A DNA stretch of 64,000 nt from a marine gamma proteobacterium HTCC2080 (GTDB lineage Bacteria; Pseudomonadota; Gammaproteobacteria; Pseudomonadales; Halieaceae), in the NCBI GenBank assembly GCA_000169115.1, contig AAVV01000003.1:186001-250000 (forward strand), in the 5' to 3' direction. The translations under genes and the position numbers were made by a program. The notes beneath the pieces were generated by a model that ran no database searches, was not told the DNA's origin, and saw nothing but the letters and a program-made list of their open reading frames with translations. Below are positions 1-64,000 of this stretch, in pieces. The number at the start of each line of letters is the position of its first letter. Within the stretch, counting starts at the first letter, position 1.

Positions 1-12
1 TCTTAGGGGTAG

Positions 13-750
13 CTAAGGTTGGGCGCGACCGTAAACACCGACTTCGGATTGTATCCTTTCGGCGTAATGCTGAAGTTCAGGAAACTCTTGCCCTATTGCG
101 GTCATCCAGGTGCTAGGCACATTGTCTAGCAGCCCGCTCAACATACTCGTTATTGAGAAATCAAACACCGAAAGTTTGTCTCCCACAATGTACCGAGAAT
201 TCGTCAATACGTTAGCGAGTGCCTGAAGGTCTCGCCTGGCGAACTCTTTTTGCTGCTTTAAGCTGTGTCTACCTAAGCCCTGCAAGTCCAGGGTTTTACG
301 CATTTGTCGTCGCGCCAAGGTGCTGATCAAATTGCGTATAACAGGTGGAAATGAACCAAAAAACCCTTCGTAGACATTAGGAAACCAGTCGTCGTCCAAC
401 CATCGGCTCGCCACAACCAGCCAGTACAGGTGATCATCAACGAGGCGGGTAAATGCACATCCCATCCCATAGTCAGCCGGGCTAAGCCCCTTAAATAATC
501 TTCCACCAGTGAGTTGATCAAGGTGCAAGTAAATAAGTTCAGAATCATCAATAACTTCATTATTGCTGATAATAAAGGGCAGCTTCTTTTTAGGACCTTT
601 AGCTGGATTACTCTCTAAAACGACGTCAAAGGGAATATCAAGATGCACCAGCGCCATTTCCACCCGCAGACAAAAGGGGCTGACATTGCGCAGGCCGAAG
701 GTGGGTGGAAAGGTAAATAAAGAAATAGCGGGTACTTCTGATGAACTCAT
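13..750 (-). CDS. glutathione S-transferase family protein
   Basis: Predicted soluble GST-fold protein of 245 aa; substrate unknown. The N-terminal thioredoxin-like half has an SPFC motif where GSTs place the catalytic Ser/Cys, a cis-proline segment (KKLPFII) and a DDSE glutathione-contact motif. The C-terminal half is helical, as in GST_C domains. The reading frame extends upstream to an ATG at 795, but that start has no Shine-Dalgarno (SD) sequence, whereas the Met at 750 (MSSSEVPAISLFTF) is preceded by GAGG about 10 nt away and fits the beta-strand start of the fold. It lies downstream of glyS on the same strand with a gap of about 100 bp. The sequence resembles the metaxin/Fax-like branch more than classical detoxifying GSTs, but this is family-level inference. 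Confidence 0.8.
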   Translation of the reverse strand: MSSSEVPAISLFTFPPTFGLRNVSPFCLRVEMALVHLDIPFDVVLESNPAKGPKKKLPFIISNNEVIDDSELIYLHLDQLTGGRLFKGLSPADYGMGCAFTRLVDDHLYWLVVASRWLDDDWFPNVYEGFFGSFPPVIRNLISTLARRQMRKTLDLQGLGRHSLKQQKEFARRDLQALANVLTNSRYIVGDKLSVFDFSITSMLSGLLDNVPSTWMTAIGQEFPELQHYAERIQSEVGVYGRAQP

Positions 751-852
751 AACTTTATGACCTCGCGCGAATTTGCCATTCCAAACAAGCACCATTAAAT
801 ATAGAAAAAAGTCGAACCTTTTCTCTTTATTTCGGACCGACAGGAGGGTCGT

Positions 853-2937
853 TTATTTACCTCCCCCACCCAGCAGGGCGAAGTCGGCAATACCTGTAAA
901 AGCGTTTCTAAGTGCTGCTAGCAGTTCGTGCCGGTTATCTCGGATCGCAGAGTCGTCGGCATTAACCATGACCTCTTCGAAGAAACTATCAACAGGAGCT
1001 TGTAGCGTTGCTAATTTCGACAGTGCAGCCGCGTAGTCCCCCGCTGATATGTTCTTTGCGACCCCAGCTTTTAACCCCTCTAAAGTTTCGTAAAGTTGCT
1101 TTTCAGCTGGCTGATCAAACAGGTTCGGCATGGGTGTCCCTGCTCGGGTTTCACCGGACTTGCTTAATATATTCGCGACGCGTTTATTAGCTGCAGCCAA
1201 TGCTATCGCGGCTTCTGTCCCGGCAAAAACGTTCAGGGCCGACACCCTTCGGTCGACCTCTGCTGGGCCAGTGATACCTGTGGCCAACACTGCTCTCAAC
1301 ACTTCAACGGCGATATTCTGATCATCGTACCAAGACCTAAACCGTTCCAAAGTGTATTCAGTGACTGCCGCGGCAGTATCGGAATCCAGGAGGTTTTCAG
1401 GATATTCTCGAACAGCTCGTTGGGCTAAATCTAAGAGGGTCAGCGGTGAATCTAGGTTGACTAGCAGTCGTATAACGGCCAGCGCCCCACGTCTTAAAGC
1501 AAAGGGGTCTTTAGATCCTGTAGGCGCTTGGCCGATACCAAAAATACCCACAAGGGTGTCTAAGCGATCGGCTAGAGCTACAGCCGAAGCTTCTGCACTG
1601 TTTGGCAGTTGATCTCCAGAAAAGCGCGGCCAGTAGTGTTCTTCAATTGCCGAAGCAACACTTTCTGATTCACCATCGTGATGAGCGTAGTGAGCGCCCG
1701 CTATTCCTTGAAGGTCTGGAAACTCTAATACTAAATCGGTTACCAAGTCGCATTTAGCCAGTGTGGCGGCCTTTTGGGTTACGCCAATATCCGCACCGAG
1801 CGCCTCAGCTATCCAGCTACTGAGGGCAACAATGCGTCGCGTCTTGTCTGCGACACTTCCCAGTTTTTGTTGGAAAACAATACCTTCAAGTCGTGAGCCT
1901 CGATCGGCTAGTGGTGTTGCTTTATCTGTTTCAAAGAAGAACGCAGCATCACTGAGTCTTGGTCGGATGACCCTTTCGTTGCCTGCGATTACAGAAGCAG
2001 GGCGGTTGCTTTCGATGTTGGATATCGTGATAAATAACGGTAGAAGGTCGCCCTCGTTTGAAACCAGATGAAAGTATTTTTGATGTTCTTTCATTGAGGA
2101 GATAACCGCTCCGGCTGGAACCTCTAAGAAGGCAGGATCAAAACTTCCCTGTAGCGCCACGGGCCACTCTACTAACCCGGTAACCTCGTTTAGCAGGGTT
2201 TCATCAATCACTGCGTTGGCCTGAAGACCATCGGCAATTGCAACCACCTGAGACCTGATACGTTCGCGCCGCAGATCAAAATCAGCGAGTACGTAAGCAG
2301 CTAATAGCGTCTCTTCGTATTTTGCAGGAGATGCCAAAGTGATGGCCTCTCGGTGGTGAAACCTGTGTCCCAGAGTCTGACGGTCTGACGTTATGCCCAT
2401 AATTACAACATCAATAACTTGGGTGTCCAACAGTGCTAATACCCACTGAATGGGTCGCAGAAATTCGTGGCGTTCTCGTCCCCAGCGCATACGTTTCGTT
2501 ACTGGAATGCTAGCGACGGCGTTTGCCAAGATTTCTGGCAATACTGCGACGGCGCGAGCCCCACTTTCAGTTCGACGAACGCCTAGACGGTCTCCTTTAC
2601 TAGCCTCAATGACTGTTAGATCGGTTACGTCGACGCCCTGTTTCTTGGCAAACCCCAAGGCAGCTGGGGTCCAATCTCCCTGTTTATCACGGGCTGCAGT
2701 TACTGGAGGCCCTAGTGCTTCGACCGTTTTATCAGGGGCCACGAGACTAACGCCAGCGACCAACACAGCCAGCCGGCGTGGAGTAGCAAATATTTTGCTG
2801 CTGCCATATTCAAGTCCGTGGTGGGTGAGGCCGTCTAAAATGCTGCTTCCCAGCGCTTCAGCCATGGTGGCAAGGGGGCCGGCAGGAAGTTCCTCAGTAC
2901 CCAATTCAAATAACAGATCCGCATTTGTCTGGGTCAT
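853..2937 (-). CDS. glyS: glycine--tRNA ligase beta subunit
   Basis: Large subunit (694 aa, normal bacterial length of about 690) of the alpha2beta2 glycyl-tRNA synthetase that charges tRNA-Gly in the cytoplasm. The N-terminus ([14 protein letters not shown]) is the hallmark of the GlyS family. The middle holds the HD-like region with the AHYAHHDGE segment, and the C-terminal part (roughly residues 580-690) is the DALR-type anticodon-binding helical domain. The start codon overlaps the glyQ stop by 4 bp (ATGA), so the two subunits are translationally coupled in one operon. Confidence 0.98.
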
Positions 2938-3857
2938 GATTGACCCTCCAGTGCGCGTTCCCGAAGGTCTGGGTCTGCTTGGGGGAAGCCAAGGGCCGCC
3001 CGGGAATCGAAGTAACTCTGAGCCGCTGCCTTAGCTAAACTCCTTACCCTAAGGATGTACCTTTGGCGTTCTGTCACCCCTATGGCATGCCGAGCATCTA
3101 ACAAGTTGAAGGCGTGAGACGCTTTCATAACCTGCTCGTAGGCGGGTAATGGTAGTTTACATTCGACCAAACGCGTGGCCTCGTGCTCGCAGAAGTCAAA
3201 AGCTCTGAATAAAGCTTCTGTGTCGGCTTCTTGAAAGTTGTAGGTCGACATCTCCACTTCATTTTGATGAAAAACGTCGCCATAAGTCACTGGACCTGCG
3301 GGAGTTTTTGCCCAAACCAGGTCATACACAGAATCGACATCTTGGAGGTACATGGCAATGCGCTCGAGACCGTAGGTGATTTCCCCCGTTACAGGAAAGC
3401 ATTCTAGGCCCCCTGCCTGCTGAAAATAGGTGAACTGTGAAACTTCCATGCCGTTGAGCCACACTTCCCAGCCTAAACCCCAAGCACCTAAGGTTGGGGA
3501 CTCCCAATTGTCTTCAACAAAACGCACGTCGTGTTGCAACGTGTCCAGTCCTAGTTCACGAAGGCTCTCTAAGTACAGGTCTTGAAAGTTACTGGGACTG
3601 GGTTTCATCACGACTTGAAACTGATAGTAGTGCTGTAATCTGTTGGGGTTTTCGCCATAGCGACCATCGGCCGGTCTTCTACTCGGCTGCACGTAGGCTG
3701 CATTCCAATTTTCGGGCCCAATAGCACGTAAAAAAGTGGCCGGGTGGAACGTACCAGCCCCCACCTCCATATCTAACGGCTGTAAGACTACGCAGCCATG
3801 GCTGCCCCAGAAGGTCTGTAATCGCAGAATGAGTTCTTGAAAGGTCTCGGGAATCAC
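2934..3857 (-). CDS. glyQ: glycine--tRNA ligase alpha subunit
   Basis: Catalytic small subunit (307 aa) of heterotetrameric glycyl-tRNA synthetase, a class II aminoacyl-tRNA synthetase. Diagnostic segments are [17 protein letters not shown] near the N-terminus, the motif-2 region around [20 protein letters not shown], and ERIAMYLQ in motif 3. It is the first gene of the glyQ-glyS pair, with the possible GST gene further downstream. It is divergent from the lpxL-like gene across 63 bp, where a TATAAT box is visible on the minus strand. Confidence 0.98.
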
Positions 3858-3887
3858 TGTGAGGTCCGATAAATGTGTCAGCGCTTG

Positions 3888-3893
3888 ATTATA
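3888..3893 (-). promoter_or_regulatory. putative -10 box of the glyQS promoter
   Basis: A perfect TATAAT on the minus strand lies about 30 bp upstream of the glyQ ATG in the short divergent intergenic region. The -35 region 16-18 bp further upstream is a poor match, so this is a moderate-confidence sigma70-type promoter call. Confidence 0.45.
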
Positions 3894-3920
3894 CCTGTGA
3901 TAGGAAGGGCATAATACGCA

Positions 3921-4910
3921 TTGGTATTTTCGAGCAGCTATTTTTTGTCTTCACTTAACACACAGACGTTACGCAATCAGTCGGTCACCCACTTTTTAAG
4001 GTGGGTATTGAGGCTGAGTTATTGGCTACCTATAACTTGGGTGCGAACAATAGGGCGTGGATTGGGCCAGATTGTCTATTATTGGGATGGGCGTAGCCGT
4101 CGCGTGACAGAACGAAATATTGCTCTTGCCTATCCTGAGTTAAGTTCAGCATCTCAAAACATTTTGGTGCGAGAAATTTTACGTGAAACCGGTGCCCTGG
4201 CCGGTGAGATGGGGCATGTTTGGCAAGCTCCCTGGGCCCACACGTCTTCACTGATCGAAAGTAGTGATGGTGCCGAATCTGTTCAAGCGGCGTTGGCTTC
4301 GGGCCGTGGCGTTATCGTTTTGGGACCCCACCTTGGTAATTGGGAGGTTCTCGGTCTTCATCTTGCTACATTGGGTAATACAGTGGCTTTGTTTGAGCCC
4401 CCAAAAATTGCTGGCATAGGCGATTTAGTTAAGAGCGCCCGGGAACGCAGTGGCGGAGAGCTTGTTCCAACAAATGCCCGAGGTTTGGCAACCTTAGTGC
4501 GCTGTGTGCGACAGGGCGGTATTTCAGGCATTCTTCCTGATCAAGTTCCCGCTTCTGCTTCGGGAGGGCTAAACGTCCCCTTTATGGGGGTTGACTGCGG
4601 CACGGCTAGTCTGGGTTGTAACCTTATTAAGCGCTCCAACGCTCAGGCTTTTATGGGCGTGGCTTTGAGGACTGCGGGTGGTTTTAAAGTGCTCTATAAA
4701 GCGGCGCCCGCTGAGGTCTACGGGGATGACGAGATCGCTGCATTAACGGCTATGAATAACGCTGTTGCTGAGTTACTGAAGGGCTACGACGAGCAATATC
4801 AATGGTCTTACAAACGATTTCGTTGTCGTCCGGATAATGGCATTGATCATTATCAAAACTTAAAAGTTCCTCGGGCACGATTTGAGATTAAACCGGAGCA
4901 GTATTTTTGA
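3921..4910 (+). CDS. lysophospholipid/lipid A lauroyl acyltransferase (LpxL/HtrB family)
   Basis: Predicted inner-membrane acyltransferase (up to 329 aa) adding a secondary acyl chain to lipid A or a related lipid. The family signature is the HLGNWE motif (HX4E-type active site) near residue 140, preceded by GVIVLGP; a later [14 protein letters not shown] segment matches the second conserved block. The N-terminal region ([14 protein letters not shown]) is a membrane-associated helix. The annotated start is a TTG at 3921 with a distant AGGAAGGG; a slightly later start is possible because the first 20 residues are not typical of the family. The gene directly overlaps the next gene, suggesting a two-gene operon. 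Which acyl chain and acceptor it uses cannot be read from sequence. Confidence 0.88.
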
Positions 4911-4918
4911 ACAAAATA

Positions 4919-5719
4919 ATGGGAAAGCTCGTCGCCGGCCTGATCGGTTTCTTTACCCTCGGTATTGTCGGTCTACTGTTTGGTATTGCTATTGGACACG
5001 CCTTTGACCGGGGACTTTGGCAGGCGCTTCAAGCGGCTAGCCCTGACAATCTTGCTCGCAGTCAGAAGCAGTTTTTCGATACGACATTTACCTTGTTGGG
5101 TTATGTCGCTAAGTCCGATGGTCGGGTTAGTGAGGCAGAGATTGCTCAGGCCGAAGCAATGTTTCGGCAGCTGCGGCTTAATCCCACCCAAAGAAGTTCT
5201 GCAATACAGCACTTTCGTGAAGGCGCCGAGCCCGGTTTTGATCCTGACTCGACAGTAACGGCCTTTGCCGCAAGAGTTGGACAACGGCGACAAGTTCAAC
5301 AAACGCTGTTTGCTTTTCTCGCGAGCATGGCTTTGGCTGACGGAGAGTTGGCTGAACCCGAGCGGGCCGCATTGCACCATATTGCGAGCTTGCTGGGTAT
5401 GCCGACACAAGCTGTTGATAGGGTGGTGGCGATGCTGGTGGCACAGTCGCGTTTCCACACCGGTGGCGGAGCTGGGTATAGCACGGGGACCCCGGCACCC
5501 CGTGACCGTATAAACGATGCTTATCAGGCGCTGGGGGTCAGTGCTTCTGACTCCAACGAGGTCATTAAGAAGAGTTACCGTCGGTTGATGAGCGAGAACC
5601 ATCCTGACAAATTAATCGCCAAGGGTGTTCCTGATGAAATGGTTAAGCTGGGCACTGCTCGGTCTCAGGAAATATCAACAGCTTACGAGGTCATAAAATC
5701 GGCTCGAGGAATGAAATAA
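4919..5719 (+). CDS. djlA: DjlA-like membrane co-chaperone (TerB + J domain)
   Basis: Membrane-anchored DnaK co-chaperone of DjlA type. An N-terminal transmembrane helix (GLIGFFTLGIVGLLFGIAIG) is followed by a TerB-like helical domain with two similar halves (YVAKSDGRVSEAE and SMALADGELAEPE), then a C-terminal J domain (DAYQALGVSASDSNEVIKKSY) carrying the HPD tripeptide needed to stimulate DnaK ATPase. Length is 266 aa, close to the E. coli protein. An in-frame TTG at 4907 overlaps the previous stop; the ATG at 4919 is chosen as the more conventional start. It probably forms an operon with the acyltransferase. Its clients are unknown. Confidence 0.92.
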   Translation: MGKLVAGLIGFFTLGIVGLLFGIAIGHAFDRGLWQALQAASPDNLARSQKQFFDTTFTLLGYVAKSDGRVSEAEIAQAEAMFRQLRLNPTQRSSAIQHFREGAEPGFDPDSTVTAFAARVGQRRQVQQTLFAFLASMALADGELAEPERAALHHIASLLGMPTQAVDRVVAMLVAQSRFHTGGGAGYSTGTPAPRDRINDAYQALGVSASDSNEVIKKSYRRLMSENHPDKLIAKGVPDEMVKLGTARSQEISTAYEVIKSARGMK

Positions 5720-5727
5720 ATATTCCC

Positions 5728-7176
5728 CTATGGCCGCCAGAAGGCGGGGGTGAATAGAACCAGCAGGGTGAAAACCTCGAGTCTTCCCAAAAGCATCGCG
5801 CCACAAAGAATGACTTTCCCAATTTCACTGACCATCGCGTAATTAGCGGCTACGCTACCCAGCCCGGGCCCAAGGTTGTTCATTGCAGCAGTGGTTGCTG
5901 AGAATGCTGAGGTAAAATCTAGTCCGGTGGCCAGCATCAACAGCATGATAGTGACCATGCACACCATGTAAACGGCGTAAAAACTCCAAACCGCACTGAC
6001 GACCGATGGCTGAACCCGCCGGGCGTCTAATTTCAACGGGATGATGGCGTTAGGGTGTAATAGCTGCTTTAGCTCACGCATGCCTTGGCGAAAAATCAGC
6101 AGCAGTCGCATGGCCTTGAGGCCCCCACCAGTTGAGCCAGCGCAGCCCCCCATAAATGACAGGATAAGCAATAAAACAGGTAAGAAATGAGGCCACAAGG
6201 AAAAGTCCTGGGTGGTGAACCCCGTTGTTGTGGCAATTGAGACCGTCTGAAACATACCGTGAATTAGGCTTTCACTGGGTGACAATGTTTGGGTGACCAG
6301 CAAAGTTAAGCAGGTGATCACGATGGCTATGCCAATGACACTACTGAAGAAACGGGTTTCTGAATCACGCTGGTAAATTTCCAGGCTGCGCCGCTGCAAG
6401 GCAATAAAGTGCAAGCCAAAATTAATGGCGGAAGCCGCCATAAAAAACGTGCAGATCAAAAGAATAAGCTCGCTTTGGAAAAACCCCATGCTGGCATCGT
6501 GTGTAGAGAAGCCACCGATAGCAATGGTTGAAAACGCGTGACAAATGGCATCGAAAAAAGACATACCAGCTAGCCAATAGGCGGCAGCACACGCTGTGGT
6601 AAGCCCTAAGTAAATTCCAAATAAGGCTTTAGCCGTACCGGTGATTCTAGGGGTGAGCTTGCGGTCTTTGGCAGGGCCCGTACTTTCGGCGCGGTACAAT
6701 TGCATACCGCCAATGCCCAGCATGGGGAGGATCGCAACCGCTAAAACAATGATGCCTATTCCTCCCAGCCATTGCAGTTGTTGCCGATAAAGCAACAGGG
6801 ATCGCGGTAAATCGTCGAGGCCGGCAATAACTGTTGCACCGGTTGTTGTGAGGCCGGATACAGATTCAAATAACGCGTCGGCAAGAGAAAGTGGCACTGC
6901 GTCACTGGTGAGAAAAGGCACCGAACCAAAGGCGCCAAGTACAATCCAAAATAATGCAGTTACTAGAAAACCGTCGCGAATACGAAGGTCTCTACGGGCA
7001 TTTCTTGCCGGCAACCACAGGACTACACCGGCAAGCAGGTTTATGCCAAAAGCTATGGCAAAAGCATGCGCTGATCCGTCGTCATCTAATAGGCCCAAGA
7101 TCATAGGTGGCAACATGGCGGTGCTGAAAAGCATCAGCAACACGCCAATGATGCGCAGGGATACGGGCAGATGCAT
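5728..7176 (-). CDS. trkH: Trk-type potassium uptake channel subunit
   Basis: Inner-membrane K+ translocating subunit (482 aa, usual TrkH length). Four pore-loop repeats can be located by their filter-like segments (SGLTTTGATV, IAIGGFSTHD, IATTTGFTTQD, AMNNLGPGLGS), each with the conserved glycine of the selectivity filter, and the chain is rich in predicted membrane helices. The start ATG shares one base with the trkA stop (TGATG), so it is translationally coupled to trkA, the gene for its NAD/ATP-binding regulatory ring. The operon order def-fmt-rsmB-trkA matches other gammaproteobacteria, here extended by trkH. Confidence 0.96.
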   Translation of the reverse strand: MHLPVSLRIIGVLLMLFSTAMLPPMILGLLDDDGSAHAFAIAFGINLLAGVVLWLPARNARRDLRIRDGFLVTALFWIVLGAFGSVPFLTSDAVPLSLADALFESVSGLTTTGATVIAGLDDLPRSLLLYRQQLQWLGGIGIIVLAVAILPMLGIGGMQLYRAESTGPAKDRKLTPRITGTAKALFGIYLGLTTACAAAYWLAGMSFFDAICHAFSTIAIGGFSTHDASMGFFQSELILLICTFFMAASAINFGLHFIALQRRSLEIYQRDSETRFFSSVIGIAIVITCLTLLVTQTLSPSESLIHGMFQTVSIATTTGFTTQDFSLWPHFLPVLLLILSFMGGCAGSTGGGLKAMRLLLIFRQGMRELKQLLHPNAIIPLKLDARRVQPSVVSAVWSFYAVYMVCMVTIMLLMLATGLDFTSAFSATTAAMNNLGPGLGSVAANYAMVSEIGKVILCGAMLLGRLEVFTLLVLFTPAFWRP

Positions 7177-8552
7177 CAGAAAAAACCAAAACCAGGGGCG
7201 AACAAACGTTCGACTTCCGCGATTCGATTTCTATCGGTCAGGAACAAAATCACATGGTCATCAGGTTCTACCGTAATGTGGCTGTGGGCAATAACTACGT
7301 CTGTACCGCGCAATATAGCCCCGACGGTGACCCCTTGAGGCAGTTCGATCTCATCAAGGCGTTTGCCAATGACCTTTGAGGTGCGCGCATCACCATGTGC
7401 TATTAGCTCAATGGCCTCTGCTGCGCCACGGCGAAGGGAGTGCACATTGCTGATATCACCGCGTCTGATATGGGTTAGCAGGCTACCAATGGTGATTTGC
7501 TGTGGCGAGATCGCAATATCGATTTCTTCTCCTACGAGGTCTGCATAGGCGGCGTTAGTGATTAATGTGATGACTTTTTTTGCGCCCAAGCGCTTGGCCA
7601 GCATCGACATCATGATGTTGGACTCATCGTTGTTGGTCAGGGCGCAGAAAACATCTGTTTGTTCGATATTCTCTTGAAGCAGTAGGGACGGTTCATTGGC
7701 GCTGCCATGGAGCACGATAGATTCTTCAAGCATCTCAGAGAGAACTCGACAGCGATCGTAGCTCAGCTCCAAAACTTTCACTTGGTAGTTGCGCTCAAGG
7801 CGGCTTGCCAAAGTGGCGCCGATATTACCCCCCCCTGCAATCATGACGCGACGATAGGGCTCGTCGACGGTTCTGAGCTCAGATGTAACTGCACGAATAT
7901 TTTCTCGTGCCGCAATAAAAAACACTTCGTCATTGGGTTGTACGACGGTTAGCCCCTCTGGAATGATGGGGGGCGAGTCATGACGAAAAATAGCAGCGAC
8001 TCGAGTATCAATATTGGGCATGTGATCGCGAATTTCTTGCAGCTGTCGACCGACAATAGGCCCGCCTTCGATGGCGCGTACGGCAACCAGGCGAATCCTG
8101 CCCTCTGCAAAATCTAGAACTTGTAAGGAGCCGGGATTGGCAATCAACTGTTGAATGTTACTGGTGACGAGTTGTTCCGGGCCAATAATTACGTCCACGG
8201 GTATGGCGCCACTTTTAAACAGTGCTTGGGCGTTATTGAGATAATCTGAGCTGCGTATGCGAGAGATCTTTTTTGGCGTTCGATAAAGTGTGAAGGCGAC
8301 CTGGCAGGCCGTCATATTGATCTCGTCTGAGTTGGTGACTGCAATGAGCAGGTCTGCATTTTCCGCACCGGCATTGAGTAAGGTGGTGGGATGGGCGGCA
8401 TCGCCATGCACCGTACGAATATCGAGTCGCTCCTGCAGGGCTCTAAGCGTGGTTGCTTGACTGTCGACGACCGTTATTTCGTTCTGCTCGTCGGCTAGCT
8501 GTTCAGCTAGCGTTCCCCCTACCTGCCCAGCACCTAAAATTATAATTTTCAC
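7176..8552 (-). CDS. trkA: Trk system potassium uptake regulatory protein
   Basis: Cytoplasmic peripheral subunit (458 aa) gating the Trk channel. It contains two tandem RCK units: a Rossmann nucleotide-binding motif GAGQVGGTL at the N-terminus and a second GGGNIGATL near residue 235, each followed by a TrkA_C domain (VDVIIGPEQLVT... and IDIAISPQQITIG...). The start is a GTG (minus strand, 8552) preceded by AAGGAGAGG about 11 nt upstream. The same leader contains a short palindrome, 8567-8577, that could mask the SD (see findings). It sits 80 bp downstream of rsmB and directly upstream of trkH. Confidence 0.97.
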   Translation of the reverse strand: MKIIILGAGQVGGTLAEQLADEQNEITVVDSQATTLRALQERLDIRTVHGDAAHPTTLLNAGAENADLLIAVTNSDEINMTACQVAFTLYRTPKKISRIRSSDYLNNAQALFKSGAIPVDVIIGPEQLVTSNIQQLIANPGSLQVLDFAEGRIRLVAVRAIEGGPIVGRQLQEIRDHMPNIDTRVAAIFRHDSPPIIPEGLTVVQPNDEVFFIAARENIRAVTSELRTVDEPYRRVMIAGGGNIGATLASRLERNYQVKVLELSYDRCRVLSEMLEESIVLHGSANEPSLLLQENIEQTDVFCALTNNDESNIMMSMLAKRLGAKKVITLITNAAYADLVGEEIDIAISPQQITIGSLLTHIRRGDISNVHSLRRGAAEAIELIAHGDARTSKVIGKRLDEIELPQGVTVGAILRGTDVVIAHSHITVEPDDHVILFLTDRNRIAEVERLFAPGFGFF

Positions 8553-8566
8553 AGTTTGTTTGGCCT

Positions 8567-8577
8567 CTCCTTAGGAG
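8567..8577 (-). promoter_or_regulatory. palindrome overlapping the trkA Shine-Dalgarno
   Basis: On the minus strand the trkA leader reads TCACCTCCT immediately followed by AAGGAGAGG. CTCCT and AGGAG form a perfect inverted repeat around a single A, and TCACCTCCT is identical to the anti-SD at the 3' end of 16S rRNA. A short hairpin could compete with ribosome binding; a functional role is inference. Confidence 0.3.
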
Positions 8578-8632
8578 GTGACACGACCTTAAACGTACTG
8601 CGCAGGATTTTCATGGTGTTTTTTACCGCAAA

Positions 8633-9949
8633 CTACGCGCATGTAGGAGTTACTACTTTTTTTAACAGCGAAAAATATAGCCCATCGCCGTTATTTAACG
8701 TTGGTAAGGTTTGCAAACCAAAGCGGGTATTAAATCTAAGCGTACCTCCGGCCAGAGGCATGACCTCACACTGGGGCAGCTGTGATTGCGCTGCTTCAAT
8801 AACGTTATCATTTTCTGCCTCTAGCAATGAGCAAGTGACATACAACAGGCGCCCACCGGGTTTCACCAAAGGCCACAACCCTTCCAGAATGTCTCGCTGT
8901 TGTTGATGAAAAGTTGCGATATCTGCGGCTTTGCGGGTGATTTTAATGTCTGGATTTCTTCGAATTACTCCAGTGGCCGAGCAGGGTACGTCTGCAAGAA
9001 TGGCGTCAAATTGTCTAGGGCCTAAGGTCACGCTTGCCTGGGTGGCATCTACCACTTTTACATCTAGGGGCAAATTAAGGCGAGTACTGTTCTCTTGTAA
9101 GCTCTCAAGGCGTTGGTCACTGATATCTGCCGCTAGCACCTTTGCTTTGGGTGCACACTCAAGTACGTGGCAGGTTTTACCACCTGGTGCAGCGCAGGCA
9201 TCGAAAATAGACTCATCATTATTTGGCTGTAAAAACTGTGCGGCCAATTGAGCTGAAGCATCTTGAACAGAGCTCCACCCCTCAAGGAAACCTGGAATAC
9301 TCGACACGGGCCTGGGAGTTTGTAACGTTATTGCAGTGGCAATATGGGGATTGATGGCTACTGGAATGTCAGCATTTTGCAATGTAGACACGTAATCTGC
9401 TCTAGACCCCCGCTGCAGGTTAACTCGAAGCGTCATGGGGGGATGTTCGCGGCTTGCACCGGCAATTTCACTGGCCTGATCTGGCCATTGCTTGCAGATG
9501 GCTTGCCAAAGCCAATCGGGTAATGCGTTGCTTTGGCTCTCTGTAAGTTGATCTTCAAGCGCACCTTTTTGTCGCTGGTAATTGCGCAGACAGCCATTGA
9601 TGAGCCCTGCCGCCCATGATTTCCCAAGGCTTTTGGCGGCTTCAACAGTTTCGCCAACAGCAGCATGCGAGGGTACGTTGAGGCCTGATAGTTGGTGAAT
9701 ACCGGTGAGAATGAGGCAGAGAACGTCGGCGTCTTTGGCACGAGGCGGTTTGCGCAGCAACTGCAGGGCAATGCCTTCTAGCCGCGGCCATTCTCGCAGG
9801 GTGCCGTAGACCAACTCCTGAACGAGCGGCCTATTTTCAAGGCTAAGTGGTTCGAGCCCCTTGGGCAGTGCCCTGACGAGAGATTCCCCGTTATATACGG
9901 CTGCCAGTATTCGTGCCGCGATTGCTCGACTTGTTAACCTGGCTTTCAA
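8633..9949 (-). CDS. rsmB: 16S rRNA (cytosine(967)-C(5))-methyltransferase
   Basis: SAM-dependent m5C methyltransferase of 16S rRNA (438 aa). An N-terminal NusB-like helical RNA-binding domain (about residues 1-140) precedes the catalytic Rossmann domain. Key motifs are DACAAPGGKTCHVLE (SAM binding), DVPCSATGVIRRNPD (Pro-Cys motif IV) and VTCSLLEAEN (catalytic Cys of motif VI). Its start overlaps the fmt stop by 4 bp. The operon def-fmt-rsmB-trkA is widely conserved and couples initiator-tRNA formylation with ribosome modification genes. Confidence 0.97.
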   Translation of the reverse strand: MKARLTSRAIAARILAAVYNGESLVRALPKGLEPLSLENRPLVQELVYGTLREWPRLEGIALQLLRKPPRAKDADVLCLILTGIHQLSGLNVPSHAAVGETVEAAKSLGKSWAAGLINGCLRNYQRQKGALEDQLTESQSNALPDWLWQAICKQWPDQASEIAGASREHPPMTLRVNLQRGSRADYVSTLQNADIPVAINPHIATAITLQTPRPVSSIPGFLEGWSSVQDASAQLAAQFLQPNNDESIFDACAAPGGKTCHVLECAPKAKVLAADISDQRLESLQENSTRLNLPLDVKVVDATQASVTLGPRQFDAILADVPCSATGVIRRNPDIKITRKAADIATFHQQQRDILEGLWPLVKPGGRLLYVTCSLLEAENDNVIEAAQSQLPQCEVMPLAGGTLRFNTRFGLQTLPTLNNGDGLYFSLLKKVVTPTCA

Positions 9950-10911
9950 ATTGGATTGCCAGGGGGCGTGAATTGCTGGTTTTTGGCGAGTTGGTGGCTT
10001 CGGCCATTCAATAAATCTACGACGGGCAGGGCTTTGGCTCCGGGAAACTGTGCAACTGTAATGTTAAGGGCGCCGATGCCGCAGGCAACAACAATACCCT
10101 CTGGGCCAGATTCGATAATATGCCCAGGAGCGCGGTTATGCGGCGTTGGCAGCGCGCTGGCCTGCCATATTTTCAGGCGTTCATTTCCCAAATAACTGAA
10201 GCAGACCGACGTGGGGTTAAACGCTCGGACCTTTCGAGACAGGGCTTTTGCATCGAGCGCCCAATCGAGCTGTGCTTCTTGCTTGGTGATTTTAGCGGCA
10301 TAGATGGCGTCGCCGTCTTCTTGAGGCGTGGCCTGAGCCAGGCGGTGTGGCAAGTCTTCAAGGACCTCAAGTAACAGCCCGGGGCCCACTTCGATCAGCC
10401 TGTCATGAAGTGTGCCGCTGGTTTCTGAGGCTGTTATGTCGAGTATACCTGTCGCAACCATGGCGCCTGTATCGAGTCCGGCGTCCATTTGCATGATGGT
10501 TATACCCGTGTGGGCGTCCCCTGCTTCAATAGCGCGTTGTATGGGTGCGGCGCCACGCCAGCGTGGAAGTAATGAAGCGTGAACATTCAGGCAGCCATGT
10601 TTGGGAATATTGAGAATCGATTGCGGCAGAATCAGTCCATAGGCCACGACCACCATAATCTCGGCATTTAGCGCCTCCAATAAAGCGTGGCTTTCTGGGG
10701 TTCGCAGCGAAGCGGGTTGCAGCACGGGAATTTCGTTGGTTTGGGCAAGGCGCTTTACAGCAGAGGTCTGTATCTGTTTTCCCCGACCTGCGGGCCGATC
10801 GGGTTGGGTTAGTACCGCGCAAACATCATGGCCCGCAGCGACTAGGGCATCGAGATGGGCCGCAGCGAATTCAGGTGTGCCAGCAAAAACTACCCGCCTT
10901 GAGGCGCTCAT
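9946..10911 (-). CDS. fmt: methionyl-tRNA formyltransferase
   Basis: Transfers a formyl group from 10-formyl-THF to Met-tRNA(fMet) (321 aa, normal length). The N-terminal formyltransferase domain starts VVFAGTPEFAAAHLDAL and carries the catalytic region NVHASLLPRWRGAAPIQ and the GITIMQMDAGLDTGAM segment with the conserved Asp. The C-terminal OB-like domain spans about residues 205-315. It lies 3 bp downstream of def and overlaps rsmB, so the three genes are co-transcribed. Confidence 0.98.
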   Translation of the reverse strand: MSASRRVVFAGTPEFAAAHLDALVAAGHDVCAVLTQPDRPAGRGKQIQTSAVKRLAQTNEIPVLQPASLRTPESHALLEALNAEIMVVVAYGLILPQSILNIPKHGCLNVHASLLPRWRGAAPIQRAIEAGDAHTGITIMQMDAGLDTGAMVATGILDITASETSGTLHDRLIEVGPGLLLEVLEDLPHRLAQATPQEDGDAIYAAKITKQEAQLDWALDAKALSRKVRAFNPTSVCFSYLGNERLKIWQASALPTPHNRAPGHIIESGPEGIVVACGIGALNITVAQFPGAKALPVVDLLNGRSHQLAKNQQFTPPGNPI

Positions 10912-10914
10912 ATT

Positions 10915-11421
10915 TTAGTCACGCTGGCGCTGAGCCTTTTCGAGTTTGCCTCGAATTCGCTGTCGCTTCAGCGGTGAGAGGTAGTCCACGAAAAGCTTTC
11001 CCTCGAGGTGATCGATTTCATGTTGCAAGCAGATGGCCAAAAGGCCATCAAGTTCTCGGGAAAATAGTTCACCGTCACGGTCTTTTGCGGTGACTCGAAT
11101 ACGTTCGGGGCGCCGAATAGTCTCGTAAAAACCGGGCACTGAAAGGCACCCTTCATCGTATTCGCCGAGAGTTTGATCGAGAGCTTCCACCACCGGATTA
11201 ATAAAAATCTGTGGTTGGTCTTTGTTTTCTGAGATATCTATAACAATAACGCGCTCGTGGACATCAACTTGTGTTGCTGCCAGCCCAATTCCTGGGGCGT
11301 CGTACATCGTTTCAAGCATATCATCGGTTAGCCGCTGCACCCGGGCATCGACGTGTGTGACAGGTACAGCAATGGTACGTAGTCTTGGGTCTGGAAATTC
11401 AAGAATCGACAGTATTGCCAT
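10915..11421 (-). CDS. def: peptide deformylase
   Basis: Fe/Zn metalloenzyme removing the N-formyl group from nascent proteins (168 aa). All three family motifs are present: [18 protein letters not shown] with the metal-binding Cys, and QHEIDHLEG with the HExxH metal site. The frame is open upstream to 11472, but [15 protein letters not shown] at 11421 is the standard deformylase N-terminus. It is the first gene of the def-fmt-rsmB-trkA-trkH operon and is divergent from the LysM gene. Confidence 0.98.
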
Positions 11422-11551
11422 GGTAAGGGCCGTGACTTTGCAGTGGTGTGTAAGGGTATAAGATGGCAGCATTTGCGCTTGCCAGTGCTTATCCGGCGGA
11501 TCAGACTTATATTATAGCGTCAGTGAGGGGCTTTCGTCCTAACGAACAAAT

Positions 11552-11583
11552 TATGCACTTGTGTAACTATGCACTTGTGTAAC
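11552..11583 (+). repeat. two tandem copies of a 16-bp repeat
   Basis: The sequence TATGCACTTGTGTAAC occurs twice head-to-tail with no gap (11552-11567 and 11568-11583) in the def/LysM-gene intergenic region, about 70 bp upstream of the LysM start. It is an exact duplication and may be a regulatory site pair or simply a recent slippage event. Confidence 0.85.
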
Positions 11584-11651
11584 CGGACGATTGATCGCCG
11601 ATGATGGTAGTGAACGCAATAGACACAGCAACAAACATAGAGGGCAGCCAG

Positions 11652-12755
11652 ATGGTGAATCGATCTTTGGTAGGAGGAGGAAGACGCTTCTTATCTAAGT
11701 TTGCAGGCCTGCGGTTTTTGTGGGGTTTTTTCTTTGTGTTTGTCTCGGTGGTATCGGTAGCGCAGCCACCGCCATCAAATTCCCCAGCGTTGAATAATGA
11801 TGTCCCTTTGAATTATGTGGTGCAGCAAGGCGATACGCTGTGGGGAATCAGTGGTGTTTATTTGCAGGAAGCTTGGCGCTGGCCTGAACTGTGGGACACT
11901 AATCCACAGCTTGATAATCCCCACCGTATTTACCCGGGAGACGTGTTGGCCCTGCGTTGGGAGGGAGGACGTCCTCGGTTGGGTCTGTCGAGTCGAGGGG
12001 GCCTCAAGCTTTCTCCTAACGTTCGCAGTCAGTCGCTCGATACCGCAATACCGCCTATTCCCCGTGATCAGATCGACCCGTTTCTGAGGAATAATCGAAT
12101 TCTCGTATCTGGTGCTTTCTCAGATTTACCCTATGTTATCGCAGGGGATGCCCAGCGCATTATTAGTGGCTTGGGTGACCGTATTTATGTGCGTGGGCCT
12201 GTCGCCAGCGGGGATCAGGTTTTTGGCATTATCCGAGAAGGTAGCCCAGTCATAGATCCAACGACTCAGGAGGTTTTGGGTATTACGGCTTTGGATATTG
12301 GCAGTGCCTCGCTGACCTCTGGTGGCACAGAGGGTTCTTCCGATGCCGTTAAGGAATTTGAGATTACGCGTATGACGGAAGAAATCCGTATAGGCGATCG
12401 GCTGATTCCCCTGCAGGCAGGCATTATGGATGCGTTTTTTCAGCCCAAATCTCCAGGCGTTGAAATCGAAAACGGGTTTATGGTCGCTGTAAATTCTGGC
12501 GTAACTCAAATTGGCCCTATGAGCATAGTTACCATCAACCGCGGTGATCGCGAAGCAGTGATGGTTGGCGATGTGTTTGCGATTTACCAGACCGGCGAGA
12601 TCGTTCAGGACCCTGTTAAGCAAGAAATGGTGGCATTGCCCGACGTGAGGGCTGGTGTTTTGATGGTATTTGCTGTCTATGAAAAGGCTAGCTTTGGGCT
12701 GGTGCTCACGGCAACGCGGCCTCTGGCTGTTGGCGATAAAATACGGAATCCTTGA
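11652..12755 (+). CDS. secreted LysM-domain peptidoglycan-binding protein
   Basis: Predicted exported protein of 367 aa. After an N-terminal signal/TM segment (FLWGFFFVFVSVVSVAQ), a LysM domain begins at YVVQQGDTLWGISGVYL and ends near YPGDVLALRW. The remaining 270 residues hold no domain I recognise beyond beta-rich sequence typical of this family (homologues lie next to dprA in Pseudomonas). The frame opens at 11601, but ATG 11652 is chosen because AGGG lies 7 nt upstream and it leaves a normal signal peptide. It is probably anchored to, or acts on, the cell wall; the enzymatic role is unknown. Confidence 0.88.
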   Translation: MVNRSLVGGGRRFLSKFAGLRFLWGFFFVFVSVVSVAQPPPSNSPALNNDVPLNYVVQQGDTLWGISGVYLQEAWRWPELWDTNPQLDNPHRIYPGDVLALRWEGGRPRLGLSSRGGLKLSPNVRSQSLDTAIPPIPRDQIDPFLRNNRILVSGAFSDLPYVIAGDAQRIISGLGDRIYVRGPVASGDQVFGIIREGSPVIDPTTQEVLGITALDIGSASLTSGGTEGSSDAVKEFEITRMTEEIRIGDRLIPLQAGIMDAFFQPKSPGVEIENGFMVAVNSGVTQIGPMSIVTINRGDREAVMVGDVFAIYQTGEIVQDPVKQEMVALPDVRAGVLMVFAVYEKASFGLVLTATRPLAVGDKIRNP

Positions 12756-12770
12756 GTTTAGCGATTCCAC

Positions 12771-12800
12771 GGGCAGGACTACCCATAGGTAGGACTGCCC
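12771..12800 (+). other. imperfect stem-loop after the LysM gene
   Basis: Inverted repeat with outer arms GGGCAG (12771-12776) and CTGCCC (12795-12800), inner arms CTACC and GGTAG, loop CATA, and symmetric GA/GA internal mismatches that would form tandem G-A pairs in RNA. It starts 16 bp after the LysM stop. No U-tract follows (TTAAAAAG), so it is not a textbook intrinsic terminator; it may be an RNA-stability or attenuating hairpin between the LysM gene and dprA. Confidence 0.55.
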
Positions 12801-12840
12801 TTAAAAAGATGGACGATTCATAGGCTCAGGGAAGAGCGGT

Positions 12841-13983
12841 ATGTCTTACGTGCTCGCACGGAATGCGGCAGCTGATCAGCTGTGGTTTGAGTTTCTCGCC
12901 ACAAAAATGCTAGATCGTGCTTCAAAACGAAAACTGTTGGCTCAGGGTTTTACGCCGCCTCAGCTATTGGAGCCCCATGGCACATGGCCTTTTGACGGCG
13001 CGGAACTTCGGGCCTCGTTGAGGGTATCGAAAAGCCGGCAGGTTGCGAGGTTAAAGCCTTTATTGGCTTGTCATCTACTTCATTGGGGCAGGCAATCCTC
13101 AGGCTGCGATGTGTATCCGCCGTTACTGAGCGGACTATCTGATGCTCCCCTTGCGCTGTTTGTTAGTGGCGATATCAATTGTTTAAGCCGTCCTGCAATT
13201 GCCATTGTTGGTACTCGACGCCCGTCTCGAGATGGCTTGAAATTGGCTGATCAGATGGGCTATCAGTTGGCGGCGGCTGGATTTCTTGTGGTCAGCGGCT
13301 TGGCTCGTGGCATTGATGCCGCCGCTCACCGCGGTGCTTTGCGCAGTGGTGGCCAAACTCTCGCGGTTATGGCCACAGGCATGGATCGCATATATCCCAG
13401 TGAACATTACCGGCTGGCAGAAGAAGTGGCAGCTCAGGGTGCGTTGCTTAGCGAGTTCTGTCCGGGGGTGGTTCCCCATCGAGGGCATTTTCCACGGCGT
13501 AACCGAACTTTGTCTGGGCTCTGTCTTGCCACGGTAGTTATAGAAGCCGGACATCCTAGCGGTTCCTTGATTACAGCTAATGCGGCGGTGGAGCAGGGTA
13601 GAGAGGTATTTGCAGCACCATGGTCGCTGTTTCATAGAGGCGGTGCTGGTTGTTTGCGTCTTTTATCTCAGGGCGCCCAGCTTATTGACACGCCAGCTGC
13701 CGTTATTGAGCACCTTGCGGTGCATTTATCGGGGTGGGCAGAATTGACGGCTGACGCCCTCGATTATTCATCAAATGCCGGTGAAACAGTATCGTTGGCG
13801 CCACTCGAACCCGCTAAACGTCAACTTCTAACTCTGCTAGGTGATGGTGAACATGACTTGGCTTCCCTTGCCTCGGCACTGCAGTGTTCTTCTAGGCAGT
13901 TGTTGGCAATGGTGACACAGCTTGAGCTTCAAGGTTATGTAGAGCAGACTTCTGCGGGTTTAAGAGCGGTGAGGCATCCGTGA
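12841..13983 (+). CDS. dprA: DNA-processing protein DprA (RecA loader)
   Basis: Protein that binds incoming single-stranded DNA during natural transformation and loads RecA (380 aa). The order is an N-terminal SAM-like helical region, an extended Rossmann fold (IAIVGTRRPSRDGLKLA, VVSGLARGIDAAAHRGAL, PSGSLITANAAVEQGREVFAAPWS) and a C-terminal winged-helix segment from about residue 320. AGGGAAGAG precedes the ATG. It overlaps tsaC by 4 bp (GTGA). No other competence genes are in the window, so transformation ability is not implied. Confidence 0.97.
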   Translation: MSYVLARNAAADQLWFEFLATKMLDRASKRKLLAQGFTPPQLLEPHGTWPFDGAELRASLRVSKSRQVARLKPLLACHLLHWGRQSSGCDVYPPLLSGLSDAPLALFVSGDINCLSRPAIAIVGTRRPSRDGLKLADQMGYQLAAAGFLVVSGLARGIDAAAHRGALRSGGQTLAVMATGMDRIYPSEHYRLAEEVAAQGALLSEFCPGVVPHRGHFPRRNRTLSGLCLATVVIEAGHPSGSLITANAAVEQGREVFAAPWSLFHRGGAGCLRLLSQGAQLIDTPAAVIEHLAVHLSGWAELTADALDYSSNAGETVSLAPLEPAKRQLLTLLGDGEHDLASLASALQCSSRQLLAMVTQLELQGYVEQTSAGLRAVRHP

Positions 13984-14537
13984 AGTTACCAGCACAGCGC
14001 ATGAATGAAGTGGTCCAGCAGGTTGAGCAGGAGGGTGTGGTCGCATGCCCTGCAGAGGCGGTCTGGGGTCTTACCTGCGACCCGCTTTCGGAGGATGCGG
14101 TGTTGCAGTTGTTAGCGATGAAGCATCGCCCTATTTCGAAGGGCCTGATTATCGTGGCAGCATCGAGCACGATGTTGGGCCCTCTGTTAAAGCCTTTAGA
14201 TTCTGCGCAGCGCAATGAGCTGGAACTTAGTTGGCCAGGACCTAACACATGGCTGGTTCCTAATCGCGGTTTGTATCCCGACTGGATTACGGGTGAAAGC
14301 GATGAAATAGCTATTCGTGTGACCAGTGCGCCAGCTTTGGCTCTGCTGAGTTATCGCCTGGGCAGACCCGTGGTGTCTACATCTGCTAATCCAGCAGGGG
14401 CGCAGCCGGCGCGCCATAGTTTTCAGGTGGTGCGTTATTTCGGCAGGGGTTTGGTGCGGGCGCCCGGCGTTGTTGATTTAGAGGCGTCACCATCAACAAT
14501 ACGTAGGGTCGGAACCGGCGAGGTTCTGCGTGCTTGA
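13980..14537 (+). CDS. tsaC: threonylcarbamoyl-AMP synthase (Sua5/YciO/YrdC family)
   Basis: Makes threonylcarbamoyl-AMP for t6A modification of ANN-decoding tRNAs (185 aa, the short YrdC form without the Sua5 domain). Family marks are ACPAEAVWGLTCDPLSEDAV, the KHRPISKGLI segment with the basic RNA/ATP contacts, and VVSTSANPAGAQPA. The start used is GTG 13980, overlapping the dprA stop; an ATG at 14001 is an alternative and would still keep the whole fold. The dprA-tsaC-hemF-aroE order is conserved in gammaproteobacteria. Confidence 0.95.
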   Translation: MKLPAQRMNEVVQQVEQEGVVACPAEAVWGLTCDPLSEDAVLQLLAMKHRPISKGLIIVAASSTMLGPLLKPLDSAQRNELELSWPGPNTWLVPNRGLYPDWITGESDEIAIRVTSAPALALLSYRLGRPVVSTSANPAGAQPARHSFQVVRYFGRGLVRAPGVVDLEASPSTIRRVGTGEVLRA

Positions 14538-14597
14538 ACAGGCATTAAATAGTGCGGGTGACGTTAGCATTTGCACGCTACAACAAATGGGGTAGGT

Positions 14598-15524
14598 ATG
14601 GACATCAATGCGGTTGAGCAGTATCTGAGAAGTCTGCAAAAGAGTATTTGTGACCGGTTAACGACTATTGATGGGTCGGGATCCTTTGAGGAAGAAACCT
14701 GGGACCGCCCTGAGGGTGGTGGTGGGGTCAGTCGTGTACTTGCTGAGGGTGCAGTTTTTGAAAAGGCGGGGGTCAATTTTTCGCATGTGAGAGGCGAAAG
14801 TTTGCCCGGCTCTGCCACAGCTGTTCGACCGCAATTAGCTGGACGTAGTTTTCAGGCGATGGGTGTCTCTCTGGTGATTCACCCGCACAACCCTTACGTC
14901 CCGACAGCCCATGCCAACGTTCGCTTGTTTGTGGCTGAGCAGCCAGGAAAGGAGCCAATTTGGTGGATGGGTGGTGGTTTTGATCTGACCCCATATTATG
15001 GCTTTTTTGATGATGCCGTTCACTGGCACCAAACAGCGGCAGCAGCCTGTGAGCCTTATGGACCTGAGGTTTATCCTAAGTATAAGGCGTGGTGTGATGA
15101 GTATTTTCATCTAAAACACCGCAATGAGCCCCGGGGTGTCGGAGGGCTTTTTTTTGATGATCTCAACGAATGGGGCTTTGATAAGACCTTTTCGTTTATG
15201 CGCAATGTAGGCGACCACTTTCTCGAGGGTTATGTGCCCATTGTAGAGCGTAGAAAGGATGAATTCTGGGGCGAGCGTGAGCGCCAGTGGCAGCTGTATC
15301 GCCGTGGCCGTTACGTTGAATTCAATCTTGTTTATGATCGCGGAACTTTATTTGGGCTGCAGTCTAATGGCCGTACAGAGTCTATTTTGATGTCTTTACC
15401 GCCATTGGTGCGATGGGAGTATGGGCATAAGGCCGAGCCTAAAAGCCCCGAGGCCGATTTAACGGATTATTTTTTGGTGCCCCGGGATTGGATGTCTGCT
15501 GATAAAGCGGGAGCGCCTTCTTGA
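14598..15524 (+). CDS. hemF: oxygen-dependent coproporphyrinogen III oxidase
   Basis: Aerobic heme pathway enzyme (308 aa) that decarboxylates coproporphyrinogen III to protoporphyrinogen IX. Highly conserved blocks are [55 protein letters not shown] and [15 protein letters not shown] with the substrate-binding residues. A TTG at 14571 would add nine residues; ATG 14598 with GGGGTAGG just upstream and [10 protein letters not shown] is preferred. It overlaps aroE. It fits the heme-demanding respiratory genes in this window. Confidence 0.97.
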
Positions 15525-16363
15525 TTACCCCGCAAGCCAACTACGCTGTTTTTGGTAATCCGATTAAACAGTCAAAGTCTCCGGCTATTCATCAAGCCTT
15601 CGCACAGCAGCTCGAAGAGTCTTTGAGTTATCGTGCTGTGCGGGTTGAACACGAACAGTTTGAAGAAAAGGTTCGCGGATTTTTCCAACACGGTGGGTTG
15701 GGCCTCAATATCACCGTGCCCTTCAAAGAGCGCGCCTTTGCACTGGCCGATTCCGCAAGCGCTGCCGCGCAGCGAGCCGGGGCGTCAAATTGTTTGGTAC
15801 CTCAGCGTGAGGGTGGCTTGCATGCCGCTAATACAGATGGGGTTGGAATGGTTCGGGATATGGTGGCAAATCTCGGCTGGCAGTTGCAGGGGCGTCGAAC
15901 GCTAATCATTGGTGCCGGCGGCGCGGTGAGGGGAATTGTTCACCCGTTGTTGAGTGAGCGACTAGGGTCATTGACGATCGTAAATCGTACGGCTGATCGA
16001 GCTGCAGAATTGGCTCACAGATTTTCCAGCACCGAACTAACCTTAGCGGCAGGTGGCCTTGAAGCCGCGGCGGGAGGTGTATTTGATCTTGTGATCAACG
16101 CTACCAGCGCCAGCTTAGCCAATGAAATGCCAGACTTGGCTGATATTCAGTTGGCGCCCAAATGCTGTTGTTATGACCTGGTTTATGCGGCAGAACCCAC
16201 GGCTTTTATGCGATGGTCGGCGGCACAGGCGGCATGGGCAATCGCGGACGGTCTAGGTATGTTGGTCGAGCAAGCAGCTGAAAGTTACTACCTCTGGCGA
16301 GGGCAGCGCCCCGGCACAGAAGCGGTGATTAGTGGGTTGCGCCACGGGCTGATGGCGGGCTAA
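15521..16363 (+). CDS. aroE: shikimate dehydrogenase (NADP+)
   Basis: Reduces 3-dehydroshikimate to shikimate in the aromatic amino-acid pathway (280 aa). The N-terminal substrate domain shows [17 protein letters not shown] and the catalytic Lys in [20 protein letters not shown] and the glycine-rich [12 protein letters not shown] mark the NADP-binding Rossmann domain. The start is TTG 15521, overlapping the hemF stop by 4 bp; no in-frame ATG offers a complete N-terminus. It is the last gene of the plus-strand dprA-tsaC-hemF-aroE group. Confidence 0.96.
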
Positions 16364-16374
16364 CAGCTGAATAC

Positions 16375-16944
16375 TCAAACGGATACTGTATCGTCAAGGT
16401 ACTGTTGCTTCAGTCGAGCGTAGTTTTCGGCGCTATAAGATAAAAAGCCGCGTTCTTTCTCGGTTATTTTCCGCATGGGCTTCGCAGGGCTGCCGCCATA
16501 AAGCCAACCGCTTTCTAGTTGTTTACCGGGGGTGACTAGCGCCCCTCCCGCAATCATTACCTCATCCTCAACAACCGCACCGTCCATGACAATCGCCCCC
16601 ATGCCGACCAAGACGCGATTGCCAAGGGTGCAGCCGTGCAGGACGGCTCTGTGCCCTACAGTCACCTGATTACCGATGATCAGGGGGTATCCATCGGGGT
16701 TGAAGTCTCCCGCGTGGGTTATATGCAGCACCGAGTTATCTTGAATATTCGTGTTGTCACCAATGCTGATCCGGTGCATGTCGGCACGTATTGAGCAATT
16801 CCCCCAAATACTAACGTCGTCCCCCAATGTAATGTCGCCAAGCACGACGGCACTTGGGTCGACCATCACCCTAGCCCCAATGCGTGGCTGGGTTCCACGC
16901 CAGTTTCTGATATTGTCTTCTGCTCGGTAAGAAACCGTTCGCAT
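16375..16944 (-). CDS. gamma-carbonic anhydrase family protein
   Basis: Left-handed beta-helix protein (189 aa) built of hexapeptide repeats (for example AVVLGDITLGDDVSIWGNCSI) with a C-terminal helix, as in YrdA/CaiE/gamma-CA proteins. The three metal-ligand histidines are recognisable in SVLHITH and TVGHRAVLH. Carbonic anhydrase activity is not assured, since many YrdA-type members have no demonstrated activity. It lies convergent to aroE with an 11-bp gap. Confidence 0.9.
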   Translation of the reverse strand: MRTVSYRAEDNIRNWRGTQPRIGARVMVDPSAVVLGDITLGDDVSIWGNCSIRADMHRISIGDNTNIQDNSVLHITHAGDFNPDGYPLIIGNQVTVGHRAVLHGCTLGNRVLVGMGAIVMDGAVVEDEVMIAGGALVTPGKQLESGWLYGGSPAKPMRKITEKERGFLSYSAENYARLKQQYLDDTVSV

Positions 16945-17021
16945 GTTGAATCCCTCGTAAGTCTTTTAAAATACAGGACGAATTTGCGCTCCATTAGACA
17001 TTAATACCGGAAACGTTTGCC

Positions 17022-17273
17022 ATGACTGAAAAGGAAAACAACCAGCCTAGGCGTTTTATTGCTGGCGCCGTCTGTCCTCGATGCGGCGTCATGGACCGAA
17101 TTGTAGTCAGTGGCGATGGCGTGACAAGGTCCTGCATAGACTGCGGTTTTTCTGATGAGCGACCAGGGGACACACCAGCGCCTCTCTCGACGCGAGTGTC
17201 TAGACCAGCTGCACGTCGCGTTGAAACCCCTGCTGATGTGGTGCGCCTTATAGACCCTAACGACAAGTCTTGA
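17022..17273 (+). CDS. yheV: YheV-like zinc-ribbon protein
   Basis: Small protein (83 aa) with a single zinc ribbon made by CPRCG and CIDCG near residues 20-45 (AVCPRCGVMDRIVV ... RSCIDCGFSDE). This matches the YheV / DUF2387 family of gammaproteobacteria, whose function is not known. The C-terminal 35 residues are low in hydrophobics and likely disordered. It is divergent from the gamma-CA gene and followed by a long non-coding stretch before coxB. Confidence 0.85.
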   Translation: MTEKENNQPRRFIAGAVCPRCGVMDRIVVSGDGVTRSCIDCGFSDERPGDTPAPLSTRVSRPAARRVETPADVVRLIDPNDKS

Positions 17274-17634
17274 TGGGTAGTATCACGACCGCGGCCGCAA
17301 CGGTAAATTCCACAGTCTAGATGTAGTGGTTGGTAGTGTGTCGGTACACAATATAAGCCATCACACTGCCGTGCCGATCACTACGGGCTCGAATGTTAGT
17401 GAAAAACACCGCTTACGCTGCGTTTATTGCATCATTGGTTTATAATTCGCGGCGCTTTGGTCAGAGCACGATAATTGGCCACCGCGAGACAGCCCCATTA
17501 CTACGTGGGATGTCTTTTTAGATTTTGGGGGAACACTGGTCGTTTTAAGCAGCCCACACTTAGCGTGGTGGCAGCGGTGCGCGATCGGAAAACACTTTAG
17601 ACGCCCGCCCCTGCGTCACCGTGGAGAGGCTGTG
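17274..17634 (+). promoter_or_regulatory. 361-bp leader/promoter region of the cox cluster
   Basis: No convincing gene. A TATAAT is present at 17441-17446 (about 190 bp upstream of coxB) without a good -35. Upstream of it are short inverted repeats: AGTGTG (17335-17340) with CACACT (17362-17367), and GTAGTG (from 17333) with CACTAC (17379-17384). The implied 5' leader of coxB is unusually long, which leaves room for post-transcriptional control, but no known riboswitch is recognised. Confidence 0.4.
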
Positions 17635-18759
17635 ATGTCGATCAAGAAAAGCTTAGTTACTGCAGGGGCTGCACTTTCAGCTCTACCCATTGTGGCTTTG
17701 GCCCAAAACCAGGTGAATATGTCCCCTGGTGTTACCAAAGTGGGCGCTGAAATTTATGACCTTCACATGTTGATCATGATCATTTGTATAGTGATTGGGG
17801 TGGGTGTCTTTGGCGTGATGCTGTATTCCATTGTTTACCACCGAAAGTCCAAAGGATTTGTAGCGTCTCAGTTTCACGAGAGCACTAAGGTTGAAATTGC
17901 ATGGACTGTGGTGCCCTTTTTGATCCTAATTGGTATGGCCGTACCAGCGACCTCGACACTCTTAGAGGTCTATGACAATGATGATGCCGAGCTCGACATT
18001 CTGGTCACCGGTCATCAATGGAAGTGGCGATACGAGTACCTCAACGCTGAGGGCGAGAATGTGTCGTTCTTCTCTAACTTAGCCACGCCTCAAGAGGAAA
18101 TTTATAATTCCGAGGCCAAAGGCGAGCATTATCTGCTCGAAGTAGACGAGCCTCTGGTGATTCCTGTGGACACTAAAGTTCGCTTTCTAATAACCGCCAA
18201 CGACGTTATTCATTCATGGTGGGTGCCTGAGATTGCGGTCAAGCGTGATGCTATTCCCGGCTTCATTAACGAAGCTTGGTCTAAAGTTGATCAGGAAGGC
18301 ATTTATCGTGGTCAATGTACGGAGCTCTGCGGCTCTTACCATGGGTTTATGCCGATTGTTGTCCATGCTGTGAGTCAGGACGAGTTTCAGGGCTGGATGT
18401 CAGCCAAGCGCGCAGACAAAGATGCACAAATTGCTGCATCGTCGGTCGATCTGAGTCTAGACGCACTGATGACAGAGGGAGAATCGGTCTATAAAACCCA
18501 ATGTCTGGCGTGTCATGGCGGTCAGGGTGAAGGCGGAGTAGGCAAGGCGATTTCTGGTAGTTCGATTGCCATGGGTGACCTAGGTTTGCACCTCGATGTG
18601 GGTATCAAAGGGGTTGCTGGCACGGCTATGCAGGCGTTTGGTGAGCAGCTCACAGATGTAGAGATGGCGGCAGTCATCACCTATCAGCGCAATGCGTTCG
18701 GCAATAATACAGGTGACGTGGTGCAGCCATCCGACGTCGCGCAACACAAGCAGGGTTAA
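17635..18759 (+). CDS. coxB: cytochrome c oxidase subunit II with fused cytochrome c domain
   Basis: CuA-containing subunit II (374 aa) of an aa3/caa3-type terminal oxidase in the inner membrane. A signal-like N-terminus and two membrane helices (about 40-67 and 90-110) precede the periplasmic cupredoxin domain, whose CuA ligands are visible as His193 (VIHSWW), Cys228, Cys232, His236 and Met239 (CTELCGSYHGFM). Residues from about 275 form a fused class I cytochrome c domain with CLACH at 290-294. ATG 17635 is preferred over the adjacent GTG because of GGAGAGG upstream. It is the first gene of the cox cluster. Confidence 0.97.
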   Translation: MSIKKSLVTAGAALSALPIVALAQNQVNMSPGVTKVGAEIYDLHMLIMIICIVIGVGVFGVMLYSIVYHRKSKGFVASQFHESTKVEIAWTVVPFLILIGMAVPATSTLLEVYDNDDAELDILVTGHQWKWRYEYLNAEGENVSFFSNLATPQEEIYNSEAKGEHYLLEVDEPLVIPVDTKVRFLITANDVIHSWWVPEIAVKRDAIPGFINEAWSKVDQEGIYRGQCTELCGSYHGFMPIVVHAVSQDEFQGWMSAKRADKDAQIAASSVDLSLDALMTEGESVYKTQCLACHGGQGEGGVGKAISGSSIAMGDLGLHLDVGIKGVAGTAMQAFGEQLTDVEMAAVITYQRNAFGNNTGDVVQPSDVAQHKQG

Positions 18760-18773
18760 GGGGAGATATAACG

Positions 18774-20354
18774 ATGGGCGATCATCATCACGGACCGGCC
18801 AAGGGCCTATCACGCTGGCTGTTTACCACTAACCATAAGGACATCGGCACGATGTACCTGTGGTTCTCCTTTGCGATGTTTATTTTAGGTGGCACCTTCG
18901 CCATGATCATTCGGGCAGAGTTATTTCAGCCCGGTATGCAACTGGTAGAGCCAGGTTTCTTCAATCAAATGACCACGTTACACGGTCTAGTTATGGTCTT
19001 CGGGGCCATCATGCCTTCTTTTGTCGGGCTAGCTAACTGGCTCATACCTATGATGATCGGCGCTCCAGATATGGCGCTACCCCGCATGAACAACTGGAGC
19101 TTCTGGATTCTGCCCCCCGGTTTTCTAATGTTGGCGTCTACACTGTTTATGGAAGGCGGTGCTCCCGCTTTTGGCTGGACGTTTTATGCGCCACTGTCGA
19201 CTACCTATGCAGCGCCTTCGGTCACGTTCTTTATCTTTGCAATTCACGTTCTTGGTATCTCATCCATCATGGGGTCCATCAACATCATTGCGACGATCAT
19301 GAACATGCGTGCCCCCGGTATGACTTACATGAAGATGCCTTTGTTCGTCTGGACGTGGTTCATCACGGCTTTTCTGTTGGTAGCTGTAATGCCAGTGTTA
19401 GCCGGCGCGGTAACCATGATGCTAATGGACATACACTTTGGCACCAGCTTCTTTTCTGCTGCCGGCGGTGGTGATCCCGTACTGTTTCAGCACATCTTTT
19501 GGTTCTTTGGGCACCCCGAGGTCTACATTATTATCCTGCCTGCATTCGGTGTGGTTTCTCAGGTGATTCCAGCGTTTTCTCGAAAGCCGCTGTTCGGGTA
19601 TGCGTCGATGGTGTACGCCACGGCTGCTATCGCGATTTTGTCCTTTGTCGTTTGGGCGCATCACATGTACACCGTAGGTATGCCGGTTGCTGGCGAGCTG
19701 TTCTTTATGTACGCCACAATGCTGATTGCGGTCCCGACTGGGGTCAAGGTTTTCAACTGGGTTAGCACCATGTGGCGGGGCTCGCTGTCTTTTGAGACGC
19801 CCATGCTTTTCTCGATTGGATTCCTAGTGCTGTTCACTATTGGTGGATTTACAGGGCTGATGTTGTCTATCGCCCCTGCGGATTTCCAGTATCACGATAC
19901 TTACTTTGTAGTGGCACACTTCCACTACGTCATGGTCGCGGGAGCTGTCTTTTCCATGACGTCGGCGGTGTACTTCTGGCTGCCCAAGTGGACTGGCCGC
20001 ATGTACAACGAGACGATGGGTAAAGTGCACTTCTGGATCAGCTTTGTGGGATTCAACGTTACATTTTTCCCACAGCACTTTGTTGGACTGGCCGGCATGC
20101 CTCGCCGCGTACCGGATTACGCCCTCCAGTTTGCCGACTTCAACATGATGTCTTCAATTGGTGCGTTTGTGTACGGTGCCAGCCAAATTATGTTCCTCTA
20201 CAACGTGATTGCCACGATTGTGTCGGGAGAAAAGGTGTCTGATGAGCAGGTCTGGGATGGTGCTGAAGGACTAGAGTGGACGTTGCCAACGCCTGCGCCC
20301 TATCACACCTTCGAAGTTCCCCCGAAGATCGAAGCAACGCCGGCACACGGTTAA
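18774..20354 (+). CDS. coxA: cytochrome c oxidase subunit I
   Basis: Catalytic heme-copper subunit (526 aa, about 12 membrane helices) that reduces O2 and pumps protons. Conserved blocks are TTNHKDIGTMYLWF, the heme-a ligand in TTLHGLVMVFG, the CuB His/Tyr region WFFGHPEVYIIILPAFG, the two-His VWAHHMYTVGM, and VVAHFHYVMVAGAVF with the heme a3 ligands. The K-pathway Tyr in HPEVY marks a type A oxidase. The SD GGGGAGA precedes the ATG. Its assembly genes follow immediately. Confidence 0.99.
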   Translation: MGDHHHGPAKGLSRWLFTTNHKDIGTMYLWFSFAMFILGGTFAMIIRAELFQPGMQLVEPGFFNQMTTLHGLVMVFGAIMPSFVGLANWLIPMMIGAPDMALPRMNNWSFWILPPGFLMLASTLFMEGGAPAFGWTFYAPLSTTYAAPSVTFFIFAIHVLGISSIMGSINIIATIMNMRAPGMTYMKMPLFVWTWFITAFLLVAVMPVLAGAVTMMLMDIHFGTSFFSAAGGGDPVLFQHIFWFFGHPEVYIIILPAFGVVSQVIPAFSRKPLFGYASMVYATAAIAILSFVVWAHHMYTVGMPVAGELFFMYATMLIAVPTGVKVFNWVSTMWRGSLSFETPMLFSIGFLVLFTIGGFTGLMLSIAPADFQYHDTYFVVAHFHYVMVAGAVFSMTSAVYFWLPKWTGRMYNETMGKVHFWISFVGFNVTFFPQHFVGLAGMPRRVPDYALQFADFNMMSSIGAFVYGASQIMFLYNVIATIVSGEKVSDEQVWDGAEGLEWTLPTPAPYHTFEVPPKIEATPAHG

Positions 20355-20368
20355 TCGGGATTGCATAG

Positions 20369-20929
20369 GTGCTCAGACTGAGTCGAAATCCTGGCGCAGA
20401 CACCGCGATAAAGTTAGCGGCGGTGGCTTGCGCCATGTTTGCTTTTGTCTTCGTGGTCATGGTACCGCTGTATGACGTGCTGTGTGACGCTTTGGGCATC
20501 AATGGAAAGACGTCAAACGTTGCGTATACCGCTGTTCCTGCTGCCATTGATACAAGTCGCGAGATCAAGATTCAATTTATTGCCACCAACAACGACGGTA
20601 TGCCTTGGGGGTTTCGGCCGCAGGTGACACAGCTCACGGTGCACCCCGGCGCCGCAACAGATACCATCTTTTACGCTGAAAACCCGACAAGTTTACCGAT
20701 GATTGCTCAGGCAATACCTAGCGTAACGCCGTCTCGTGCAGCAGGATATTTTCATAAAACCGAGTGTTTCTGTTTTAATCAGCAACCTCTCGAAGGACTC
20801 GCATCTACTGAGATGCCGCTGCAGTTTGTCGTCGATCAGGATCTCCCGAAGGATATCCGCACGATTACGTTGTCTTACACACTCTTTGATGTCACAACAA
20901 TGGCCGGCAATACGATCGCCGCCCGCTAA
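20369..20929 (+). CDS. ctaG: cytochrome c oxidase copper assembly protein Cox11
   Basis: Copper chaperone (186 aa) delivering Cu to the CuB site of CoxA. A single N-terminal membrane helix (about residues 14-36) anchors an Ig-like periplasmic domain that carries the diagnostic CFCF copper motif (Cys133, Cys135 in KTECFCFNQQPL). The start is GTG at 20369, 14 bp after coxA. Position between coxA and coxC is the standard proteobacterial order. Confidence 0.96.
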   Translation: MLRLSRNPGADTAIKLAAVACAMFAFVFVVMVPLYDVLCDALGINGKTSNVAYTAVPAAIDTSREIKIQFIATNNDGMPWGFRPQVTQLTVHPGAATDTIFYAENPTSLPMIAQAIPSVTPSRAAGYFHKTECFCFNQQPLEGLASTEMPLQFVVDQDLPKDIRTITLSYTLFDVTTMAGNTIAAR

Positions 20930-20970
20930 ACCCGACTCACTCGAAGTGAGCGGAACGATGGAGAACAAAA

Positions 20971-21951
20971 ATGGCCGCTACTGAACATGCACCCGCAGGG
21001 TACGAAAAATACCATGTGCCCGACAGCTCAAGTTTGGCTGTTCGTGCGACGGTAGGATTGATACTTACTGTCTTTGGAGCTGGCTTGCTTCTCAATGACA
21101 TGACTTTCGGAGAAACCCACGAGTCAGGTAATGCTAAATGGGTTTTGGCTGCGGGTCTGGTGTTCTTCATTTTTACTTTGGCGAGTTGGTTCCGCACCAC
21201 GATTCGAGAAAACATGCAGGGCATGAACAGTGCCCAGTTGAACCACAGCTACGTGTTGGGCATGTTTTGGTTTATTTTTTCTGAAGTGATGTTCTTTTTC
21301 GCGTTCTTTGGAACACTTTTTTATGTGCGTCAACTCGCGGGGCCGTGGCTTGCTGGAGAAGGTGATGGCGGGCGCATGAACGGTTTGCTTTGGCCCGGCT
21401 TCGAGTTTTCATGGCCGCCAACTATCACTCCACAGGAGGCGGTGGGCGGTACCGACATTCAGCCCATTGCCAACAACGGCGCGTTCCTTACCCAAGAACG
21501 CAGTATGAGCTTCGCTGACGCGCACCATTGGTATCAATGGTTGCCGATGTGGAACACAATTATTTTGCTGTCTTCAAGTTTTACTGTGCACGTTGCTCAC
21601 ACCGCACTGCTTAAAGATCAACGCAGCAAATTCAACCTTTGGTTGGGCATTACGGTTGCACTGGGCATTATCTTTGTTGGGTTGCAGGCGGCAGAGTATT
21701 ACGAAGCCTACGTCCTCTTCGGCCTCACATTGAACTCCGGGATCTATGGGTCTACGTTCTTCATGTTGACGGGCTTCCATGGCTTTCACGTGTTCATGGG
21801 CATGACCATGCTGTTAATCCAGCTTCTTCGATCGGTCAGGGGCCATCACTTCACAGCGTCTGATCATTTTGGCTTTGAGGCCTCTAGCTGGTATTGGCAC
21901 TTCGTCGACGTTGTTTGGGTGTTCCTGTTCTTGTTCGTCTACATCTTGTAA
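20971..21951 (+). CDS. coxC: cytochrome c oxidase subunit III
   Basis: Seven-helix subunit III (326 aa) stabilising CoxA. Typical blocks are MFWFIFSEVMFFFAFFGTLFYVR, TGFHGFHVFMGMTMLL and the C-terminal WYWHFVDVVWVFLFLFVYI. A hydrophilic insertion of about 60 residues (after AGPWLAGEGDGGR up to the ALLKDQRS region) is characteristic of the gammaproteobacterial version. It is followed by a strong inverted repeat that likely ends the transcript. Confidence 0.97.
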   Translation: MAATEHAPAGYEKYHVPDSSSLAVRATVGLILTVFGAGLLLNDMTFGETHESGNAKWVLAAGLVFFIFTLASWFRTTIRENMQGMNSAQLNHSYVLGMFWFIFSEVMFFFAFFGTLFYVRQLAGPWLAGEGDGGRMNGLLWPGFEFSWPPTITPQEAVGGTDIQPIANNGAFLTQERSMSFADAHHWYQWLPMWNTIILLSSSFTVHVAHTALLKDQRSKFNLWLGITVALGIIFVGLQAAEYYEAYVLFGLTLNSGIYGSTFFMLTGFHGFHVFMGMTMLLIQLLRSVRGHHFTASDHFGFEASSWYWHFVDVVWVFLFLFVYIL

Positions 21952-21970
21952 CAGCGCCGCCCCTAGAATT

Positions 21971-22009
21971 GAGCGTTAAGCTTGACACAACGTGTGTAGG
22001 TTAACGCTC
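21971..22009 (+). terminator. bidirectional hairpin between coxC and the DUF2909 gene
   Basis: Perfect 9-bp inverted repeat GAGCGTTAA (21971-21979) and TTAACGCTC (22001-22009); the 21-nt loop itself contains ACACA/TGTGT around ACG. It lies 20 bp after the coxC stop and includes the stop codon of the convergent DUF2909 gene. Only a short T-tract (GGTTT) follows on the plus strand, so termination efficiency is uncertain. Confidence 0.5.
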
Positions 22010-22252
22010 GGTTTGCTCTGACCCTCGCTCGATCGTGCCAGCGTCCCAAGGGTTTTTATTACCCAGTTGCCCGGTGGCTACGCCAAATATAATGGTGACG
22101 ATGAGTGCTGTCGCTAATCCCAAGCGTATGCCTAGTGAGGTAAACAAGCGTTTTTTCTCAAGATTGCCTTGGTCTACCATTAGAAAGTACAGTCCGGAAC
22201 CCAGACTAATGACCAATGCCACCATCAGAAAAATGATTAATATTTTAAGCAC
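22001..22252 (-). CDS. DUF2909 twin-transmembrane protein
   Basis: Small membrane protein (83 aa) with two predicted helices, LIIFLMVALVISLGSGLYFLM and IRLGLATALIVTIIFGVATG, separated by a charged loop with LEKKRLFTSLGIR. This matches the DUF2909 family found in cox clusters of gammaproteobacteria, opposite in direction to the oxidase genes; function unknown. The frame runs upstream to 22327, but the GTG at 22252 places the start right before the first helix, as in the family. Its start is only 28 bp from the divergent SURF1 start. Confidence 0.82.
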   Translation of the reverse strand: MLKILIIFLMVALVISLGSGLYFLMVDQGNLEKKRLFTSLGIRLGLATALIVTIIFGVATGQLGNKNPWDAGTIERGSEQTER

Positions 22253-22280
22253 CGTAGCATCCTCGGGGTATTGAACGGTA

Positions 22281-23090
22281 GTGACCGCTCGCTTACATCG
22301 CATAATTTTGGGACCATTGGAGCTCATCTTCGAATGGCGGTTAACACTATTTACGTTGCTGCTGTTTCCCGGATTGCTTTATTTAGGGTTCTGGCAGTTA
22401 GACCGCGCGGAAGAAAAGCGCGTTCTAGCACTTCGCAACGCCCAGCGACTCGAGATGATAGCACTCTCCCATACCCAGCTGTTTGAGTCCCTGAGCCAAA
22501 TGAGCGGGCCGAAGTCTGAGTGGCTCGCGCTTGCCGACCGCAAGGTTTCCGTCGTTGGGCAGCTGAACCCCACACAGTATGTGCTGGTCGATAACCGAAT
22601 TAATAATGGTCGTTTTGGTTACGAGGTCGTTGCGCTGGTAAAAACTGATGAAGGCCGCGTGCCGGTAAATCTTGGTTGGATAAGCGGTGATTCTGCCCGC
22701 CGAAGCATACCTAAGCCGAATCTGATGCCTGGGGAAGTCCGCCTCGCCGGAAGGGTCTATATACCGACAAGTTCTGCATATTTATTAGAAGAACAAACTG
22801 CACCAGCTGACTTGCCTGGGGTGGTGCAAGATTACGATGCGGCAAACTTTGCGCAGCCTCTGTCGCGGCATTTTGGTGAGCCGGTATTACCGGTCTTGGT
22901 ACGTATTGCTCCTGAGGATCCAGCCGCTTTTTCTGCGAGTTGGTCGGTTGTGAATCAATCCCCAGCGAAGCACACCGGTTACGCTGTCCAATGGTTTACC
23001 ATGGCGGGGGTTTTGTTGCTCGCCTTTGTTATGCGTAGCTCTAACGTGCTGAGCCTAATACGCGGTGCTAAGTCCCGCTCGCAACTCTGA
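22281..23090 (+). CDS. SURF1-family cytochrome oxidase assembly protein
   Basis: Inner-membrane protein (269 aa) of the SURF1/Shy1 family assisting heme a insertion into subunit I. It has the classic two-helix layout: an N-terminal helix (LTLFTLLLFPGLLYLGFWQLDRAEEK, with the conserved GxWQL-type motif) and a C-terminal helix (YAVQWFTMAGVLLLAFVM). Between them is a periplasmic domain with VDNRINNGRFGYEV. The start is GTG 22281. It lies upstream of the SCO-like and ctaB genes. Confidence 0.93.
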   Translation: MTARLHRIILGPLELIFEWRLTLFTLLLFPGLLYLGFWQLDRAEEKRVLALRNAQRLEMIALSHTQLFESLSQMSGPKSEWLALADRKVSVVGQLNPTQYVLVDNRINNGRFGYEVVALVKTDEGRVPVNLGWISGDSARRSIPKPNLMPGEVRLAGRVYIPTSSAYLLEEQTAPADLPGVVQDYDAANFAQPLSRHFGEPVLPVLVRIAPEDPAAFSASWSVVNQSPAKHTGYAVQWFTMAGVLLLAFVMRSSNVLSLIRGAKSRSQL

Positions 23091-23099
23091 GGAAACAGT

Positions 23100-23789
23100 A
23101 TGTCGTCACAGTCTGAAGCCCGGGGGCAGGGTCGCGCCGTTTTATTGCTCATTGCTGGTATTCCATTGACCATGATGTTGGCGGCTTCCTGGCTCTGGTA
23201 TTTTGTCGTCGAGGGCGATCTCAATCTCGTTGGTGCCATTGGCACCGCCAACAACGGGACCTTGGTTGCGCCCCCTCGTGAAGTACAACCGGTGGTATTT
23301 GCCGACGACGCGGGTCGCCCGTTTCGTTGGACCGATCTTGAGCCGCGCTGGACGTTAGTGGTGGCGAATGCAGGCCCTTCCTGCGATTCTGCCTGTGAGC
23401 GCCGAATCTGGTTTACCCGCCAGATTCACATAGCCCTGGGCCGTGAGTTTAATCGTGTGCGTCGTGTATTTATTGCCGATCATGGGAGCGCAACCGTATC
23501 GATGGAGTCGCCTGCCCTTAAACCAGAGGGATGGCCCGTTAACTTTGAGTCTGGGACGGTATTGGAGTACTTGTCTGCGGGGCACGCGGGTTTAGTTGCG
23601 TTGGATACAACACCAGCGGTTTTCGAGGGGCTGTTTTCAGAGCTTTCATTGAGGCCAGGTGTGGAGCAGGCAGGTGGTTGGTATCTCGTTGATCCTGCCG
23701 GGTGGGTAATGATGCACTTCGATGACAATCTCGATTACAAGGCTGTTATTGCCGATCTAAAATTTTTACTGAAAAATTCGGGGGGTTAA
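23100..23789 (+). CDS. SCO/thioredoxin-like membrane protein of the cox cluster
   Basis: Membrane-anchored protein (229 aa) with one N-terminal helix (VLLLIAGIPLTMMLAASWLWYF) and a periplasmic thioredoxin-like domain. Residues 95-99 form CDSAC, the CxxxC spacing of SCO copper chaperones, inside TLVVANAGPSCDSACERR. The C-terminal GGWYLVDPAGWVMMHF aligns with the end of SCO proteins. The distal copper-binding His of SCO (in DHS) has no counterpart, so copper delivery cannot be assumed; a thiol-disulfide role is possible. Homologues occur between SURF1 and ctaA in Pseudomonas-type clusters. Its stop shares one base with the ctaB ATG. Confidence 0.8.
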   Translation: MSSQSEARGQGRAVLLLIAGIPLTMMLAASWLWYFVVEGDLNLVGAIGTANNGTLVAPPREVQPVVFADDAGRPFRWTDLEPRWTLVVANAGPSCDSACERRIWFTRQIHIALGREFNRVRRVFIADHGSATVSMESPALKPEGWPVNFESGTVLEYLSAGHAGLVALDTTPAVFEGLFSELSLRPGVEQAGGWYLVDPAGWVMMHFDDNLDYKAVIADLKFLLKNSGG

Positions 23790-24688
23790 TGATGTCTGAG
23801 TCAACAGCCCCCCTGACCCCGCTTTGGCAGGACTACCTAGAGCTGACCAAGCCCCGGGTGGTCGCACTGATGATTGTTACGGCACTGATTGGCATGTGTA
23901 TGGCAGTGCCGGGCTGGGTTCCCTGGCAGCCATTGGTACTGGGCAATCTCGGTATTGCACTGTGCGCGGGTGCAGCCGCGGCGATTAATCACATCGTGGA
24001 TGAGCGGATTGACCAACAGATGGCCAGAACCCAAGCGCGCCCTGTTGCAACGGGGCGCATTACCCAGCGCGACGCGATTCTTTTCGCTGCCGCATTGGCC
24101 TTGCTTGGGGTTTGGGTTCTCGTGGTTTGGGTGAATGTACTGACCGCTGTGTTGACGGTGGCCAGTCTTATTGGTTATGCCTTTATTTATACGATGTTTT
24201 TAAAACGGGCGACGCCCCAAAATATTGTGATCGGCGGTTTGGCCGGCGCTGCACCACCCCTGCTGGGTTGGACGGCAGTGACCGGAGAAATTCACGGCCA
24301 TGGGCTTCTATTAGTTTTGATTATTTTTGCTTGGACCCCACCCCATTTTTGGGCGCTGGCAATCCATCGACGTGAGGAGTATGCCTCCGTGGGTATTCCC
24401 ATGCTGCCCGTGACCCATGGCGTCGGATTTACCGCACTGCATATTTTGCTCTACACCATCCTCATGTTTCTGATTACGCTCATGCCCTTTGCTACCCACA
24501 TGAGTGGAGCCATTTATTTAGTCGGAGCCGTCGTGCTGGGCGTTATTTTCTTGTACTGGTCTATTGAGATTATGCGAGGCCAGAACGTTAACGCCCCCAT
24601 GAAAACCTTTAAGTATTCGATTACTTATCTCTTGGTGCTGTTCATCATCATGTTGGTTGACCATTGGTTACTGGGTTTGCTGATTTAG
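23789..24688 (+). CDS. ctaB: protoheme IX farnesyltransferase (heme O synthase)
   Basis: Polytopic UbiA-family prenyltransferase (299 aa) that converts heme B to heme O by adding a farnesyl group. The signature NHIVDERIDQQMARTQARPV holds the Asp residues that bind Mg-diphosphate, and a second block WTPPHFWALAIHRREEYA is typical of CyoE/CtaB. Nine or so hydrophobic segments follow the usual pattern. The ATG overlaps the previous stop. The expected next step, heme A synthase (ctaA), is not in the cluster. Confidence 0.97.
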   Translation: MMSESTAPLTPLWQDYLELTKPRVVALMIVTALIGMCMAVPGWVPWQPLVLGNLGIALCAGAAAAINHIVDERIDQQMARTQARPVATGRITQRDAILFAAALALLGVWVLVVWVNVLTAVLTVASLIGYAFIYTMFLKRATPQNIVIGGLAGAAPPLLGWTAVTGEIHGHGLLLVLIIFAWTPPHFWALAIHRREEYASVGIPMLPVTHGVGFTALHILLYTILMFLITLMPFATHMSGAIYLVGAVVLGVIFLYWSIEIMRGQNVNAPMKTFKYSITYLLVLFIIMLVDHWLLGLLI

Positions 24689-24716
24689 CCCGGAAATAAT
24701 TGCGGAGTTTTTTATT

Positions 24717-25367
24717 TTGGCATTGGCAACAAAAACCCGAGTTTGGCTTACCGTTGCGGGTATCCTGTTATTCATTGCGGTCATTTTGGTGAGCTTCGTC
24801 AATCGGATTCAGCAACCTAGGGTCATGACCCTTACTGAAATGCAGATCAACGGGTTGTATATTTTTGATACGCCGAGAGATCCTGGTGCTTTTACCCTGC
24901 TTGATCACCGAGGTGCACCCTTCACAAAAGAGTCGCTTAAAGGCGACTGGACGCTGCTATTTTTTGGATTTACTCACTGTCCTGACATTTGCCCTACGAC
25001 AATGTCTTTCTTGGCGAAGCTTAAAAAAGAGTTAGAAACCACTGAGGCAGCCGATACGCAAGTTGTCATGGTGACTGTGGATCCTGCTCGGGACACCCCT
25101 GAAGTATTAGCGGCGTATGTCCCATATTTTGACGAGACATTTACGGGGGTGACTGGAGATTTTATTAAAATTCTCAGTTTTGCGAGAAGCTTTAACGCTC
25201 CCTTTAGGAAGGTGACCGCTCCCGACGGTACCTACGAGTTGGATCACAGCGCCAATGTCGTACTGATAAACCCTAGAGGGGATTACCATGGGTTTTTTAA
25301 GGCGCCCCTAGATTTAGCAAAGGCGAAGGTCACTTATCGATCAGCACGATACCTGTGGGAGGATTGA
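24717..25367 (+). CDS. SCO1/SenC copper chaperone
   Basis: Membrane-anchored SCO1 protein (216 aa) that metallates the CuA site of CoxB. An N-terminal helix (about residues 8-28) is followed by a thioredoxin fold with the copper ligands Cys88 and Cys92 (HCPDICPTT) and distal His177 (ELDHSANV). VTVDPARDTPEVLAAYV is the family block after strand 3. The start codon appears to be TTG 24717 with GGAG about 9 nt upstream. It closes the cox assembly cluster; polA starts 4 bp later. Confidence 0.95.
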   Translation: MALATKTRVWLTVAGILLFIAVILVSFVNRIQQPRVMTLTEMQINGLYIFDTPRDPGAFTLLDHRGAPFTKESLKGDWTLLFFGFTHCPDICPTTMSFLAKLKKELETTEAADTQVVMVTVDPARDTPEVLAAYVPYFDETFTGVTGDFIKILSFARSFNAPFRKVTAPDGTYELDHSANVVLINPRGDYHGFFKAPLDLAKAKVTYRSARYLWED

Positions 25368-25371
25368 CACC

Positions 25372-28101
25372 ATGAGTGGTTCACTCATTCTAATTGATGG
25401 CTCTTCGTATTTGTTTCGTGCGTATCACGCGCTACCCCCATTAACCAATTCTAAGGGGTTGAATACGGGGGCGGCGAAGGGTGTCGTCGGCATGGTGCGA
25501 CGGCTTGTGGCTGACTACCCAGGGGATCAAGTGGTTGTGGTATTTGATGCCAAAGGCCCTACGTTTCGCAATGAAATCTATGCGGAATATAAAGCCAACC
25601 GCCCACCTATGCCCGAAGAGTTGCGTGAACAGATCGAGCCTATACACGCCATGATTCGCGCGATGGGTTTGCCCCTTGTGTGTGTCAGCGGCGTTGAAGC
25701 CGATGATGTTATTGGCACCCTTGCGTTAGAAGCTGCAGCCCGTCAGCAGTCGGTTTTGATCTCAACCGGCGATAAGGACATGGCGCAGTTGGTGGGAGAC
25801 CACGTGACGCTCATCAATACTATGACTAACACCACCATGGATCATGGTGGTGTGGTTGACAAATTTGGCGTGCCACCTGAACTCATTATTGATTTGCTCG
25901 CACTGCAAGGGGATAAGGTGGACAACATCCCTGGGGTCCCGGGTGTTGGTGAGAAGACGGCTTTGGCCCTGCTGCAAAATTTAGGTGGTCTGAACGATAT
26001 TTTCGCAGACCTGTCCCGCGTCGCTGATCTTGCTGTGCGTGGTGCTCAAAAACTGGGTGCACGCCTCGCCGAACACCGCGAATCCGCAGAGCTCTCTTAT
26101 CGGCTTGCAACCATTAAGACAGATTGCGAGCTAGAACTGTCGACTGATGATTTATTAGCGAAGGCTCCTGACTCAGCGGCACTGACTTACTGGTACAAGG
26201 AGCTTGAATTTAAGGGCTGGCTCTCTGAGGCGCTGACCGACGACGCCCTAGATTCACCCAGCGAAGTAGCGGTTGTTGAGCCGTTAGCGCCGCCACTAGA
26301 GGTGATTACCGTGCTGTCCCTGTCGCAACTTGACGAGTGGTTAGCGGCGATAGAAGAGGCGCCTTTATTTGCCTTTGATACAGAAACAACGAGTCTCGAT
26401 TACATGCAGGCCGAAATTGTGGGCGTGGCATTGGCCGTTGCGACAGACAGGGCCGCCTACATACCCCTAGCCCATGACTACCCCGGTGCTCCTGAGCAGC
26501 TGGATCGCGATCTCGTGCTGACACGGTTGCGGCCTTTATTAGAGGATTCCCAGCGTGCAAAGGTGGGCCAAAACCTTAAGTACGATGCCAATGTCCTAGC
26601 AAATTATGGCATTGCCCTGCGGGGCATTGCTCACGATTCGATGCTGGAATCCTACGTTCTGGATGCCACTGGTAGTCGCCATGATATGGACACTTTGGCC
26701 CTCAAATACTTGGGAGAAAAAACCACGCATTTTGAGGAGGTCGCGGGTAAAGGCGCCAAGCAAATTACGTTCAATGCAGTGGCCATCGAGCAGGCAGCAC
26801 CCTACGCAGCTGAAGACGCGGCGGTGACTTTAAAATTGCATCAAACCTTGTGGCCCAAGCTGGAAAGTGAGGCTTATCTGAGCACGCTCTATCGCGATAT
26901 TGAGTTGCCACTGGTGCCCATTTTATCTCGTATCGAACGCAACGGTGCCCGGGTAGACCGTCAGCTCCTCGCTGATCAAAGCCATGAGCTGGGTGAGCGT
27001 TTGGCAATCCTAGAGCAGAGCGCCCACGACCTTGCTGGACAGGCCTTCAATCTGGGATCGCCGAAACAGTTGGGTGAAATACTCTTTCAGAAACTCGAAC
27101 TGCCCGTATTGAAAAAAACACCCAAGGGGGCGCCGTCTACAGCGGAAGATGTGCTTGCCGAGTTAGCACTTGATTACCCATTGCCAGCAGTCCTGATGGA
27201 ATACCGGAGCCTCTCTAAACTTCGATCGACCTATACCGATCGACTCCCCGACATGATTGATCCGGGTACAGGCCGTGTTCACACGTCTTATCATCAGGCC
27301 GTTACCGCGACGGGGCGTCTGTCATCTTCTGACCCTAATTTACAAAATATCCCCATTCGAACCGCAGAAGGCCGGCGTATTCGACAGGCGTTTTGCGCGC
27401 CAGAGGGCCGGAGCATTGTGGCCGCAGATTATTCTCAGATTGAACTGAGGATCATGGCCCATTTATCTCAAGACAAGGGTCTTCTTGGCGCTTTTGGCGC
27501 CAACCTCGATGTGCACAGTGCAACCGCTGCGGAGGTTTTCGGCGTGCCTCTCGAGGACGTTTCTAGCGATCAAAGGCGAGAGGCCAAGGCTATCAACTTT
27601 GGCCTTATTTATGGCATGTCAGCCTTTGGCTTAGCCAAACAATTACGGCTGGGGCGTCATGAGGCTCAGGCGTACATCGATCGTTATTTTGAGCGCTACC
27701 CTGGGGTCGCTGATTACATGACCCAGACACGGGAGCTGGCGCATAGCCAAGGCTATGTCGAGACACTGTTTGGACGTCGCTTGTACCTGCCTGAAATTAA
27801 CGCTCGCAACAAGCAACGGCAAATGGCGGCTGAGCGCACGGCCATTAATGCGCCTATGCAGGGTACGGCGGCGGATATTATAAAGCTGGCGATGATTGCG
27901 GTGGATGAATGGCTGTCTAAAACAGATATTGATGCTCTAATGATCATGCAGGTGCACGATGAGTTAGTGTTTGAAGTAGCAGATACCGAGGTGGCTACAT
28001 TAACCTCCGCGATACCAGACTTAATGGCTGATGTGGCTTCCCTCGATGTGCCTTTGCTGGTCGAAGCCGGTGTGGGCACGAACTGGGATCAGGCTCACTA
28101 A
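25372..28101 (+). CDS. polA: DNA polymerase I
   Basis: Repair and Okazaki-fragment-processing polymerase (909 aa). It has three domains: 5'-3' exonuclease (residues 1 to about 290, [12 protein letters not shown] and the helix-hairpin-helix [14 protein letters not shown]), 3'-5' proofreading exonuclease (about 310-500, [12 protein letters not shown] with the DxE metal ligands intact) and polymerase (motif [16 protein letters not shown], motif [15 protein letters not shown], motif [12 protein letters not shown]). All catalytic residues are present, so it is a full three-activity Pol I. It overlaps the convergent engB by 4 bp. Confidence 0.99.
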
Positions 28102-28763
28102 CCAGACGAAGGGTCCGGCTCTTCGAAGACCGAGTCATCGGTTAACCATGTTTTGAGCTTTGTTCGCAGGGCTGGTAAGCCATCTTCTTTCAGAGATGAG
28201 AAGAGTTGCGCGCTGGCTAAATCTCCAAACTCTAGAAGCCGGGCTTGTACGCTAAGGAGCGTAGCCTTGGCGGGGCCACGTTTTAGCTTATCGGCTTTTG
28301 TGAGTAATGCATGAATGGGCATCTGCGCTTTCGATGCCCAGCCGATCATTTGTTCGTCGGCATCGGTGAGCGGATGTCGTATGTCCATCAGTAAAATGAG
28401 TCCGCGTAGGCTTTCGCGCCGTTGCAGGTAGTCGGCCATATGCCGATTCCACTCCTGTTTCATTTTCAGGGGAACCTTGGCGTAGCCATAGCCTGGCAAG
28501 TCGACTAGCCGCTGGCTGTCGCTGAGTGAAAAAAAGTTGATGAGCTGAGTACGCCCCGGCGTCCGGCTTGTTCGCGCCAGCTTGCGATTGCTGGTTAAAG
28601 TGTTGATGGCGCTCGATTTGCCGGCGTTAGAGCGCCCGGCAAAGGCGACTTCAGATCCTGTATCTGACGGCGCGTTGCCAAGACTGCTCGCGCTTTGCAT
28701 AAAAGAAGCAACGCGAAAGTCGATATTCGGTAGCGGGATTTTGGGGGTTGAATCAAGGGCCAT
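28098..28763 (-). CDS. engB: ribosome biogenesis GTP-binding protein YsxC/EngB
   Basis: Small GTPase (221 aa) needed for 50S subunit assembly. The G1 P-loop [13 protein letters not shown]3 [11 protein letters not shown] and G4 TKADK motifs are all present, with [15 protein letters not shown] forming the switch I region. The convergent neighbour is polA, with stops overlapping; the polA-engB pairing is conserved in Pseudomonas and relatives. Confidence 0.97.
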
Positions 28764-28793
28764 GATTGGCTTTTGTCCCGAGGGGTGATTGTC

Positions 28794-28799
28794 TATAAT
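28794..28799 (+). promoter_or_regulatory. putative -10 box upstream of the cytochrome genes
   Basis: Perfect TATAAT in the engB/cytochrome divergent region, about 92 bp upstream of the first cytochrome ATG. A TTGTCC lies about 15 bp upstream as a weak -35. Between this box and the gene is an 8-bp inverted repeat with one mismatch (28825-28832 and 28855-28862). Confidence 0.4.
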
Positions 28800-28890
28800 G
28801 CCACGCCAGATTTAAAGGGTTAAGCTCAAAAGTTGGTTAAAAGTGCTTGTGGTGCTCTTGAGTACCCGCGGCGCATAATGAGGTAAGGGT

Positions 28891-29211
28891 ATGAAAGGCG
28901 TAACGTCATTGCGGCACATGGTTAGATTAGTAGCCTTCTTAATGGCCGTAGTCGTGGCGCCTGCTTTCGCAGAGCCTGACATGGGTAAGTATGGAAGGTC
29001 ATGTGCCATGTGCCACGTGTCTGGTGCAGCTGGAGCGCCAAAGACCGGCGACGCAAGGGCATGGGAGTCCCGCCTCGCGAAAGGCATGGATGCTTTGCTC
29101 GAGTCGGTAAAAAAGGGGCTCAATGCAATGCCACCTACTGGCCTTTGCTCAGATTGCAGTGATGAAGATTATCGAGAACTTATCAGTTATATGGCCTCTG
29201 GTGAGTCGTAA
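28891..29211 (+). CDS. periplasmic c5-like cytochrome
   Basis: Small exported c-type cytochrome (106 aa). A signal peptide (cleavage likely after VVAPAFA) precedes the heme motif CAMCH at 38-42. Met80 in NAMPPTG is the expected sixth ligand, and Cys86/Cys89 (CSDC) match the disulfide of cytochrome c5. It probably shuttles electrons in the periplasm to an oxidase. It is followed after 34 bp by a cytochrome c4 gene, and the two are likely co-transcribed. Confidence 0.92.
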   Translation: MKGVTSLRHMVRLVAFLMAVVVAPAFAEPDMGKYGRSCAMCHVSGAAGAPKTGDARAWESRLAKGMDALLESVKKGLNAMPPTGLCSDCSDEDYRELISYMASGES

Positions 29212-29245
29212 ATTGAATAGAGGAACCCCACAGGGGAAGCGGATT

Positions 29246-29875
29246 ATGGTTAAAACAATCGCAACGATAGCCTTAGTGCTAGGGACGTCATTGGTTCATG
29301 CTGGAGATATGCTGCAGGGTGATGCGGCTGCAGGGGAGGCGAAAGCCGTGACCTGTGGTGCTTGTCACGGCGCAGACGGCAACAGTGTCGTACCCAGTTT
29401 TCCAAAGCTTGCGGGCTTGGGAGACAAGTATCTGCTAAAGCAAATGAAGGATATTCGCGACGGTCGCCGTGTCGTTGCTGCCATGGCAGGGCAAGTGGAC
29501 AATATGTCTGATCAAGACCTCGCAGACATAGCGGCGTTCTACGACGAACAAACCCGCACTCCCGAACTTGCTGACGCTGACCTCATGGAATTGGGCCGAA
29601 AAGTTTATATGGCGGGCATTATGGAGCGTAAAGTCGCGGCGTGTTCAGGCTGCCACAGCCCATCGGGCAAAGGCAATGGTCCCGGTGGATTCCCAGGATT
29701 GGCCGGACAGCACCCAGACTACATTGCTGCGCAGTTGAAGATGTTCCGTACAGGCTATGAAGATCCTGCCGGACGAACAAACGATGGCGACAGTAAAATA
29801 ATGCGTACAACAGCATTTGAGTTGAGCGATAAGGAAATCGAAGCGGTAGCAAGCTACGTTGCTGGACTTCGCTGA
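29246..29875 (+). CDS. diheme cytochrome c4
   Basis: Exported diheme cytochrome (209 aa) made of two class I cytochrome domains: heme motifs CGACH (37-41) and CSGCH (133-137), each with a downstream Met ligand (for example MRTTAFEL in the second half). A signal peptide ends near LVHAG. The frame is open from 29123 but that part overlaps the upstream cytochrome; ATG 29246 after GGGGAAGCGG gives the proper N-terminus. Cytochrome c4 is a known electron donor to terminal oxidases, fitting the nearby cox genes. Confidence 0.95.
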   Translation: MVKTIATIALVLGTSLVHAGDMLQGDAAAGEAKAVTCGACHGADGNSVVPSFPKLAGLGDKYLLKQMKDIRDGRRVVAAMAGQVDNMSDQDLADIAAFYDEQTRTPELADADLMELGRKVYMAGIMERKVAACSGCHSPSGKGNGPGGFPGLAGQHPDYIAAQLKMFRTGYEDPAGRTNDGDSKIMRTTAFELSDKEIEAVASYVAGLR

Positions 29876-30004
29876 TCCTTGAGGGGAACCCTAGGCCGTG
29901 TCAGTAGGTCTAAGATTCGATATGAGACTGACCTGCTGCACTGTGCGGTGTACGCATGGGTAGCGAGCCAAGGCCAAAGGCTAAGTAAACAAGTGGAGAG
30001 CGTG

Positions 30005-30646
30005 ATGTTGACAGCCCGACGTAATATTTTAATCGCCATTATCGCGCTGTTTGCGTCCCCCGCTTTGGTTTGGGCTGAGACAACATGGCAGGAAGGAGAG
30101 CACTACACGGTTGTGAGTCCTGCGGTGCGTGTGGGGCCCACAGACCAGGTAATTGTTACCGAGTTTTTTTGGTACGGTTGCGGCCACTGCTATACGTTTG
30201 AGCCGATGCTGCAAGCGTGGAAGCAGTCACTTCCAGAGGGTTCGCGTTTACAGCCCTCGCCCGCCGCGTGGAATGAGGGTATGAAATTACATGCTAAGGC
30301 ATATTTTACCGCTGAAACCTTGGACGTGATGGATCCAATGCATGACGCTATTTTTAAGGCCATGCACGTTGAACGCAATCGACTGGGTTCAAAAGGCGCG
30401 ATTCGTGAGCTGTTTGTTGCCAATGGTATAAGTGCGGAAGACTTTGACCGTGCCTTCGACTCTTTTGGGGTCAATAGCCAAGTCAGTCAGGCTGAAGCTC
30501 GAGCCCGATCCGCCAAAATTTCAGGAACCCCGTCGGTTCTGGTCAACGGAAAGTATTTGATTGAAGCGCGTAAGGCTGGCAGCCAAGCCAACATGCTGAA
30601 GATTGCCGATTTTCTCGTGCAGCAGGAGCTTGCCAACAAGTCCTGA
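30005..30646 (+). CDS. dsbA: thiol:disulfide interchange protein DsbA
   Basis: Periplasmic disulfide oxidase (213 aa). A signal peptide (ILIAIIALFASPALVWAE) is followed by the thioredoxin fold with active site CGHC at 59-62 (WYGCGHCYTFEP), a helical insertion and the cis-Pro loop ISGTPSVLVNGKY. The open frame extends to 29879, but ATG 30005 is the standard start. The order engB-cytochrome-cytochrome c4-dsbA is conserved in Pseudomonas-type genomes. Confidence 0.96.
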   Translation: MLTARRNILIAIIALFASPALVWAETTWQEGEHYTVVSPAVRVGPTDQVIVTEFFWYGCGHCYTFEPMLQAWKQSLPEGSRLQPSPAAWNEGMKLHAKAYFTAETLDVMDPMHDAIFKAMHVERNRLGSKGAIRELFVANGISAEDFDRAFDSFGVNSQVSQAEARARSAKISGTPSVLVNGKYLIEARKAGSQANMLKIADFLVQQELANKS

Positions 30647-30657
30647 CCTTTAGTGAC

Positions 30658-31143
30658 TCAGCGTCCGCTATGACTCAACGGCAGGGCAGCATGGGTCACC
30701 ACTTTTCTTAGTTCAAAGCTTGAATGGACACCAGAGACCCCCGGAATCCGCGTCAGCTTCCCTAAAAGGAACTGCTCGTAGTGAACCATGTCGGCGACAA
30801 CGGCCTTAATCAGGTAGTCAGCACTTTGTCCCGTGACCACACAGCACTCCATTACCTCCGGATATTGCGCAACGGCTTCTTCAAAGGCAGCAAATCGCTC
30901 GGGGGTGTGCTCGTCCATGGTAATTCCAATATGGGCAGTTAGCGCCAGGCCTAACTTTGTTTGATCGAGCAGAGTAATGCGTTCAACGATGACTCCAGCG
31001 GCTTCCAGCCGCTTCACGCGGCGCGCACAGGGAGTCGCGGTCAACCCGACGCGATCAGCCAGTTCAAGGTTACTAAGACCCGCATCGCGCTGTAATAAAT
31101 CGAGAATTTTAAGGTCTATCCGATCAATTTCTAAGTCAGACAT
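30658..31143 (-). CDS. Lrp/AsnC family transcriptional regulator
   Basis: DNA-binding regulator (161 aa). The N-terminal winged helix-turn-helix (LSNLELADRVGLTATPCARRVKRLEAAG) is followed by the RAM ligand-binding/oligomerisation domain (about 70-150, VAQYPEVMECCVVTGQSADYLIKAVV). It is divergent from leuA with palindromic sites between, so it may regulate itself and leuA; the effector is likely an amino acid. It is convergent to dsbA. Full-length and of normal family size. Confidence 0.93.
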   Translation of the reverse strand: MSDLEIDRIDLKILDLLQRDAGLSNLELADRVGLTATPCARRVKRLEAAGVIVERITLLDQTKLGLALTAHIGITMDEHTPERFAAFEEAVAQYPEVMECCVVTGQSADYLIKAVVADMVHYEQFLLGKLTRIPGVSGVHSSFELRKVVTHAALPLSHSGR

Positions 31144-31188
31144 TTTAGTGTTTCTCTCTAAAATATCGGGTTTATATTACAATAAATC

Positions 31189-31220
31189 GCTTATATAAGC
31201 CAAATCATTGGGTTATTTGG
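31189..31220. promoter_or_regulatory. palindromes in the Lrp-family/leuA intergenic region
   Basis: A perfect 12-bp palindrome GCTTATATAAGC (31189-31200) is immediately followed by CCAAAT ... ATTTGG (31200-31205 and 31215-31220). They lie about 45 bp upstream of the regulator ATG and in the leuA promoter region, in very AT-rich sequence. These are plausible operators for the adjacent Lrp/AsnC protein. Confidence 0.45.
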
Positions 31221-31280
31221 ATAAAAAACCTCATTAAACCGCGTTACACTAAGTCCAGATTTTACAGAGAAGCCTTCACC

Positions 31281-32966
31281 ATGAAGCTACCCGCCTCAGC
31301 AAATTTTGACGCCCACAAATATCGGTCTTTTGCGCCGATTCCCAAAGCTGACCGCCGCTGGCCTGATCGTGTCATTGATCGCGCACCCCAATGGTGTTCA
31401 GTCGATCTTCGCGACGGTAATCAGGCCCTTGTAGAGCCCATGAATGCCCAGCAAAAGCTGCGCCTGTGGGAACAGCTTTTAGATATTGGTTTTAAAACCA
31501 TTGAGGTAGGATTTCCCTCGGCCTCGAGCCATGATTTCGATTTTTTGAGAAAGCTGATTACTGAAAATCGTATCCCTGATGATGTAACCGTTCAGGTGTT
31601 AGTGCAGGCACGGGCGGAGCTTATTGCCAAAACCTTTGAAGCCTTGAGTGGGGTTAAGCGTGCCGTGGTGCATTTTTATAACTCCACGTCGACTGTTCAA
31701 CGCCGGGATGTTTTTAAGCTGGATAGGGCAGGTATTACTCAAATTGCCGTCGAGGGCGCCAAGCTTGTTAAGGCCGAGGCAGATCGACATCCCGAGACGG
31801 AGTGGATTTTTGAGTACAGTCCCGAAAGCTTTACGGGAACTGAGCTAGATTTTGCTGTTGAAATTTGTGATGCGGTTAACCTGGTTCTGAGTCCCACTCC
31901 GGAGCAGCCGGTGATTATTAACTTGCCTGCTACTGTTGAGATGAGCACTCCCAATATTTATGCCGATCAGATTGAATGGTTCTGTGATCACGTCGCCAAT
32001 CGCGACGCGATACTGATTTCATTGCATACGCACAATGATCGCGGTTGTGCGGTCGCTGCGGGTGAGCTGGGGGTCATGGCAGGGGCCGATCGTGTCGAGG
32101 GCACCCTAATGGGTAACGGTGAGCGCACAGGAAATATGGATATCGTGACGATGGCTATGAATCTCTATAGTCAGGGTATCGATCCTGAGCTCAAGTTTGA
32201 CAATATGGACGCTATTATCGCAACTGTTCGAGACTGTACGCAGTTGCCTGTTCATCCTCGTCATCCGTATGCCGGCGAATTGGTATTCACCGCATTTTCT
32301 GGCAGCCATCAAGACGCGATTAATAAATGCCTCGCCGTGAGGGGTGATGACGATGCCTGGGATGTGGCGTACTTACCGATTGACCCCCATGATATCGGGC
32401 GAACTTATCAAGAGGTTATTCGCATCAACAGCCAATCTGGCAAGGGCGGTGTTGCTTATGTTTTGTATCGCGATCACGGTTATGATTTGCCCAGATGGCT
32501 CCAAATAGACTTCAGCAGCGCAGTGCAACACCTCGCGGAGCAAAGCGAGGCTGAAGTCGCTTCTGACCAAATTCACCAGCTTTTTTGCGACACCTATTTA
32601 AATGTTCCGGGTGCTTGGAGTTTGGGACGGTATGAAGTTACCAAAGACGAGGCCGAACATCAGTTAACCGCCGTTTTGGGTGCGAGTGATGGAGAGACGC
32701 AGATTCAGGGTAGAGGCACCGGAGTACTCGATGCTTTTATCGATGCGATGGAGCAAGTGACCGGTAAAAAGATGGTGCTGGTGGAGTACACCGAACATAC
32801 CTTGGGGCAAAGTTCCGATGCGGAAGCCGTGTGCTACGTTCAACTGAATATTGAGGGTGCCAGGCCCTGCGGTGTGGGGCGCAGTAACGATATTGTGCAA
32901 GCTACTTTGAATGCGATTCTCTCGGCATTACAGGGTCACTGCCAACTGACTGAGAATGCCGCTTAA
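31281..32966 (+). CDS. leuA: 2-isopropylmalate synthase
   Basis: First committed enzyme of leucine synthesis, condensing acetyl-CoA and 2-ketoisovalerate (561 aa). It belongs to the long LeuA2 type whose N-terminus reads HKYRSFAPIPKADRRWPDR. The DRE-TIM barrel shows WCSVDLRDGNQALVEPM and the metal ligands in SLHTHNDRGCAVA, and the C-terminal (from about residue 430) is the LeuA regulatory domain for leucine feedback. It has its own promoter region, divergent from the Lrp-like gene. ilvD and ilvE later in the window belong to the same branched-chain pathways. Confidence 0.97.
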   Translation: MKLPASANFDAHKYRSFAPIPKADRRWPDRVIDRAPQWCSVDLRDGNQALVEPMNAQQKLRLWEQLLDIGFKTIEVGFPSASSHDFDFLRKLITENRIPDDVTVQVLVQARAELIAKTFEALSGVKRAVVHFYNSTSTVQRRDVFKLDRAGITQIAVEGAKLVKAEADRHPETEWIFEYSPESFTGTELDFAVEICDAVNLVLSPTPEQPVIINLPATVEMSTPNIYADQIEWFCDHVANRDAILISLHTHNDRGCAVAAGELGVMAGADRVEGTLMGNGERTGNMDIVTMAMNLYSQGIDPELKFDNMDAIIATVRDCTQLPVHPRHPYAGELVFTAFSGSHQDAINKCLAVRGDDDAWDVAYLPIDPHDIGRTYQEVIRINSQSGKGGVAYVLYRDHGYDLPRWLQIDFSSAVQHLAEQSEAEVASDQIHQLFCDTYLNVPGAWSLGRYEVTKDEAEHQLTAVLGASDGETQIQGRGTGVLDAFIDAMEQVTGKKMVLVEYTEHTLGQSSDAEAVCYVQLNIEGARPCGVGRSNDIVQATLNAILSALQGHCQLTENAA

Positions 32967-33047
32967 TTTTGTCGACGCTTCACGGCTGTTAAACATGGCT
33001 CCCTGTGTCACACTAAAGCAACTGAGTATGAGTAGCGTTAAGAGCGC

Positions 33048-34193
33048 GTGTGCATGATCAATCGGGACCAAGAGATACCGCTTTACAACGCGACTGGCTT
33101 TAAGTCACCGGCGCGTTTTTGGCATAGTCTATTGCGCACTGATACGTGTTCTTCACAAGGGTTTAACCCTGAAGATTTGCAGCATGCGCGACGTTTGCTT
33201 TTGTATCGTTTGCTTCTGCCCATCATGCTGTGTGCTTCGGCAGTGGTGCTGACCGAAGGTCTGTTACTCACACCCAGCCCCATACTACTCAGTGTTTATT
33301 CCGGGTTGGCGACCTTGTTACTCGCCGTTACAACCTACCGATTTTTTCGTCATGACAAGGTTTTGATCCCGCCAATACTTGCGTTAGCAGTAACCCTAGT
33401 TACCATTATCTGGTCGGTAAAACTTGGATCTATGTATCAGGAGCTGTGGGTCTTTCTGCTGATGATCGGGTTAACAGCGTTATTGCCCCTTACGATCGCA
33501 TTTGCAGGGGGGCTGATTACCTTAAGCGCACTGTTTTGGGCGCACGGCTGGCAAGGCTTTGGTCAGGGTTTGGCATTTGACGCCGCTATTTTTTCAACCT
33601 GGGTTCTAAGTTTGGCGATGATGCAACTGCAGACGCGACAGACCGATGAATTAGCAGACCTTGCACTGACTGACCCTCTGACCGGTGCGTATAACCGACG
33701 GTATTTGTTGCCTCAAACTCGAAGGCACTTTGCGGACTACCACCGTTACGCCCGGTTGTCTTCACTCCTGTTACTCGATATTGATTATTTCAAGCGAATC
33801 AATGACGAAATGGGTCATGTCGAAGGTGACCGTGTGCTTAAAGCTATCGTGGCTTTAATAGACAGCAGGATTCGCGGTGCTGACATGCTGTTCCGCTTGG
33901 GTGGTGAGGAATTTGTCGTGCTCCTTAGCGAGGTGGGTGCTCAGACTGCACGAAAAATCGCTGATGACTTACGCAGCAAGATTTCTGCTCAAGAAGTCAT
34001 TGCTGATCGCCGAGTAACGGTAAGTATCGGTATTTGCGACGTCTCAATAGTCGACTCAGCTGAAGATTGGCTGTTACGTGTTGACCGGGCAATGTATGAG
34101 GCTAAACGTAAAGGTAGAGACCAAGTTTATATAGAAGAACCCTCACCACGGGATCCCACAAATGTTGAAGGTACGATACCCATGTGGCGCTAA
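33048..34193 (+). CDS. membrane-bound diguanylate cyclase (GGDEF)
   Basis: Predicted inner-membrane enzyme (381 aa) making c-di-GMP. Residues 50-195 form about five to six hydrophobic segments, a sensor region of no recognised named family. The GGDEF domain runs from about 205, with active-site GGEEF at 285-289 and a complete I-site RGAD at 276-279 five residues upstream, so product inhibition is expected. The start is GTG 33048 or ATG 33054. Its last 32 bp overlap the next gene. The input signal is unknown. Confidence 0.92.
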   Translation: MCMINRDQEIPLYNATGFKSPARFWHSLLRTDTCSSQGFNPEDLQHARRLLLYRLLLPIMLCASAVVLTEGLLLTPSPILLSVYSGLATLLLAVTTYRFFRHDKVLIPPILALAVTLVTIIWSVKLGSMYQELWVFLLMIGLTALLPLTIAFAGGLITLSALFWAHGWQGFGQGLAFDAAIFSTWVLSLAMMQLQTRQTDELADLALTDPLTGAYNRRYLLPQTRRHFADYHRYARLSSLLLLDIDYFKRINDEMGHVEGDRVLKAIVALIDSRIRGADMLFRLGGEEFVVLLSEVGAQTARKIADDLRSKISAQEVIADRRVTVSIGICDVSIVDSAEDWLLRVDRAMYEAKRKGRDQVYIEEPSPRDPTNVEGTIPMWR

Positions 34194-35052
34194 AGGCGTC
34201 TTTGTCCTGGTCATGCTGTTGACCATCACCGCCTGCTCGGGTACGCGGTTTTTTTACAACAGAATAGACACCCTCATCGATTGGTACGTTGATGATTATG
34301 TCACCCTCAATTCCGAGCAGTCAGCCGACTTTCAAGACCGGATAGATCGATTGCTTGCCTGGCATCGGCGCGAGGAGCTGCCTAGTTATACCCGTTTGTT
34401 GACAGATTTTGAGCGCAATCTTGAACCGAGTCTGGATGCCGCGACTGTTGAAGCACTCTTTATTGAATTGTCTGATGCAGCGGATCGGCTCGAGGACCGT
34501 ATTCTCGATTTAATGGTCGACTTTGGCACTACGTTAAGCCTCGAGCAGCGACAAGAATTCATGCTGGCGCTGGAGGACGAGCAGGAAGAGCAACGCGAAA
34601 GGTTGCTGTCTCGATCAGATGAGGCCTATCAAGATAATGCGCAGGAGCAATTCGCCGATAACCTGAGTAAGTTTTTGGGCAGATTGACAGACCAGCAAAA
34701 AAATATTTTGGTGCTTCGTACCCGAGACTATCAGAGGTTTGATGGCGTTTGGATTGAAGACAGAGCCCGTTGGACCTCAGAACTCGCTGATATAATCGCC
34801 CAAAATATGGCGGACTGGCCCTCTAAAGTTCATAGCGTTCTGTCTGGCCGGGAAGCGGCACGTTCCCCAGAATATGCCGCGGTATACGCGCACAACAGCG
34901 CGTTATCGCAAACGCTACTCAGGGAAGTGATAAACCTGCGTACGCCAAAGCAAGACCGTCGCTTGCGGCAGAAAATTGACAATTATCGCGATGACTTTAC
35001 TGCACTGGTTGCACAGGCTAAGCCTTTTAGTCCAACAGCGATAAATCCCTAA
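34162..35052 (+). CDS. DUF6279 family lipoprotein
   Basis: Predicted lipoprotein (296 aa). The signal peptide ends in the lipobox ITAC (LLTITACSG), then [21 protein letters not shown], the conserved opening of DUF6279. The rest is highly helical and charged (many Glu/Arg, [21 protein letters not shown]), suggesting a helical or coiled-coil periplasmic body. Function unknown. It starts inside the end of the diguanylate cyclase gene (32-bp overlap) and ends 26 bp inside the convergent ilvD, so both boundaries are overlapped. Confidence 0.85.
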
Positions 35053-36868
35053 CGGCACCCTTGTCGGCGCTGGTTACCATGCGAGCGTAAACTTTTAAGG
35101 CGGCGCTGACCTGCCTTGGGCGTGCGGCTTGGGGCTGCCAGGGTTTTTGTGAGTTATCCATTTCCACTCGCCGATTGTCTAGGACTGCTGCCTCGAGCAA
35201 GACATCAATGCGTCGGTTAGGAATGTCAATTGCAATAGTATCCCCGGACTGGACCAGACCAATTGCGCCACCGGCAGCGGCTTCGGGTGACACATGTCCT
35301 ATCGACAGCCCTGATGTGCCGCCCGAGAAGCGGCCGTCGGTCACTAGTGCACAAGCTTTGCCTAGACCTTTCGACTTTAGGTAGCTGGTGGGATACAGCA
35401 TTTCTTGCATTCCCGGCCCGCCTCGAGGCCCCTCATAACGAATGATGACGACGGCACCTGCGGCAACGCGATCTTCGAGGATATCGGCTACAGCGGCTTC
35501 CTGACTTTCACAAATATGGGCAGGTCCGCTGAAACACAAGACGTCGTCATCCACCCCCGCGGTCTTAACTACGCAGCCGTCCTCAGCAATATTGCCAAAT
35601 AAAACGGCTAAGCCACCCTCCTGAGAGTAAGCGTGGGCGACATCGCGTATGCAGCCTCCCGCTCTATCAAGATCAAGGCTAGGCCAGCGGGTAGCTTGAC
35701 TGAAGGCTTGCTGTGTTGGTATGCCAGCAGGCCCGGCTGAAAAAAGTTTGTGCACATCGGCGCTTTTGGTTTGCGCGATATCCCACTCTGAAAGTGCATC
35801 ACCTAGTGAGGCGGTGTGCACCGTGAAGGTGTTGGTATTGATGAGGCCGCCCCGGGCAAGCTCCCCGAGTATGGCCATCACACCTCCAGCACGATGGACA
35901 TCTTCCATGTGGTACAGCGGTGTACTGGGAGCAACTTTGCACAGCTGGGGTACTTGTCGGCTTAGGGTGTCGATATCTGTCATAGAAAAATCGAGGTTGG
36001 CCTCTTGTGCCGCAGCGAGTAGATGCAAAATGGTATTCGTGGAGCCGCCCATAGCAATATCCAGACACATGGCGTTTTCAAATGCCTGACGGTTGGCTAT
36101 GTTTCGAGGGAGAGCAGAGGCATCATCTTGCTCGTACCAACGCCGTGCAAGCGCAACAGAGACACGGCCTGCGCGCTTAAATAGCGCCTCTCGATCGGCG
36201 TGGGTAGCCAATAGTGAGCCATTTCCGGGCAAGCTTAGACCCAACGCCTCCGTAAGGCAGTTCATTGAGTTGGCGGTAAACATGCCAGAGCAGGAGCCGC
36301 AGGTTGGGCAGGCAGACCGCTCATAGGCTTCAACCGTCGCATCATCTGCAGAGTCGTCAGCCGCGATAACCATGGCGTCTACAAGATCGAGTTTATGTTC
36401 AGACAGCTTTGTCTTGCCGGCCTCCATGGGTCCTCCAGAAACAAAAACACACGGAATATTCAAACGCATGGCAGCGTTGAGCATTCCCGGAGTGATTTTG
36501 TCGCAATTGGAAATACAGACCATCGCATCGGCACAGTGCGCATTGACCATATACTCGACAGAGTCAGCAATAATGTCTCGAGAGGGTAGGCTATAAAGCA
36601 TGCCGTCGTGACCCATGGCGATACCATCGTCGACCGCTATAGTGTTGAACTCTTTAGCAACGCCACCAGCGGCTTCGATTTCTCTGGCCACCAGCTGACC
36701 CATGTCTTTTAAGTGCACATGGCCAGGCACAAACTGTGTGAAAGAATTCACCACGGCGATAATTGGCTTTTCGAAATCGCCGTCAGTCATTCCAGTGGCG
36801 CGCCACAGCGCTCTTGCGCCCGCCATATTACGTCCAGCGGTCGATGTTTTGGATCGGTATTGGGGCAT
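35027..36868 (-). CDS. ilvD: dihydroxy-acid dehydratase
   Basis: Fe-S dehydratase (613 aa) of the IlvD/Edd family in isoleucine and valine synthesis. Cluster-binding cysteines are in [13 protein letters not shown] and [17 protein letters not shown], and another conserved block is [21 protein letters not shown]. Normal length. It lies 46 bp downstream of argA on the same strand and may be co-transcribed with it. Its 3' end overlaps the convergent lipoprotein gene by 26 bp. Confidence 0.98.
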
Positions 36869-36914
36869 GCCGTTTTCTCCCGAGTAGGGCCGGAATTCTA
36901 ACAGTTAAGGCTGG

Positions 36915-38219
36915 TCAGTCGAGGCTCTTGATCAGTACTTTAGAGTTTCGTTGCAAGTTATAGAGCGCTTGACGTTCGGAAGGAAGCTGATCAAGGCTGG
37001 CATCAACGAAACCCTGCTCAATAAACCAGTGGGTAGTCTGAGTGGTAAGCACAAAGAGTTGGCGAATACCTTGTTCCTGAGCCTGAGTTTGCAGAAGCTC
37101 GAGCAAGTGCATGCCTCTGCCGCTATTGCGGTAGTCGGGGTGGGTGGCAATACAGGCGATTTCAGCTGTCTGAGTACCCTCAAAAGGATAAAGTGCAGCG
37201 CAGGCTAATACCCGACCATCGCGCTCTAATACGGTAAAGTTGGTAATCTCCTGTTCAAAACGCTCTCGGGAGCGACGGACTAATACGCCGGTTTCTTCAA
37301 GGGGTTTTACTAAGTCGAGCACGCCGGCGATATCATCAATACTCGCTCTGCGGTGTTGCTCGAAGACGGCCTCACTCACCAAGGTACCAGCACCATCATG
37401 GCTAAATAGTTCTTCAATAAGTGCACCGTTGTGGGCGTAGCTTAGAAAGTGCGCACGACTGACACCCTGCTCACAGGCGCGGCAGGCGGCGTCACGTTGG
37501 CTGGCTTGTATGGGGTTCTCAATGGGAAGCGCGCGGGCAGCGGCTACGGTGCACTGGCGAACTAGGGTTCCTTGATTATCTTTAAGCCCCTCTGTGTCAC
37601 CCATAAAAATCAATTTGTCAGCACCCAGAGCAATCGCGGTAGCGGTTGCTACTTCGTCAGCACTCAAATTAAAAACTTCTCCAGTGGTAGAAAAGCCCAG
37701 TGGAGACAACAGCACAATGGCCTGATTGTCGAGGGCGGCTGTCATGCCGACGGCGTCAAGCCGCCGCACGGCGCCCGTGAAAAGGAAATCGACGCCATCG
37801 ACAATGCCAACGGGCCTCGCTGTGATGAAATTGCCACTTACCACTCGCAGACGGGCACCGTGCATGGGTGAATCGGGAAGCCCTTGGGACAGTTGGCTTT
37901 CCAACTGCAAGCGCTGAGTCGCGGAAACGTCGCGTACCACACCCAAAACTTCGGCATCAGTAATCCGAATACCTTGGTGAAGCTGCCCAGTAATACCCAG
38001 AGCAACCAGCGCTTGCTCAACTTCACTACGCGTGGCGTGGACAAGCACCAACCTAATACCCAGAAGGTGCAGTAGGCAGAGATCATTTATTAGATTATTA
38101 AATTGATCGCTTTCCAGAGCGCCATTACCCAAATAAATTACGAAGGTCCGACCACGGTGGGCCCGGATATAGGGACTGGTATGTCGAAACCACTCTATGT
38201 GATGGTTGGAGGGCGCCAA
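36915..38219 (-). CDS. argA: amino-acid N-acetyltransferase (N-acetylglutamate synthase)
   Basis: First enzyme of arginine synthesis (434 aa). It is the classical ArgA with an N-terminal amino-acid-kinase-like domain (FVIYLGNGALES..., residues about 20-280) and a C-terminal GNAT acetyltransferase domain (IACIATHPDYRNSGRGMHLLE is the acetyl-CoA loop). The frame is open to 38372, but the TTG at 38219 (LAPSNHHIEWFRHTSPYI) matches the ArgA N-terminus and is preceded by AGAGG 8 nt upstream. The kinase-like domain usually mediates arginine inhibition. Confidence 0.95.
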   Translation of the reverse strand: MAPSNHHIEWFRHTSPYIRAHRGRTFVIYLGNGALESDQFNNLINDLCLLHLLGIRLVLVHATRSEVEQALVALGITGQLHQGIRITDAEVLGVVRDVSATQRLQLESQLSQGLPDSPMHGARLRVVSGNFITARPVGIVDGVDFLFTGAVRRLDAVGMTAALDNQAIVLLSPLGFSTTGEVFNLSADEVATATAIALGADKLIFMGDTEGLKDNQGTLVRQCTVAAARALPIENPIQASQRDAACRACEQGVSRAHFLSYAHNGALIEELFSHDGAGTLVSEAVFEQHRRASIDDIAGVLDLVKPLEETGVLVRRSRERFEQEITNFTVLERDGRVLACAALYPFEGTQTAEIACIATHPDYRNSGRGMHLLELLQTQAQEQGIRQLFVLTTQTTHWFIEQGFVDASLDQLPSERQALYNLQRNSKVLIKSLD

Positions 38220-38558
38220 GGTATAAGCCTCTTTATGTTGGAGCTTCAGATTGCAAAACGCGAGACTACCCGAAAGCCCCCTTGAGAATCTTGGGAATTT
38301 TTGGCTGGCTTGGTGAAAACTTAGCGGCGCTATCAGTGGGTTTATGTCGGCCGGGGCCCGTGGCAGCGTCATTGTTCGCCCAAAATATTCGATAGTACTC
38401 GGTCTGTTGGTTAGGCTTCAGCGGCTATACGGCTCGCTGATTGTCAGCCAGCAGATCATCGATGGATTTGTCATACCCTAGTAGCGACTGATCAAAATAA
38501 TTTTTTTCTGGTGGTGGTTTATCGGTGACAGAGATTTTTCAGCGCGTAAACTGGCCCT
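38220..38558. other. argA / GspE-like divergent intergenic region
   Basis: 339 bp without a gene. The part up to 38372 is an open upstream extension of argA with no family similarity. AT-rich sequence at about 38490-38507 (AAAATAATTTTTTT) and a TTGTCA at 38468-38473 could belong to promoters for the ATPase gene, but no well-spaced pair is seen. Confidence 0.4.
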
Positions 38559-40328
38559 ATGACTGATCATATGATGATACCTCCAGAGTCCCGCCTAGAC
38601 ATGATAGGCCTTGCCGAAGGACTAACACGAGCCGGCCGGTTATCGGCTAAAGATTTGGTGCGGCTCAAATCCATGCGGCAGATGCGCCTCGCTCCACTTC
38701 CGTTCCTAGCTGAGCAAAAGCTACCTGATTCAAGAGCCCCAGGTGAGGTTCTGGATATGGCTGCGCTATTAGATTTTCTTGCTCAGGAAACCGGGCAGGG
38801 GGTCTTCGATATTGACCCGCTCAAAATTGATTCCAAGGCGGTTGCTGAAGTCATGTCTGAAGCTTTCGCAGAGCGCCATCAAATTCTTGCCGTCGCTGTT
38901 GATGCTATGGCGATCACGATTGCGAGTAGCGAGCCCTGGATTACTGGCTGGGTGCGGGATCTTGAACATGCAACTCGACTGCCAATTCGTAGGGTGCTGG
39001 CAGACCCTCGAGACATAGCTCGATACACGAAAGAGTTTTATGTGATGGCACGCTCGGTTCAGGGAGCCCGAGCGCTCAATCGCGGCGAAGGCGGCAATTT
39101 GGTAAACCTAGAGGCCATGGTGCAGCTAGGCGGCAAGTCGGAACTCGATGCCAACGATCAGCATATCGTTAGCGTTGTCGACTGGCTTTTACAATATGCT
39201 TTTGAGCAGCGCGCTAGCGATATCCATATTGAACCTCGGCGAGAGTTAGGGAATGTCCGTTTTCGTATCGATGGCGTGCTTCATAAGGTTTACGAGTTGC
39301 CTGCTACAGTCGCATCGGCGGTGACCAGTCGGTTTAAAATTCTCGGGCGTTTAGATGTAGCAGAAAAGCGCCGCCCTCAGGATGGGCGCTTGAAAACTCG
39401 GACACCCGAGGGCAATGAGGTAGAGCTGCGTCTCTCAACGCTACCAACGGCATTTGGTGAGAAATTGGTCATGCGCATTTTTGATCCGGATGTGTTGCTA
39501 AAAAGCTTTGAGGAGCTGGGCTTACGCGGTAGCGATGACGAGCGCTGGCAGAATATCACTGAGCAGGGCACGGGTATCGTTCTCGTAACGGGCCCCACTG
39601 GCTCAGGAAAAACCACCACGCTTTATTCCACCCTGCGGCAGCTCGCAAACGCGGATGTCAATGTTTGCACCATCGAGGACCCGATCGAAATGGTAGAGCC
39701 CGCATTCAATCAAATGCAGGTGAACACCGCTATCGAGTTAGATTTTGCCTCAGGCGTCCGTGCCCTGATGCGGCAAGACCCAGACATCATTATGGTCGGT
39801 GAAATTCGCGATCTGGAAACCGCTAATATGGCTATTCAGGCCGCACTTACCGGACATTTGGTGCTCAGTACTCTCCATACCAATGACTCTCCCAGTGCGA
39901 TTTCACGATTGGTGGAGTTGGGGGTCCCCGCGTTTTTAATTCGTGCCACGGTTCGGGGTGTTATGTCGCAACGTCTCGTAAGAACGCTTTGTCGTCACTG
40001 CAAGCAACTTGAGCCTACCGACATTGACGGTTGGCAATCATTAGTGGGGGATTATCCGGTTGTTATGCCTGAGGCACTTTATCGCCCGGTGGGCTGCAAG
40101 GCTTGTAGAGATACGGGCTATCGTGGCCGCGAGGGTATTTATGAGGTGCTTGTGGCTGATGCAGGTGTGCAAAACGTGATCACCGATAGTCATGATATTC
40201 GTCAAATTCGAGAGCGATCTGTGGTTGCGGGCATGATGCCGCTCAGAGTGGCCGGCGCTGAAAAAATTGCTCGAGGTGAGACGACACTCGAAGAGGTTAT
40301 GCGCGTAGCGCCCGCTCTTGATGACTGA
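38559..40328 (+). CDS. GspE/PilB-type secretion or pilus ATPase
   Basis: Hexameric AAA-type traffic ATPase (589 aa). An N-terminal MshEN/T2SSE_N-like domain (about 1-160) is followed by the ATPase core: Walker A GPTGSGKTTTLYSTL, Asp box CTIEDPIEM, Walker B region DPDIIMVGEIRDLETANMAIQAALTGH and the tetracysteine zinc element CRHC ... CKAC (GCKACRDTGYRGREGIYEV). No other type II secretion or type IV pilus genes are nearby, so its partner machine is unknown. It overlaps glnE by 8 bp, so its transcript continues into glnE. Confidence 0.9.
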   Translation: MTDHMMIPPESRLDMIGLAEGLTRAGRLSAKDLVRLKSMRQMRLAPLPFLAEQKLPDSRAPGEVLDMAALLDFLAQETGQGVFDIDPLKIDSKAVAEVMSEAFAERHQILAVAVDAMAITIASSEPWITGWVRDLEHATRLPIRRVLADPRDIARYTKEFYVMARSVQGARALNRGEGGNLVNLEAMVQLGGKSELDANDQHIVSVVDWLLQYAFEQRASDIHIEPRRELGNVRFRIDGVLHKVYELPATVASAVTSRFKILGRLDVAEKRRPQDGRLKTRTPEGNEVELRLSTLPTAFGEKLVMRIFDPDVLLKSFEELGLRGSDDERWQNITEQGTGIVLVTGPTGSGKTTTLYSTLRQLANADVNVCTIEDPIEMVEPAFNQMQVNTAIELDFASGVRALMRQDPDIIMVGEIRDLETANMAIQAALTGHLVLSTLHTNDSPSAISRLVELGVPAFLIRATVRGVMSQRLVRTLCRHCKQLEPTDIDGWQSLVGDYPVVMPEALYRPVGCKACRDTGYRGREGIYEVLVADAGVQNVITDSHDIRQIRERSVVAGMMPLRVAGAEKIARGETTLEEVMRVAPALDD

Positions 40329-43221
40329 GCAAACTTTGGTGCCTCAGCCCCTTGCCGCCGCGCTTGCGAAAAGTTGGGAATATTTTACCGAGCAGCTTGA
40401 GGGTCCTCTGTGGGCTCGGCTGCAAACGGTATTGGGCGACCCCACCTTGTCCGCTGATTTTGATCGGCTTTTGGCAACCAGTGAATTTTTTCGAGATCAG
40501 TTTATCCGTCACCATAATTGGGCGTTGACTGAGCTAGAGGCTGGACGATTGTTTCAGCACAGTGATCTTGAGGCAGCGTCTTGGGAGGTTGCGCTGCAGG
40601 CGCTAGTCATCGACAACACCAGCGATGATGACGTCATGTCAGCCCTACGGATTTTTCGTAATCGGCAAATGTTAAGCATTGTCGCTTGTGAATTATCAGG
40701 TCGCGTCACTCTTGCGGAGACGTTTGAGGCGTTAACACGGTTGGCCGATGTCACGATTCAGTTTTCGGTGCGTTGGGCTACTGCGAAACTGTCTCAGAGA
40801 TTTGGTACTCCCTTTGGCGAGTGGTCTGGCGAGGCTCAAGAGTTAGTGGTCTTGGGTATGGGTAAGCTTGGTGGCGGTGAACTTAATCTGTCTTCAGATA
40901 TCGACCTTATCTTTGCTTACCCGGAAGCAGGTGAAACTCAGGGCGGCAAAAAAAAGCTGAGTAATCAGGAGTTTTTTATTCGGGTCGGTCAGCTTGTCAT
41001 CAAGTTGTTAGATGCTAAAACAGTCGATGGCTTTGTTTTTCGTGTAGATATGCGCTTACGTCCCTTTGGTAGCAGCGGGCCTTTGGTCGTAAATTACAAC
41101 GCTCTAGAAGTTTACTACCAGCAACATGGTCGCGACTGGGAGCGTTACGCCATGATCAAGGCACGAGTGATCACGGGGTCAGCTGAAAATCAAAAGCCCC
41201 TAGAGGATTTAAAGCGCGCCTTTGTTTATCGTCGCTATACCGATTACGGCGCCTTGCACGCGTTGAGAGAGATGCGAGAAATGATTGCTGCCGAAACCTT
41301 GCGCAGCAATTTGCAAACCAACATCAAGCGCGGTTACGGCGGCATTCGAGAAATAGAATTTATTGTTCAGTGTAAACAGCTTATCCACGGCGGACGGCAT
41401 CCCGAATTGCAAGTTCGGCCTCTGGAATTGGCTTATCAGTGCCTTGCAGACCTTGATTTTATTAGTGTTGAAGATCGACAGGGGCTGATCGATGCCTATC
41501 GTTTTTTGAGGCGTCTCGAAAATATTCTTCAGGGGCTATGCGATACCCAGACGCAGGAGTTGCCTGGTGATGCCATCACACAGGCGCAGGTAGCCCTGTT
41601 GATGGGTTACTCCGATTGGGCGGCCATGATCGTAAGCTGCGAAGCTGTGCGTCAGCGCGTATCGGGGTACTTCCATAGTTTGGTAACCCTCCCTGAGGAC
41701 CAGTCGTTGGAAGTTGCGGCTTCGGTTGGCGTGCAGTATGCCGATTTATCCCCCGAAGCTCTGGCGGCGTTGGGATACCGTGATGCTAGTACGACTTGGG
41801 CGACCGTGGAAACTTTTATGAGCGGTGGTCGCGTTCAGGCGGTGCAATCAGAAAGTCGCCATCGCCTCGAAGCGTTCTTACCCCAATTGATCTCCGTTTC
41901 AGCTGAGACCGACAACCCTGACCTTGCCATTACTCGCACCTTACCTTTCGTCAGTGCTGTGCTGCGGCGTAGCGCTTATCTTGTGATGATGACCGAGCAC
42001 CCGCAGGCATTAGAGCAGCTTGTCTCACTCAACGTGGCAAGTCCGTGGATCGCCCACAAGCTCGCTCAGCGTCCAGAGTTGGTTGAAGAGCTCCTTCACG
42101 AAGATCGACTTTATCGAGCGCCCAATCGCAGTGAAATGGGTGCTTTAGTGCAGGATCAGCTGCTGCGAGTGCCTGAGGATGATCTAGAGCAACAGATGCA
42201 CGCGATGGCGGGCATTAAAGATGCGGTTGTTTTAAGAGTAGCGGCTAGCGAGCTTAATGGTTCGCTGCCAGTCATGGTGGCCAGCGATAATCTCACCTTC
42301 CTTGCTGAAGTTATGGTGAATCAAGCTATTCAAGTTGCTCGAGCAGAGCTGGTTACCCGCCACGGAGAACCTCAGGGAGATGACGCCGGGTTTGCTGTCA
42401 TGGGTTATGGAAAGCTCGGTGGTATTGAGCTGGGTTACGGCTCTGATCTTGATCTGGTCTTCGTTTATGACGGTGGACGAGGTACGACGTCGGGTCCGAA
42501 AGTAATCGAGAATACGCGGTTTTTCACACGTCTTGCCCAGCGTGTGGTGCACGTACTCTCCACTAACGTCGCTCAGGGTCGGCTGTATGAAGTTGATCTG
42601 CGCCTACGACCCGACGGCGGCTCGGGTTTACCCTGCGTAACCTTAGGCAGCTTTCAAAAATATCAGCACGAATCGGCATGGACCTGGGAACATCAGGCTC
42701 TAGTACGGGCGCGGCCCGTAGCAGGCTCGGCAGATTTGTGCCATCAGCTCGAGGCTTTGCGACTGGAAATATTACGACAGCCCAGATCGGATATGGGGCT
42801 GCGTGATGCGGTGGTTTCTATGCGTATGCGGATGTTTGGGGGTGCTGAGAGCCGCCTGGATGCGGGTCCTGACGAATTTGATATTAAGCGTGATCCGGGT
42901 GGTATTGTTGATATTGAATTTGTGGTGCAATTTTTAGTGCTTCAACATGCTGCCGCTCATCCCGACCTCGCACAGGCGACCGATGTCGTTAATTTGCTCA
43001 GCGCCCTCGTTGATCATGACTTGCTGTCAGCGCAAGATGCCGACACACTGCGTACTGCGTATTTGGTGTACCGCGCCGAGGTGCATCGTGCCGTTCTTGA
43101 AGATGTAGACTTGGTGGGTAAACGTTCAAAATTTATGCAACAACTTGTTGCGGTGACCCAGATCAGGGATGAGATCTTACCCGGTCTGCCTGCACTAGAA
43201 ATTGATGTAGCTAATGGTTAA
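40321..43221 (+). CDS. glnE: bifunctional glutamine synthetase adenylyltransferase/adenylyl-removase
   Basis: Controls glutamine synthetase by adenylylation and deadenylylation in response to PII and glutamine (966 aa). There are two nucleotidyltransferase domains, each with the GxGKLGG...SDxDL motif: GMGKLGGGELNLSSDIDLIF in the N-terminal (removase) half and GYGKLGGIELGYGSDLDLVF in the C-terminal (adenylyltransferase) half, joined by helical regulatory segments. Start ATG 40321 lies inside the ATPase gene; a TTG directly before it is in frame. It is followed 11 bp later by ilvE, a glnE-ilvE order known from pseudomonads. Confidence 0.98.
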   Translation: MTEQTLVPQPLAAALAKSWEYFTEQLEGPLWARLQTVLGDPTLSADFDRLLATSEFFRDQFIRHHNWALTELEAGRLFQHSDLEAASWEVALQALVIDNTSDDDVMSALRIFRNRQMLSIVACELSGRVTLAETFEALTRLADVTIQFSVRWATAKLSQRFGTPFGEWSGEAQELVVLGMGKLGGGELNLSSDIDLIFAYPEAGETQGGKKKLSNQEFFIRVGQLVIKLLDAKTVDGFVFRVDMRLRPFGSSGPLVVNYNALEVYYQQHGRDWERYAMIKARVITGSAENQKPLEDLKRAFVYRRYTDYGALHALREMREMIAAETLRSNLQTNIKRGYGGIREIEFIVQCKQLIHGGRHPELQVRPLELAYQCLADLDFISVEDRQGLIDAYRFLRRLENILQGLCDTQTQELPGDAITQAQVALLMGYSDWAAMIVSCEAVRQRVSGYFHSLVTLPEDQSLEVAASVGVQYADLSPEALAALGYRDASTTWATVETFMSGGRVQAVQSESRHRLEAFLPQLISVSAETDNPDLAITRTLPFVSAVLRRSAYLVMMTEHPQALEQLVSLNVASPWIAHKLAQRPELVEELLHEDRLYRAPNRSEMGALVQDQLLRVPEDDLEQQMHAMAGIKDAVVLRVAASELNGSLPVMVASDNLTFLAEVMVNQAIQVARAELVTRHGEPQGDDAGFAVMGYGKLGGIELGYGSDLDLVFVYDGGRGTTSGPKVIENTRFFTRLAQRVVHVLSTNVAQGRLYEVDLRLRPDGGSGLPCVTLGSFQKYQHESAWTWEHQALVRARPVAGSADLCHQLEALRLEILRQPRSDMGLRDAVVSMRMRMFGGAESRLDAGPDEFDIKRDPGGIVDIEFVVQFLVLQHAAAHPDLAQATDVVNLLSALVDHDLLSAQDADTLRTAYLVYRAEVHRAVLEDVDLVGKRSKFMQQLVAVTQIRDEILPGLPALEIDVANG

Positions 43222-43232
43222 GAGGAAATAAC

Positions 43233-44162
43233 ATGGACCTGTCTAAACTGAGCGGAAAAATTTGGCTCGACGGTGAGCTCGTGCCCTGGCAGGAGGCAAA
43301 GGTGCATGTTTTGACCCACACCTTTCACTACGGCGTTGGTGTTTTTGAAGGCGTCCGTGCCTACAGCACACCCGATCAAGGCACTTGTATATTTCGATTA
43401 AAAGAGCACACCGATCGCCTGTTTCGCTCTGCAAAAATTTTGCAGATGAATATGCCTTGGGACAAAGACGCTTTAAACGAGGCCCAACGCGAGGTGGTTC
43501 GAGTTAACGGTCTCGAGGAAGGTTATTTGCGCCCGATGTGTTTTTTAGGGTCAGAGGGGATGGGCTTGCGGGCCGACAATTTAAAAACCCATGTCATGAT
43601 CGCAGCTTGGCCCTGGCCTTCTTATATGGACCCTGAGGCTCGGGATCGCGGTATCGCCGTGCGCACATCAAGCTACACTCGCCATCACGTCAATATTACG
43701 ATGTGTAAAGCCAAGGCTAACGGCAATTACATCAACTCTATCCTAGCTCTGCGCGAGGCCATTGATAGTGGCTGCGAAGAAGCGCTTATGCTCGATAACG
43801 AGGGTTATGTCGCCGAGGGAAGTGGTGAAAACTTTTTTATGGTGCGTGATGGCGTTATTTACACTCCGGACCTGACATCCTGTCTCGAAGGCATCACCCG
43901 CGATGCTATTTTTAAAATAGCCCACGATGAAGGGTATGAAGTTCGCGAAAGGCGTATCACACGGGACGAAGTTTATATCTGTGATGAGGCGTTTTTCACC
44001 GGCACCGCAGCAGAGGTGGTGCCCGTAAGGGAGCTTGATAACCGTCAGGTCGGTGCGGGTGGCCGCGGCCCCATCACCGAAAAGCTTCAGAGCATCTACT
44101 TCCAAAGCGTTCGCGGTGAGCATGCTCGGTATCGTGATTGGTTAACCCCGGTTACTGATTGA
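43233..44162 (+). CDS. ilvE: branched-chain amino acid aminotransferase
   Basis: PLP-dependent fold-type IV aminotransferase (309 aa) for the last step of Leu, Ile and Val synthesis. Diagnostic elements are FHYGVGVFEGVRAYS, the PLP-lysine segment CKAKANGNYINS, EALMLDNEGYVAEGSGENFFMV and the phosphate-binding FFTGTAAEVVPVREL. The SD AGAGGAA lies just upstream of the ATG. It works with LeuA and IlvD encoded earlier in the window. Confidence 0.97.
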   Translation: MDLSKLSGKIWLDGELVPWQEAKVHVLTHTFHYGVGVFEGVRAYSTPDQGTCIFRLKEHTDRLFRSAKILQMNMPWDKDALNEAQREVVRVNGLEEGYLRPMCFLGSEGMGLRADNLKTHVMIAAWPWPSYMDPEARDRGIAVRTSSYTRHHVNITMCKAKANGNYINSILALREAIDSGCEEALMLDNEGYVAEGSGENFFMVRDGVIYTPDLTSCLEGITRDAIFKIAHDEGYEVRERRITRDEVYICDEAFFTGTAAEVVPVRELDNRQVGAGGRGPITEKLQSIYFQSVRGEHARYRDWLTPVTD

Positions 44163-44201
44163 CGATCGCTTCGTCAGGCACCGCTTAATATAAGGTTGGT
44201 T

Positions 44202-45029
44202 ATGACTCAGGCACATTTTGAAACACTGACCTCGGGTATTCGCTATCGACACTGGCAGCCTGCGGCGAAGCCTCGTGCCACCATTTTGTTAATTCATGGG
44301 CTGGGGGAGCACAGCGGGCGCTATCAAGGGGTTGCAGCTGCCCTGACCGCTCGGGGTTTTGCCGTCGTGGCCCCGGATCACTTGGGCCACGGCGAGTCAC
44401 CTGGGCACCGTGTGTTTGTAAACCACTTTGATGACTATTTAGCGGGAGTTCGAGATTGCCGTCAGGTGCTGGCGCAGAGCTATCCCGACTTACCTTGTTT
44501 TGTCTTAGGTCACAGCATGGGGGGGCTTATTACGGGCCGGCTCTTGCTTGAAGACCAAGGCCAGTACCACGGTGCGCTATTGAGTGGCCCCGCATTTGCG
44601 GCGGCTGAAGTACCGCCGGCGCCGGTTATGTGGATTGGGCGTTTGCTCGCAAAACTCATGCCTCGCGCAGGCATGTTGGCCCTTGACGGCTCTGGGGTTA
44701 GTCGTGATGCGGAGGTGGTGGCCGCCTACGAAGCTGATCCTCTGGTAAATCACGGGAAGGTCACTGCGGGCTTGGGCATTGCGCTTTTTGACGCCATGGA
44801 TCGCGTTATGACAGAGGCGGGCTCGATTACATTGCCCATGCTCATTATGCACGGCGGCGCTGATACGCTAGCCGCGCCCATAGGTTCCGAGACCTTCGCA
44901 GCTAAGGTTGGCGCTTCAGATTTAACCCTCAAAGTTTTGCCCGGTCTCTATCATGAGATTTTCAACGAACCCGAAGGCGAGGAAATTATTGGTCAGTATG
45001 CCGATTGGATAGAGGCTCGCCTGCCTTGA
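44202..45029 (+). CDS. alpha/beta hydrolase, monoacylglycerol lipase-like
   Basis: Serine hydrolase (275 aa) of the Hydrolase_4 / lysophospholipase group. The oxyanion region LLIHGLGEHSGRY and the nucleophile Ser105 in LGHSMGGL are clear; the acid in HGGADTLAAP and the His in GLYHEIFNEPE complete the triad. No signal peptide, so cytoplasmic. ATG 44202 has AAGG 7 nt upstream; a TTG at 44196 is in frame. Its stop overlaps the rfbD start (TGATG), so it may be co-transcribed with the rhamnose genes; its real substrate is unknown. Confidence 0.88.
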   Translation: MTQAHFETLTSGIRYRHWQPAAKPRATILLIHGLGEHSGRYQGVAAALTARGFAVVAPDHLGHGESPGHRVFVNHFDDYLAGVRDCRQVLAQSYPDLPCFVLGHSMGGLITGRLLLEDQGQYHGALLSGPAFAAAEVPPAPVMWIGRLLAKLMPRAGMLALDGSGVSRDAEVVAAYEADPLVNHGKVTAGLGIALFDAMDRVMTEAGSITLPMLIMHGGADTLAAPIGSETFAAKVGASDLTLKVLPGLYHEIFNEPEGEEIIGQYADWIEARLP

Positions 45030-45907
45030 TGTCAAAGGCTCTGGTCTGTGGTGCGGGAGGGCAACTGGGCCAAGAGTTAGTTTTGACCTGCCCCGAGCAG
45101 TGCCAAGCTATACCTATGACGCGATCAATGTTGGACATCGCCGATCCTACTCAGGTGGCAAAAGCGCTGGATGACGCTGAGCCTACTTGGGTGATAAATG
45201 CAGCAGCTTTTACCGCTGTCGACGCCGCAGAGTCAGAACCGGAGTTGGCACACTATGTTAATGCCAAAGGTCCCGAAGTTCTTGCGCTGCAGTGTCGAGA
45301 GCGCAATATTCGTTTTCTACACGTCTCTACAGATTTTGTTTTCGACGGGACGCAAGGCCACCCTTATGCCCCCTATACTGAACCAAACCCACTAGGTGTT
45401 TACGGTCGCAGCAAGTTAGATGGGGAGAGTGCTGTAGTGGCTGCGGGAGGCAGCCCGGTAATTTTGAGAACAGGTTGGGTGTACTCCCGTCACGGCGGTA
45501 ATTTTGTGAAAACTATGTTGCGCTTAATAGCCGAGCGAGAGCAGCTGTCGGTAGTAGAGGATCAGATCGGTACGCCAACCTGGGCCCGGGGACTGGCATT
45601 GGCGTGTTGGGGCTTAGCCGACCATGGCGACGCATCGGGTATATATCATTGGAGCGATGCTGGGGCCTGCAGCTGGTATGACTTTGCCGCTGCTATTCGT
45701 GACATCGCGCTTGAATTGGGCCTGCTTCGCCAAGCGGCGACTCTGTTGCCGATACCTGCGTCCCAGTACCCTACCCCAGCTCAGCGCCCGGCTTACAGCG
45801 TGTTGGATAAGACTTTGACACGGAATCTGCTGGGCCATTCCGGCCATCATTGGACAAGTCAGTTACGTGCAATGCTTATCGACCTGCAACAAAAAGAGAA
45901 GCAGTAG
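45029..45907 (+). CDS. rfbD: dTDP-4-dehydrorhamnose reductase
   Basis: Last step of dTDP-L-rhamnose synthesis (292 aa, SDR family). The NAD(P) site is CGAGGQLGQEL, the catalytic Tyr-Lys pair is in YGRSKLDGE, and STDFVFDG is the conserved third motif. Start ATG 45029 overlaps the hydrolase stop by one base; the longer frame from 45005 lies inside that gene. It is followed 2 bp later by rfbB. Confidence 0.96.
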   Translation: MSKALVCGAGGQLGQELVLTCPEQCQAIPMTRSMLDIADPTQVAKALDDAEPTWVINAAAFTAVDAAESEPELAHYVNAKGPEVLALQCRERNIRFLHVSTDFVFDGTQGHPYAPYTEPNPLGVYGRSKLDGESAVVAAGGSPVILRTGWVYSRHGGNFVKTMLRLIAEREQLSVVEDQIGTPTWARGLALACWGLADHGDASGIYHWSDAGACSWYDFAAAIRDIALELGLLRQAATLLPIPASQYPTPAQRPAYSVLDKTLTRNLLGHSGHHWTSQLRAMLIDLQQKEKQ

Positions 45908-45909
45908 CT

Positions 45910-46974
45910 ATGACACGGTCTTTAATGGTCACTGGAGCCGCAGGGTTTATCGGCGCTAACTTCGTTTATCACTGGGTTCAGGCGCACCCCAACGATACCG
46001 TAGTGGCTTACGATGCTCTGACTTATGCAGGTAATCGAGCCAGTCTGGCACCCCTTGAGGCTTCTGGACAGCTGCATTTCGTGCAGGGCGATATCTGTGA
46101 CGGTGACCGGGTCAGTCAGACCTTGGTTAATTATGACGTCGATACTTTGGTGCACTTCGCCGCTGAGAGTCACGTTGATCGCTCTATAACTGGGCCTGAT
46201 GCTTTTATTCAAACTAATCTAGTGGGCACCCACACTCTATTGGCAGCGGCTCGTACTCATTGGCTGTCGGGAACGGGTCGCCCTCACCGCTTTCATCACG
46301 TGTCCACCGACGAGGTATTTGGCTCACTAACTCGTGATGCGCCAGCTTTTACCGAAGACCTACGCTACGAGCCCAACTCACCCTACTCAGCTAGCAAGGC
46401 GGGAAGCGATCACTTAGTGCGGGCTTACCACCATACTTACGGATTGGACGTCACCACCAGTAATTGCTCCAACAACTATGGCCCCTTCCATTTTCCTGAA
46501 AAATTGATCCCCCTTTGCTTGACCAACATTTTGGACGGCCGACCCTTGCCGGTTTACGGCGATGGTACAAATATTCGCGACTGGCTTTATGTTGTCGATC
46601 ACGCCCGCGGTATTGATCGGGTGATTGATTCGGGTAAATCGGGAGAGACTTATAATATTGGTGGCAATAATGAGTGGGCAAATCTTGCGATTGTGGAGCT
46701 TCTTTGTGACCATCTTGATGCGTGTTTTGCGTCTGAGCCAGGTCTGGCCGCGCGTTTTCCGAAGTCCCCTGCTGTGAATCGAGAGTCGCGGGGGCTGATT
46801 CAGTTTGTCGACGACCGAGCAGGTCATGATTGGCGCTACGCTATCGACGCAAACAAGATTGAAAAAGAATTAGGTTTTGTACCTAGCGAAACTTTTGAAA
46901 CGGGTATCGCCAAAACGCTTAATTGGTATTTAGACAATGAAGACTGGTGGCGGCCATTGCTACAACGCGCCTGA
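45910..46974 (+). CDS. rfbB: dTDP-glucose 4,6-dehydratase
   Basis: Extended SDR enzyme (354 aa) making dTDP-4-keto-6-deoxyglucose. It has the NAD site TGAAGFIGANF, STDEVFGSL with the catalytic Asp-Glu pair, the YSASKAGSDHLV active site and SNNYGPFHFPEKLIPL. The start ATG at 45910 is 2 bp after rfbD; longer in-frame starts lie within rfbD. It is convergent with rfbC, with a 45-bp gap that has no clear terminator. Confidence 0.97.
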   Translation: MTRSLMVTGAAGFIGANFVYHWVQAHPNDTVVAYDALTYAGNRASLAPLEASGQLHFVQGDICDGDRVSQTLVNYDVDTLVHFAAESHVDRSITGPDAFIQTNLVGTHTLLAAARTHWLSGTGRPHRFHHVSTDEVFGSLTRDAPAFTEDLRYEPNSPYSASKAGSDHLVRAYHHTYGLDVTTSNCSNNYGPFHFPEKLIPLCLTNILDGRPLPVYGDGTNIRDWLYVVDHARGIDRVIDSGKSGETYNIGGNNEWANLAIVELLCDHLDACFASEPGLAARFPKSPAVNRESRGLIQFVDDRAGHDWRYAIDANKIEKELGFVPSETFETGIAKTLNWYLDNEDWWRPLLQRA

Positions 46975-47019
46975 TACAACTTGCTGTTGGGAAATTACGA
47001 CAGTGCAGAAAGCCAGAGA

Positions 47020-47571
47020 TTAAAACTCAAACTTGGGAATTTCAGACCAACTCAGGGCACTGGCGTCTTTGGCTGATAGCTCCGGGTTTTCCCCGTTGAC
47101 CAAAGGCCATTGAATGTTGATGTGGGCATCGTTCCAGGCAAGGCTGACTTCGCTTTGGGGATGGTAATAGTCAGTGCATTTGTAAAGAAAATCAGCGGAT
47201 TCAGAAACCACATAGAAACCATGAGCAAAGCCTGAGGGCACCCAAAGTTGAGTTTTATTTTCGGCACTGAGCAGGCAGCCGAACCATTGACCGAAGGTTG
47301 CAGAGTTGGTGCGCAAATCAACAGTAACATCATAAACCGACCCGCTGATTACCCTTACTAATTTACCCTGAGGCTGCTGGGTCTGAAAGTGTAAGCCGCG
47401 GAGTATGCCCTGTCGCGAGCGGGAGTGGTTGTCCTGCACAAAATCAGAGGGTATGCCGGCCTCAGCGAAGGCGCAGCGATTCCAGCTCTCAAGGAAAAAC
47501 CCGCGATCGTCACCAAACACCTTAGGTTTAATAAGCATAACTCCGGATAGCGGTGTCGTTTCAACATCCAT
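47020..47571 (-). CDS. rfbC: dTDP-4-dehydrorhamnose 3,5-epimerase
   Basis: Cupin-fold epimerase (183 aa) of the rhamnose pathway. It has [17 protein letters not shown] near the N-terminus, the catalytic His region [12 protein letters not shown] and [15 protein letters not shown]. The true start ([16 protein letters not shown], 47571) overlaps the rfbA end by 11 bp; the longer open frame to 47739 runs inside rfbA. It forms the minus-strand pair rfbA-rfbC. Confidence 0.96.
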
Positions 47572-48481
47572 CCAAATCAGTCCTTGTATCGCGCAGTAAA
47601 CCTTCAAGATAGACGCCATAACCGCTCTTGGCGAGGGGCTTGGCAAGGGCCAAAAGCTGGTCGGCGTCGATATAGCCCATACGATAGGCGATTTCTTCAG
47701 GGCAGGCGATCTTGAGTCCCTGCCGCTCTTCGACAACACGAATAAAATTAGCCGCGTCGAGCAGCGAGTTGTGAGTACCGGTATCCAGCCACGCTGTGCC
47801 TCGAGACATTACCTCGACCGCAAGGTTTCCCTGTTCCAGATAGGTGCGATTAACATCGGTAATTTCCAATTCACCTCTGGCTGATGGCTGAATATTGCGT
47901 GCAATATCGACAACGTCGTTGTCATAAAAATAAAGACCTGTAACTGCATAGTTCGACCTGGCTACCTCGGGTTTTTCCTCAATACTAATAGCTTGGCCTG
48001 AGCCATCGAACTCCACCACGCCGTATCGTTCGGGATCATTGACGTAATAAGCAAAAACCGACGCGCCGGCCTTTCTCTGCGCAGCAAGACACAATTTTTC
48101 CGTTAAACCACCCCCGTAAAAAATGTTGTCTCCCAGCACCAGGGCCGTGGGCGCATTGCCTATAAAGTCTGCCCCCAGAATAAAGGCCTGAGCAAGGCCA
48201 TCGGGGCTGGGTTGTACGGTGTAGCTGATGTTGAGTCCCCACCGATCTCCGTTCCCCAGAAGGTCAGCGAAAGCCGACTGATCCCGGGGCGTAGTAATAA
48301 TCAAAATATCCCGTATGCCCGCTAGCATTAGGGTGGCTAGGGGATAGTAAATCATGGGCTTGTCATAGATCGGCATAAGTTGCTTGCTGACCGTGCTGGT
48401 GAGTGGGTGCAGCCGCGTGCCGGACCCTCCCGCAAGTATGATTCCCTTGTAAGCTGTGTTGTGCATGTTTAGTCGCACCAT
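47561..48481 (-). CDS. rfbA: glucose-1-phosphate thymidylyltransferase
   Basis: First enzyme of dTDP-rhamnose synthesis (306 aa), joining dTTP and glucose-1-phosphate. The nucleotide loop is [13 protein letters not shown] with the catalytic Lys in [16 protein letters not shown], followed by [14 protein letters not shown] and [16 protein letters not shown]. Two starts are possible, 48481 (MVRLNMHNT) and 48466 (MHNTAYKG); neither has a strong SD. It is transcribed away from the GT4 operon. Confidence 0.96.
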
Positions 48482-48797
48482 GAGTCGCCGGTTGGCAACG
48501 ATAAACCCTTCCTTACGCTTTGTCAGGTCTCGATGTTCACGCGGTAGGTGAGGCCCGCATTAGCTTGAAAGGTGGTTACGTGGACCCACACCTCAGTCAA
48601 TCCAATTCTCTAATAGCGCAAGAGTTCGCAAGTAGGGCCTTGCACTGTAACCTGAACTACCGCGATTCATGCTGCAAACTGGAGTTGTCGAAGCAGCGTT
48701 AAGTGGGCGTATTTATTGACATTCTTAGTCCCAAATTTATGGGCACTCTTAGTGTCAAAAGCTGTACAATCGCGATTTTTTAGCCGGAGAAAGCCCC
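48482..48797. other. rfbA / glycosyltransferase divergent intergenic region
   Basis: About 316 bp with no convincing gene. Near its right end are a direct repeat TCTTAGTnnCAAA (48723-48735 and 48747-48759), a TTGACA (48716-48721) mirrored by TGTCAA (48753-48758), and a TACAAT -10-like box at 48765-48770. The layout suggests the regulated promoter of the GT4 operon. Confidence 0.4.
48765..48770 (+). promoter_or_regulatory. putative -10 box of the GT4 operon promoter
   Basis: TACAAT, with no recognisable -35 at the right distance but with the paired TCTTAGTnnCAAA repeats upstream, so possibly activator-dependent. Transcription from about 48777 would give a 21-nt leader with GGAG ending just before an ATT codon at 48798. 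Confidence 0.35.
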
Positions 48798-48857
48798 ATT
48801 AACGCCTCTGCTCAAAATGTCGGACAGGACCTCTCCATCGCCACCGATGCTGAGCCT

Positions 48858-50159
48858 TTGTCCTCAAGTCCGCTGAGAATAGCGTTGCTGGGTTATCGTT
48901 CGGCACCATTCTCTGGCGGGCAGGGGGTTTACCTCAAATATTTAAGCCGTGCGCTGGTGAAACTTGGACACACAGTTACTGTGATCTCGGGTCCGCCCTA
49001 TCCTGACCTCGATGTTGAAGTACAGCTGAAAAAGCTACCCAGCCTAGATTTGTATGCCCATGGCCTAAAGTCGGCCAGCATTGGTCAGTTATTTAAGGAT
49101 CCTTTGGCGCGGACTGAATGGTTGAGCAAATTAACCGGTGGCTTTATAGAGCCCTGGACCTTTGGTGAGCGGGCCCGGGGTTGGTTGTTGGCACATGCTG
49201 ACGAGTTCGATGTTGTTCACGACAATCAGACGCTGTCAGACGGGATATTGGATATTCAGAAAGCGGGTATCCCGCTGGTCACTACGATTCATCATCCGAT
49301 TACCCGGGATCGTAAATTAGCGTTGGCCGCAGAGCCGCGCTGGACGCGTCGGTTGATGATTCGACGCTGGCACGATTTTCTGACGATGCAAACGGCTGTT
49401 GCCCGTCAGTTAAATTACATCGTGACCGTTTCACAGGCGTCTCGCACCGATATTATCGCCGATTTTGGCGTTGATCCCGCTACAATCGCGGTGATGTACA
49501 ACGGCGTCGAGGCTGACTTATTTAGACCTATGCCACATATCGAACGAAAGCCTGCACAAATTATGGCAACGGCGTCGGCTGATACGCCGCACAAGGGGCT
49601 ACAAGTTTTATTGCGTGCTGCTGCCATCCTTCGAAAAGAAGGTCGGGAGCTTAATTTGGTATTGGTAGGCAAGCCCCGAGTGGGGGGTGCGACAGAGCAG
49701 CTGGTATCTCAGCTGAATTTAGAAGCGCACATTCGTTGGGTGAGCGGTGTAGATCACGCGACGATTGTTGAGTTATATGCCGAAAGTACGTTGGCGGTTG
49801 TACCTTCCCTTTATGAAGGTTTTGGCTTGCCAGCTGTTGAGGCTATGGCCTGCGGCATTCCTCTTATTGTGAGTGACGGCGGGGCCTTGCCCGAAGTGGC
49901 TGGAGAGGGTGGCGTGGTGGTCCCTGCAGGAGACTCTGAGGCGCTTGCAACTGCCATCAAAGCTTTACTGGATGATCCGGGAGCTAGAGTGGCGTTGGGG
50001 GAGCTCGCTCGTGAACGTGGTGTAAACGAGTTTAGCTGGGATGTCTGTGCGGCTCGATTGGTGCGCTACTATCGAGGGGCTATGGCAGGGCAGTCAGGGG
50101 CTAATTTTTTGCAACCTGCTCAACCTCTACCCGTGCAGGGGGATGTTCTCCAGTGCTAA
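48858..50159 (+). CDS. GT4-family glycosyltransferase
   Basis: GT-B fold retaining glycosyltransferase (433 aa from the TTG at 48858). The N-terminal acceptor domain shows RIALLGYRSAPFSGGQGVYLKYLSRALVKLGH; the donor domain carries ATASADTPHKGL and the E-x7-E signature in SLYEGFGLPAVEAMACGIPL. The start is doubtful: TTG 48858 has no SD, while an in-frame ATT at 48798 has GGAG 8 nt upstream and would add 20 residues. It overlaps the downstream methyltransferase (GTG inside its 3' end). The acceptor is unknown; the nearby dTDP-rhamnose genes make rhamnose one possible donor sugar. Confidence 0.92.
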   Translation: MSSSPLRIALLGYRSAPFSGGQGVYLKYLSRALVKLGHTVTVISGPPYPDLDVEVQLKKLPSLDLYAHGLKSASIGQLFKDPLARTEWLSKLTGGFIEPWTFGERARGWLLAHADEFDVVHDNQTLSDGILDIQKAGIPLVTTIHHPITRDRKLALAAEPRWTRRLMIRRWHDFLTMQTAVARQLNYIVTVSQASRTDIIADFGVDPATIAVMYNGVEADLFRPMPHIERKPAQIMATASADTPHKGLQVLLRAAAILRKEGRELNLVLVGKPRVGGATEQLVSQLNLEAHIRWVSGVDHATIVELYAESTLAVVPSLYEGFGLPAVEAMACGIPLIVSDGGALPEVAGEGGVVVPAGDSEALATAIKALLDDPGARVALGELARERGVNEFSWDVCAARLVRYYRGAMAGQSGANFLQPAQPLPVQGDVLQC

Positions 50160-50869
50160 CCGTAGACTTTCAAAGCCTTGCCTTAGGTTCGGGGCAGACG
50201 CTTTTGGATGTCGGCTGTGGTGAGGGTCGGCATACCTTAGCCGCTTATTTAAAGTCCGGGGTGACGGCGGTGGGCGTTGACTTGGGTTTAGCTGATTTGG
50301 AGACAGCTCGTGGCCGCATTGCCGATATGGAGGCCTACAATCCTCAAGGAGAAATAGAGTTTCTTCAGGGTGATGCGACCGCCTTACCGTTTCCCGACAA
50401 CCACTTCGATCATGTAATTTGCAGTGAAGTGCTTGAGCATATTCCCAACTTTATCGCCGTGATTGGTGAGTTAAATCGCGTGTTAAAGCCCGGGGGAAAT
50501 TTGTGTGTGAGTGTTCCTAGGGCTTGGCCAGAGCGATTTTGCTGGTGGCTGAGTAAGGATTATTACAATACACCCGGTGGTCATATTCGTATTTTTAATG
50601 CGGGCTTTCTGCGACAAGAAATTCACCGTCATGGCCTCAACTGCTATCGCCAGCATGGCGCTCACGCCTTACACGTGCCTTACTGGTGGCTTCGCTGCCT
50701 GCTATGGCGTGAGGGCGAGGAGCAGCCTTGGGTCGCGGCGTATCACCGCTTTTTGGTTTGGGACCTCATGGAGCAGCCAGCTTTAACACGATGGATAGAC
50801 AAGCTCTGTAATCCCTGGATGGGGAAAAGTGTTGTGATGTATTTCAACAAGCCTCGAGGTGTCAATTAG
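50153..50869 (+). CDS. class I SAM-dependent methyltransferase
   Basis: Methyltransferase_11-type Rossmann protein (238 aa). The SAM-binding motif is LLDVGCGEGRHTLAAYLKSG, motif II includes VGVDLGLADLE, and QGDATALPFPDNHFDHVICSEVLEHIPN is the typical post-II block. The GTG start lies within the end of the GT4 gene (7-bp overlap), and its stop shares a base with the next gene. It is embedded between a glycosyltransferase and a toroid protein, so it probably methylates the same glycan or lipid product; the substrate is unknown. Confidence 0.9.
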   Translation: MLTVDFQSLALGSGQTLLDVGCGEGRHTLAAYLKSGVTAVGVDLGLADLETARGRIADMEAYNPQGEIEFLQGDATALPFPDNHFDHVICSEVLEHIPNFIAVIGELNRVLKPGGNLCVSVPRAWPERFCWWLSKDYYNTPGGHIRIFNAGFLRQEIHRHGLNCYRQHGAHALHVPYWWLRCLLWREGEEQPWVAAYHRFLVWDLMEQPALTRWIDKLCNPWMGKSVVMYFNKPRGVN

Positions 50870-51936
50870 TGAGTGGCCTGTACTTGAGCCGTGGCCTGTA
50901 TCCCCGTGAGTTTTTAAAACCTACGGTCGATTTTCTGCTGCGCACCCAGCGCCCTTGGGGGGAGATTCCCTGGTTTGAGGGAGGGCATTCTGATCCCTGG
51001 GATCACACCGAAGCGGCCATGGGGCTGTCGATTGCCGGAGAGTTCACAGCGGCTGAGCGCGCTTATCGCTGGCTTGCGGACACGCAGTTGGATGATGGCA
51101 GTTGGTGGCGCAGTTACCGCGAGGGTGAGCCTGACAATCCCGATCGTCGGGAATCCAACTATGTGGCTTATGTTGCCACGGGCGTTTGGCACCATTATCT
51201 CATCACTGGTGACATGGCGTTTTTGCAAGAGTTTTTCCCCGTTGTCGATGCCGCTATGGATTTTGTACTAAAACTGCAGGGTGCGGCCGGGGAGATCGAC
51301 TGGGCTGTCGACGCGAATGGGGCTCCTATGGGCGACGCTCTGGTCACGGGTTGCAGCTCTATTTACAAAAGCCTTGAATGTGCGGGACATATTGCCGCAA
51401 CCCTTGGCGTGCAGCGCAATGAATGGATCGAAGCTCGGGCGGCCTTAGGCGTTGCTCTGCGCTCCCGCCCCGATCGCTTCGATAGAACTTGGGCTTCTAA
51501 ATCGCGTTATGCCATGGATTGGTTTTATCCAATCATTACGGGCTGGGTGCAGGGGCCGACTGCAATTGAACGCCTTGATGCGCGCTGGAACGAATTTGTT
51601 GAGACCGGTATGGGTTGCCGCTGCGAAACCCAAGAACCTTGGGTAACCGTTGCCGAATCTTGCGAGCTGACCCTAGCGCTATTGGCTGCGGGTGATCGTA
51701 ATCGTGCGGCAGAGCTATTTTCTTGGCTGACCCAGTGGCGCGATGGCGACGGTGCCTGGTGGACGGGGTATCAATTTGTCGAGAAGGTGTTGTGGCCCGA
51801 TGAGAAGCCTACATGGACTGCCGGCGCTATTATGCTCGCTGCCGATGCACTGACCGACCACACACCGGCCGCCACCCTGTTTCTCGAAGTGTGTGAACCC
51901 CCCCAACCACTGTCGGTCAGCGCTGCTCGAGATTAA
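50869..51936 (+). CDS. alpha/alpha-toroid protein (prenyltransferase/squalene-cyclase-like fold)
   Basis: 355-aa soluble protein rich in Trp and helical hairpins. Repeating blocks such as FLLRTQRPWGEIPWFEGG, WLADTQLDDGSWWRSY and WLTQWRDGDGAWWTGYQ resemble the QW-like repeats of terpenoid cyclase / prenyltransferase alpha-alpha barrels, but the DxDD and DxDTAE catalytic motifs of squalene cyclases are not seen. GTG start, sharing one base with the methyltransferase stop. An alternative reading is a six-hairpin glycosidase-like or glycan-binding protein. Its function is unknown and context is the only clue. Confidence 0.75.
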   Translation: MSGLYLSRGLYPREFLKPTVDFLLRTQRPWGEIPWFEGGHSDPWDHTEAAMGLSIAGEFTAAERAYRWLADTQLDDGSWWRSYREGEPDNPDRRESNYVAYVATGVWHHYLITGDMAFLQEFFPVVDAAMDFVLKLQGAAGEIDWAVDANGAPMGDALVTGCSSIYKSLECAGHIAATLGVQRNEWIEARAALGVALRSRPDRFDRTWASKSRYAMDWFYPIITGWVQGPTAIERLDARWNEFVETGMGCRCETQEPWVTVAESCELTLALLAAGDRNRAAELFSWLTQWRDGDGAWWTGYQFVEKVLWPDEKPTWTAGAIMLAADALTDHTPAATLFLEVCEPPQPLSVSAARD

Positions 51937-51937
51937 G

Positions 51938-52627
51938 TTAGGCGAGTCGACGCAGCGCTCTCAGTGAGTCAACAGCATCACAGGCTTCGTAAAGCCCAGA
52001 ATCAATGGCGAGGCGCCAAATAGTGAAAGGCGCCTGCCCGCCTGTGCTGGCGTCGGGAAATACATCGTGGATGGCCAGAATGCCCCCGGGTAGCACCCGA
52101 TGGCCTACGCTGCGCCAGTCGGTTAATGCGGCCTCAAGACTATGGCCACCGTCAATAAAGACCATGCCGAGCGTGTGCGGCAAGATGGCATTTGCCTGTT
52201 GGGTGCCGGCCACAATCGGAATGACGGTATCCTCAACCCCAGCTTGAGCAATGTTACGACGGAACTCGCGCAGGGTATCAACACGACCTTCACCATCCAC
52301 AAGGTCAGCATCGAAAAACATTTCACCTGGTTGGTGCTCTTCTGAGCCGCGATGGTGATCAAGCGCAAGCACGACGGTGCCGGCTAATTTAGCGCCTTGT
52401 GCCAGCCAAATTGTGGAGCGCCCGCACCAACTGCCTATTTCTAGGACAGGCCCGAGGTTTCCAGCCTCGCAAGCCAGGGCAGATAATAATTCGCCCTCGT
52501 CATCGGTGAGAAAGCCTCGGACATTAGTCCCGGGGGGGGTGGCCATGAGTCGCTCCAAATCGCGCTTAATTTGCGCCCAGTATACTGGAGGGCGAGGGGT
52601 TATCTGTGAGGCACTTGCATGAAGCAC
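51938..52627 (-). CDS. class I SAM-dependent methyltransferase (Methyltransf_24-like)
   Basis: Second methyltransferase of the region (229 aa), convergent with the toroid gene (1 bp between them). The SAM motif is PVLEIGSWCGRSTIWLAQGA, followed by VLALDHHRGSEEH and the acidic FIDGGHSLEAALTDWRSVG block typical of Methyltransf_24 / cephalosporin-hydroxylase-like O-methyltransferases. The start is GTG 52627; a shorter start is possible. It lies downstream of tolC on the same strand after 312 bp. A link to the GT4 operon is inferred from adjacency only. Confidence 0.87.
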   Translation of the reverse strand: MLHASASQITPRPPVYWAQIKRDLERLMATPPGTNVRGFLTDDEGELLSALACEAGNLGPVLEIGSWCGRSTIWLAQGAKLAGTVVLALDHHRGSEEHQPGEMFFDADLVDGEGRVDTLREFRRNIAQAGVEDTVIPIVAGTQQANAILPHTLGMVFIDGGHSLEAALTDWRSVGHRVLPGGILAIHDVFPDASTGGQAPFTIWRLAIDSGLYEACDAVDSLRALRRLA

Positions 52628-52939
52628 CTGCTGGCGGGCGGGTGTGGTTTGGTGTACCTGTTAATGAGGCGTTGGCTGGGTGGCTTTAAAACGACGACCG
52701 CAACCTTTGCTAAGACTTCCGCTACCACGTTTGTTACGCATTCAAGGTTTTGTAGACGTCATTACAAGGTCGATTTGAGTGCCGTTGTGTTGGAGGTCAC
52801 CATGGCGATTGTTACCGTGCATCTTGTTTTTGCTGACAGAAATTGTGCTGTTGAACCCCCTGATATGCTCAGCAGTGATGGCGCGGGGGCTCAATAAAAC
52901 CAAGAGAGCGAGGGCTAGCGTCAATCCTGATCTGGTTAA
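52628..52939. other. tolC / methyltransferase intergenic region
   Basis: 312 bp with no supported gene. A 60-codon minus-strand frame (52742-52924) opens with a hydrophobic signal-like N-terminus but has a TTG start with no spaced SD. No intrinsic terminator with a U-tract is evident after tolC. Confidence 0.4.
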
Positions 52940-54412
52940 TCAGGGCGTCGTGCCGCCGGGCTCACTTTCAGTGCCCGCGGCAGATGCTGGCGGGGGTGGA
53001 ATTAGGGCTGCATCGAGTCGCGCGACATCGTCGGGTGATAGCGTACCCGAGTTTTCTTTGAGCCTGAGCAGGTTCACGACATAGTCGTAGCGTGCGTTGG
53101 CGTAGTCTCGTAACGAGGTGTAAAGCAGGTTTTGTGCGTTCAGCACGTCAACAATGTTTCGCGTTCCCACGTCATAGCCGGCTTCAGTAGCATCGAGTGC
53201 GCTTTGCGCCGAGCGAATCGACTGCTTACGAGCTCTGACGCGGGCGGCATCAGATTTCACAGTCATGTGCAGCGAGCGTGCGTTAGTGATCGTCGTGCGC
53301 TCAAGGTTTACGCGGCTTTCTTTCGCAGCAATATGTTGTTGAGCCGATTGTCGCCGCTGGGCATGCAGGCGCCCACCCTGAAAAATGGGCACGTTTAAGC
53401 GAACTTCCCACACTTCACGGGTATCTTGGGAGTCGGGTTGTATTTGGAATAATTGTCGCGGCTCAGAGATCTGGCTTCCATCGGTGTCTGTGTCCGAGTA
53501 TTGATAACTCGCCGTGACGGTCGGAGCATGCCCCATAGCGCTCGCTTTGGCCCCCTGCCTCGCTGACTCTTCGGCGTAGCGTGCTGCTGCTAGATCGTAG
53601 TTATTATCCAAGGCAAACTTTACCCACGCTGCACGATCCGCAGGCGCCGGGGGCTGTGCCTCAAAGTCTTCACTGAGACGGAAAAGGTCGCCGTGTGTTT
53701 GGCCGGTCAAAATAGACAGTCGCTCCTTGGCCACCGCGACATTGTTTTCTTCAACAATGCGCTGAACCTCCGCTAAATCTCGCGCCGCTTCAGCTTCGTA
53801 GACGTCAGTGATGGCAATGAGGCCAACTTCAAAACGTTGCTGGGTTTGTTCCAGTTGTCGTGAGAAAGCGCGTTCAGCGGCTGAGGCAGCTGCTAAATTA
53901 TCTTGAGCTCGCAGGACGGACAAGTAAGCATCGACGGTGCGTACAATCAAATTTTGCGTTGCGGCAGCAAATTCCGCCTCGGCTTGTTTGCTGAACTCCT
54001 GGCCTGACTGCAAGTTGTACCAGGCAGAGAGATCAAACAGGGGCTGAGCCAGAGCGACATTCCAGCCCTCGGTTTCGGTGTCTCGTTTGTTAAAGCCATC
54101 GGCGATGATGGGAACGGTTTGGCCAGTACTGGGATCGCCCTCGAAGCCTACGATTTGTGGGCTTACTGTCTCATTTACACTGCCAGAGATACTGTACCCT
54201 GCGCTTACTTGGGGTAGGAGTGCTGACAAGGCCAGATTTTCTGTTTCCAAATTGGCAAGGTATTGGGCTTCCTGCGCGCGCAGCTGAGCATCGTTTTGCA
54301 GCGCCAGTTCATAAATATCGAGTAACGTGTCGCTGTAGCTCTGTGAGCTTATGGGCATTAAGACCGCCACGGCGAGCCCCAGCAGGGTGCGGCGGATAAA
54401 CAGGGGTGTCAT
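52940..54412 (-). CDS. tolC: TolC-family outer membrane efflux channel
   Basis: Outer membrane factor (490 aa) that forms the trimeric exit duct for RND/ABC exporters and type I secretion. A signal peptide precedes TLLDIYELALQNDAQLRAQEAQYLANLE, the start of the first of two structural repeats; the second starts near LAAARYAEESARQGAKASAMG. Long heptad-rich helices and the conserved VGTRNIVDVLNAQNLLY loop are present. It is divergent from yqiB-cpdA-parE, as in E. coli. No export pump genes are adjacent, so it is a stand-alone TolC. Confidence 0.95.
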   Translation of the reverse strand: MTPLFIRRTLLGLAVAVLMPISSQSYSDTLLDIYELALQNDAQLRAQEAQYLANLETENLALSALLPQVSAGYSISGSVNETVSPQIVGFEGDPSTGQTVPIIADGFNKRDTETEGWNVALAQPLFDLSAWYNLQSGQEFSKQAEAEFAAATQNLIVRTVDAYLSVLRAQDNLAAASAAERAFSRQLEQTQQRFEVGLIAITDVYEAEAARDLAEVQRIVEENNVAVAKERLSILTGQTHGDLFRLSEDFEAQPPAPADRAAWVKFALDNNYDLAAARYAEESARQGAKASAMGHAPTVTASYQYSDTDTDGSQISEPRQLFQIQPDSQDTREVWEVRLNVPIFQGGRLHAQRRQSAQQHIAAKESRVNLERTTITNARSLHMTVKSDAARVRARKQSIRSAQSALDATEAGYDVGTRNIVDVLNAQNLLYTSLRDYANARYDYVVNLLRLKENSGTLSPDDVARLDAALIPPPPASAAGTESEPGGTTP

Positions 54413-54551
54413 GGAAACTCCTTAAGTGAGCGCGGTTTCGCGGGCAATAGTCTAACACTCGACGCAGCCCGGTGAAGGTGAACTTTTAACCTGATACGAC
54501 AGATCCAAAACAGTCCGTCGTTGTTTCTATCCTGCGCTGGGCCTCAGCTAT

Positions 54552-54560
54552 TGCTACACT
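54552..54560 (+). promoter_or_regulatory. putative extended -10 promoter of yqiB-cpdA
   Basis: TGCTACACT matches the extended -10 pattern TGnTAnnnT. Initiation about 7 bp downstream would fall at or near the first ATG (54567), which favours the later ATG at 54597, preceded by AAGGA. Confidence 0.4.
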
Positions 54561-54566
54561 CCGACT

Positions 54567-55055
54567 ATGGCTAAAGAGAATCCTATGAAGGAACAAATGG
54601 GTCGTACCCGAAACAGGCGGTCGCGTTACAGCGTAGACATTGGCGATTTGCACAGTTTGTGCGAAACCAACTATCTACGTTTGCTGCGCGTTTTTCCGGG
54701 TTATGAAACGAATAACTCTGTTGAGATCACAGCGGATCACTTAACCTTAGTGTTTGATGTTGTTGAGCGCACCCGCTACACCACGCTGTTCCGTGTAACT
54801 CAGCGGGGTCAGCAGAGCTTACCGGCAATGAATTTAGATCTTAGGCTCTACCACGATGCCAGCATGGCTGAAATTGTAGCCTTTCAGCGCCATCGACACC
54901 TCGAGGGTCGTTACGATTACCCCAATCCCAACATGTACCAACGGGATGAAAAAATTCAGCAGAATCGATACCTCGCCGAAATACTCGAGCTCTGTTTAGC
55001 TGAGGGCCGACTAACGACTGATTTCACTTCATGGATGCCTTCTGGCCATGAGTAG
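54567..55055 (+). CDS. yqiB: DUF1249 family protein (YqiB)
   Basis: Cytoplasmic protein of 162 aa (152 aa if the ATG at 54597, which has AAGGA 4 nt upstream, is the start). It contains the DUF1249 domain: LCETNYLRLLRVFPGYETNNSVEI, then LRLYHDASMAEIVAFQRHR and YPNPNMYQRDEKIQQNRYLAEIL. Function unknown, but it is constantly linked with cpdA and parE in gammaproteobacteria. It overlaps cpdA by 8 bp. Its usual neighbour nudF is absent on its upstream side. Confidence 0.92.
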   Translation: MAKENPMKEQMGRTRNRRSRYSVDIGDLHSLCETNYLRLLRVFPGYETNNSVEITADHLTLVFDVVERTRYTTLFRVTQRGQQSLPAMNLDLRLYHDASMAEIVAFQRHRHLEGRYDYPNPNMYQRDEKIQQNRYLAEILELCLAEGRLTTDFTSWMPSGHE

Positions 55056-55875
55056 TGCTTTACGTGGTAATTACACCCTTAATAACGGTGATACCCTCAC
55101 GCTCGTTCAGGTCACCGATGCCCATCTTATGGGCGTTCGCGGTGGCCGATTACTCAACGTCGATACCGATGATTCTCTGGCTGCTGTTCTTGAGCTGGTC
55201 GAGGCTCGCCCGGAGCCACCCGATGCACTGTTGATTACCGGTGATATCGCCGGAGATGGCGCAGGTGACGCCTATCAGCGCTTCGCACAGGCACTGGAGG
55301 CCATTCCCGCTCCAAGTTTTTGGTTGCCCGGTAACCACGATGACTGCGATGAGTCAGTGGTAGATCGCGAGCGCTTTATCCGAACCGTTACAAACCCCCA
55401 TTGGCTGGTTGTGATGCTGGATTCTCAGCAAACCGATGAAGTGGGGGGGTATCTTGCAGCAAATGAGCTCGACGCACTCTCTCAGGCTGTCGACAGGGCT
55501 AATCAGGAGGGGAAGCACCTGCTTGTGGCCTTGCATCATCCCTTACAACCAGTGGGTTGTGATTGGTTAGACCCCCAGCGCGTCGCTAACAGTTCGGCAT
55601 TTGAGCTTGAGGTGCAGCGCTGTCGAAATCAGGTGGTGGTCATAGCGGGGCATGTTCATCAAGAAAGTGACCAGGTGAGTGGCAACATTCGCTACCTCAC
55701 GACACCATCCACGTGCATTCAATTTGCGCCTAATCAGGTAAATTTTAAGGTAGGCGACCAGGCACCCGGATACCGTTGGTTGCGATTAGCACCCTCGGGT
55801 GAGATTGAGACTGGTGTCGAACGGGTCACCGACCGGGAGTTTCCGGTAGATCTAGACTCGGGCGGCTATCTTTAA
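55048..55875 (+). CDS. cpdA: 3',5'-cyclic-AMP phosphodiesterase
   Basis: Calcineurin-fold metallophosphoesterase (275 aa) that hydrolyses cAMP and so tunes CRP activity. The full dimetal motif set is present: VTDAHLMG, TGDIAGDG, LPGNHDDCDE, ALHHP and AGHVHQES. The YRWLRLAPSG C-terminus is CpdA-like. It lies between yqiB (overlapping) and parE (109 bp), with the usual intervening yqiA missing. Confidence 0.95.
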   Translation: MSSALRGNYTLNNGDTLTLVQVTDAHLMGVRGGRLLNVDTDDSLAAVLELVEARPEPPDALLITGDIAGDGAGDAYQRFAQALEAIPAPSFWLPGNHDDCDESVVDRERFIRTVTNPHWLVVMLDSQQTDEVGGYLAANELDALSQAVDRANQEGKHLLVALHHPLQPVGCDWLDPQRVANSSAFELEVQRCRNQVVVIAGHVHQESDQVSGNIRYLTTPSTCIQFAPNQVNFKVGDQAPGYRWLRLAPSGEIETGVERVTDREFPVDLDSGGYL

Positions 55876-55920
55876 GCTTAAAATACGCGGCGGGATGGGC
55901 TCAGTGCCTGTTTCGGCTGA

Positions 55921-55935
55921 TTCATGAGTCATGAA
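55921..55935. promoter_or_regulatory. 15-bp palindrome upstream of parE
   Basis: TTCATGA-G-TCATGAA, a perfect inverted repeat with one central base, 50 bp upstream of the parE ATG and 3 bp before a TTGACC -35-like hexamer (55939-55944). It looks like an operator for a dimeric regulator; I do not recognise a known consensus. Confidence 0.45.
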
Positions 55936-55984
55936 AAATTGACCAAACAATAGTCTGATACCGACAGAGAATGACAAAACGCCA

Positions 55985-57874
55985 ATGAGCCAGTATAACG
56001 CCGATGCAATTGAGGTCCTCACCGGGTTAGAGCCCGTGCGCAAACGTCCCGGTATGTACACCGATACCCTGCGGCCCAATCACCTCGCTCAAGAGGTAAT
56101 CGACAACTCGGTAGACGAGGCTTTAGCCGGTCATGCTGATCAGGTAGACGTTGTCTTGCACAGCACCGGTGGTATTAGCATTCAAGATAACGGCCGGGGT
56201 ATGCCGGTCGATTTGCACCCGGTTCAAAAGCTGCCTGGGGTCGAGGTTATTTTATCGACCCTACATGCCGGCGGTAAATTTTCAGACAAAAATTATCAAT
56301 TTAGTGGTGGCCTCCATGGCGTCGGCGTGTCGGTAGTCAACGCGCTGTCAAAAAGGCTCGATATTACGATTAAGCGCGATGGCAACATTTATACGATGGC
56401 TTTTGAGGGCGGCGAAAAAGTTGAAGACCTTGCGGTAGCCGGTACCTGCGGCAAACGTAACACCGGTACTCAAATTCGTTTTGACCCCGACCCACAGTAT
56501 TTTGACTCTCCCAATTTTTCCATGCCTCGTTTAATTCACGTCCTGCGCGCCAAGGCCGTGCTTTGCCCGGGTCTTCGGGTCACGCTGCTCGATGAGAAAA
56601 AGAATGAGCGCAGCGAATGGTTTTATGAAGATGGTATTTCTGATTATCTGATGGATGCGACCATCGATTATCCCGTTATTCCTGAAAAGCCCTTTACGTA
56701 TCACTTTAGTGGCGAAACAGAGGCTGTTGATTGGGCCATTCAGTGGCTACCTGAGGGAGGCGATGTAGTTGCTGAGTCCTATGTCAATTTAATACCGACA
56801 GCCCAGGGAGGAACCCACGTTAACGGATTGCGCTCGGGCTTACTTGAGGCTTTGCGCGAATTCTGTGAGCTTCGCAGTCTCTTGCCCCGTGGCGTAAAGC
56901 TCACCGCAGAGGATATTTGGGACCGCTGTTGTTTTGTACTGTCGTCAAAGCTTCAGGATCCGCAATTTTCTGGGCAGACCAAAGAGCGTCTGTCTTCCCG
57001 GGAGGCTGCAGGCTTTGTTTCTGGCGTGGCCAAAGATGCCTTTAGCCTCTGGTTAAACCAGCACACCGCCGAGGCGGAGTTGTTAGCTGAGCTGTGTATT
57101 AATCGCGCGCAAGCGCGCTTGCGGTCGGCCAAAAAAGTTGTGCGAAAAAAGGTGACCTCCGGCCCTGCACTGCCGGGCAAGCTGGCAGACTGCACCTCTG
57201 AAGACCCCGCCTATGGCGAGTTATTTCTCGTCGAGGGAGACTCGGCGGGTGGCTCGGCCAAACAAGCTCGAAACCGTGAGTTTCAGGCGATCTTGCCGCT
57301 GCGCGGTAAAATTTTGAATACCTGGGAGGTCGATGCCCAAGAAATTCTCGCCTCCGCAGAGGTTTACAATATATCGGTGGCTTTAGGGATCGATCCGGCT
57401 AGCGATGATCTGTCTGGGTTGCGCTATCACAAGGTCTGCATTCTTGCTGACGCAGACTCCGACGGTCTGCACATTGCGACCCTGATCTGCGCACTATTTT
57501 TACGGCATTTCCAGCCGCTGGTGCGAGCGGGGCATGTTTATGTCGCCATGCCGCCCTTGTATCGAATCGATGTCGGTAAAGAGGTGTATTACGCACTCGA
57601 CGACGCTGAGCGCAACGGCATACTCGAGCGTTTGGCGGCAGAAAATAAGCGTGCCAAACCCAACGTCCAGCGTTTTAAGGGGTTGGGAGAGATGAATCCA
57701 GGGCAGCTCCGCGAGACAACAATGGATCCTGATACTCGACGGTTGGTGCAGTTGGTGCTCGATGCCGATGCCGATACCCACGGCACTTTTGATATGCTGC
57801 TGGCCAAGAAACGATCAGGTGACAGAAAAACTTGGCTTGAGTCGAAGGGCGACTTGGCCGACATCGCCGGATAA
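55985..57874 (+). CDS. parE: DNA topoisomerase IV subunit B
   Basis: ATPase subunit (629 aa) of topoisomerase IV, which decatenates replicated chromosomes. The GHKL ATPase domain shows EVIDNSVDEALAGHAD, DNGRGMPVDLHP and GGLHGVGVSVVNALS; the transducer domain follows to about 400; the TOPRIM domain has FLVEGDSAGGSAKQARNR and LADADSDGLHIATL with the Mg-binding acids. The length and the DADSDG variant fit ParE rather than GyrB (no GyrB insertion). parC is not in the window. Confidence 0.97.
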   Translation: MSQYNADAIEVLTGLEPVRKRPGMYTDTLRPNHLAQEVIDNSVDEALAGHADQVDVVLHSTGGISIQDNGRGMPVDLHPVQKLPGVEVILSTLHAGGKFSDKNYQFSGGLHGVGVSVVNALSKRLDITIKRDGNIYTMAFEGGEKVEDLAVAGTCGKRNTGTQIRFDPDPQYFDSPNFSMPRLIHVLRAKAVLCPGLRVTLLDEKKNERSEWFYEDGISDYLMDATIDYPVIPEKPFTYHFSGETEAVDWAIQWLPEGGDVVAESYVNLIPTAQGGTHVNGLRSGLLEALREFCELRSLLPRGVKLTAEDIWDRCCFVLSSKLQDPQFSGQTKERLSSREAAGFVSGVAKDAFSLWLNQHTAEAELLAELCINRAQARLRSAKKVVRKKVTSGPALPGKLADCTSEDPAYGELFLVEGDSAGGSAKQARNREFQAILPLRGKILNTWEVDAQEILASAEVYNISVALGIDPASDDLSGLRYHKVCILADADSDGLHIATLICALFLRHFQPLVRAGHVYVAMPPLYRIDVGKEVYYALDDAERNGILERLAAENKRAKPNVQRFKGLGEMNPGQLRETTMDPDTRRLVQLVLDADADTHGTFDMLLAKKRSGDRKTWLESKGDLADIAG

Positions 57875-57897
57875 GCCACTATTGCGTAATAGTCGGC
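57875..57897 (+). other. short hairpin between parE and the YceI gene
   Basis: GCC-ACTATT, loop GCGT, AATAGT-C-GGC starts immediately after the parE stop and ends 16 bp before the YceI gene ATG. It has no U-tract, so it is a weak candidate for a processing or attenuating structure. Confidence 0.3.
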
Positions 57898-57913
57898 ACC
57901 TGAGGAGATACCC

Positions 57914-58492
57914 ATGCCAATTTCGATTCGATCACTTACCTGCGTTGCATTGCTGCTTGTTACCCAGGCAACCCTTGCAGATTGGCGGCTCACCGGGGCA
58001 TCTAAGGTGGGTTATGTATCGATAAAAAATAATGCCATTGCTGAACATAATTATTTTTCAGGCGTTACCGGCAGCCTCAATAAAAAGGGGCAGTTGAAGG
58101 TTAGTATTGATCTCAGCACGGTCGAGACGCAGGTTGATATTCGTAACCAGCGCATGCGCGATCTATTTTTCGAGGTCATGCAATATCCCGAAGCTGTGGT
58201 CACTGCGCAGCTCGATATGCAAGAGCTTGCTCAGGTTGAATCGGGGGCACCTTTAGAACTTGTTAAGCCTTTTACGCTGTCACTGCACGGTATTGAGAGC
58301 ACGGGAGAGGCGCACTTGCGCATTGTATCCGTAGGAGGACGCGCCTGGGTTAGCACTGTGCGGCCTATTTTAATATCGGCCGCTGACTTTGGCTTAGAGG
58401 GGGGCGTTGCGGCATTGCGAAAGATTGCAGGTCTAGAGGCAATTGCCGCGGTAGTCCCCGTGAGCGTTAATCTGAAACTCGTTAAAAAGTGA
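57914..58492 (+). CDS. YceI family periplasmic protein
   Basis: Exported lipocalin-like protein (192 aa). A signal peptide (LTCVALLLVTQATLADW) is followed by the YceI beta-barrel, with NYFSGVTGSLNKKGQLKVSIDLSTVETQVDIRNQRMRD close to the family pattern. YceI proteins bind isoprenoid-type lipids; the ligand here is unknown. The SD GAGGAGA gives a clear start. It is convergent with the multiheme gene, only 5 bp between stops. Confidence 0.92.
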   Translation: MPISIRSLTCVALLLVTQATLADWRLTGASKVGYVSIKNNAIAEHNYFSGVTGSLNKKGQLKVSIDLSTVETQVDIRNQRMRDLFFEVMQYPEAVVTAQLDMQELAQVESGAPLELVKPFTLSLHGIESTGEAHLRIVSVGGRAWVSTVRPILISAADFGLEGGVAALRKIAGLEAIAAVVPVSVNLKLVKK

Positions 58493-58497
58493 GTCGA

Positions 58498-60738
58498 TCA
58501 CCGCACTCCGGCACTTTGCAAAACCCCTTGTAGCTGACCTTGGTAGCGCCCTTGTTTTGCAACATCGCCCGCTCCCTCTGCATAGCTGATTAGCGCTGAG
58601 AGCACTTCAGGGTTGCCGGGCTGGTCCTGATTGAGCTGTTCCAGTAGCGCGAAGGCCTGTGCAGGTTGTCCGGTATCATGAAGCGCAATGGCATACACAT
58701 AGCGGTGGCGCGAGCCTTGGGCCTCCAGCTCGGCAGCCTTGGCCAGTTCGGTGATGGCGGCGGTGCTATTACCTTCTCGAAACTCTAACAGACCCAGCGA
58801 GTGATGCAGCGCACCTGGCGCTAGTGAGGTCGCAATACCTTGCTTTAGCAGCGCCCGTGCCTCGTTGTCACGGCCCTGAGCACGCAGGACATCGGCTAGA
58901 TTGACCCGAGCCGGGTCAAGCTGTGGGTTAATCCGAAGGGCTTCTCGCAGTGACGCTTCTGCGCGACCAATGTCACCTCGAGCGAGCCAGTAATTGGCAA
59001 GCTGCAGTAGTGAGGAGGGCATATCAGCATGTTCGGTTAGGACGCGTTCGTACTCGCTAAATAGCGCTAACAATGGCGGTAGATCCTGTTGGCGTAACTC
59101 TTCCAGCGGTGTGGAAGCGAGTTGTTCTGCAACAGCCATACGCACACCTTGAACCGGGTCGTTAATAAGTGTGCGCAACATTAGGTAACGCTGTGTCGGC
59201 GGCAGGGGCGCGCTGGCGCGTACAGCGCTGCTGCGTAGAAGCGTATTTTTTGAGGCTAGCAGCATACCGGCAGTCTGGGATAGATCGGGTGGTGCCAAGT
59301 TGCCGTACTGCACCAGCGCAGAAGCGCGCAATATGGGCGTAGCTGAGGTGTCATCAATAATCTTTTTCAGCGAGGGTCGACTGCGAATATCTTGTGCGTG
59401 GGCACCGCGCAGAGCCATTGCTGGATGACGGCGTGGGCTATCAAATTTAATGCCCCAATCGCGAAGACTATCGAGGGCCCAGGAGTTTGACTGGTCTGTA
59501 TGGCACTGGGTGCACGCATTGGGGCTGCCGGTCATCAATGACAGATCGGGTCTGGGAATGCGCATGCTGTGATCCCGGCGTGAATCGACACCCATGTAGA
59601 GTTGCGCGGGCATATGGCATTCAACGCATTGGGCACCGGTGCTATTTGCCGCGTGTCGATGGTGCTGGGGCGTGTCATAGGTGGCGGGCATATGGCATTG
59701 AGCGCATAGCCCATTACCTTCGGCAATTGGGGTGTTGCTGTGGGGGTTGTGGCAGTTGGTACAGACAACACCCGCTTGATGCATTTTGCTTTGTACAAAA
59801 GATCCGTAGACGTATACCTCATCGCGAATTTGGCCATCAGGCCAATAGAGTGGCTCCTCAATAAGCGATAGCCGGTGGGTGTCGAGCAGGTCGGCACCGT
59901 AGTGGTAGTCCCCAAGGGTGCTGCGGCGCGCGTGGCAGCGGGCACAGTTGTCAATTTGAATGTTGTCAGTGAGTGGGCTGCTGCGGTGGGCAATACTGGC
60001 ATTCTCAGCCCAAGCCCACTGGCCTTTTGCTGCGAGGGACATTTCAAATCCCCCATAGGGTGCTTGCGCAGTAGTATTTTCTTTTACTAATGCAACGTGC
60101 TGAGCTCCGGGTCCATGGCAGCTTTCGCAGCCGACATTGTCGGCGTCCCACGTCGTCGCAAAACTGCCCTCTGTGGGGTTGTAATGTTTTTGTACATTGG
60201 TGCTATGACATTCGGCGCAACGTGTATTCCAGTTCTGGTATGGACCCGTCCAATGCAAGGGGTCCCCGGCTTTAATCGCGTCATCGGGATAGAGGTGGTA
60301 CCAACGTTGTCCGCCTTCAGATTTTGAACGGGCATCCCAAGCAATGGTTAAGGCCTGCAGTTTGCCGTCACCGATTGGCAGCAAATACTGTTGCAAGGGA
60401 AAGACGCCAAAGACCCAAGCAACGCGAAAGTCCTCGAGCTCTCCGGCTGCGTTGTCGGTGCGTACCCAAAAAGCATCATCCTTGCGATAAAAGGTGGAGG
60501 TTGTGCCCGCATAGGTAAACGTGGCGTCGTTAAAGTTTCCGAGCACGGATTTTTCGGTAACCGCCTGCATGGCTAGGTCATGGTGGGAGCCCTGCCAATC
60601 GGCGAAGGGCTGCTCGTGACAACCCGCACAGGTCGCTGTACCCACGTAGTCGGTGCTTCCTAGGGACAACGTTGAGAACACCATTGCACCTGCCAAAGCG
60701 GCAAGAGACAGTAATTTTTGGCTGATCGTACGGATCAT
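58498..60738 (-). CDS. octaheme c-type cytochrome with HEAT-like and TPR regions
   Basis: Exported protein of 746 aa. After the signal peptide (residues 1 to about 27), eight CxxCH heme motifs occur at 37-41 (CAGCH), 174-178 (CAECH), 204-208 (CESCH), 265-269 (CARCH), 326-330 (CTNCH), 345-349 (CAQCH), 371-375 (CVECH) and 409-413 (CTQCH). The spacing resembles the cytochrome c554 / multiheme redox family. From about 440 the chain has HEAT-like repeats (ILRASALVQYGNLA...), then about four TPR units to the C-terminus. It probably acts in periplasmic electron transfer or redox catalysis; the substrate is unknown. Its nearest left neighbour is the unrelated YceI gene. Confidence 0.9.
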   Translation of the reverse strand: MIRTISQKLLSLAALAGAMVFSTLSLGSTDYVGTATCAGCHEQPFADWQGSHHDLAMQAVTEKSVLGNFNDATFTYAGTTSTFYRKDDAFWVRTDNAAGELEDFRVAWVFGVFPLQQYLLPIGDGKLQALTIAWDARSKSEGGQRWYHLYPDDAIKAGDPLHWTGPYQNWNTRCAECHSTNVQKHYNPTEGSFATTWDADNVGCESCHGPGAQHVALVKENTTAQAPYGGFEMSLAAKGQWAWAENASIAHRSSPLTDNIQIDNCARCHARRSTLGDYHYGADLLDTHRLSLIEEPLYWPDGQIRDEVYVYGSFVQSKMHQAGVVCTNCHNPHSNTPIAEGNGLCAQCHMPATYDTPQHHRHAANSTGAQCVECHMPAQLYMGVDSRRDHSMRIPRPDLSLMTGSPNACTQCHTDQSNSWALDSLRDWGIKFDSPRRHPAMALRGAHAQDIRSRPSLKKIIDDTSATPILRASALVQYGNLAPPDLSQTAGMLLASKNTLLRSSAVRASAPLPPTQRYLMLRTLINDPVQGVRMAVAEQLASTPLEELRQQDLPPLLALFSEYERVLTEHADMPSSLLQLANYWLARGDIGRAEASLREALRINPQLDPARVNLADVLRAQGRDNEARALLKQGIATSLAPGALHHSLGLLEFREGNSTAAITELAKAAELEAQGSRHRYVYAIALHDTGQPAQAFALLEQLNQDQPGNPEVLSALISYAEGAGDVAKQGRYQGQLQGVLQSAGVR

Positions 60739-61312
60739 TTTTGCCTCGTTGAAGATGTTACGTCGAGTGGCGCCGTTATTTGGGACGTGCTCGGTGGTTG
60801 CAGCAGCAGTTTCTTACTGCTTTTATTGCCGCGCTCGGATAATTGTAAAACAGTAGTGCTAAGTTTAGCCGAGCTTGGACCCCAGCATGCAGCTTAAATC
60901 GGGTCAATTTGGCGCAGCACTCCAACAACGTCACGGCTGACCCCATGGTTATGCCTTGTCTATTGCCCAGTGCCTTCGGCAGTGACTGCCCCCAGCAAAA
61001 TACGCAACACTGGGATGGCCACGGCGGCTACGCTGTTGGCAGTAGGCAACCGCACAGAAGAGGCATCAGTCGCCGTTGTTTTTTTGAGGATCGCTGCGGT
61101 TTTTTCGAGAGAGTCTCTACATGGCCATCGGCGTATCAGGCAGCGCCTTACCTGGAGCCCACTCGTTTCAACCAGAGCGCGTTTCAAAGGTGCGCATCTG
61201 CCGAGGCATTTGCTCCGGTTTCAATCTCGGATAATGAGTTCGGGTACACTACACCCTTAAAGTAAAATCGGTGCGCCCGCTTGCGCGGACACGGCCAAGG
61301 AATTTAAGCGTT
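60739..61312. other. 574-bp stretch without a supported gene
   Basis: Several overlapping open frames cover 60909-61265 on both strands, but none has an SD, recognisable domain or natural-looking composition. Two T-runs are visible (TTGTTTTTTT at about 61077-61086 and GGTTTTTTC near 61099). TACACT at 61245-61250 is a possible -10 for the amidotransferase gene. It may hold a degraded gene or an sRNA, but I cannot support either. Confidence 0.4.
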
Positions 61313-62020
61313 ATGAAAATTGGAATTCTAAAAACCGATACGGTGCGGCCAGAGTGGGTGGGCACCTACGGCGAATACCCCGACATGTTTGAAGCTTTGT
61401 TACGTCAGGTCGACCCAGACTTGGAATTTTGCACCTGGGATGTCGAAGCCGGTGAGCTCCCAGAAGATCTGTCAGCAGTGGATGGTTACATCATTACCGG
61501 CAGTAAAAGTAGTGCTTATGATGATAAGCCTTGGATCCGTGCCCTTGAGGATTTTATTCGTCACGCGCACCTAGTAAAGGTCAGGTTAGTGGGCATCTGT
61601 TTTGGCCACCAGCTGGTGGCTCGGGCTCTGGGTGGTTTGGTCGATAAGTCGGCTAACGGCTGGGGTTGTGGCGTGCAGGTTTACAGTGTGTCAGACGCGC
61701 AGTTACTGGCTGATGGTCAGGGTGGAGATTTGCAGTTACTGGCGTCACACCAGGATCAAGTCATGTTGGCCCCTGAGGGTGCGCTGGTTATTGCGCGTAA
61801 CGATCACTGTGATATTGCGGGCTTCAGGATTGGTGAGCACATACTGACCTTTCAAGGGCACCCTGAATTCATTCCTGAATATTCCCGAGATATTATGGCT
61901 CTTCGGCGTGAAATGATCGGCGAGGCTAGGGTTGCAGAAGGCCTTGCCACCCTCGAAAAGCATGACCACCAGGGCGAGCGCGTAGCCCGCTGGATGCTCG
62001 ACTTCATCGCCTCTCAGTAA
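61313..62020 (+). CDS. class I glutamine amidotransferase-like protein
   Basis: Stand-alone GATase1 domain (235 aa), GuaA-N-terminal-like. The nucleophile Cys96 is in VGICFGHQLVARALGG, and the His-Glu pair is in FQGHPEFIPEYS. ITGSKSSAYDDKPWI resembles the oxyanion strand region. The upstream frame opens at 61271, but MKIGILKTDTV at 61313 is the natural start, with AAGGA upstream. The acceptor synthase is not encoded nearby, so it may be a gamma-glutamyl hydrolase or glutaminase of the YfeJ / PuuD-like group. Confidence 0.87.
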   Translation: MKIGILKTDTVRPEWVGTYGEYPDMFEALLRQVDPDLEFCTWDVEAGELPEDLSAVDGYIITGSKSSAYDDKPWIRALEDFIRHAHLVKVRLVGICFGHQLVARALGGLVDKSANGWGCGVQVYSVSDAQLLADGQGGDLQLLASHQDQVMLAPEGALVIARNDHCDIAGFRIGEHILTFQGHPEFIPEYSRDIMALRREMIGEARVAEGLATLEKHDHQGERVARWMLDFIASQ

Positions 62021-62046
62021 TCCTTTGTTCTACTCCGACTAGGTAA

Positions 62047-62075
62047 TGGTGCATTCGCCTCTGGTGAATGCACCA
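62047..62075. other. 10-bp inverted repeat downstream of the amidotransferase gene
   Basis: TGGTGCATTC (62047-62056) and GAATGCACCA (62066-62075) with a 9-nt loop, 26 bp after the amidotransferase stop and between it and the convergent VOC gene. An A-tract rather than a T-tract follows on the plus strand, so a terminator role is uncertain for either direction. Confidence 0.5.
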
Positions 62076-62192
62076 AAAAGCCGACTGAATATTTTGCAGT
62101 TTATTTTGCGTGCAGCTCTTTAGGGCCTAGCTGACCATAGCTTGTGACTGTTAGTTGCGAACTACCAGCGGTTGTAACCCAGCAGTAGCGAC

Positions 62193-62645
62193 CTACCAGC
62201 TGCCAGTATTTTCCATCGACGCCCAGGGTTCCGCGGCGGATAAGGCATCCCCAGCCTGCAGTAGTTCCACGGAGATACCGTCAGGGGAGCGGATGAACGC
62301 CATGCGACCGTCTCGGGGTGGGCGGTTAATGGTGACGCCTTTGCTCATCAGGCTGGCACAGGTCGCGTAAATATCGTCAACCCGGTAAGCCAAGTGGCCA
62401 AAATTTCTGCCGCCATCATAAATTTCAGAATCCCAATTGTAGGTAATTTCAACCAGTGGCGCCTGATCCGTATGAGCTCGTTCGACATCATCCGGGGCGG
62501 CGAGGAAAACGAGCGTAAATCGCCCGGCCTCGCTGTCGTATCGATTCACTTCTATCAGCCCCAACTTGTTGCAAAAGAAGTCGAGGGTGCTGTCTAAACT
62601 GCTGGCGCGGATCATGGTGTGCAAAAACTGCATGGCGTTACTCAT
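62193..62645 (-). CDS. VOC family protein, glyoxalase I-like
   Basis: Two-module vicinal-oxygen-chelate metalloenzyme (150 aa). It begins MQFLHTMIRASSLDSTLDFFCNKLGL, as lactoylglutathione lyases do. Likely metal ligands are His in FLHTM, Glu in LVEITYNWDSE, His in NFGHLAYRV and Glu in ISVELLQ, all in the positions used by GloA. Glyoxalase I activity is likely but not certain because some GloA-type loops are shortened. It is convergent with the amidotransferase gene. Confidence 0.88.
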   Translation of the reverse strand: MSNAMQFLHTMIRASSLDSTLDFFCNKLGLIEVNRYDSEAGRFTLVFLAAPDDVERAHTDQAPLVEITYNWDSEIYDGGRNFGHLAYRVDDIYATCASLMSKGVTINRPPRDGRMAFIRSPDGISVELLQAGDALSAAEPWASMENTGSW

Positions 62646-62817
62646 TGTAAAAATCAGATTCCCTATTATGGGGTTTGCTGGCTGCCTTGTGTGAGCTATT
62701 GGTAGGGAAATTAGATTTTAGTACGACCTTTTAAAGGTGGTTCACGCTAAACTCCTCGGCGTACCCGTAGGCTTGCGAGTTGGGGTGCTTTTTTTCTCCC
62801 TGAACTTGGATGACACC

Positions 62818-63720
62818 ATGTGGTTTCGAAATTTACGTGCTTACCGATTACCTGAGCGTTTGGGACTCGATGCTGAAGCAATGGCTCAGCGCTTAGAGTC
62901 TCGCCCCTTTACTCCCTGTCGCCCGGCACAGCCTTTAAGTGCTGGCTGGGTAGCCGCCCTTGATGACAATGTTGATTCGCTGGTTCATGCGGCAGGCCCC
63001 TATTGGCTATTGAGGCTCAAACGTGAAGAGAAACTGCTGCCGTCATCAGTAATTCGCGATGAGGTTGGTAGTCGAGTACTACAAATTCAGACTGCAGAGG
63101 CGCGTAAGGTGCATCGCAAGGAGCGGTTGCAACTTACTGACGAGGTCACGCAAGACCTTATGCCCCGGGCTTTCACCCGGGCGCGCAGTATTGAAGCTAT
63201 GGTCTTTGAGAAAGATGGCTGGTTGTGGGTGAACAATGCCAGCGCCCCCCGGGCTGAAGACTTTCTCTCGGCGTTGCGTGAGGCACTAGGCAGCTTGCCT
63301 GCTGTGTTGCCTGTGACGCGTAAGAACCCCGCCGCAGTAATGTCTGAGTGGTTACTGCACGATCAACTTCCCGAGGGTTTTGAGTTGGGTACCGAGGCCG
63401 ACCTCGTTGAGCCCGGAGAGGAGGGCGGTGTTGTTCGAGCGCGCAGCATGTTGCTTGATTGCGATGAAATTAGAGCGCATATCGAGTCGGGTAAGCAGGT
63501 TCAGCGTTTGGCTTTAGCTTGGCAGGGGCGGCTGGAATTTGTACTCGGTGCTGATTTAGTCATTCGTCGTCTGAAGTTTGCTGAGGCACTAACAACAGCA
63601 CACGACGACATCAATGAAGACCCTTTGGCCAGACGTGACGCTGATTTCTTGCTGATGAGTGAAACTCTGGCAGAGCTCTGGCCGGCCCTACTGCAAGCCT
63701 TTGGTGGGCTAGAGGCATGA
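62818..63720 (+). CDS. rdgC: recombination-associated protein RdgC
   Basis: Ring-shaped dimeric DNA-binding protein (300 aa) that modulates RecA. It opens with MWFRNLRAYRLPERL and ends with the helical segment LMSETLAELWPALLQAFGG, as in the E. coli protein of similar length. PAVLPVTRKNPAAVMSEWL and ADLVEPGEEGGVVRARSMLLDCDEI are conserved blocks. The frame extends to 62737 but the ATG at 62818 is the family start. It overlaps the DUF1653 gene by 4 bp. Confidence 0.96.
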   Translation: MWFRNLRAYRLPERLGLDAEAMAQRLESRPFTPCRPAQPLSAGWVAALDDNVDSLVHAAGPYWLLRLKREEKLLPSSVIRDEVGSRVLQIQTAEARKVHRKERLQLTDEVTQDLMPRAFTRARSIEAMVFEKDGWLWVNNASAPRAEDFLSALREALGSLPAVLPVTRKNPAAVMSEWLLHDQLPEGFELGTEADLVEPGEEGGVVRARSMLLDCDEIRAHIESGKQVQRLALAWQGRLEFVLGADLVIRRLKFAEALTTAHDDINEDPLARRDADFLLMSETLAELWPALLQAFGGLEA

Positions 63721-63950
63721 GTCAAAGCACAGACCCTCGCCCTGGCCGCTATCGGCACTATAAAGGTGGGGCCTATGAGGTGTTGGGTGTTGCCACGCAT
63801 TCGGAAACAGAGGAGCGCCACGTGGTTTATCGGCCACTTTATGGCGAGGGTGCTCTGTGGATAAGGCCTTTGGAAATGTTTGTTGAGTGGGTCGAAGTTG
63901 ATGGTGAGCAAAAACCGCGTTTTGCCCCCGAGGACACAGCGAGTCCATAG
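63717..63950 (+). CDS. DUF1653 domain protein
   Basis: Small cytoplasmic protein (77 aa) consisting of one DUF1653 domain: PGRYRHYKGGAYEVLGVATH, ERHVVYRPLYGEGALWIRP and MFVEWVEV. The function of this family is unknown; the fold is a small beta barrel. Its ATG overlaps the rdgC stop (ATGA), implying co-translation with rdgC. The remaining 50 bp of the window hold nothing recognisable. Confidence 0.92.
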   Translation: MSQSTDPRPGRYRHYKGGAYEVLGVATHSETEERHVVYRPLYGEGALWIRPLEMFVEWVEVDGEQKPRFAPEDTASP

Positions 63951-64000
63951 CTGCCGGGCTGTTATGGATTAGTCCTGACGCGACCTTGCCCTGTCGTTAT

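Follow-up and report, generated by a model that had tools for sequence, protein, structure and literature searches.

A probable MMP biosynthesis and recycling cluster in the marine gammaproteobacterium HTCC2080

Organization of the locus

The locus lies in a 64,000-nucleotide stretch of contig AAVV01000003.1 (positions 186,001 to 250,000) of the marine gammaproteobacterium HTCC2080, hereafter the window, in which a GT4 glycosyltransferase gene, two methyltransferase genes and the gene of a toroid protein are packed beside a set of dTDP-rhamnose genes. The features are listed below under the names that their products' putative assignments suggest.

45005-48481, upstream of manT: dTDP-rhamnose genes
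48786..48789, + strand: GGAG, likely Shine-Dalgarno (SD) sequence of manT, 8 nt before the ATT
48798..48800, + strand: ATT, likely manT start codon (ATT or ATC in relatives)
48798..50159, + strand: GT4 gene, predicted manT orthologue (453 aa, start codon ATT)
50153..50869, + strand: Methyltransf_11/23 gene, putative meT3
50869..51936, + strand: toroid gene, predicted mmpH orthologue (355 aa)
51938..52627, - strand: Methyltransf_24 gene, predicted meT1 orthologue

The open reading frames and the sequence bore out the compact arrangement described in the first-pass annotation: manT and meT3 overlap by 7 bp, meT3 and mmpH by 1 bp, and the single base 51937 separates mmpH from the facing meT1. The gene fusion mentioned there corresponds to these overlaps only, and no fused gene was found. 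Pfam supported the GT4, Methyltransf_11/23 and Methyltransf_24 domains in the respective proteins, and the 355-aa toroid protein gave zero Pfam matches above the cut-off. An Rfam search of positions 46000-54500 returned zero matches, and a crude hydropathy scan of the four cluster proteins detected no strongly hydrophobic segment.

Assignment of the four proteins

MMP is a rare polymer of methylated mannose, an alpha-(1->4)-linked 3-O-methylmannan bearing a methyl group at its reducing end. The MMP cluster of Mycobacterium hassiacum (M. hassiacum) and other nontuberculous mycobacteria comprises ManT, pMeT3, MmpH and MeT1 (PMC9883506). Searched against the PDB, three of the four window proteins each found the corresponding M. 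hassiacum enzyme first, and every runner-up scored far worse. The GT4 protein matched 7QSG best (E 6.1e-99; next PDB match 2.9e-24), sharing 46.0% identity with M. hassiacum ManT over 411 columns, and is a predicted orthologue of this alpha-(1->4)-mannosyltransferase. Catalytic residues of M. hassiacum ManT (K240, E313, E321) and MmpH (D47, E262) have been shown by mutation; equivalents of the three ManT residues occurred in 97 of 97 sequences, the window included, and that of H142 in 96 of 97 (one gap), being also kept in the window. The position of D293 is occupied by H in the window and by D in only 5/97 sequences, so that GDP-mannose is the presumed donor nucleotide. In the available part of the source, D293 is proposed to contact the guanine of GDP-mannose by analogy with PimA and was not mutated, so that it is treated here as non-defining for membership of the MMP cluster.

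The toroid protein retrieved 7QSJ (MmpH) as its best PDB match (E 1.7e-88, vs 0.0017 for GH95), and was 45.8% identical to M. hassiacum MmpH over 323 columns. Its predicted structure (pLDDT 86.7) superposed on 7QSJ with a TM-score of 0.90. Such a match to a characterised enzyme had been named in the first-pass annotation as evidence against its own reading of the locus. D47, D50 and E262 are all present in the window protein; across 102 sequences, D47 was found in 101, E262 in 102 and D50 in 85, the other 17 having N. The protein is thus best described, from sequence and model, as a probable MmpH orthologue, an (alpha/alpha)6 alpha-endomannosidase cutting MMP. Two other identities were considered for the toroid fold: a terpene cyclase or prenyltransferase was ruled out (E 0.94 for a diphosphate synthase vs the MmpH match), and the oligosaccharide amylase model TIGR01577 scored 53 bits, far under its cut-off of 820.7.

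The Methyltransf_24 protein is a predicted orthologue of MeT1, the 1-O-methyltransferase that methylates the reducing end of MMP in mycobacteria. Its best PDB match was 6G7D (MeT1; E 2.2e-39, next PDB match 0.0033), with which it shares the stretches DHHxGSEEHQPG and IHDVFPD..GGQAPF. The Methyltransf_11 protein is a putative MeT3, a class I SAM methyltransferase that presumably modifies O3 of mannose, an assignment based on its position in the cluster, which is that of pMeT3 among the M. hassiacum locus tags, and on its fold class. The PDB search returned no solved orthologue for it, and the fold search gave weak matches, nearest RebM and AtmM (RebM best, TM 0.66, rmsd 7.9), which are generic class I methyltransferases and uninformative on substrate. 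pMeT3 itself is putative in mycobacteria.

Distribution and gene order

MmpH was detected in 129 of the 140 genomes of the family Halieaceae and in 83/244 genomes sampled in the order; of 369 genomes sampled in the class, 8 that fall outside the order have it, and each of these 8 carries all four genes. Contamination by mycobacterial DNA was ruled out, given the gammaproteobacterial flanks and the frequency of MmpH in the family. The co-occurrence suggested for a neighbourhood search was clear: the order and orientation of the window recurred, with all four genes, in 69 of 80 fetched relatives, in a tally that required two + strand genes upstream and one - strand gene downstream of the toroid gene and left intervening insertions unscored. 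Because it is kept in so many relatives, the arrangement goes beyond chance. When meT1 was absent from the fetched stretch, it was found elsewhere in the genome in 9/9 genomes searched. Carriers available in culture include Parahaliea mediterranea DSM 21924 (L015), Luminiphilus syltensis NOR5-1B (L012), Halioglobus pacificus KCTC 23430 (L067) and Chromatocurvus halotolerans DSM 23344 (L076).

In the actinobacterium Nonomuraea the genes are ordered and oriented as in the window, except that one gene separates mmpH from meT1. Two actinobacterial sequences grouped together as a separate branch in each of two trees (support 1.0), and a recent transfer from mycobacteria is thus not supported. Both trees are unrooted, include only two Actinobacteria and place them differently, so that they give neither a direction nor a date for any transfer. 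A literature search of incomplete coverage found no report of an MMP cluster outside Actinobacteria.

Pathway and rival readings

The first-pass annotation could not name a pathway for this gene set, which is now nameable as that of MMP (ManT, MeT3, MmpH and MeT1). Homology, gene order, catalytic residues, co-occurrence and donor supply lead us to conclude that the four genes very probably form the full set for making and recycling MMP, in a Gram-negative host that is FAS-I-negative. GDP-mannose synthesis is present in the host genome (TIGR01479 above cut-off), and FAS-I (PF08354) gave no match there, the control being positive in Corynebacterium glutamicum. FAS-I as a partner belongs to the proposed function of MMP and does not define the cluster. 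ManT would use GDP-mannose to lengthen alpha-(1->4)-mannan chains, MeT3 would add a methyl group at O3 of the mannoses and MeT1 would place one on the reducing end; MmpH would then cleave mature chains, the short pieces priming new ones, and the polymer would be expected to remain cytosolic. What reactions the enzymes catalyse in this host, what MeT3 contributes and how the cell uses the polymer are inferences.

The earlier view of an operon for an unrelated glycoside, tied to the rhamnose genes, appears very improbable. The rml genes do adjoin the cluster in the window, and RmlA matches occurred in 52/101 loci examined; however, three proteins have one-to-one best matches to a single characterised pathway, and 14 of the 101 loci, as read from their table, have no rml gene between manT and the upstream lysophospholipase-like gene. 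The rhamnose genes are dispensable neighbours of the cluster, not part of the system as first proposed.

The idea of an unknown glycoside or surface glycan held as regards glycan synthesis and methylation, and probably fails as regards surface location. A surface glycan is an unlikely product because mycobacterial MeT1 caps the reducing end and the crude hydropathy scan picked up no strongly hydrophobic stretch. If the enzymes made some other methylated oligosaccharide, akin to MMP but linked to lipopolysaccharide or a different envelope glycan, the presence of envelope genes around the cluster would be explained. In loci L100 and L108 meT1 adjoins a waaA-like gene, and in L108 a DUF374 gene as well; in L112 it adjoins an hldE-like gene. 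An ABC transporter gene lies between manT and meT3 in L100; tolC adjoins the cluster in the window, and TolC matches were found in 62/101 loci examined. Moreover, the Oligotropha O-antigen consists of 3-O-methylmannose with (1->2) links. The lipopolysaccharide-core neighbours (waaA-like, hldE-like) of some relatives could thus point to an envelope role. However, a reducing-end methyl of the MeT1 type would block attachment to a carrier, and the genomes tested retain meT1, either adjacent or elsewhere; MmpH, which would cleave the polymer so that it can be used again, also persists together with its catalytic residues; and Nonomuraea, an actinobacterium, bears the same four-gene set. We therefore consider an envelope-attached product improbable and retain cytosolic MMP as the preferred reading.

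The start codon of manT

The ORF caller skipped the ATT at 48798 and called manT from TTG 48858. It is likely that the ATT is the real start, since relatives support ATT or ATC at this position. Among 46 relatives, 27 had ATC and 19 ATT, these loci being defined by a motif picked after the sequences had been inspected. An SD-like 4-mer preceded this codon in 43/46, vs 161/1719 in-frame ATH codons within manT (a background of 9.4%; 17% in an earlier, looser scan). The relatives thus share an ATH codon behind an SD and have no conserved canonical manT start. Initiation at a canonical codon, the ATT/ATC being incidental, is unlikely. It has in its favor the presence of TTG 48858, the caller's choice of it, the after-the-fact definition of the 46 loci, and the occurrence in 12/46 relatives of some ATG, GTG or TTG that lies within 40 codons and has an SD-like 4-mer. 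Nonetheless, no canonical start is in range at loci L026, L050 and L071, the SD-like 4-mer is far commoner before the ATT/ATC codon than before in-frame ATH codons within manT, and substitutions were scarcer just after than before this codon in 9/9 groups of close relatives, barely so in one. The window's infC likewise begins at ATT, with no canonical codon preceding it. An AUU/AUC start would keep manT expression low or make it responsive to IF3, hinting at restrained or IF3-dependent translation.

Implications

MMP is known from mycobacteria and their relatives, and the available part of PMC2674218 reports the proposal that it binds fatty acyl chains and modulates FAS-I. The pathway now seems, from the genomes compared, to be present far outside these bacteria. 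A broader reading, on which we are almost evenly divided and lean slightly against, is that MMP, rather than being peculiar to mycobacteria, is an ancient polymer of the cytosol in many marine Gammaproteobacteria without FAS-I, its synthesis in Halieaceae being gated at the manT AUU/AUC start. If so, MMP would be made in FAS-I-free cells, and therefore its shared role could not be FAS-I regulation; manT should also respond to the level of IF3, possibly coupling the polymer to cold or to shifts in growth rate, and would be a metabolic gene among the very few known with such starts. M. smegmatis without MmpH grows more slowly at 15 C only, and given the many marine carriers, a role in cold or membrane adaptation is therefore testable. 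With 129/140 family genomes positive and a host without a FAS-I match, the relation of MMP to FAS-I becomes directly testable in non-pathogenic, culturable bacteria. Proteins annotated merely as GT4, methyltransferase or unknown thereby acquire a precise biochemical hypothesis.

Comparison with known systems

The cluster resembles that of mycobacteria in having the four genes in the order of M. hassiacum and M. avium (ManT, pMeT3, MmpH, MeT1), a comparison of gene order made from locus tags, with 40-46% identity for the three structure-solved enzymes and the same catalytic residues. The printed tags of M. smegmatis (ManT, pMeT3, MeT1, MmpH) differ from the window and from those two species. 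The window differs from the mycobacterial systems in its host, a gammaproteobacterium that has an LpxA-type gene and gave no FAS-I match, in the replacement of ManT D293, and in a manT that appears to begin at ATT/ATC. As to this start, Escherichia coli infC and pcnB are AUU-initiated (PMC9410913, available part), like window manT; in contrast, manT encodes a glycosyltransferase, and its relatives mostly have AUC (27 vs 19 of 46). Streptomyces griseus makes an acetylated MMP and has a ManT homologue (PMC9883506); by description, the likeness lies in the 3-O-methylmannan and ManT, whereas no acetyltransferase was seen inside the window cluster. The mycobacterial MGLP (6-O-methylglucose lipopolysaccharide) is, according to the available part of PMC2674218, likewise a cytosolic polymethylated polysaccharide, set apart by its description as having other sugars and other enzymes.

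Gene Layout and Protein Identities

It was confirmed, from the open reading frames and inspection of the sequence, that the first-pass annotation had placed the four genes of the cluster correctly:

48798-50159, + strand: manT-like GT4 gene
50153-50869, + strand: methyltransferase gene (putative meT3), overlapping the GT4 gene by 7 bp
50869-51936, + strand: toroid gene (mmpH), overlapping the preceding methyltransferase gene by 1 bp
51938-52627, - strand: second methyltransferase gene (meT1), its end one base from the toroid gene

All four proteins were searched against the complete set of PDB sequences. The toroid protein matched the methylmannose polysaccharide hydrolase MmpH (7QSJ, E 1.7e-88; runner-up 0.0017), and its AlphaFold2 model (pLDDT 86.7) reached a TM score of 0.90 to 7QSJ, versus about 0.64-0.74, with far worse E-values, for the next family. 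The facing methyltransferase matched 6G7D (E 2.2e-39; runner-up 0.0033), labelled only as a Methyltransferase domain protein, which we take to be MeT1, and the Methyltransf_11 protein gave nothing beyond generic matches in this search. The GT4 protein matched 7QSG (E 6.1e-99; runner-up 2.9e-24), labelled as D-inositol 3-phosphate glycosyltransferase; in our reading this entry would be ManT, since it goes together with 7QSJ and carries the residues numbered in PMC9883506.

Residue conservation was assessed in alignments of MmpH and ManT, in which some sequences were partial because contigs end. For MmpH, 102 sequences were aligned (the window copy, 80 relatives, Nonomuraea and 20 further genomes), with M. 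hassiacum added; E262 and E265 were invariant (102/102), D47 and W315 were each kept in 101, and D50 was D in 85 and N in 17, including Nonomuraea. Across 97 ManT sequences, K240, E313 and E321 were invariant and H142 was kept in 96, with one gap. The column of D293, a guanine contact of ManT proposed by comparison with PimA (PMC9883506), held D in just five of the 97 and mostly H or T otherwise, the window having H.

Co-occurrence and Genomic Neighbourhood

The host genome comprises 3,576,081 bases in 25 contigs and is 99.44% complete. Relatives' loci were the best 80 of 160 found in one scan of genome contigs, in which the toroid gene's nearest named relative, 95% identical, came from a Luminiphilus MAG. 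ManT and MeT3 lay upstream on the same strand, with MeT1 downstream and facing, in 69 of the 80. MeT1 was absent from the stretch in six: it was found elsewhere in the genome for four (L042, L051, L068, L080), and the other two are L058, where the contig ends, and L017. The remaining five lacked ManT and/or MeT3, four of them at contig ends (L006, L030, L037, L048), with L053 unexplained. By our reading, 20 further loci (L098-L117) showed the plain arrangement in 12 and MeT1 elsewhere in the genome in five, and in three (L100, L108, L112) a gap or gene separated cluster members. Nonomuraea presented the four genes in the window's order, with a DUF1702 gene ahead of MeT1. The intervening genes included:

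L091 (Nonomuraea gerenzanensis), 7163-8167, + strand: DUF1702 gene between mmpH and meT1
L100, 6817-8715, - strand: ABC transporter gene between manT and meT3
L108, 4626-5432, + strand: DUF374 gene between meT1 and mmpH, with a waaA-like gene on the other side of meT1

In three draft genomes (G446:C42, G462:C13, G543:C19), the mmpH match carried one in-frame stop (TGA, TGA and TAG, respectively), reflecting either assembly error or a decayed gene.

The surroundings, with genes named by Pfam, were common to many relatives:

40318-57874 in the window, and L002-L117: conserved frame of glnE, ilvE, (lysophospholipase-like gene, rml), MMP cluster, tolC, DUF1249 gene, cpdA and parE
47020-48481, - strand: rmlC as called from a GTG, overlapping rmlA by about 180 bp

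The true rmlC start is probably further in than this GTG. In 14 of 101 loci no rml genes stood between the lysophospholipase-like gene and manT, and ilvE directly adjoined manT in L102, L103 and L105, all three from genomes outside the window's taxonomic order. In Pseudomonas, lipopolysaccharide-core genes lie in the ilvE-to-tolC region, and waaA-like and hldE-like genes stood beside meT1 in L100, L108 and L112. Mainly for these two reasons, an envelope role, in which a related methylated oligosaccharide would be attached to LPS or another envelope glycan, is kept as an alternative to a mycobacterial-type MMP.

Start Codon of manT

The manT start of the first-pass annotation is an ATT, and the same position was ATT or ATC in eight close relatives:

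48786-48800: SD-like GGAG at 48786-48789, 8 nt ahead of the ATT codon at 48798-48800

A first scan of 97 loci with a manT match gave an ATT- or ATC-type codon in 46 and GTG at a corresponding position in 14; the motif was absent from 32 (many from other families, showing ATG), and the core was unreadable in five. A stricter motif left 46 loci (27 ATC, 19 ATT), 43 of which had an SD-like 4-mer ahead of the codon, versus 161 of 1719 in-frame ATH codons within manT. ATG, GTG and TTG were all absent in range for L026, L050 and L071. Two points speak against such starts: the motif was picked after the fact, and in 12 of the 46 a canonical codon also had an SD-like 4-mer close by, in L032, L033 and L044 at the same place. 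Gene callers would put the manT start elsewhere in many Halieaceae-type loci with such starts. The host's own infC (L118) likewise opens with ATT, with no canonical codon earlier in the open frame. AUU starts are known for E. coli infC and pcnB, and IF3 discriminates against AUU (PMC9410913); in Staphylococcus aureus, mapping has revealed AUU and AUA starts that are conserved and have a strong SD (PMC13009471). We infer that manT may be controlled by IF3.

Taxonomic Distribution

At a threshold of E <= 1e-20, the window's family had MmpH in 129 of its 140 genomes (75 of the 78 at least 90% complete), the order sample in 83 of 244 (10 of these from the own family), the class sample in 9 of 369 and the phylum sample in 3 of 299. 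The nine class carriers were the own genome and eight outside the order, three of the latter being small, at 0.9 to 1.3 Mb. Among the records found in the scan for relatives, carriers with names include Luminiphilus, Parahaliea, Halioglobus, Haliea, Chromatocurvus, Microbulbifer, Simiduia and Cellvibrio.

Host Metabolism and Comparison with the Mycobacterial Pathway

The host genome encodes TIGR01479 (GDP-mannose synthesis) and, as expected for a Gram-negative bacterium, a gene for the LpxA C-terminal domain (PF13720). The FAS-I model PF08354 had no match in this genome, and in the control set it matched Corynebacterium glutamicum only; therefore the use of MMP, if it is made here, cannot be FAS-I modulation.

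The MMP pathway itself is already known, and its presence in this host seems unreported: a search of a literature collection with incomplete coverage returned no report of an MMP cluster outside Actinobacteria. The word "proteobacteria" is absent from the text of PMC9883506 (Maranha et al. 2023). According to that text, MMP is a chain of 11-14 3-O-methylmannoses joined by alpha-(1->4) links, its reducing end carrying a methyl aglycon; MmpH acts as an endomannosidase, and the pieces it releases serve as primers for ManT. A mutant without MMP production showed slower growth only at 15 °C. As printed in the same source, the M. smegmatis tags have MeT1 and MmpH swapped relative to the window, whereas the tags for ManT, pMeT3, MmpH and MeT1 follow the window's order in both M. 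hassiacum (MHAS_04402-04405) and M. avium (MAV_2755-2758).
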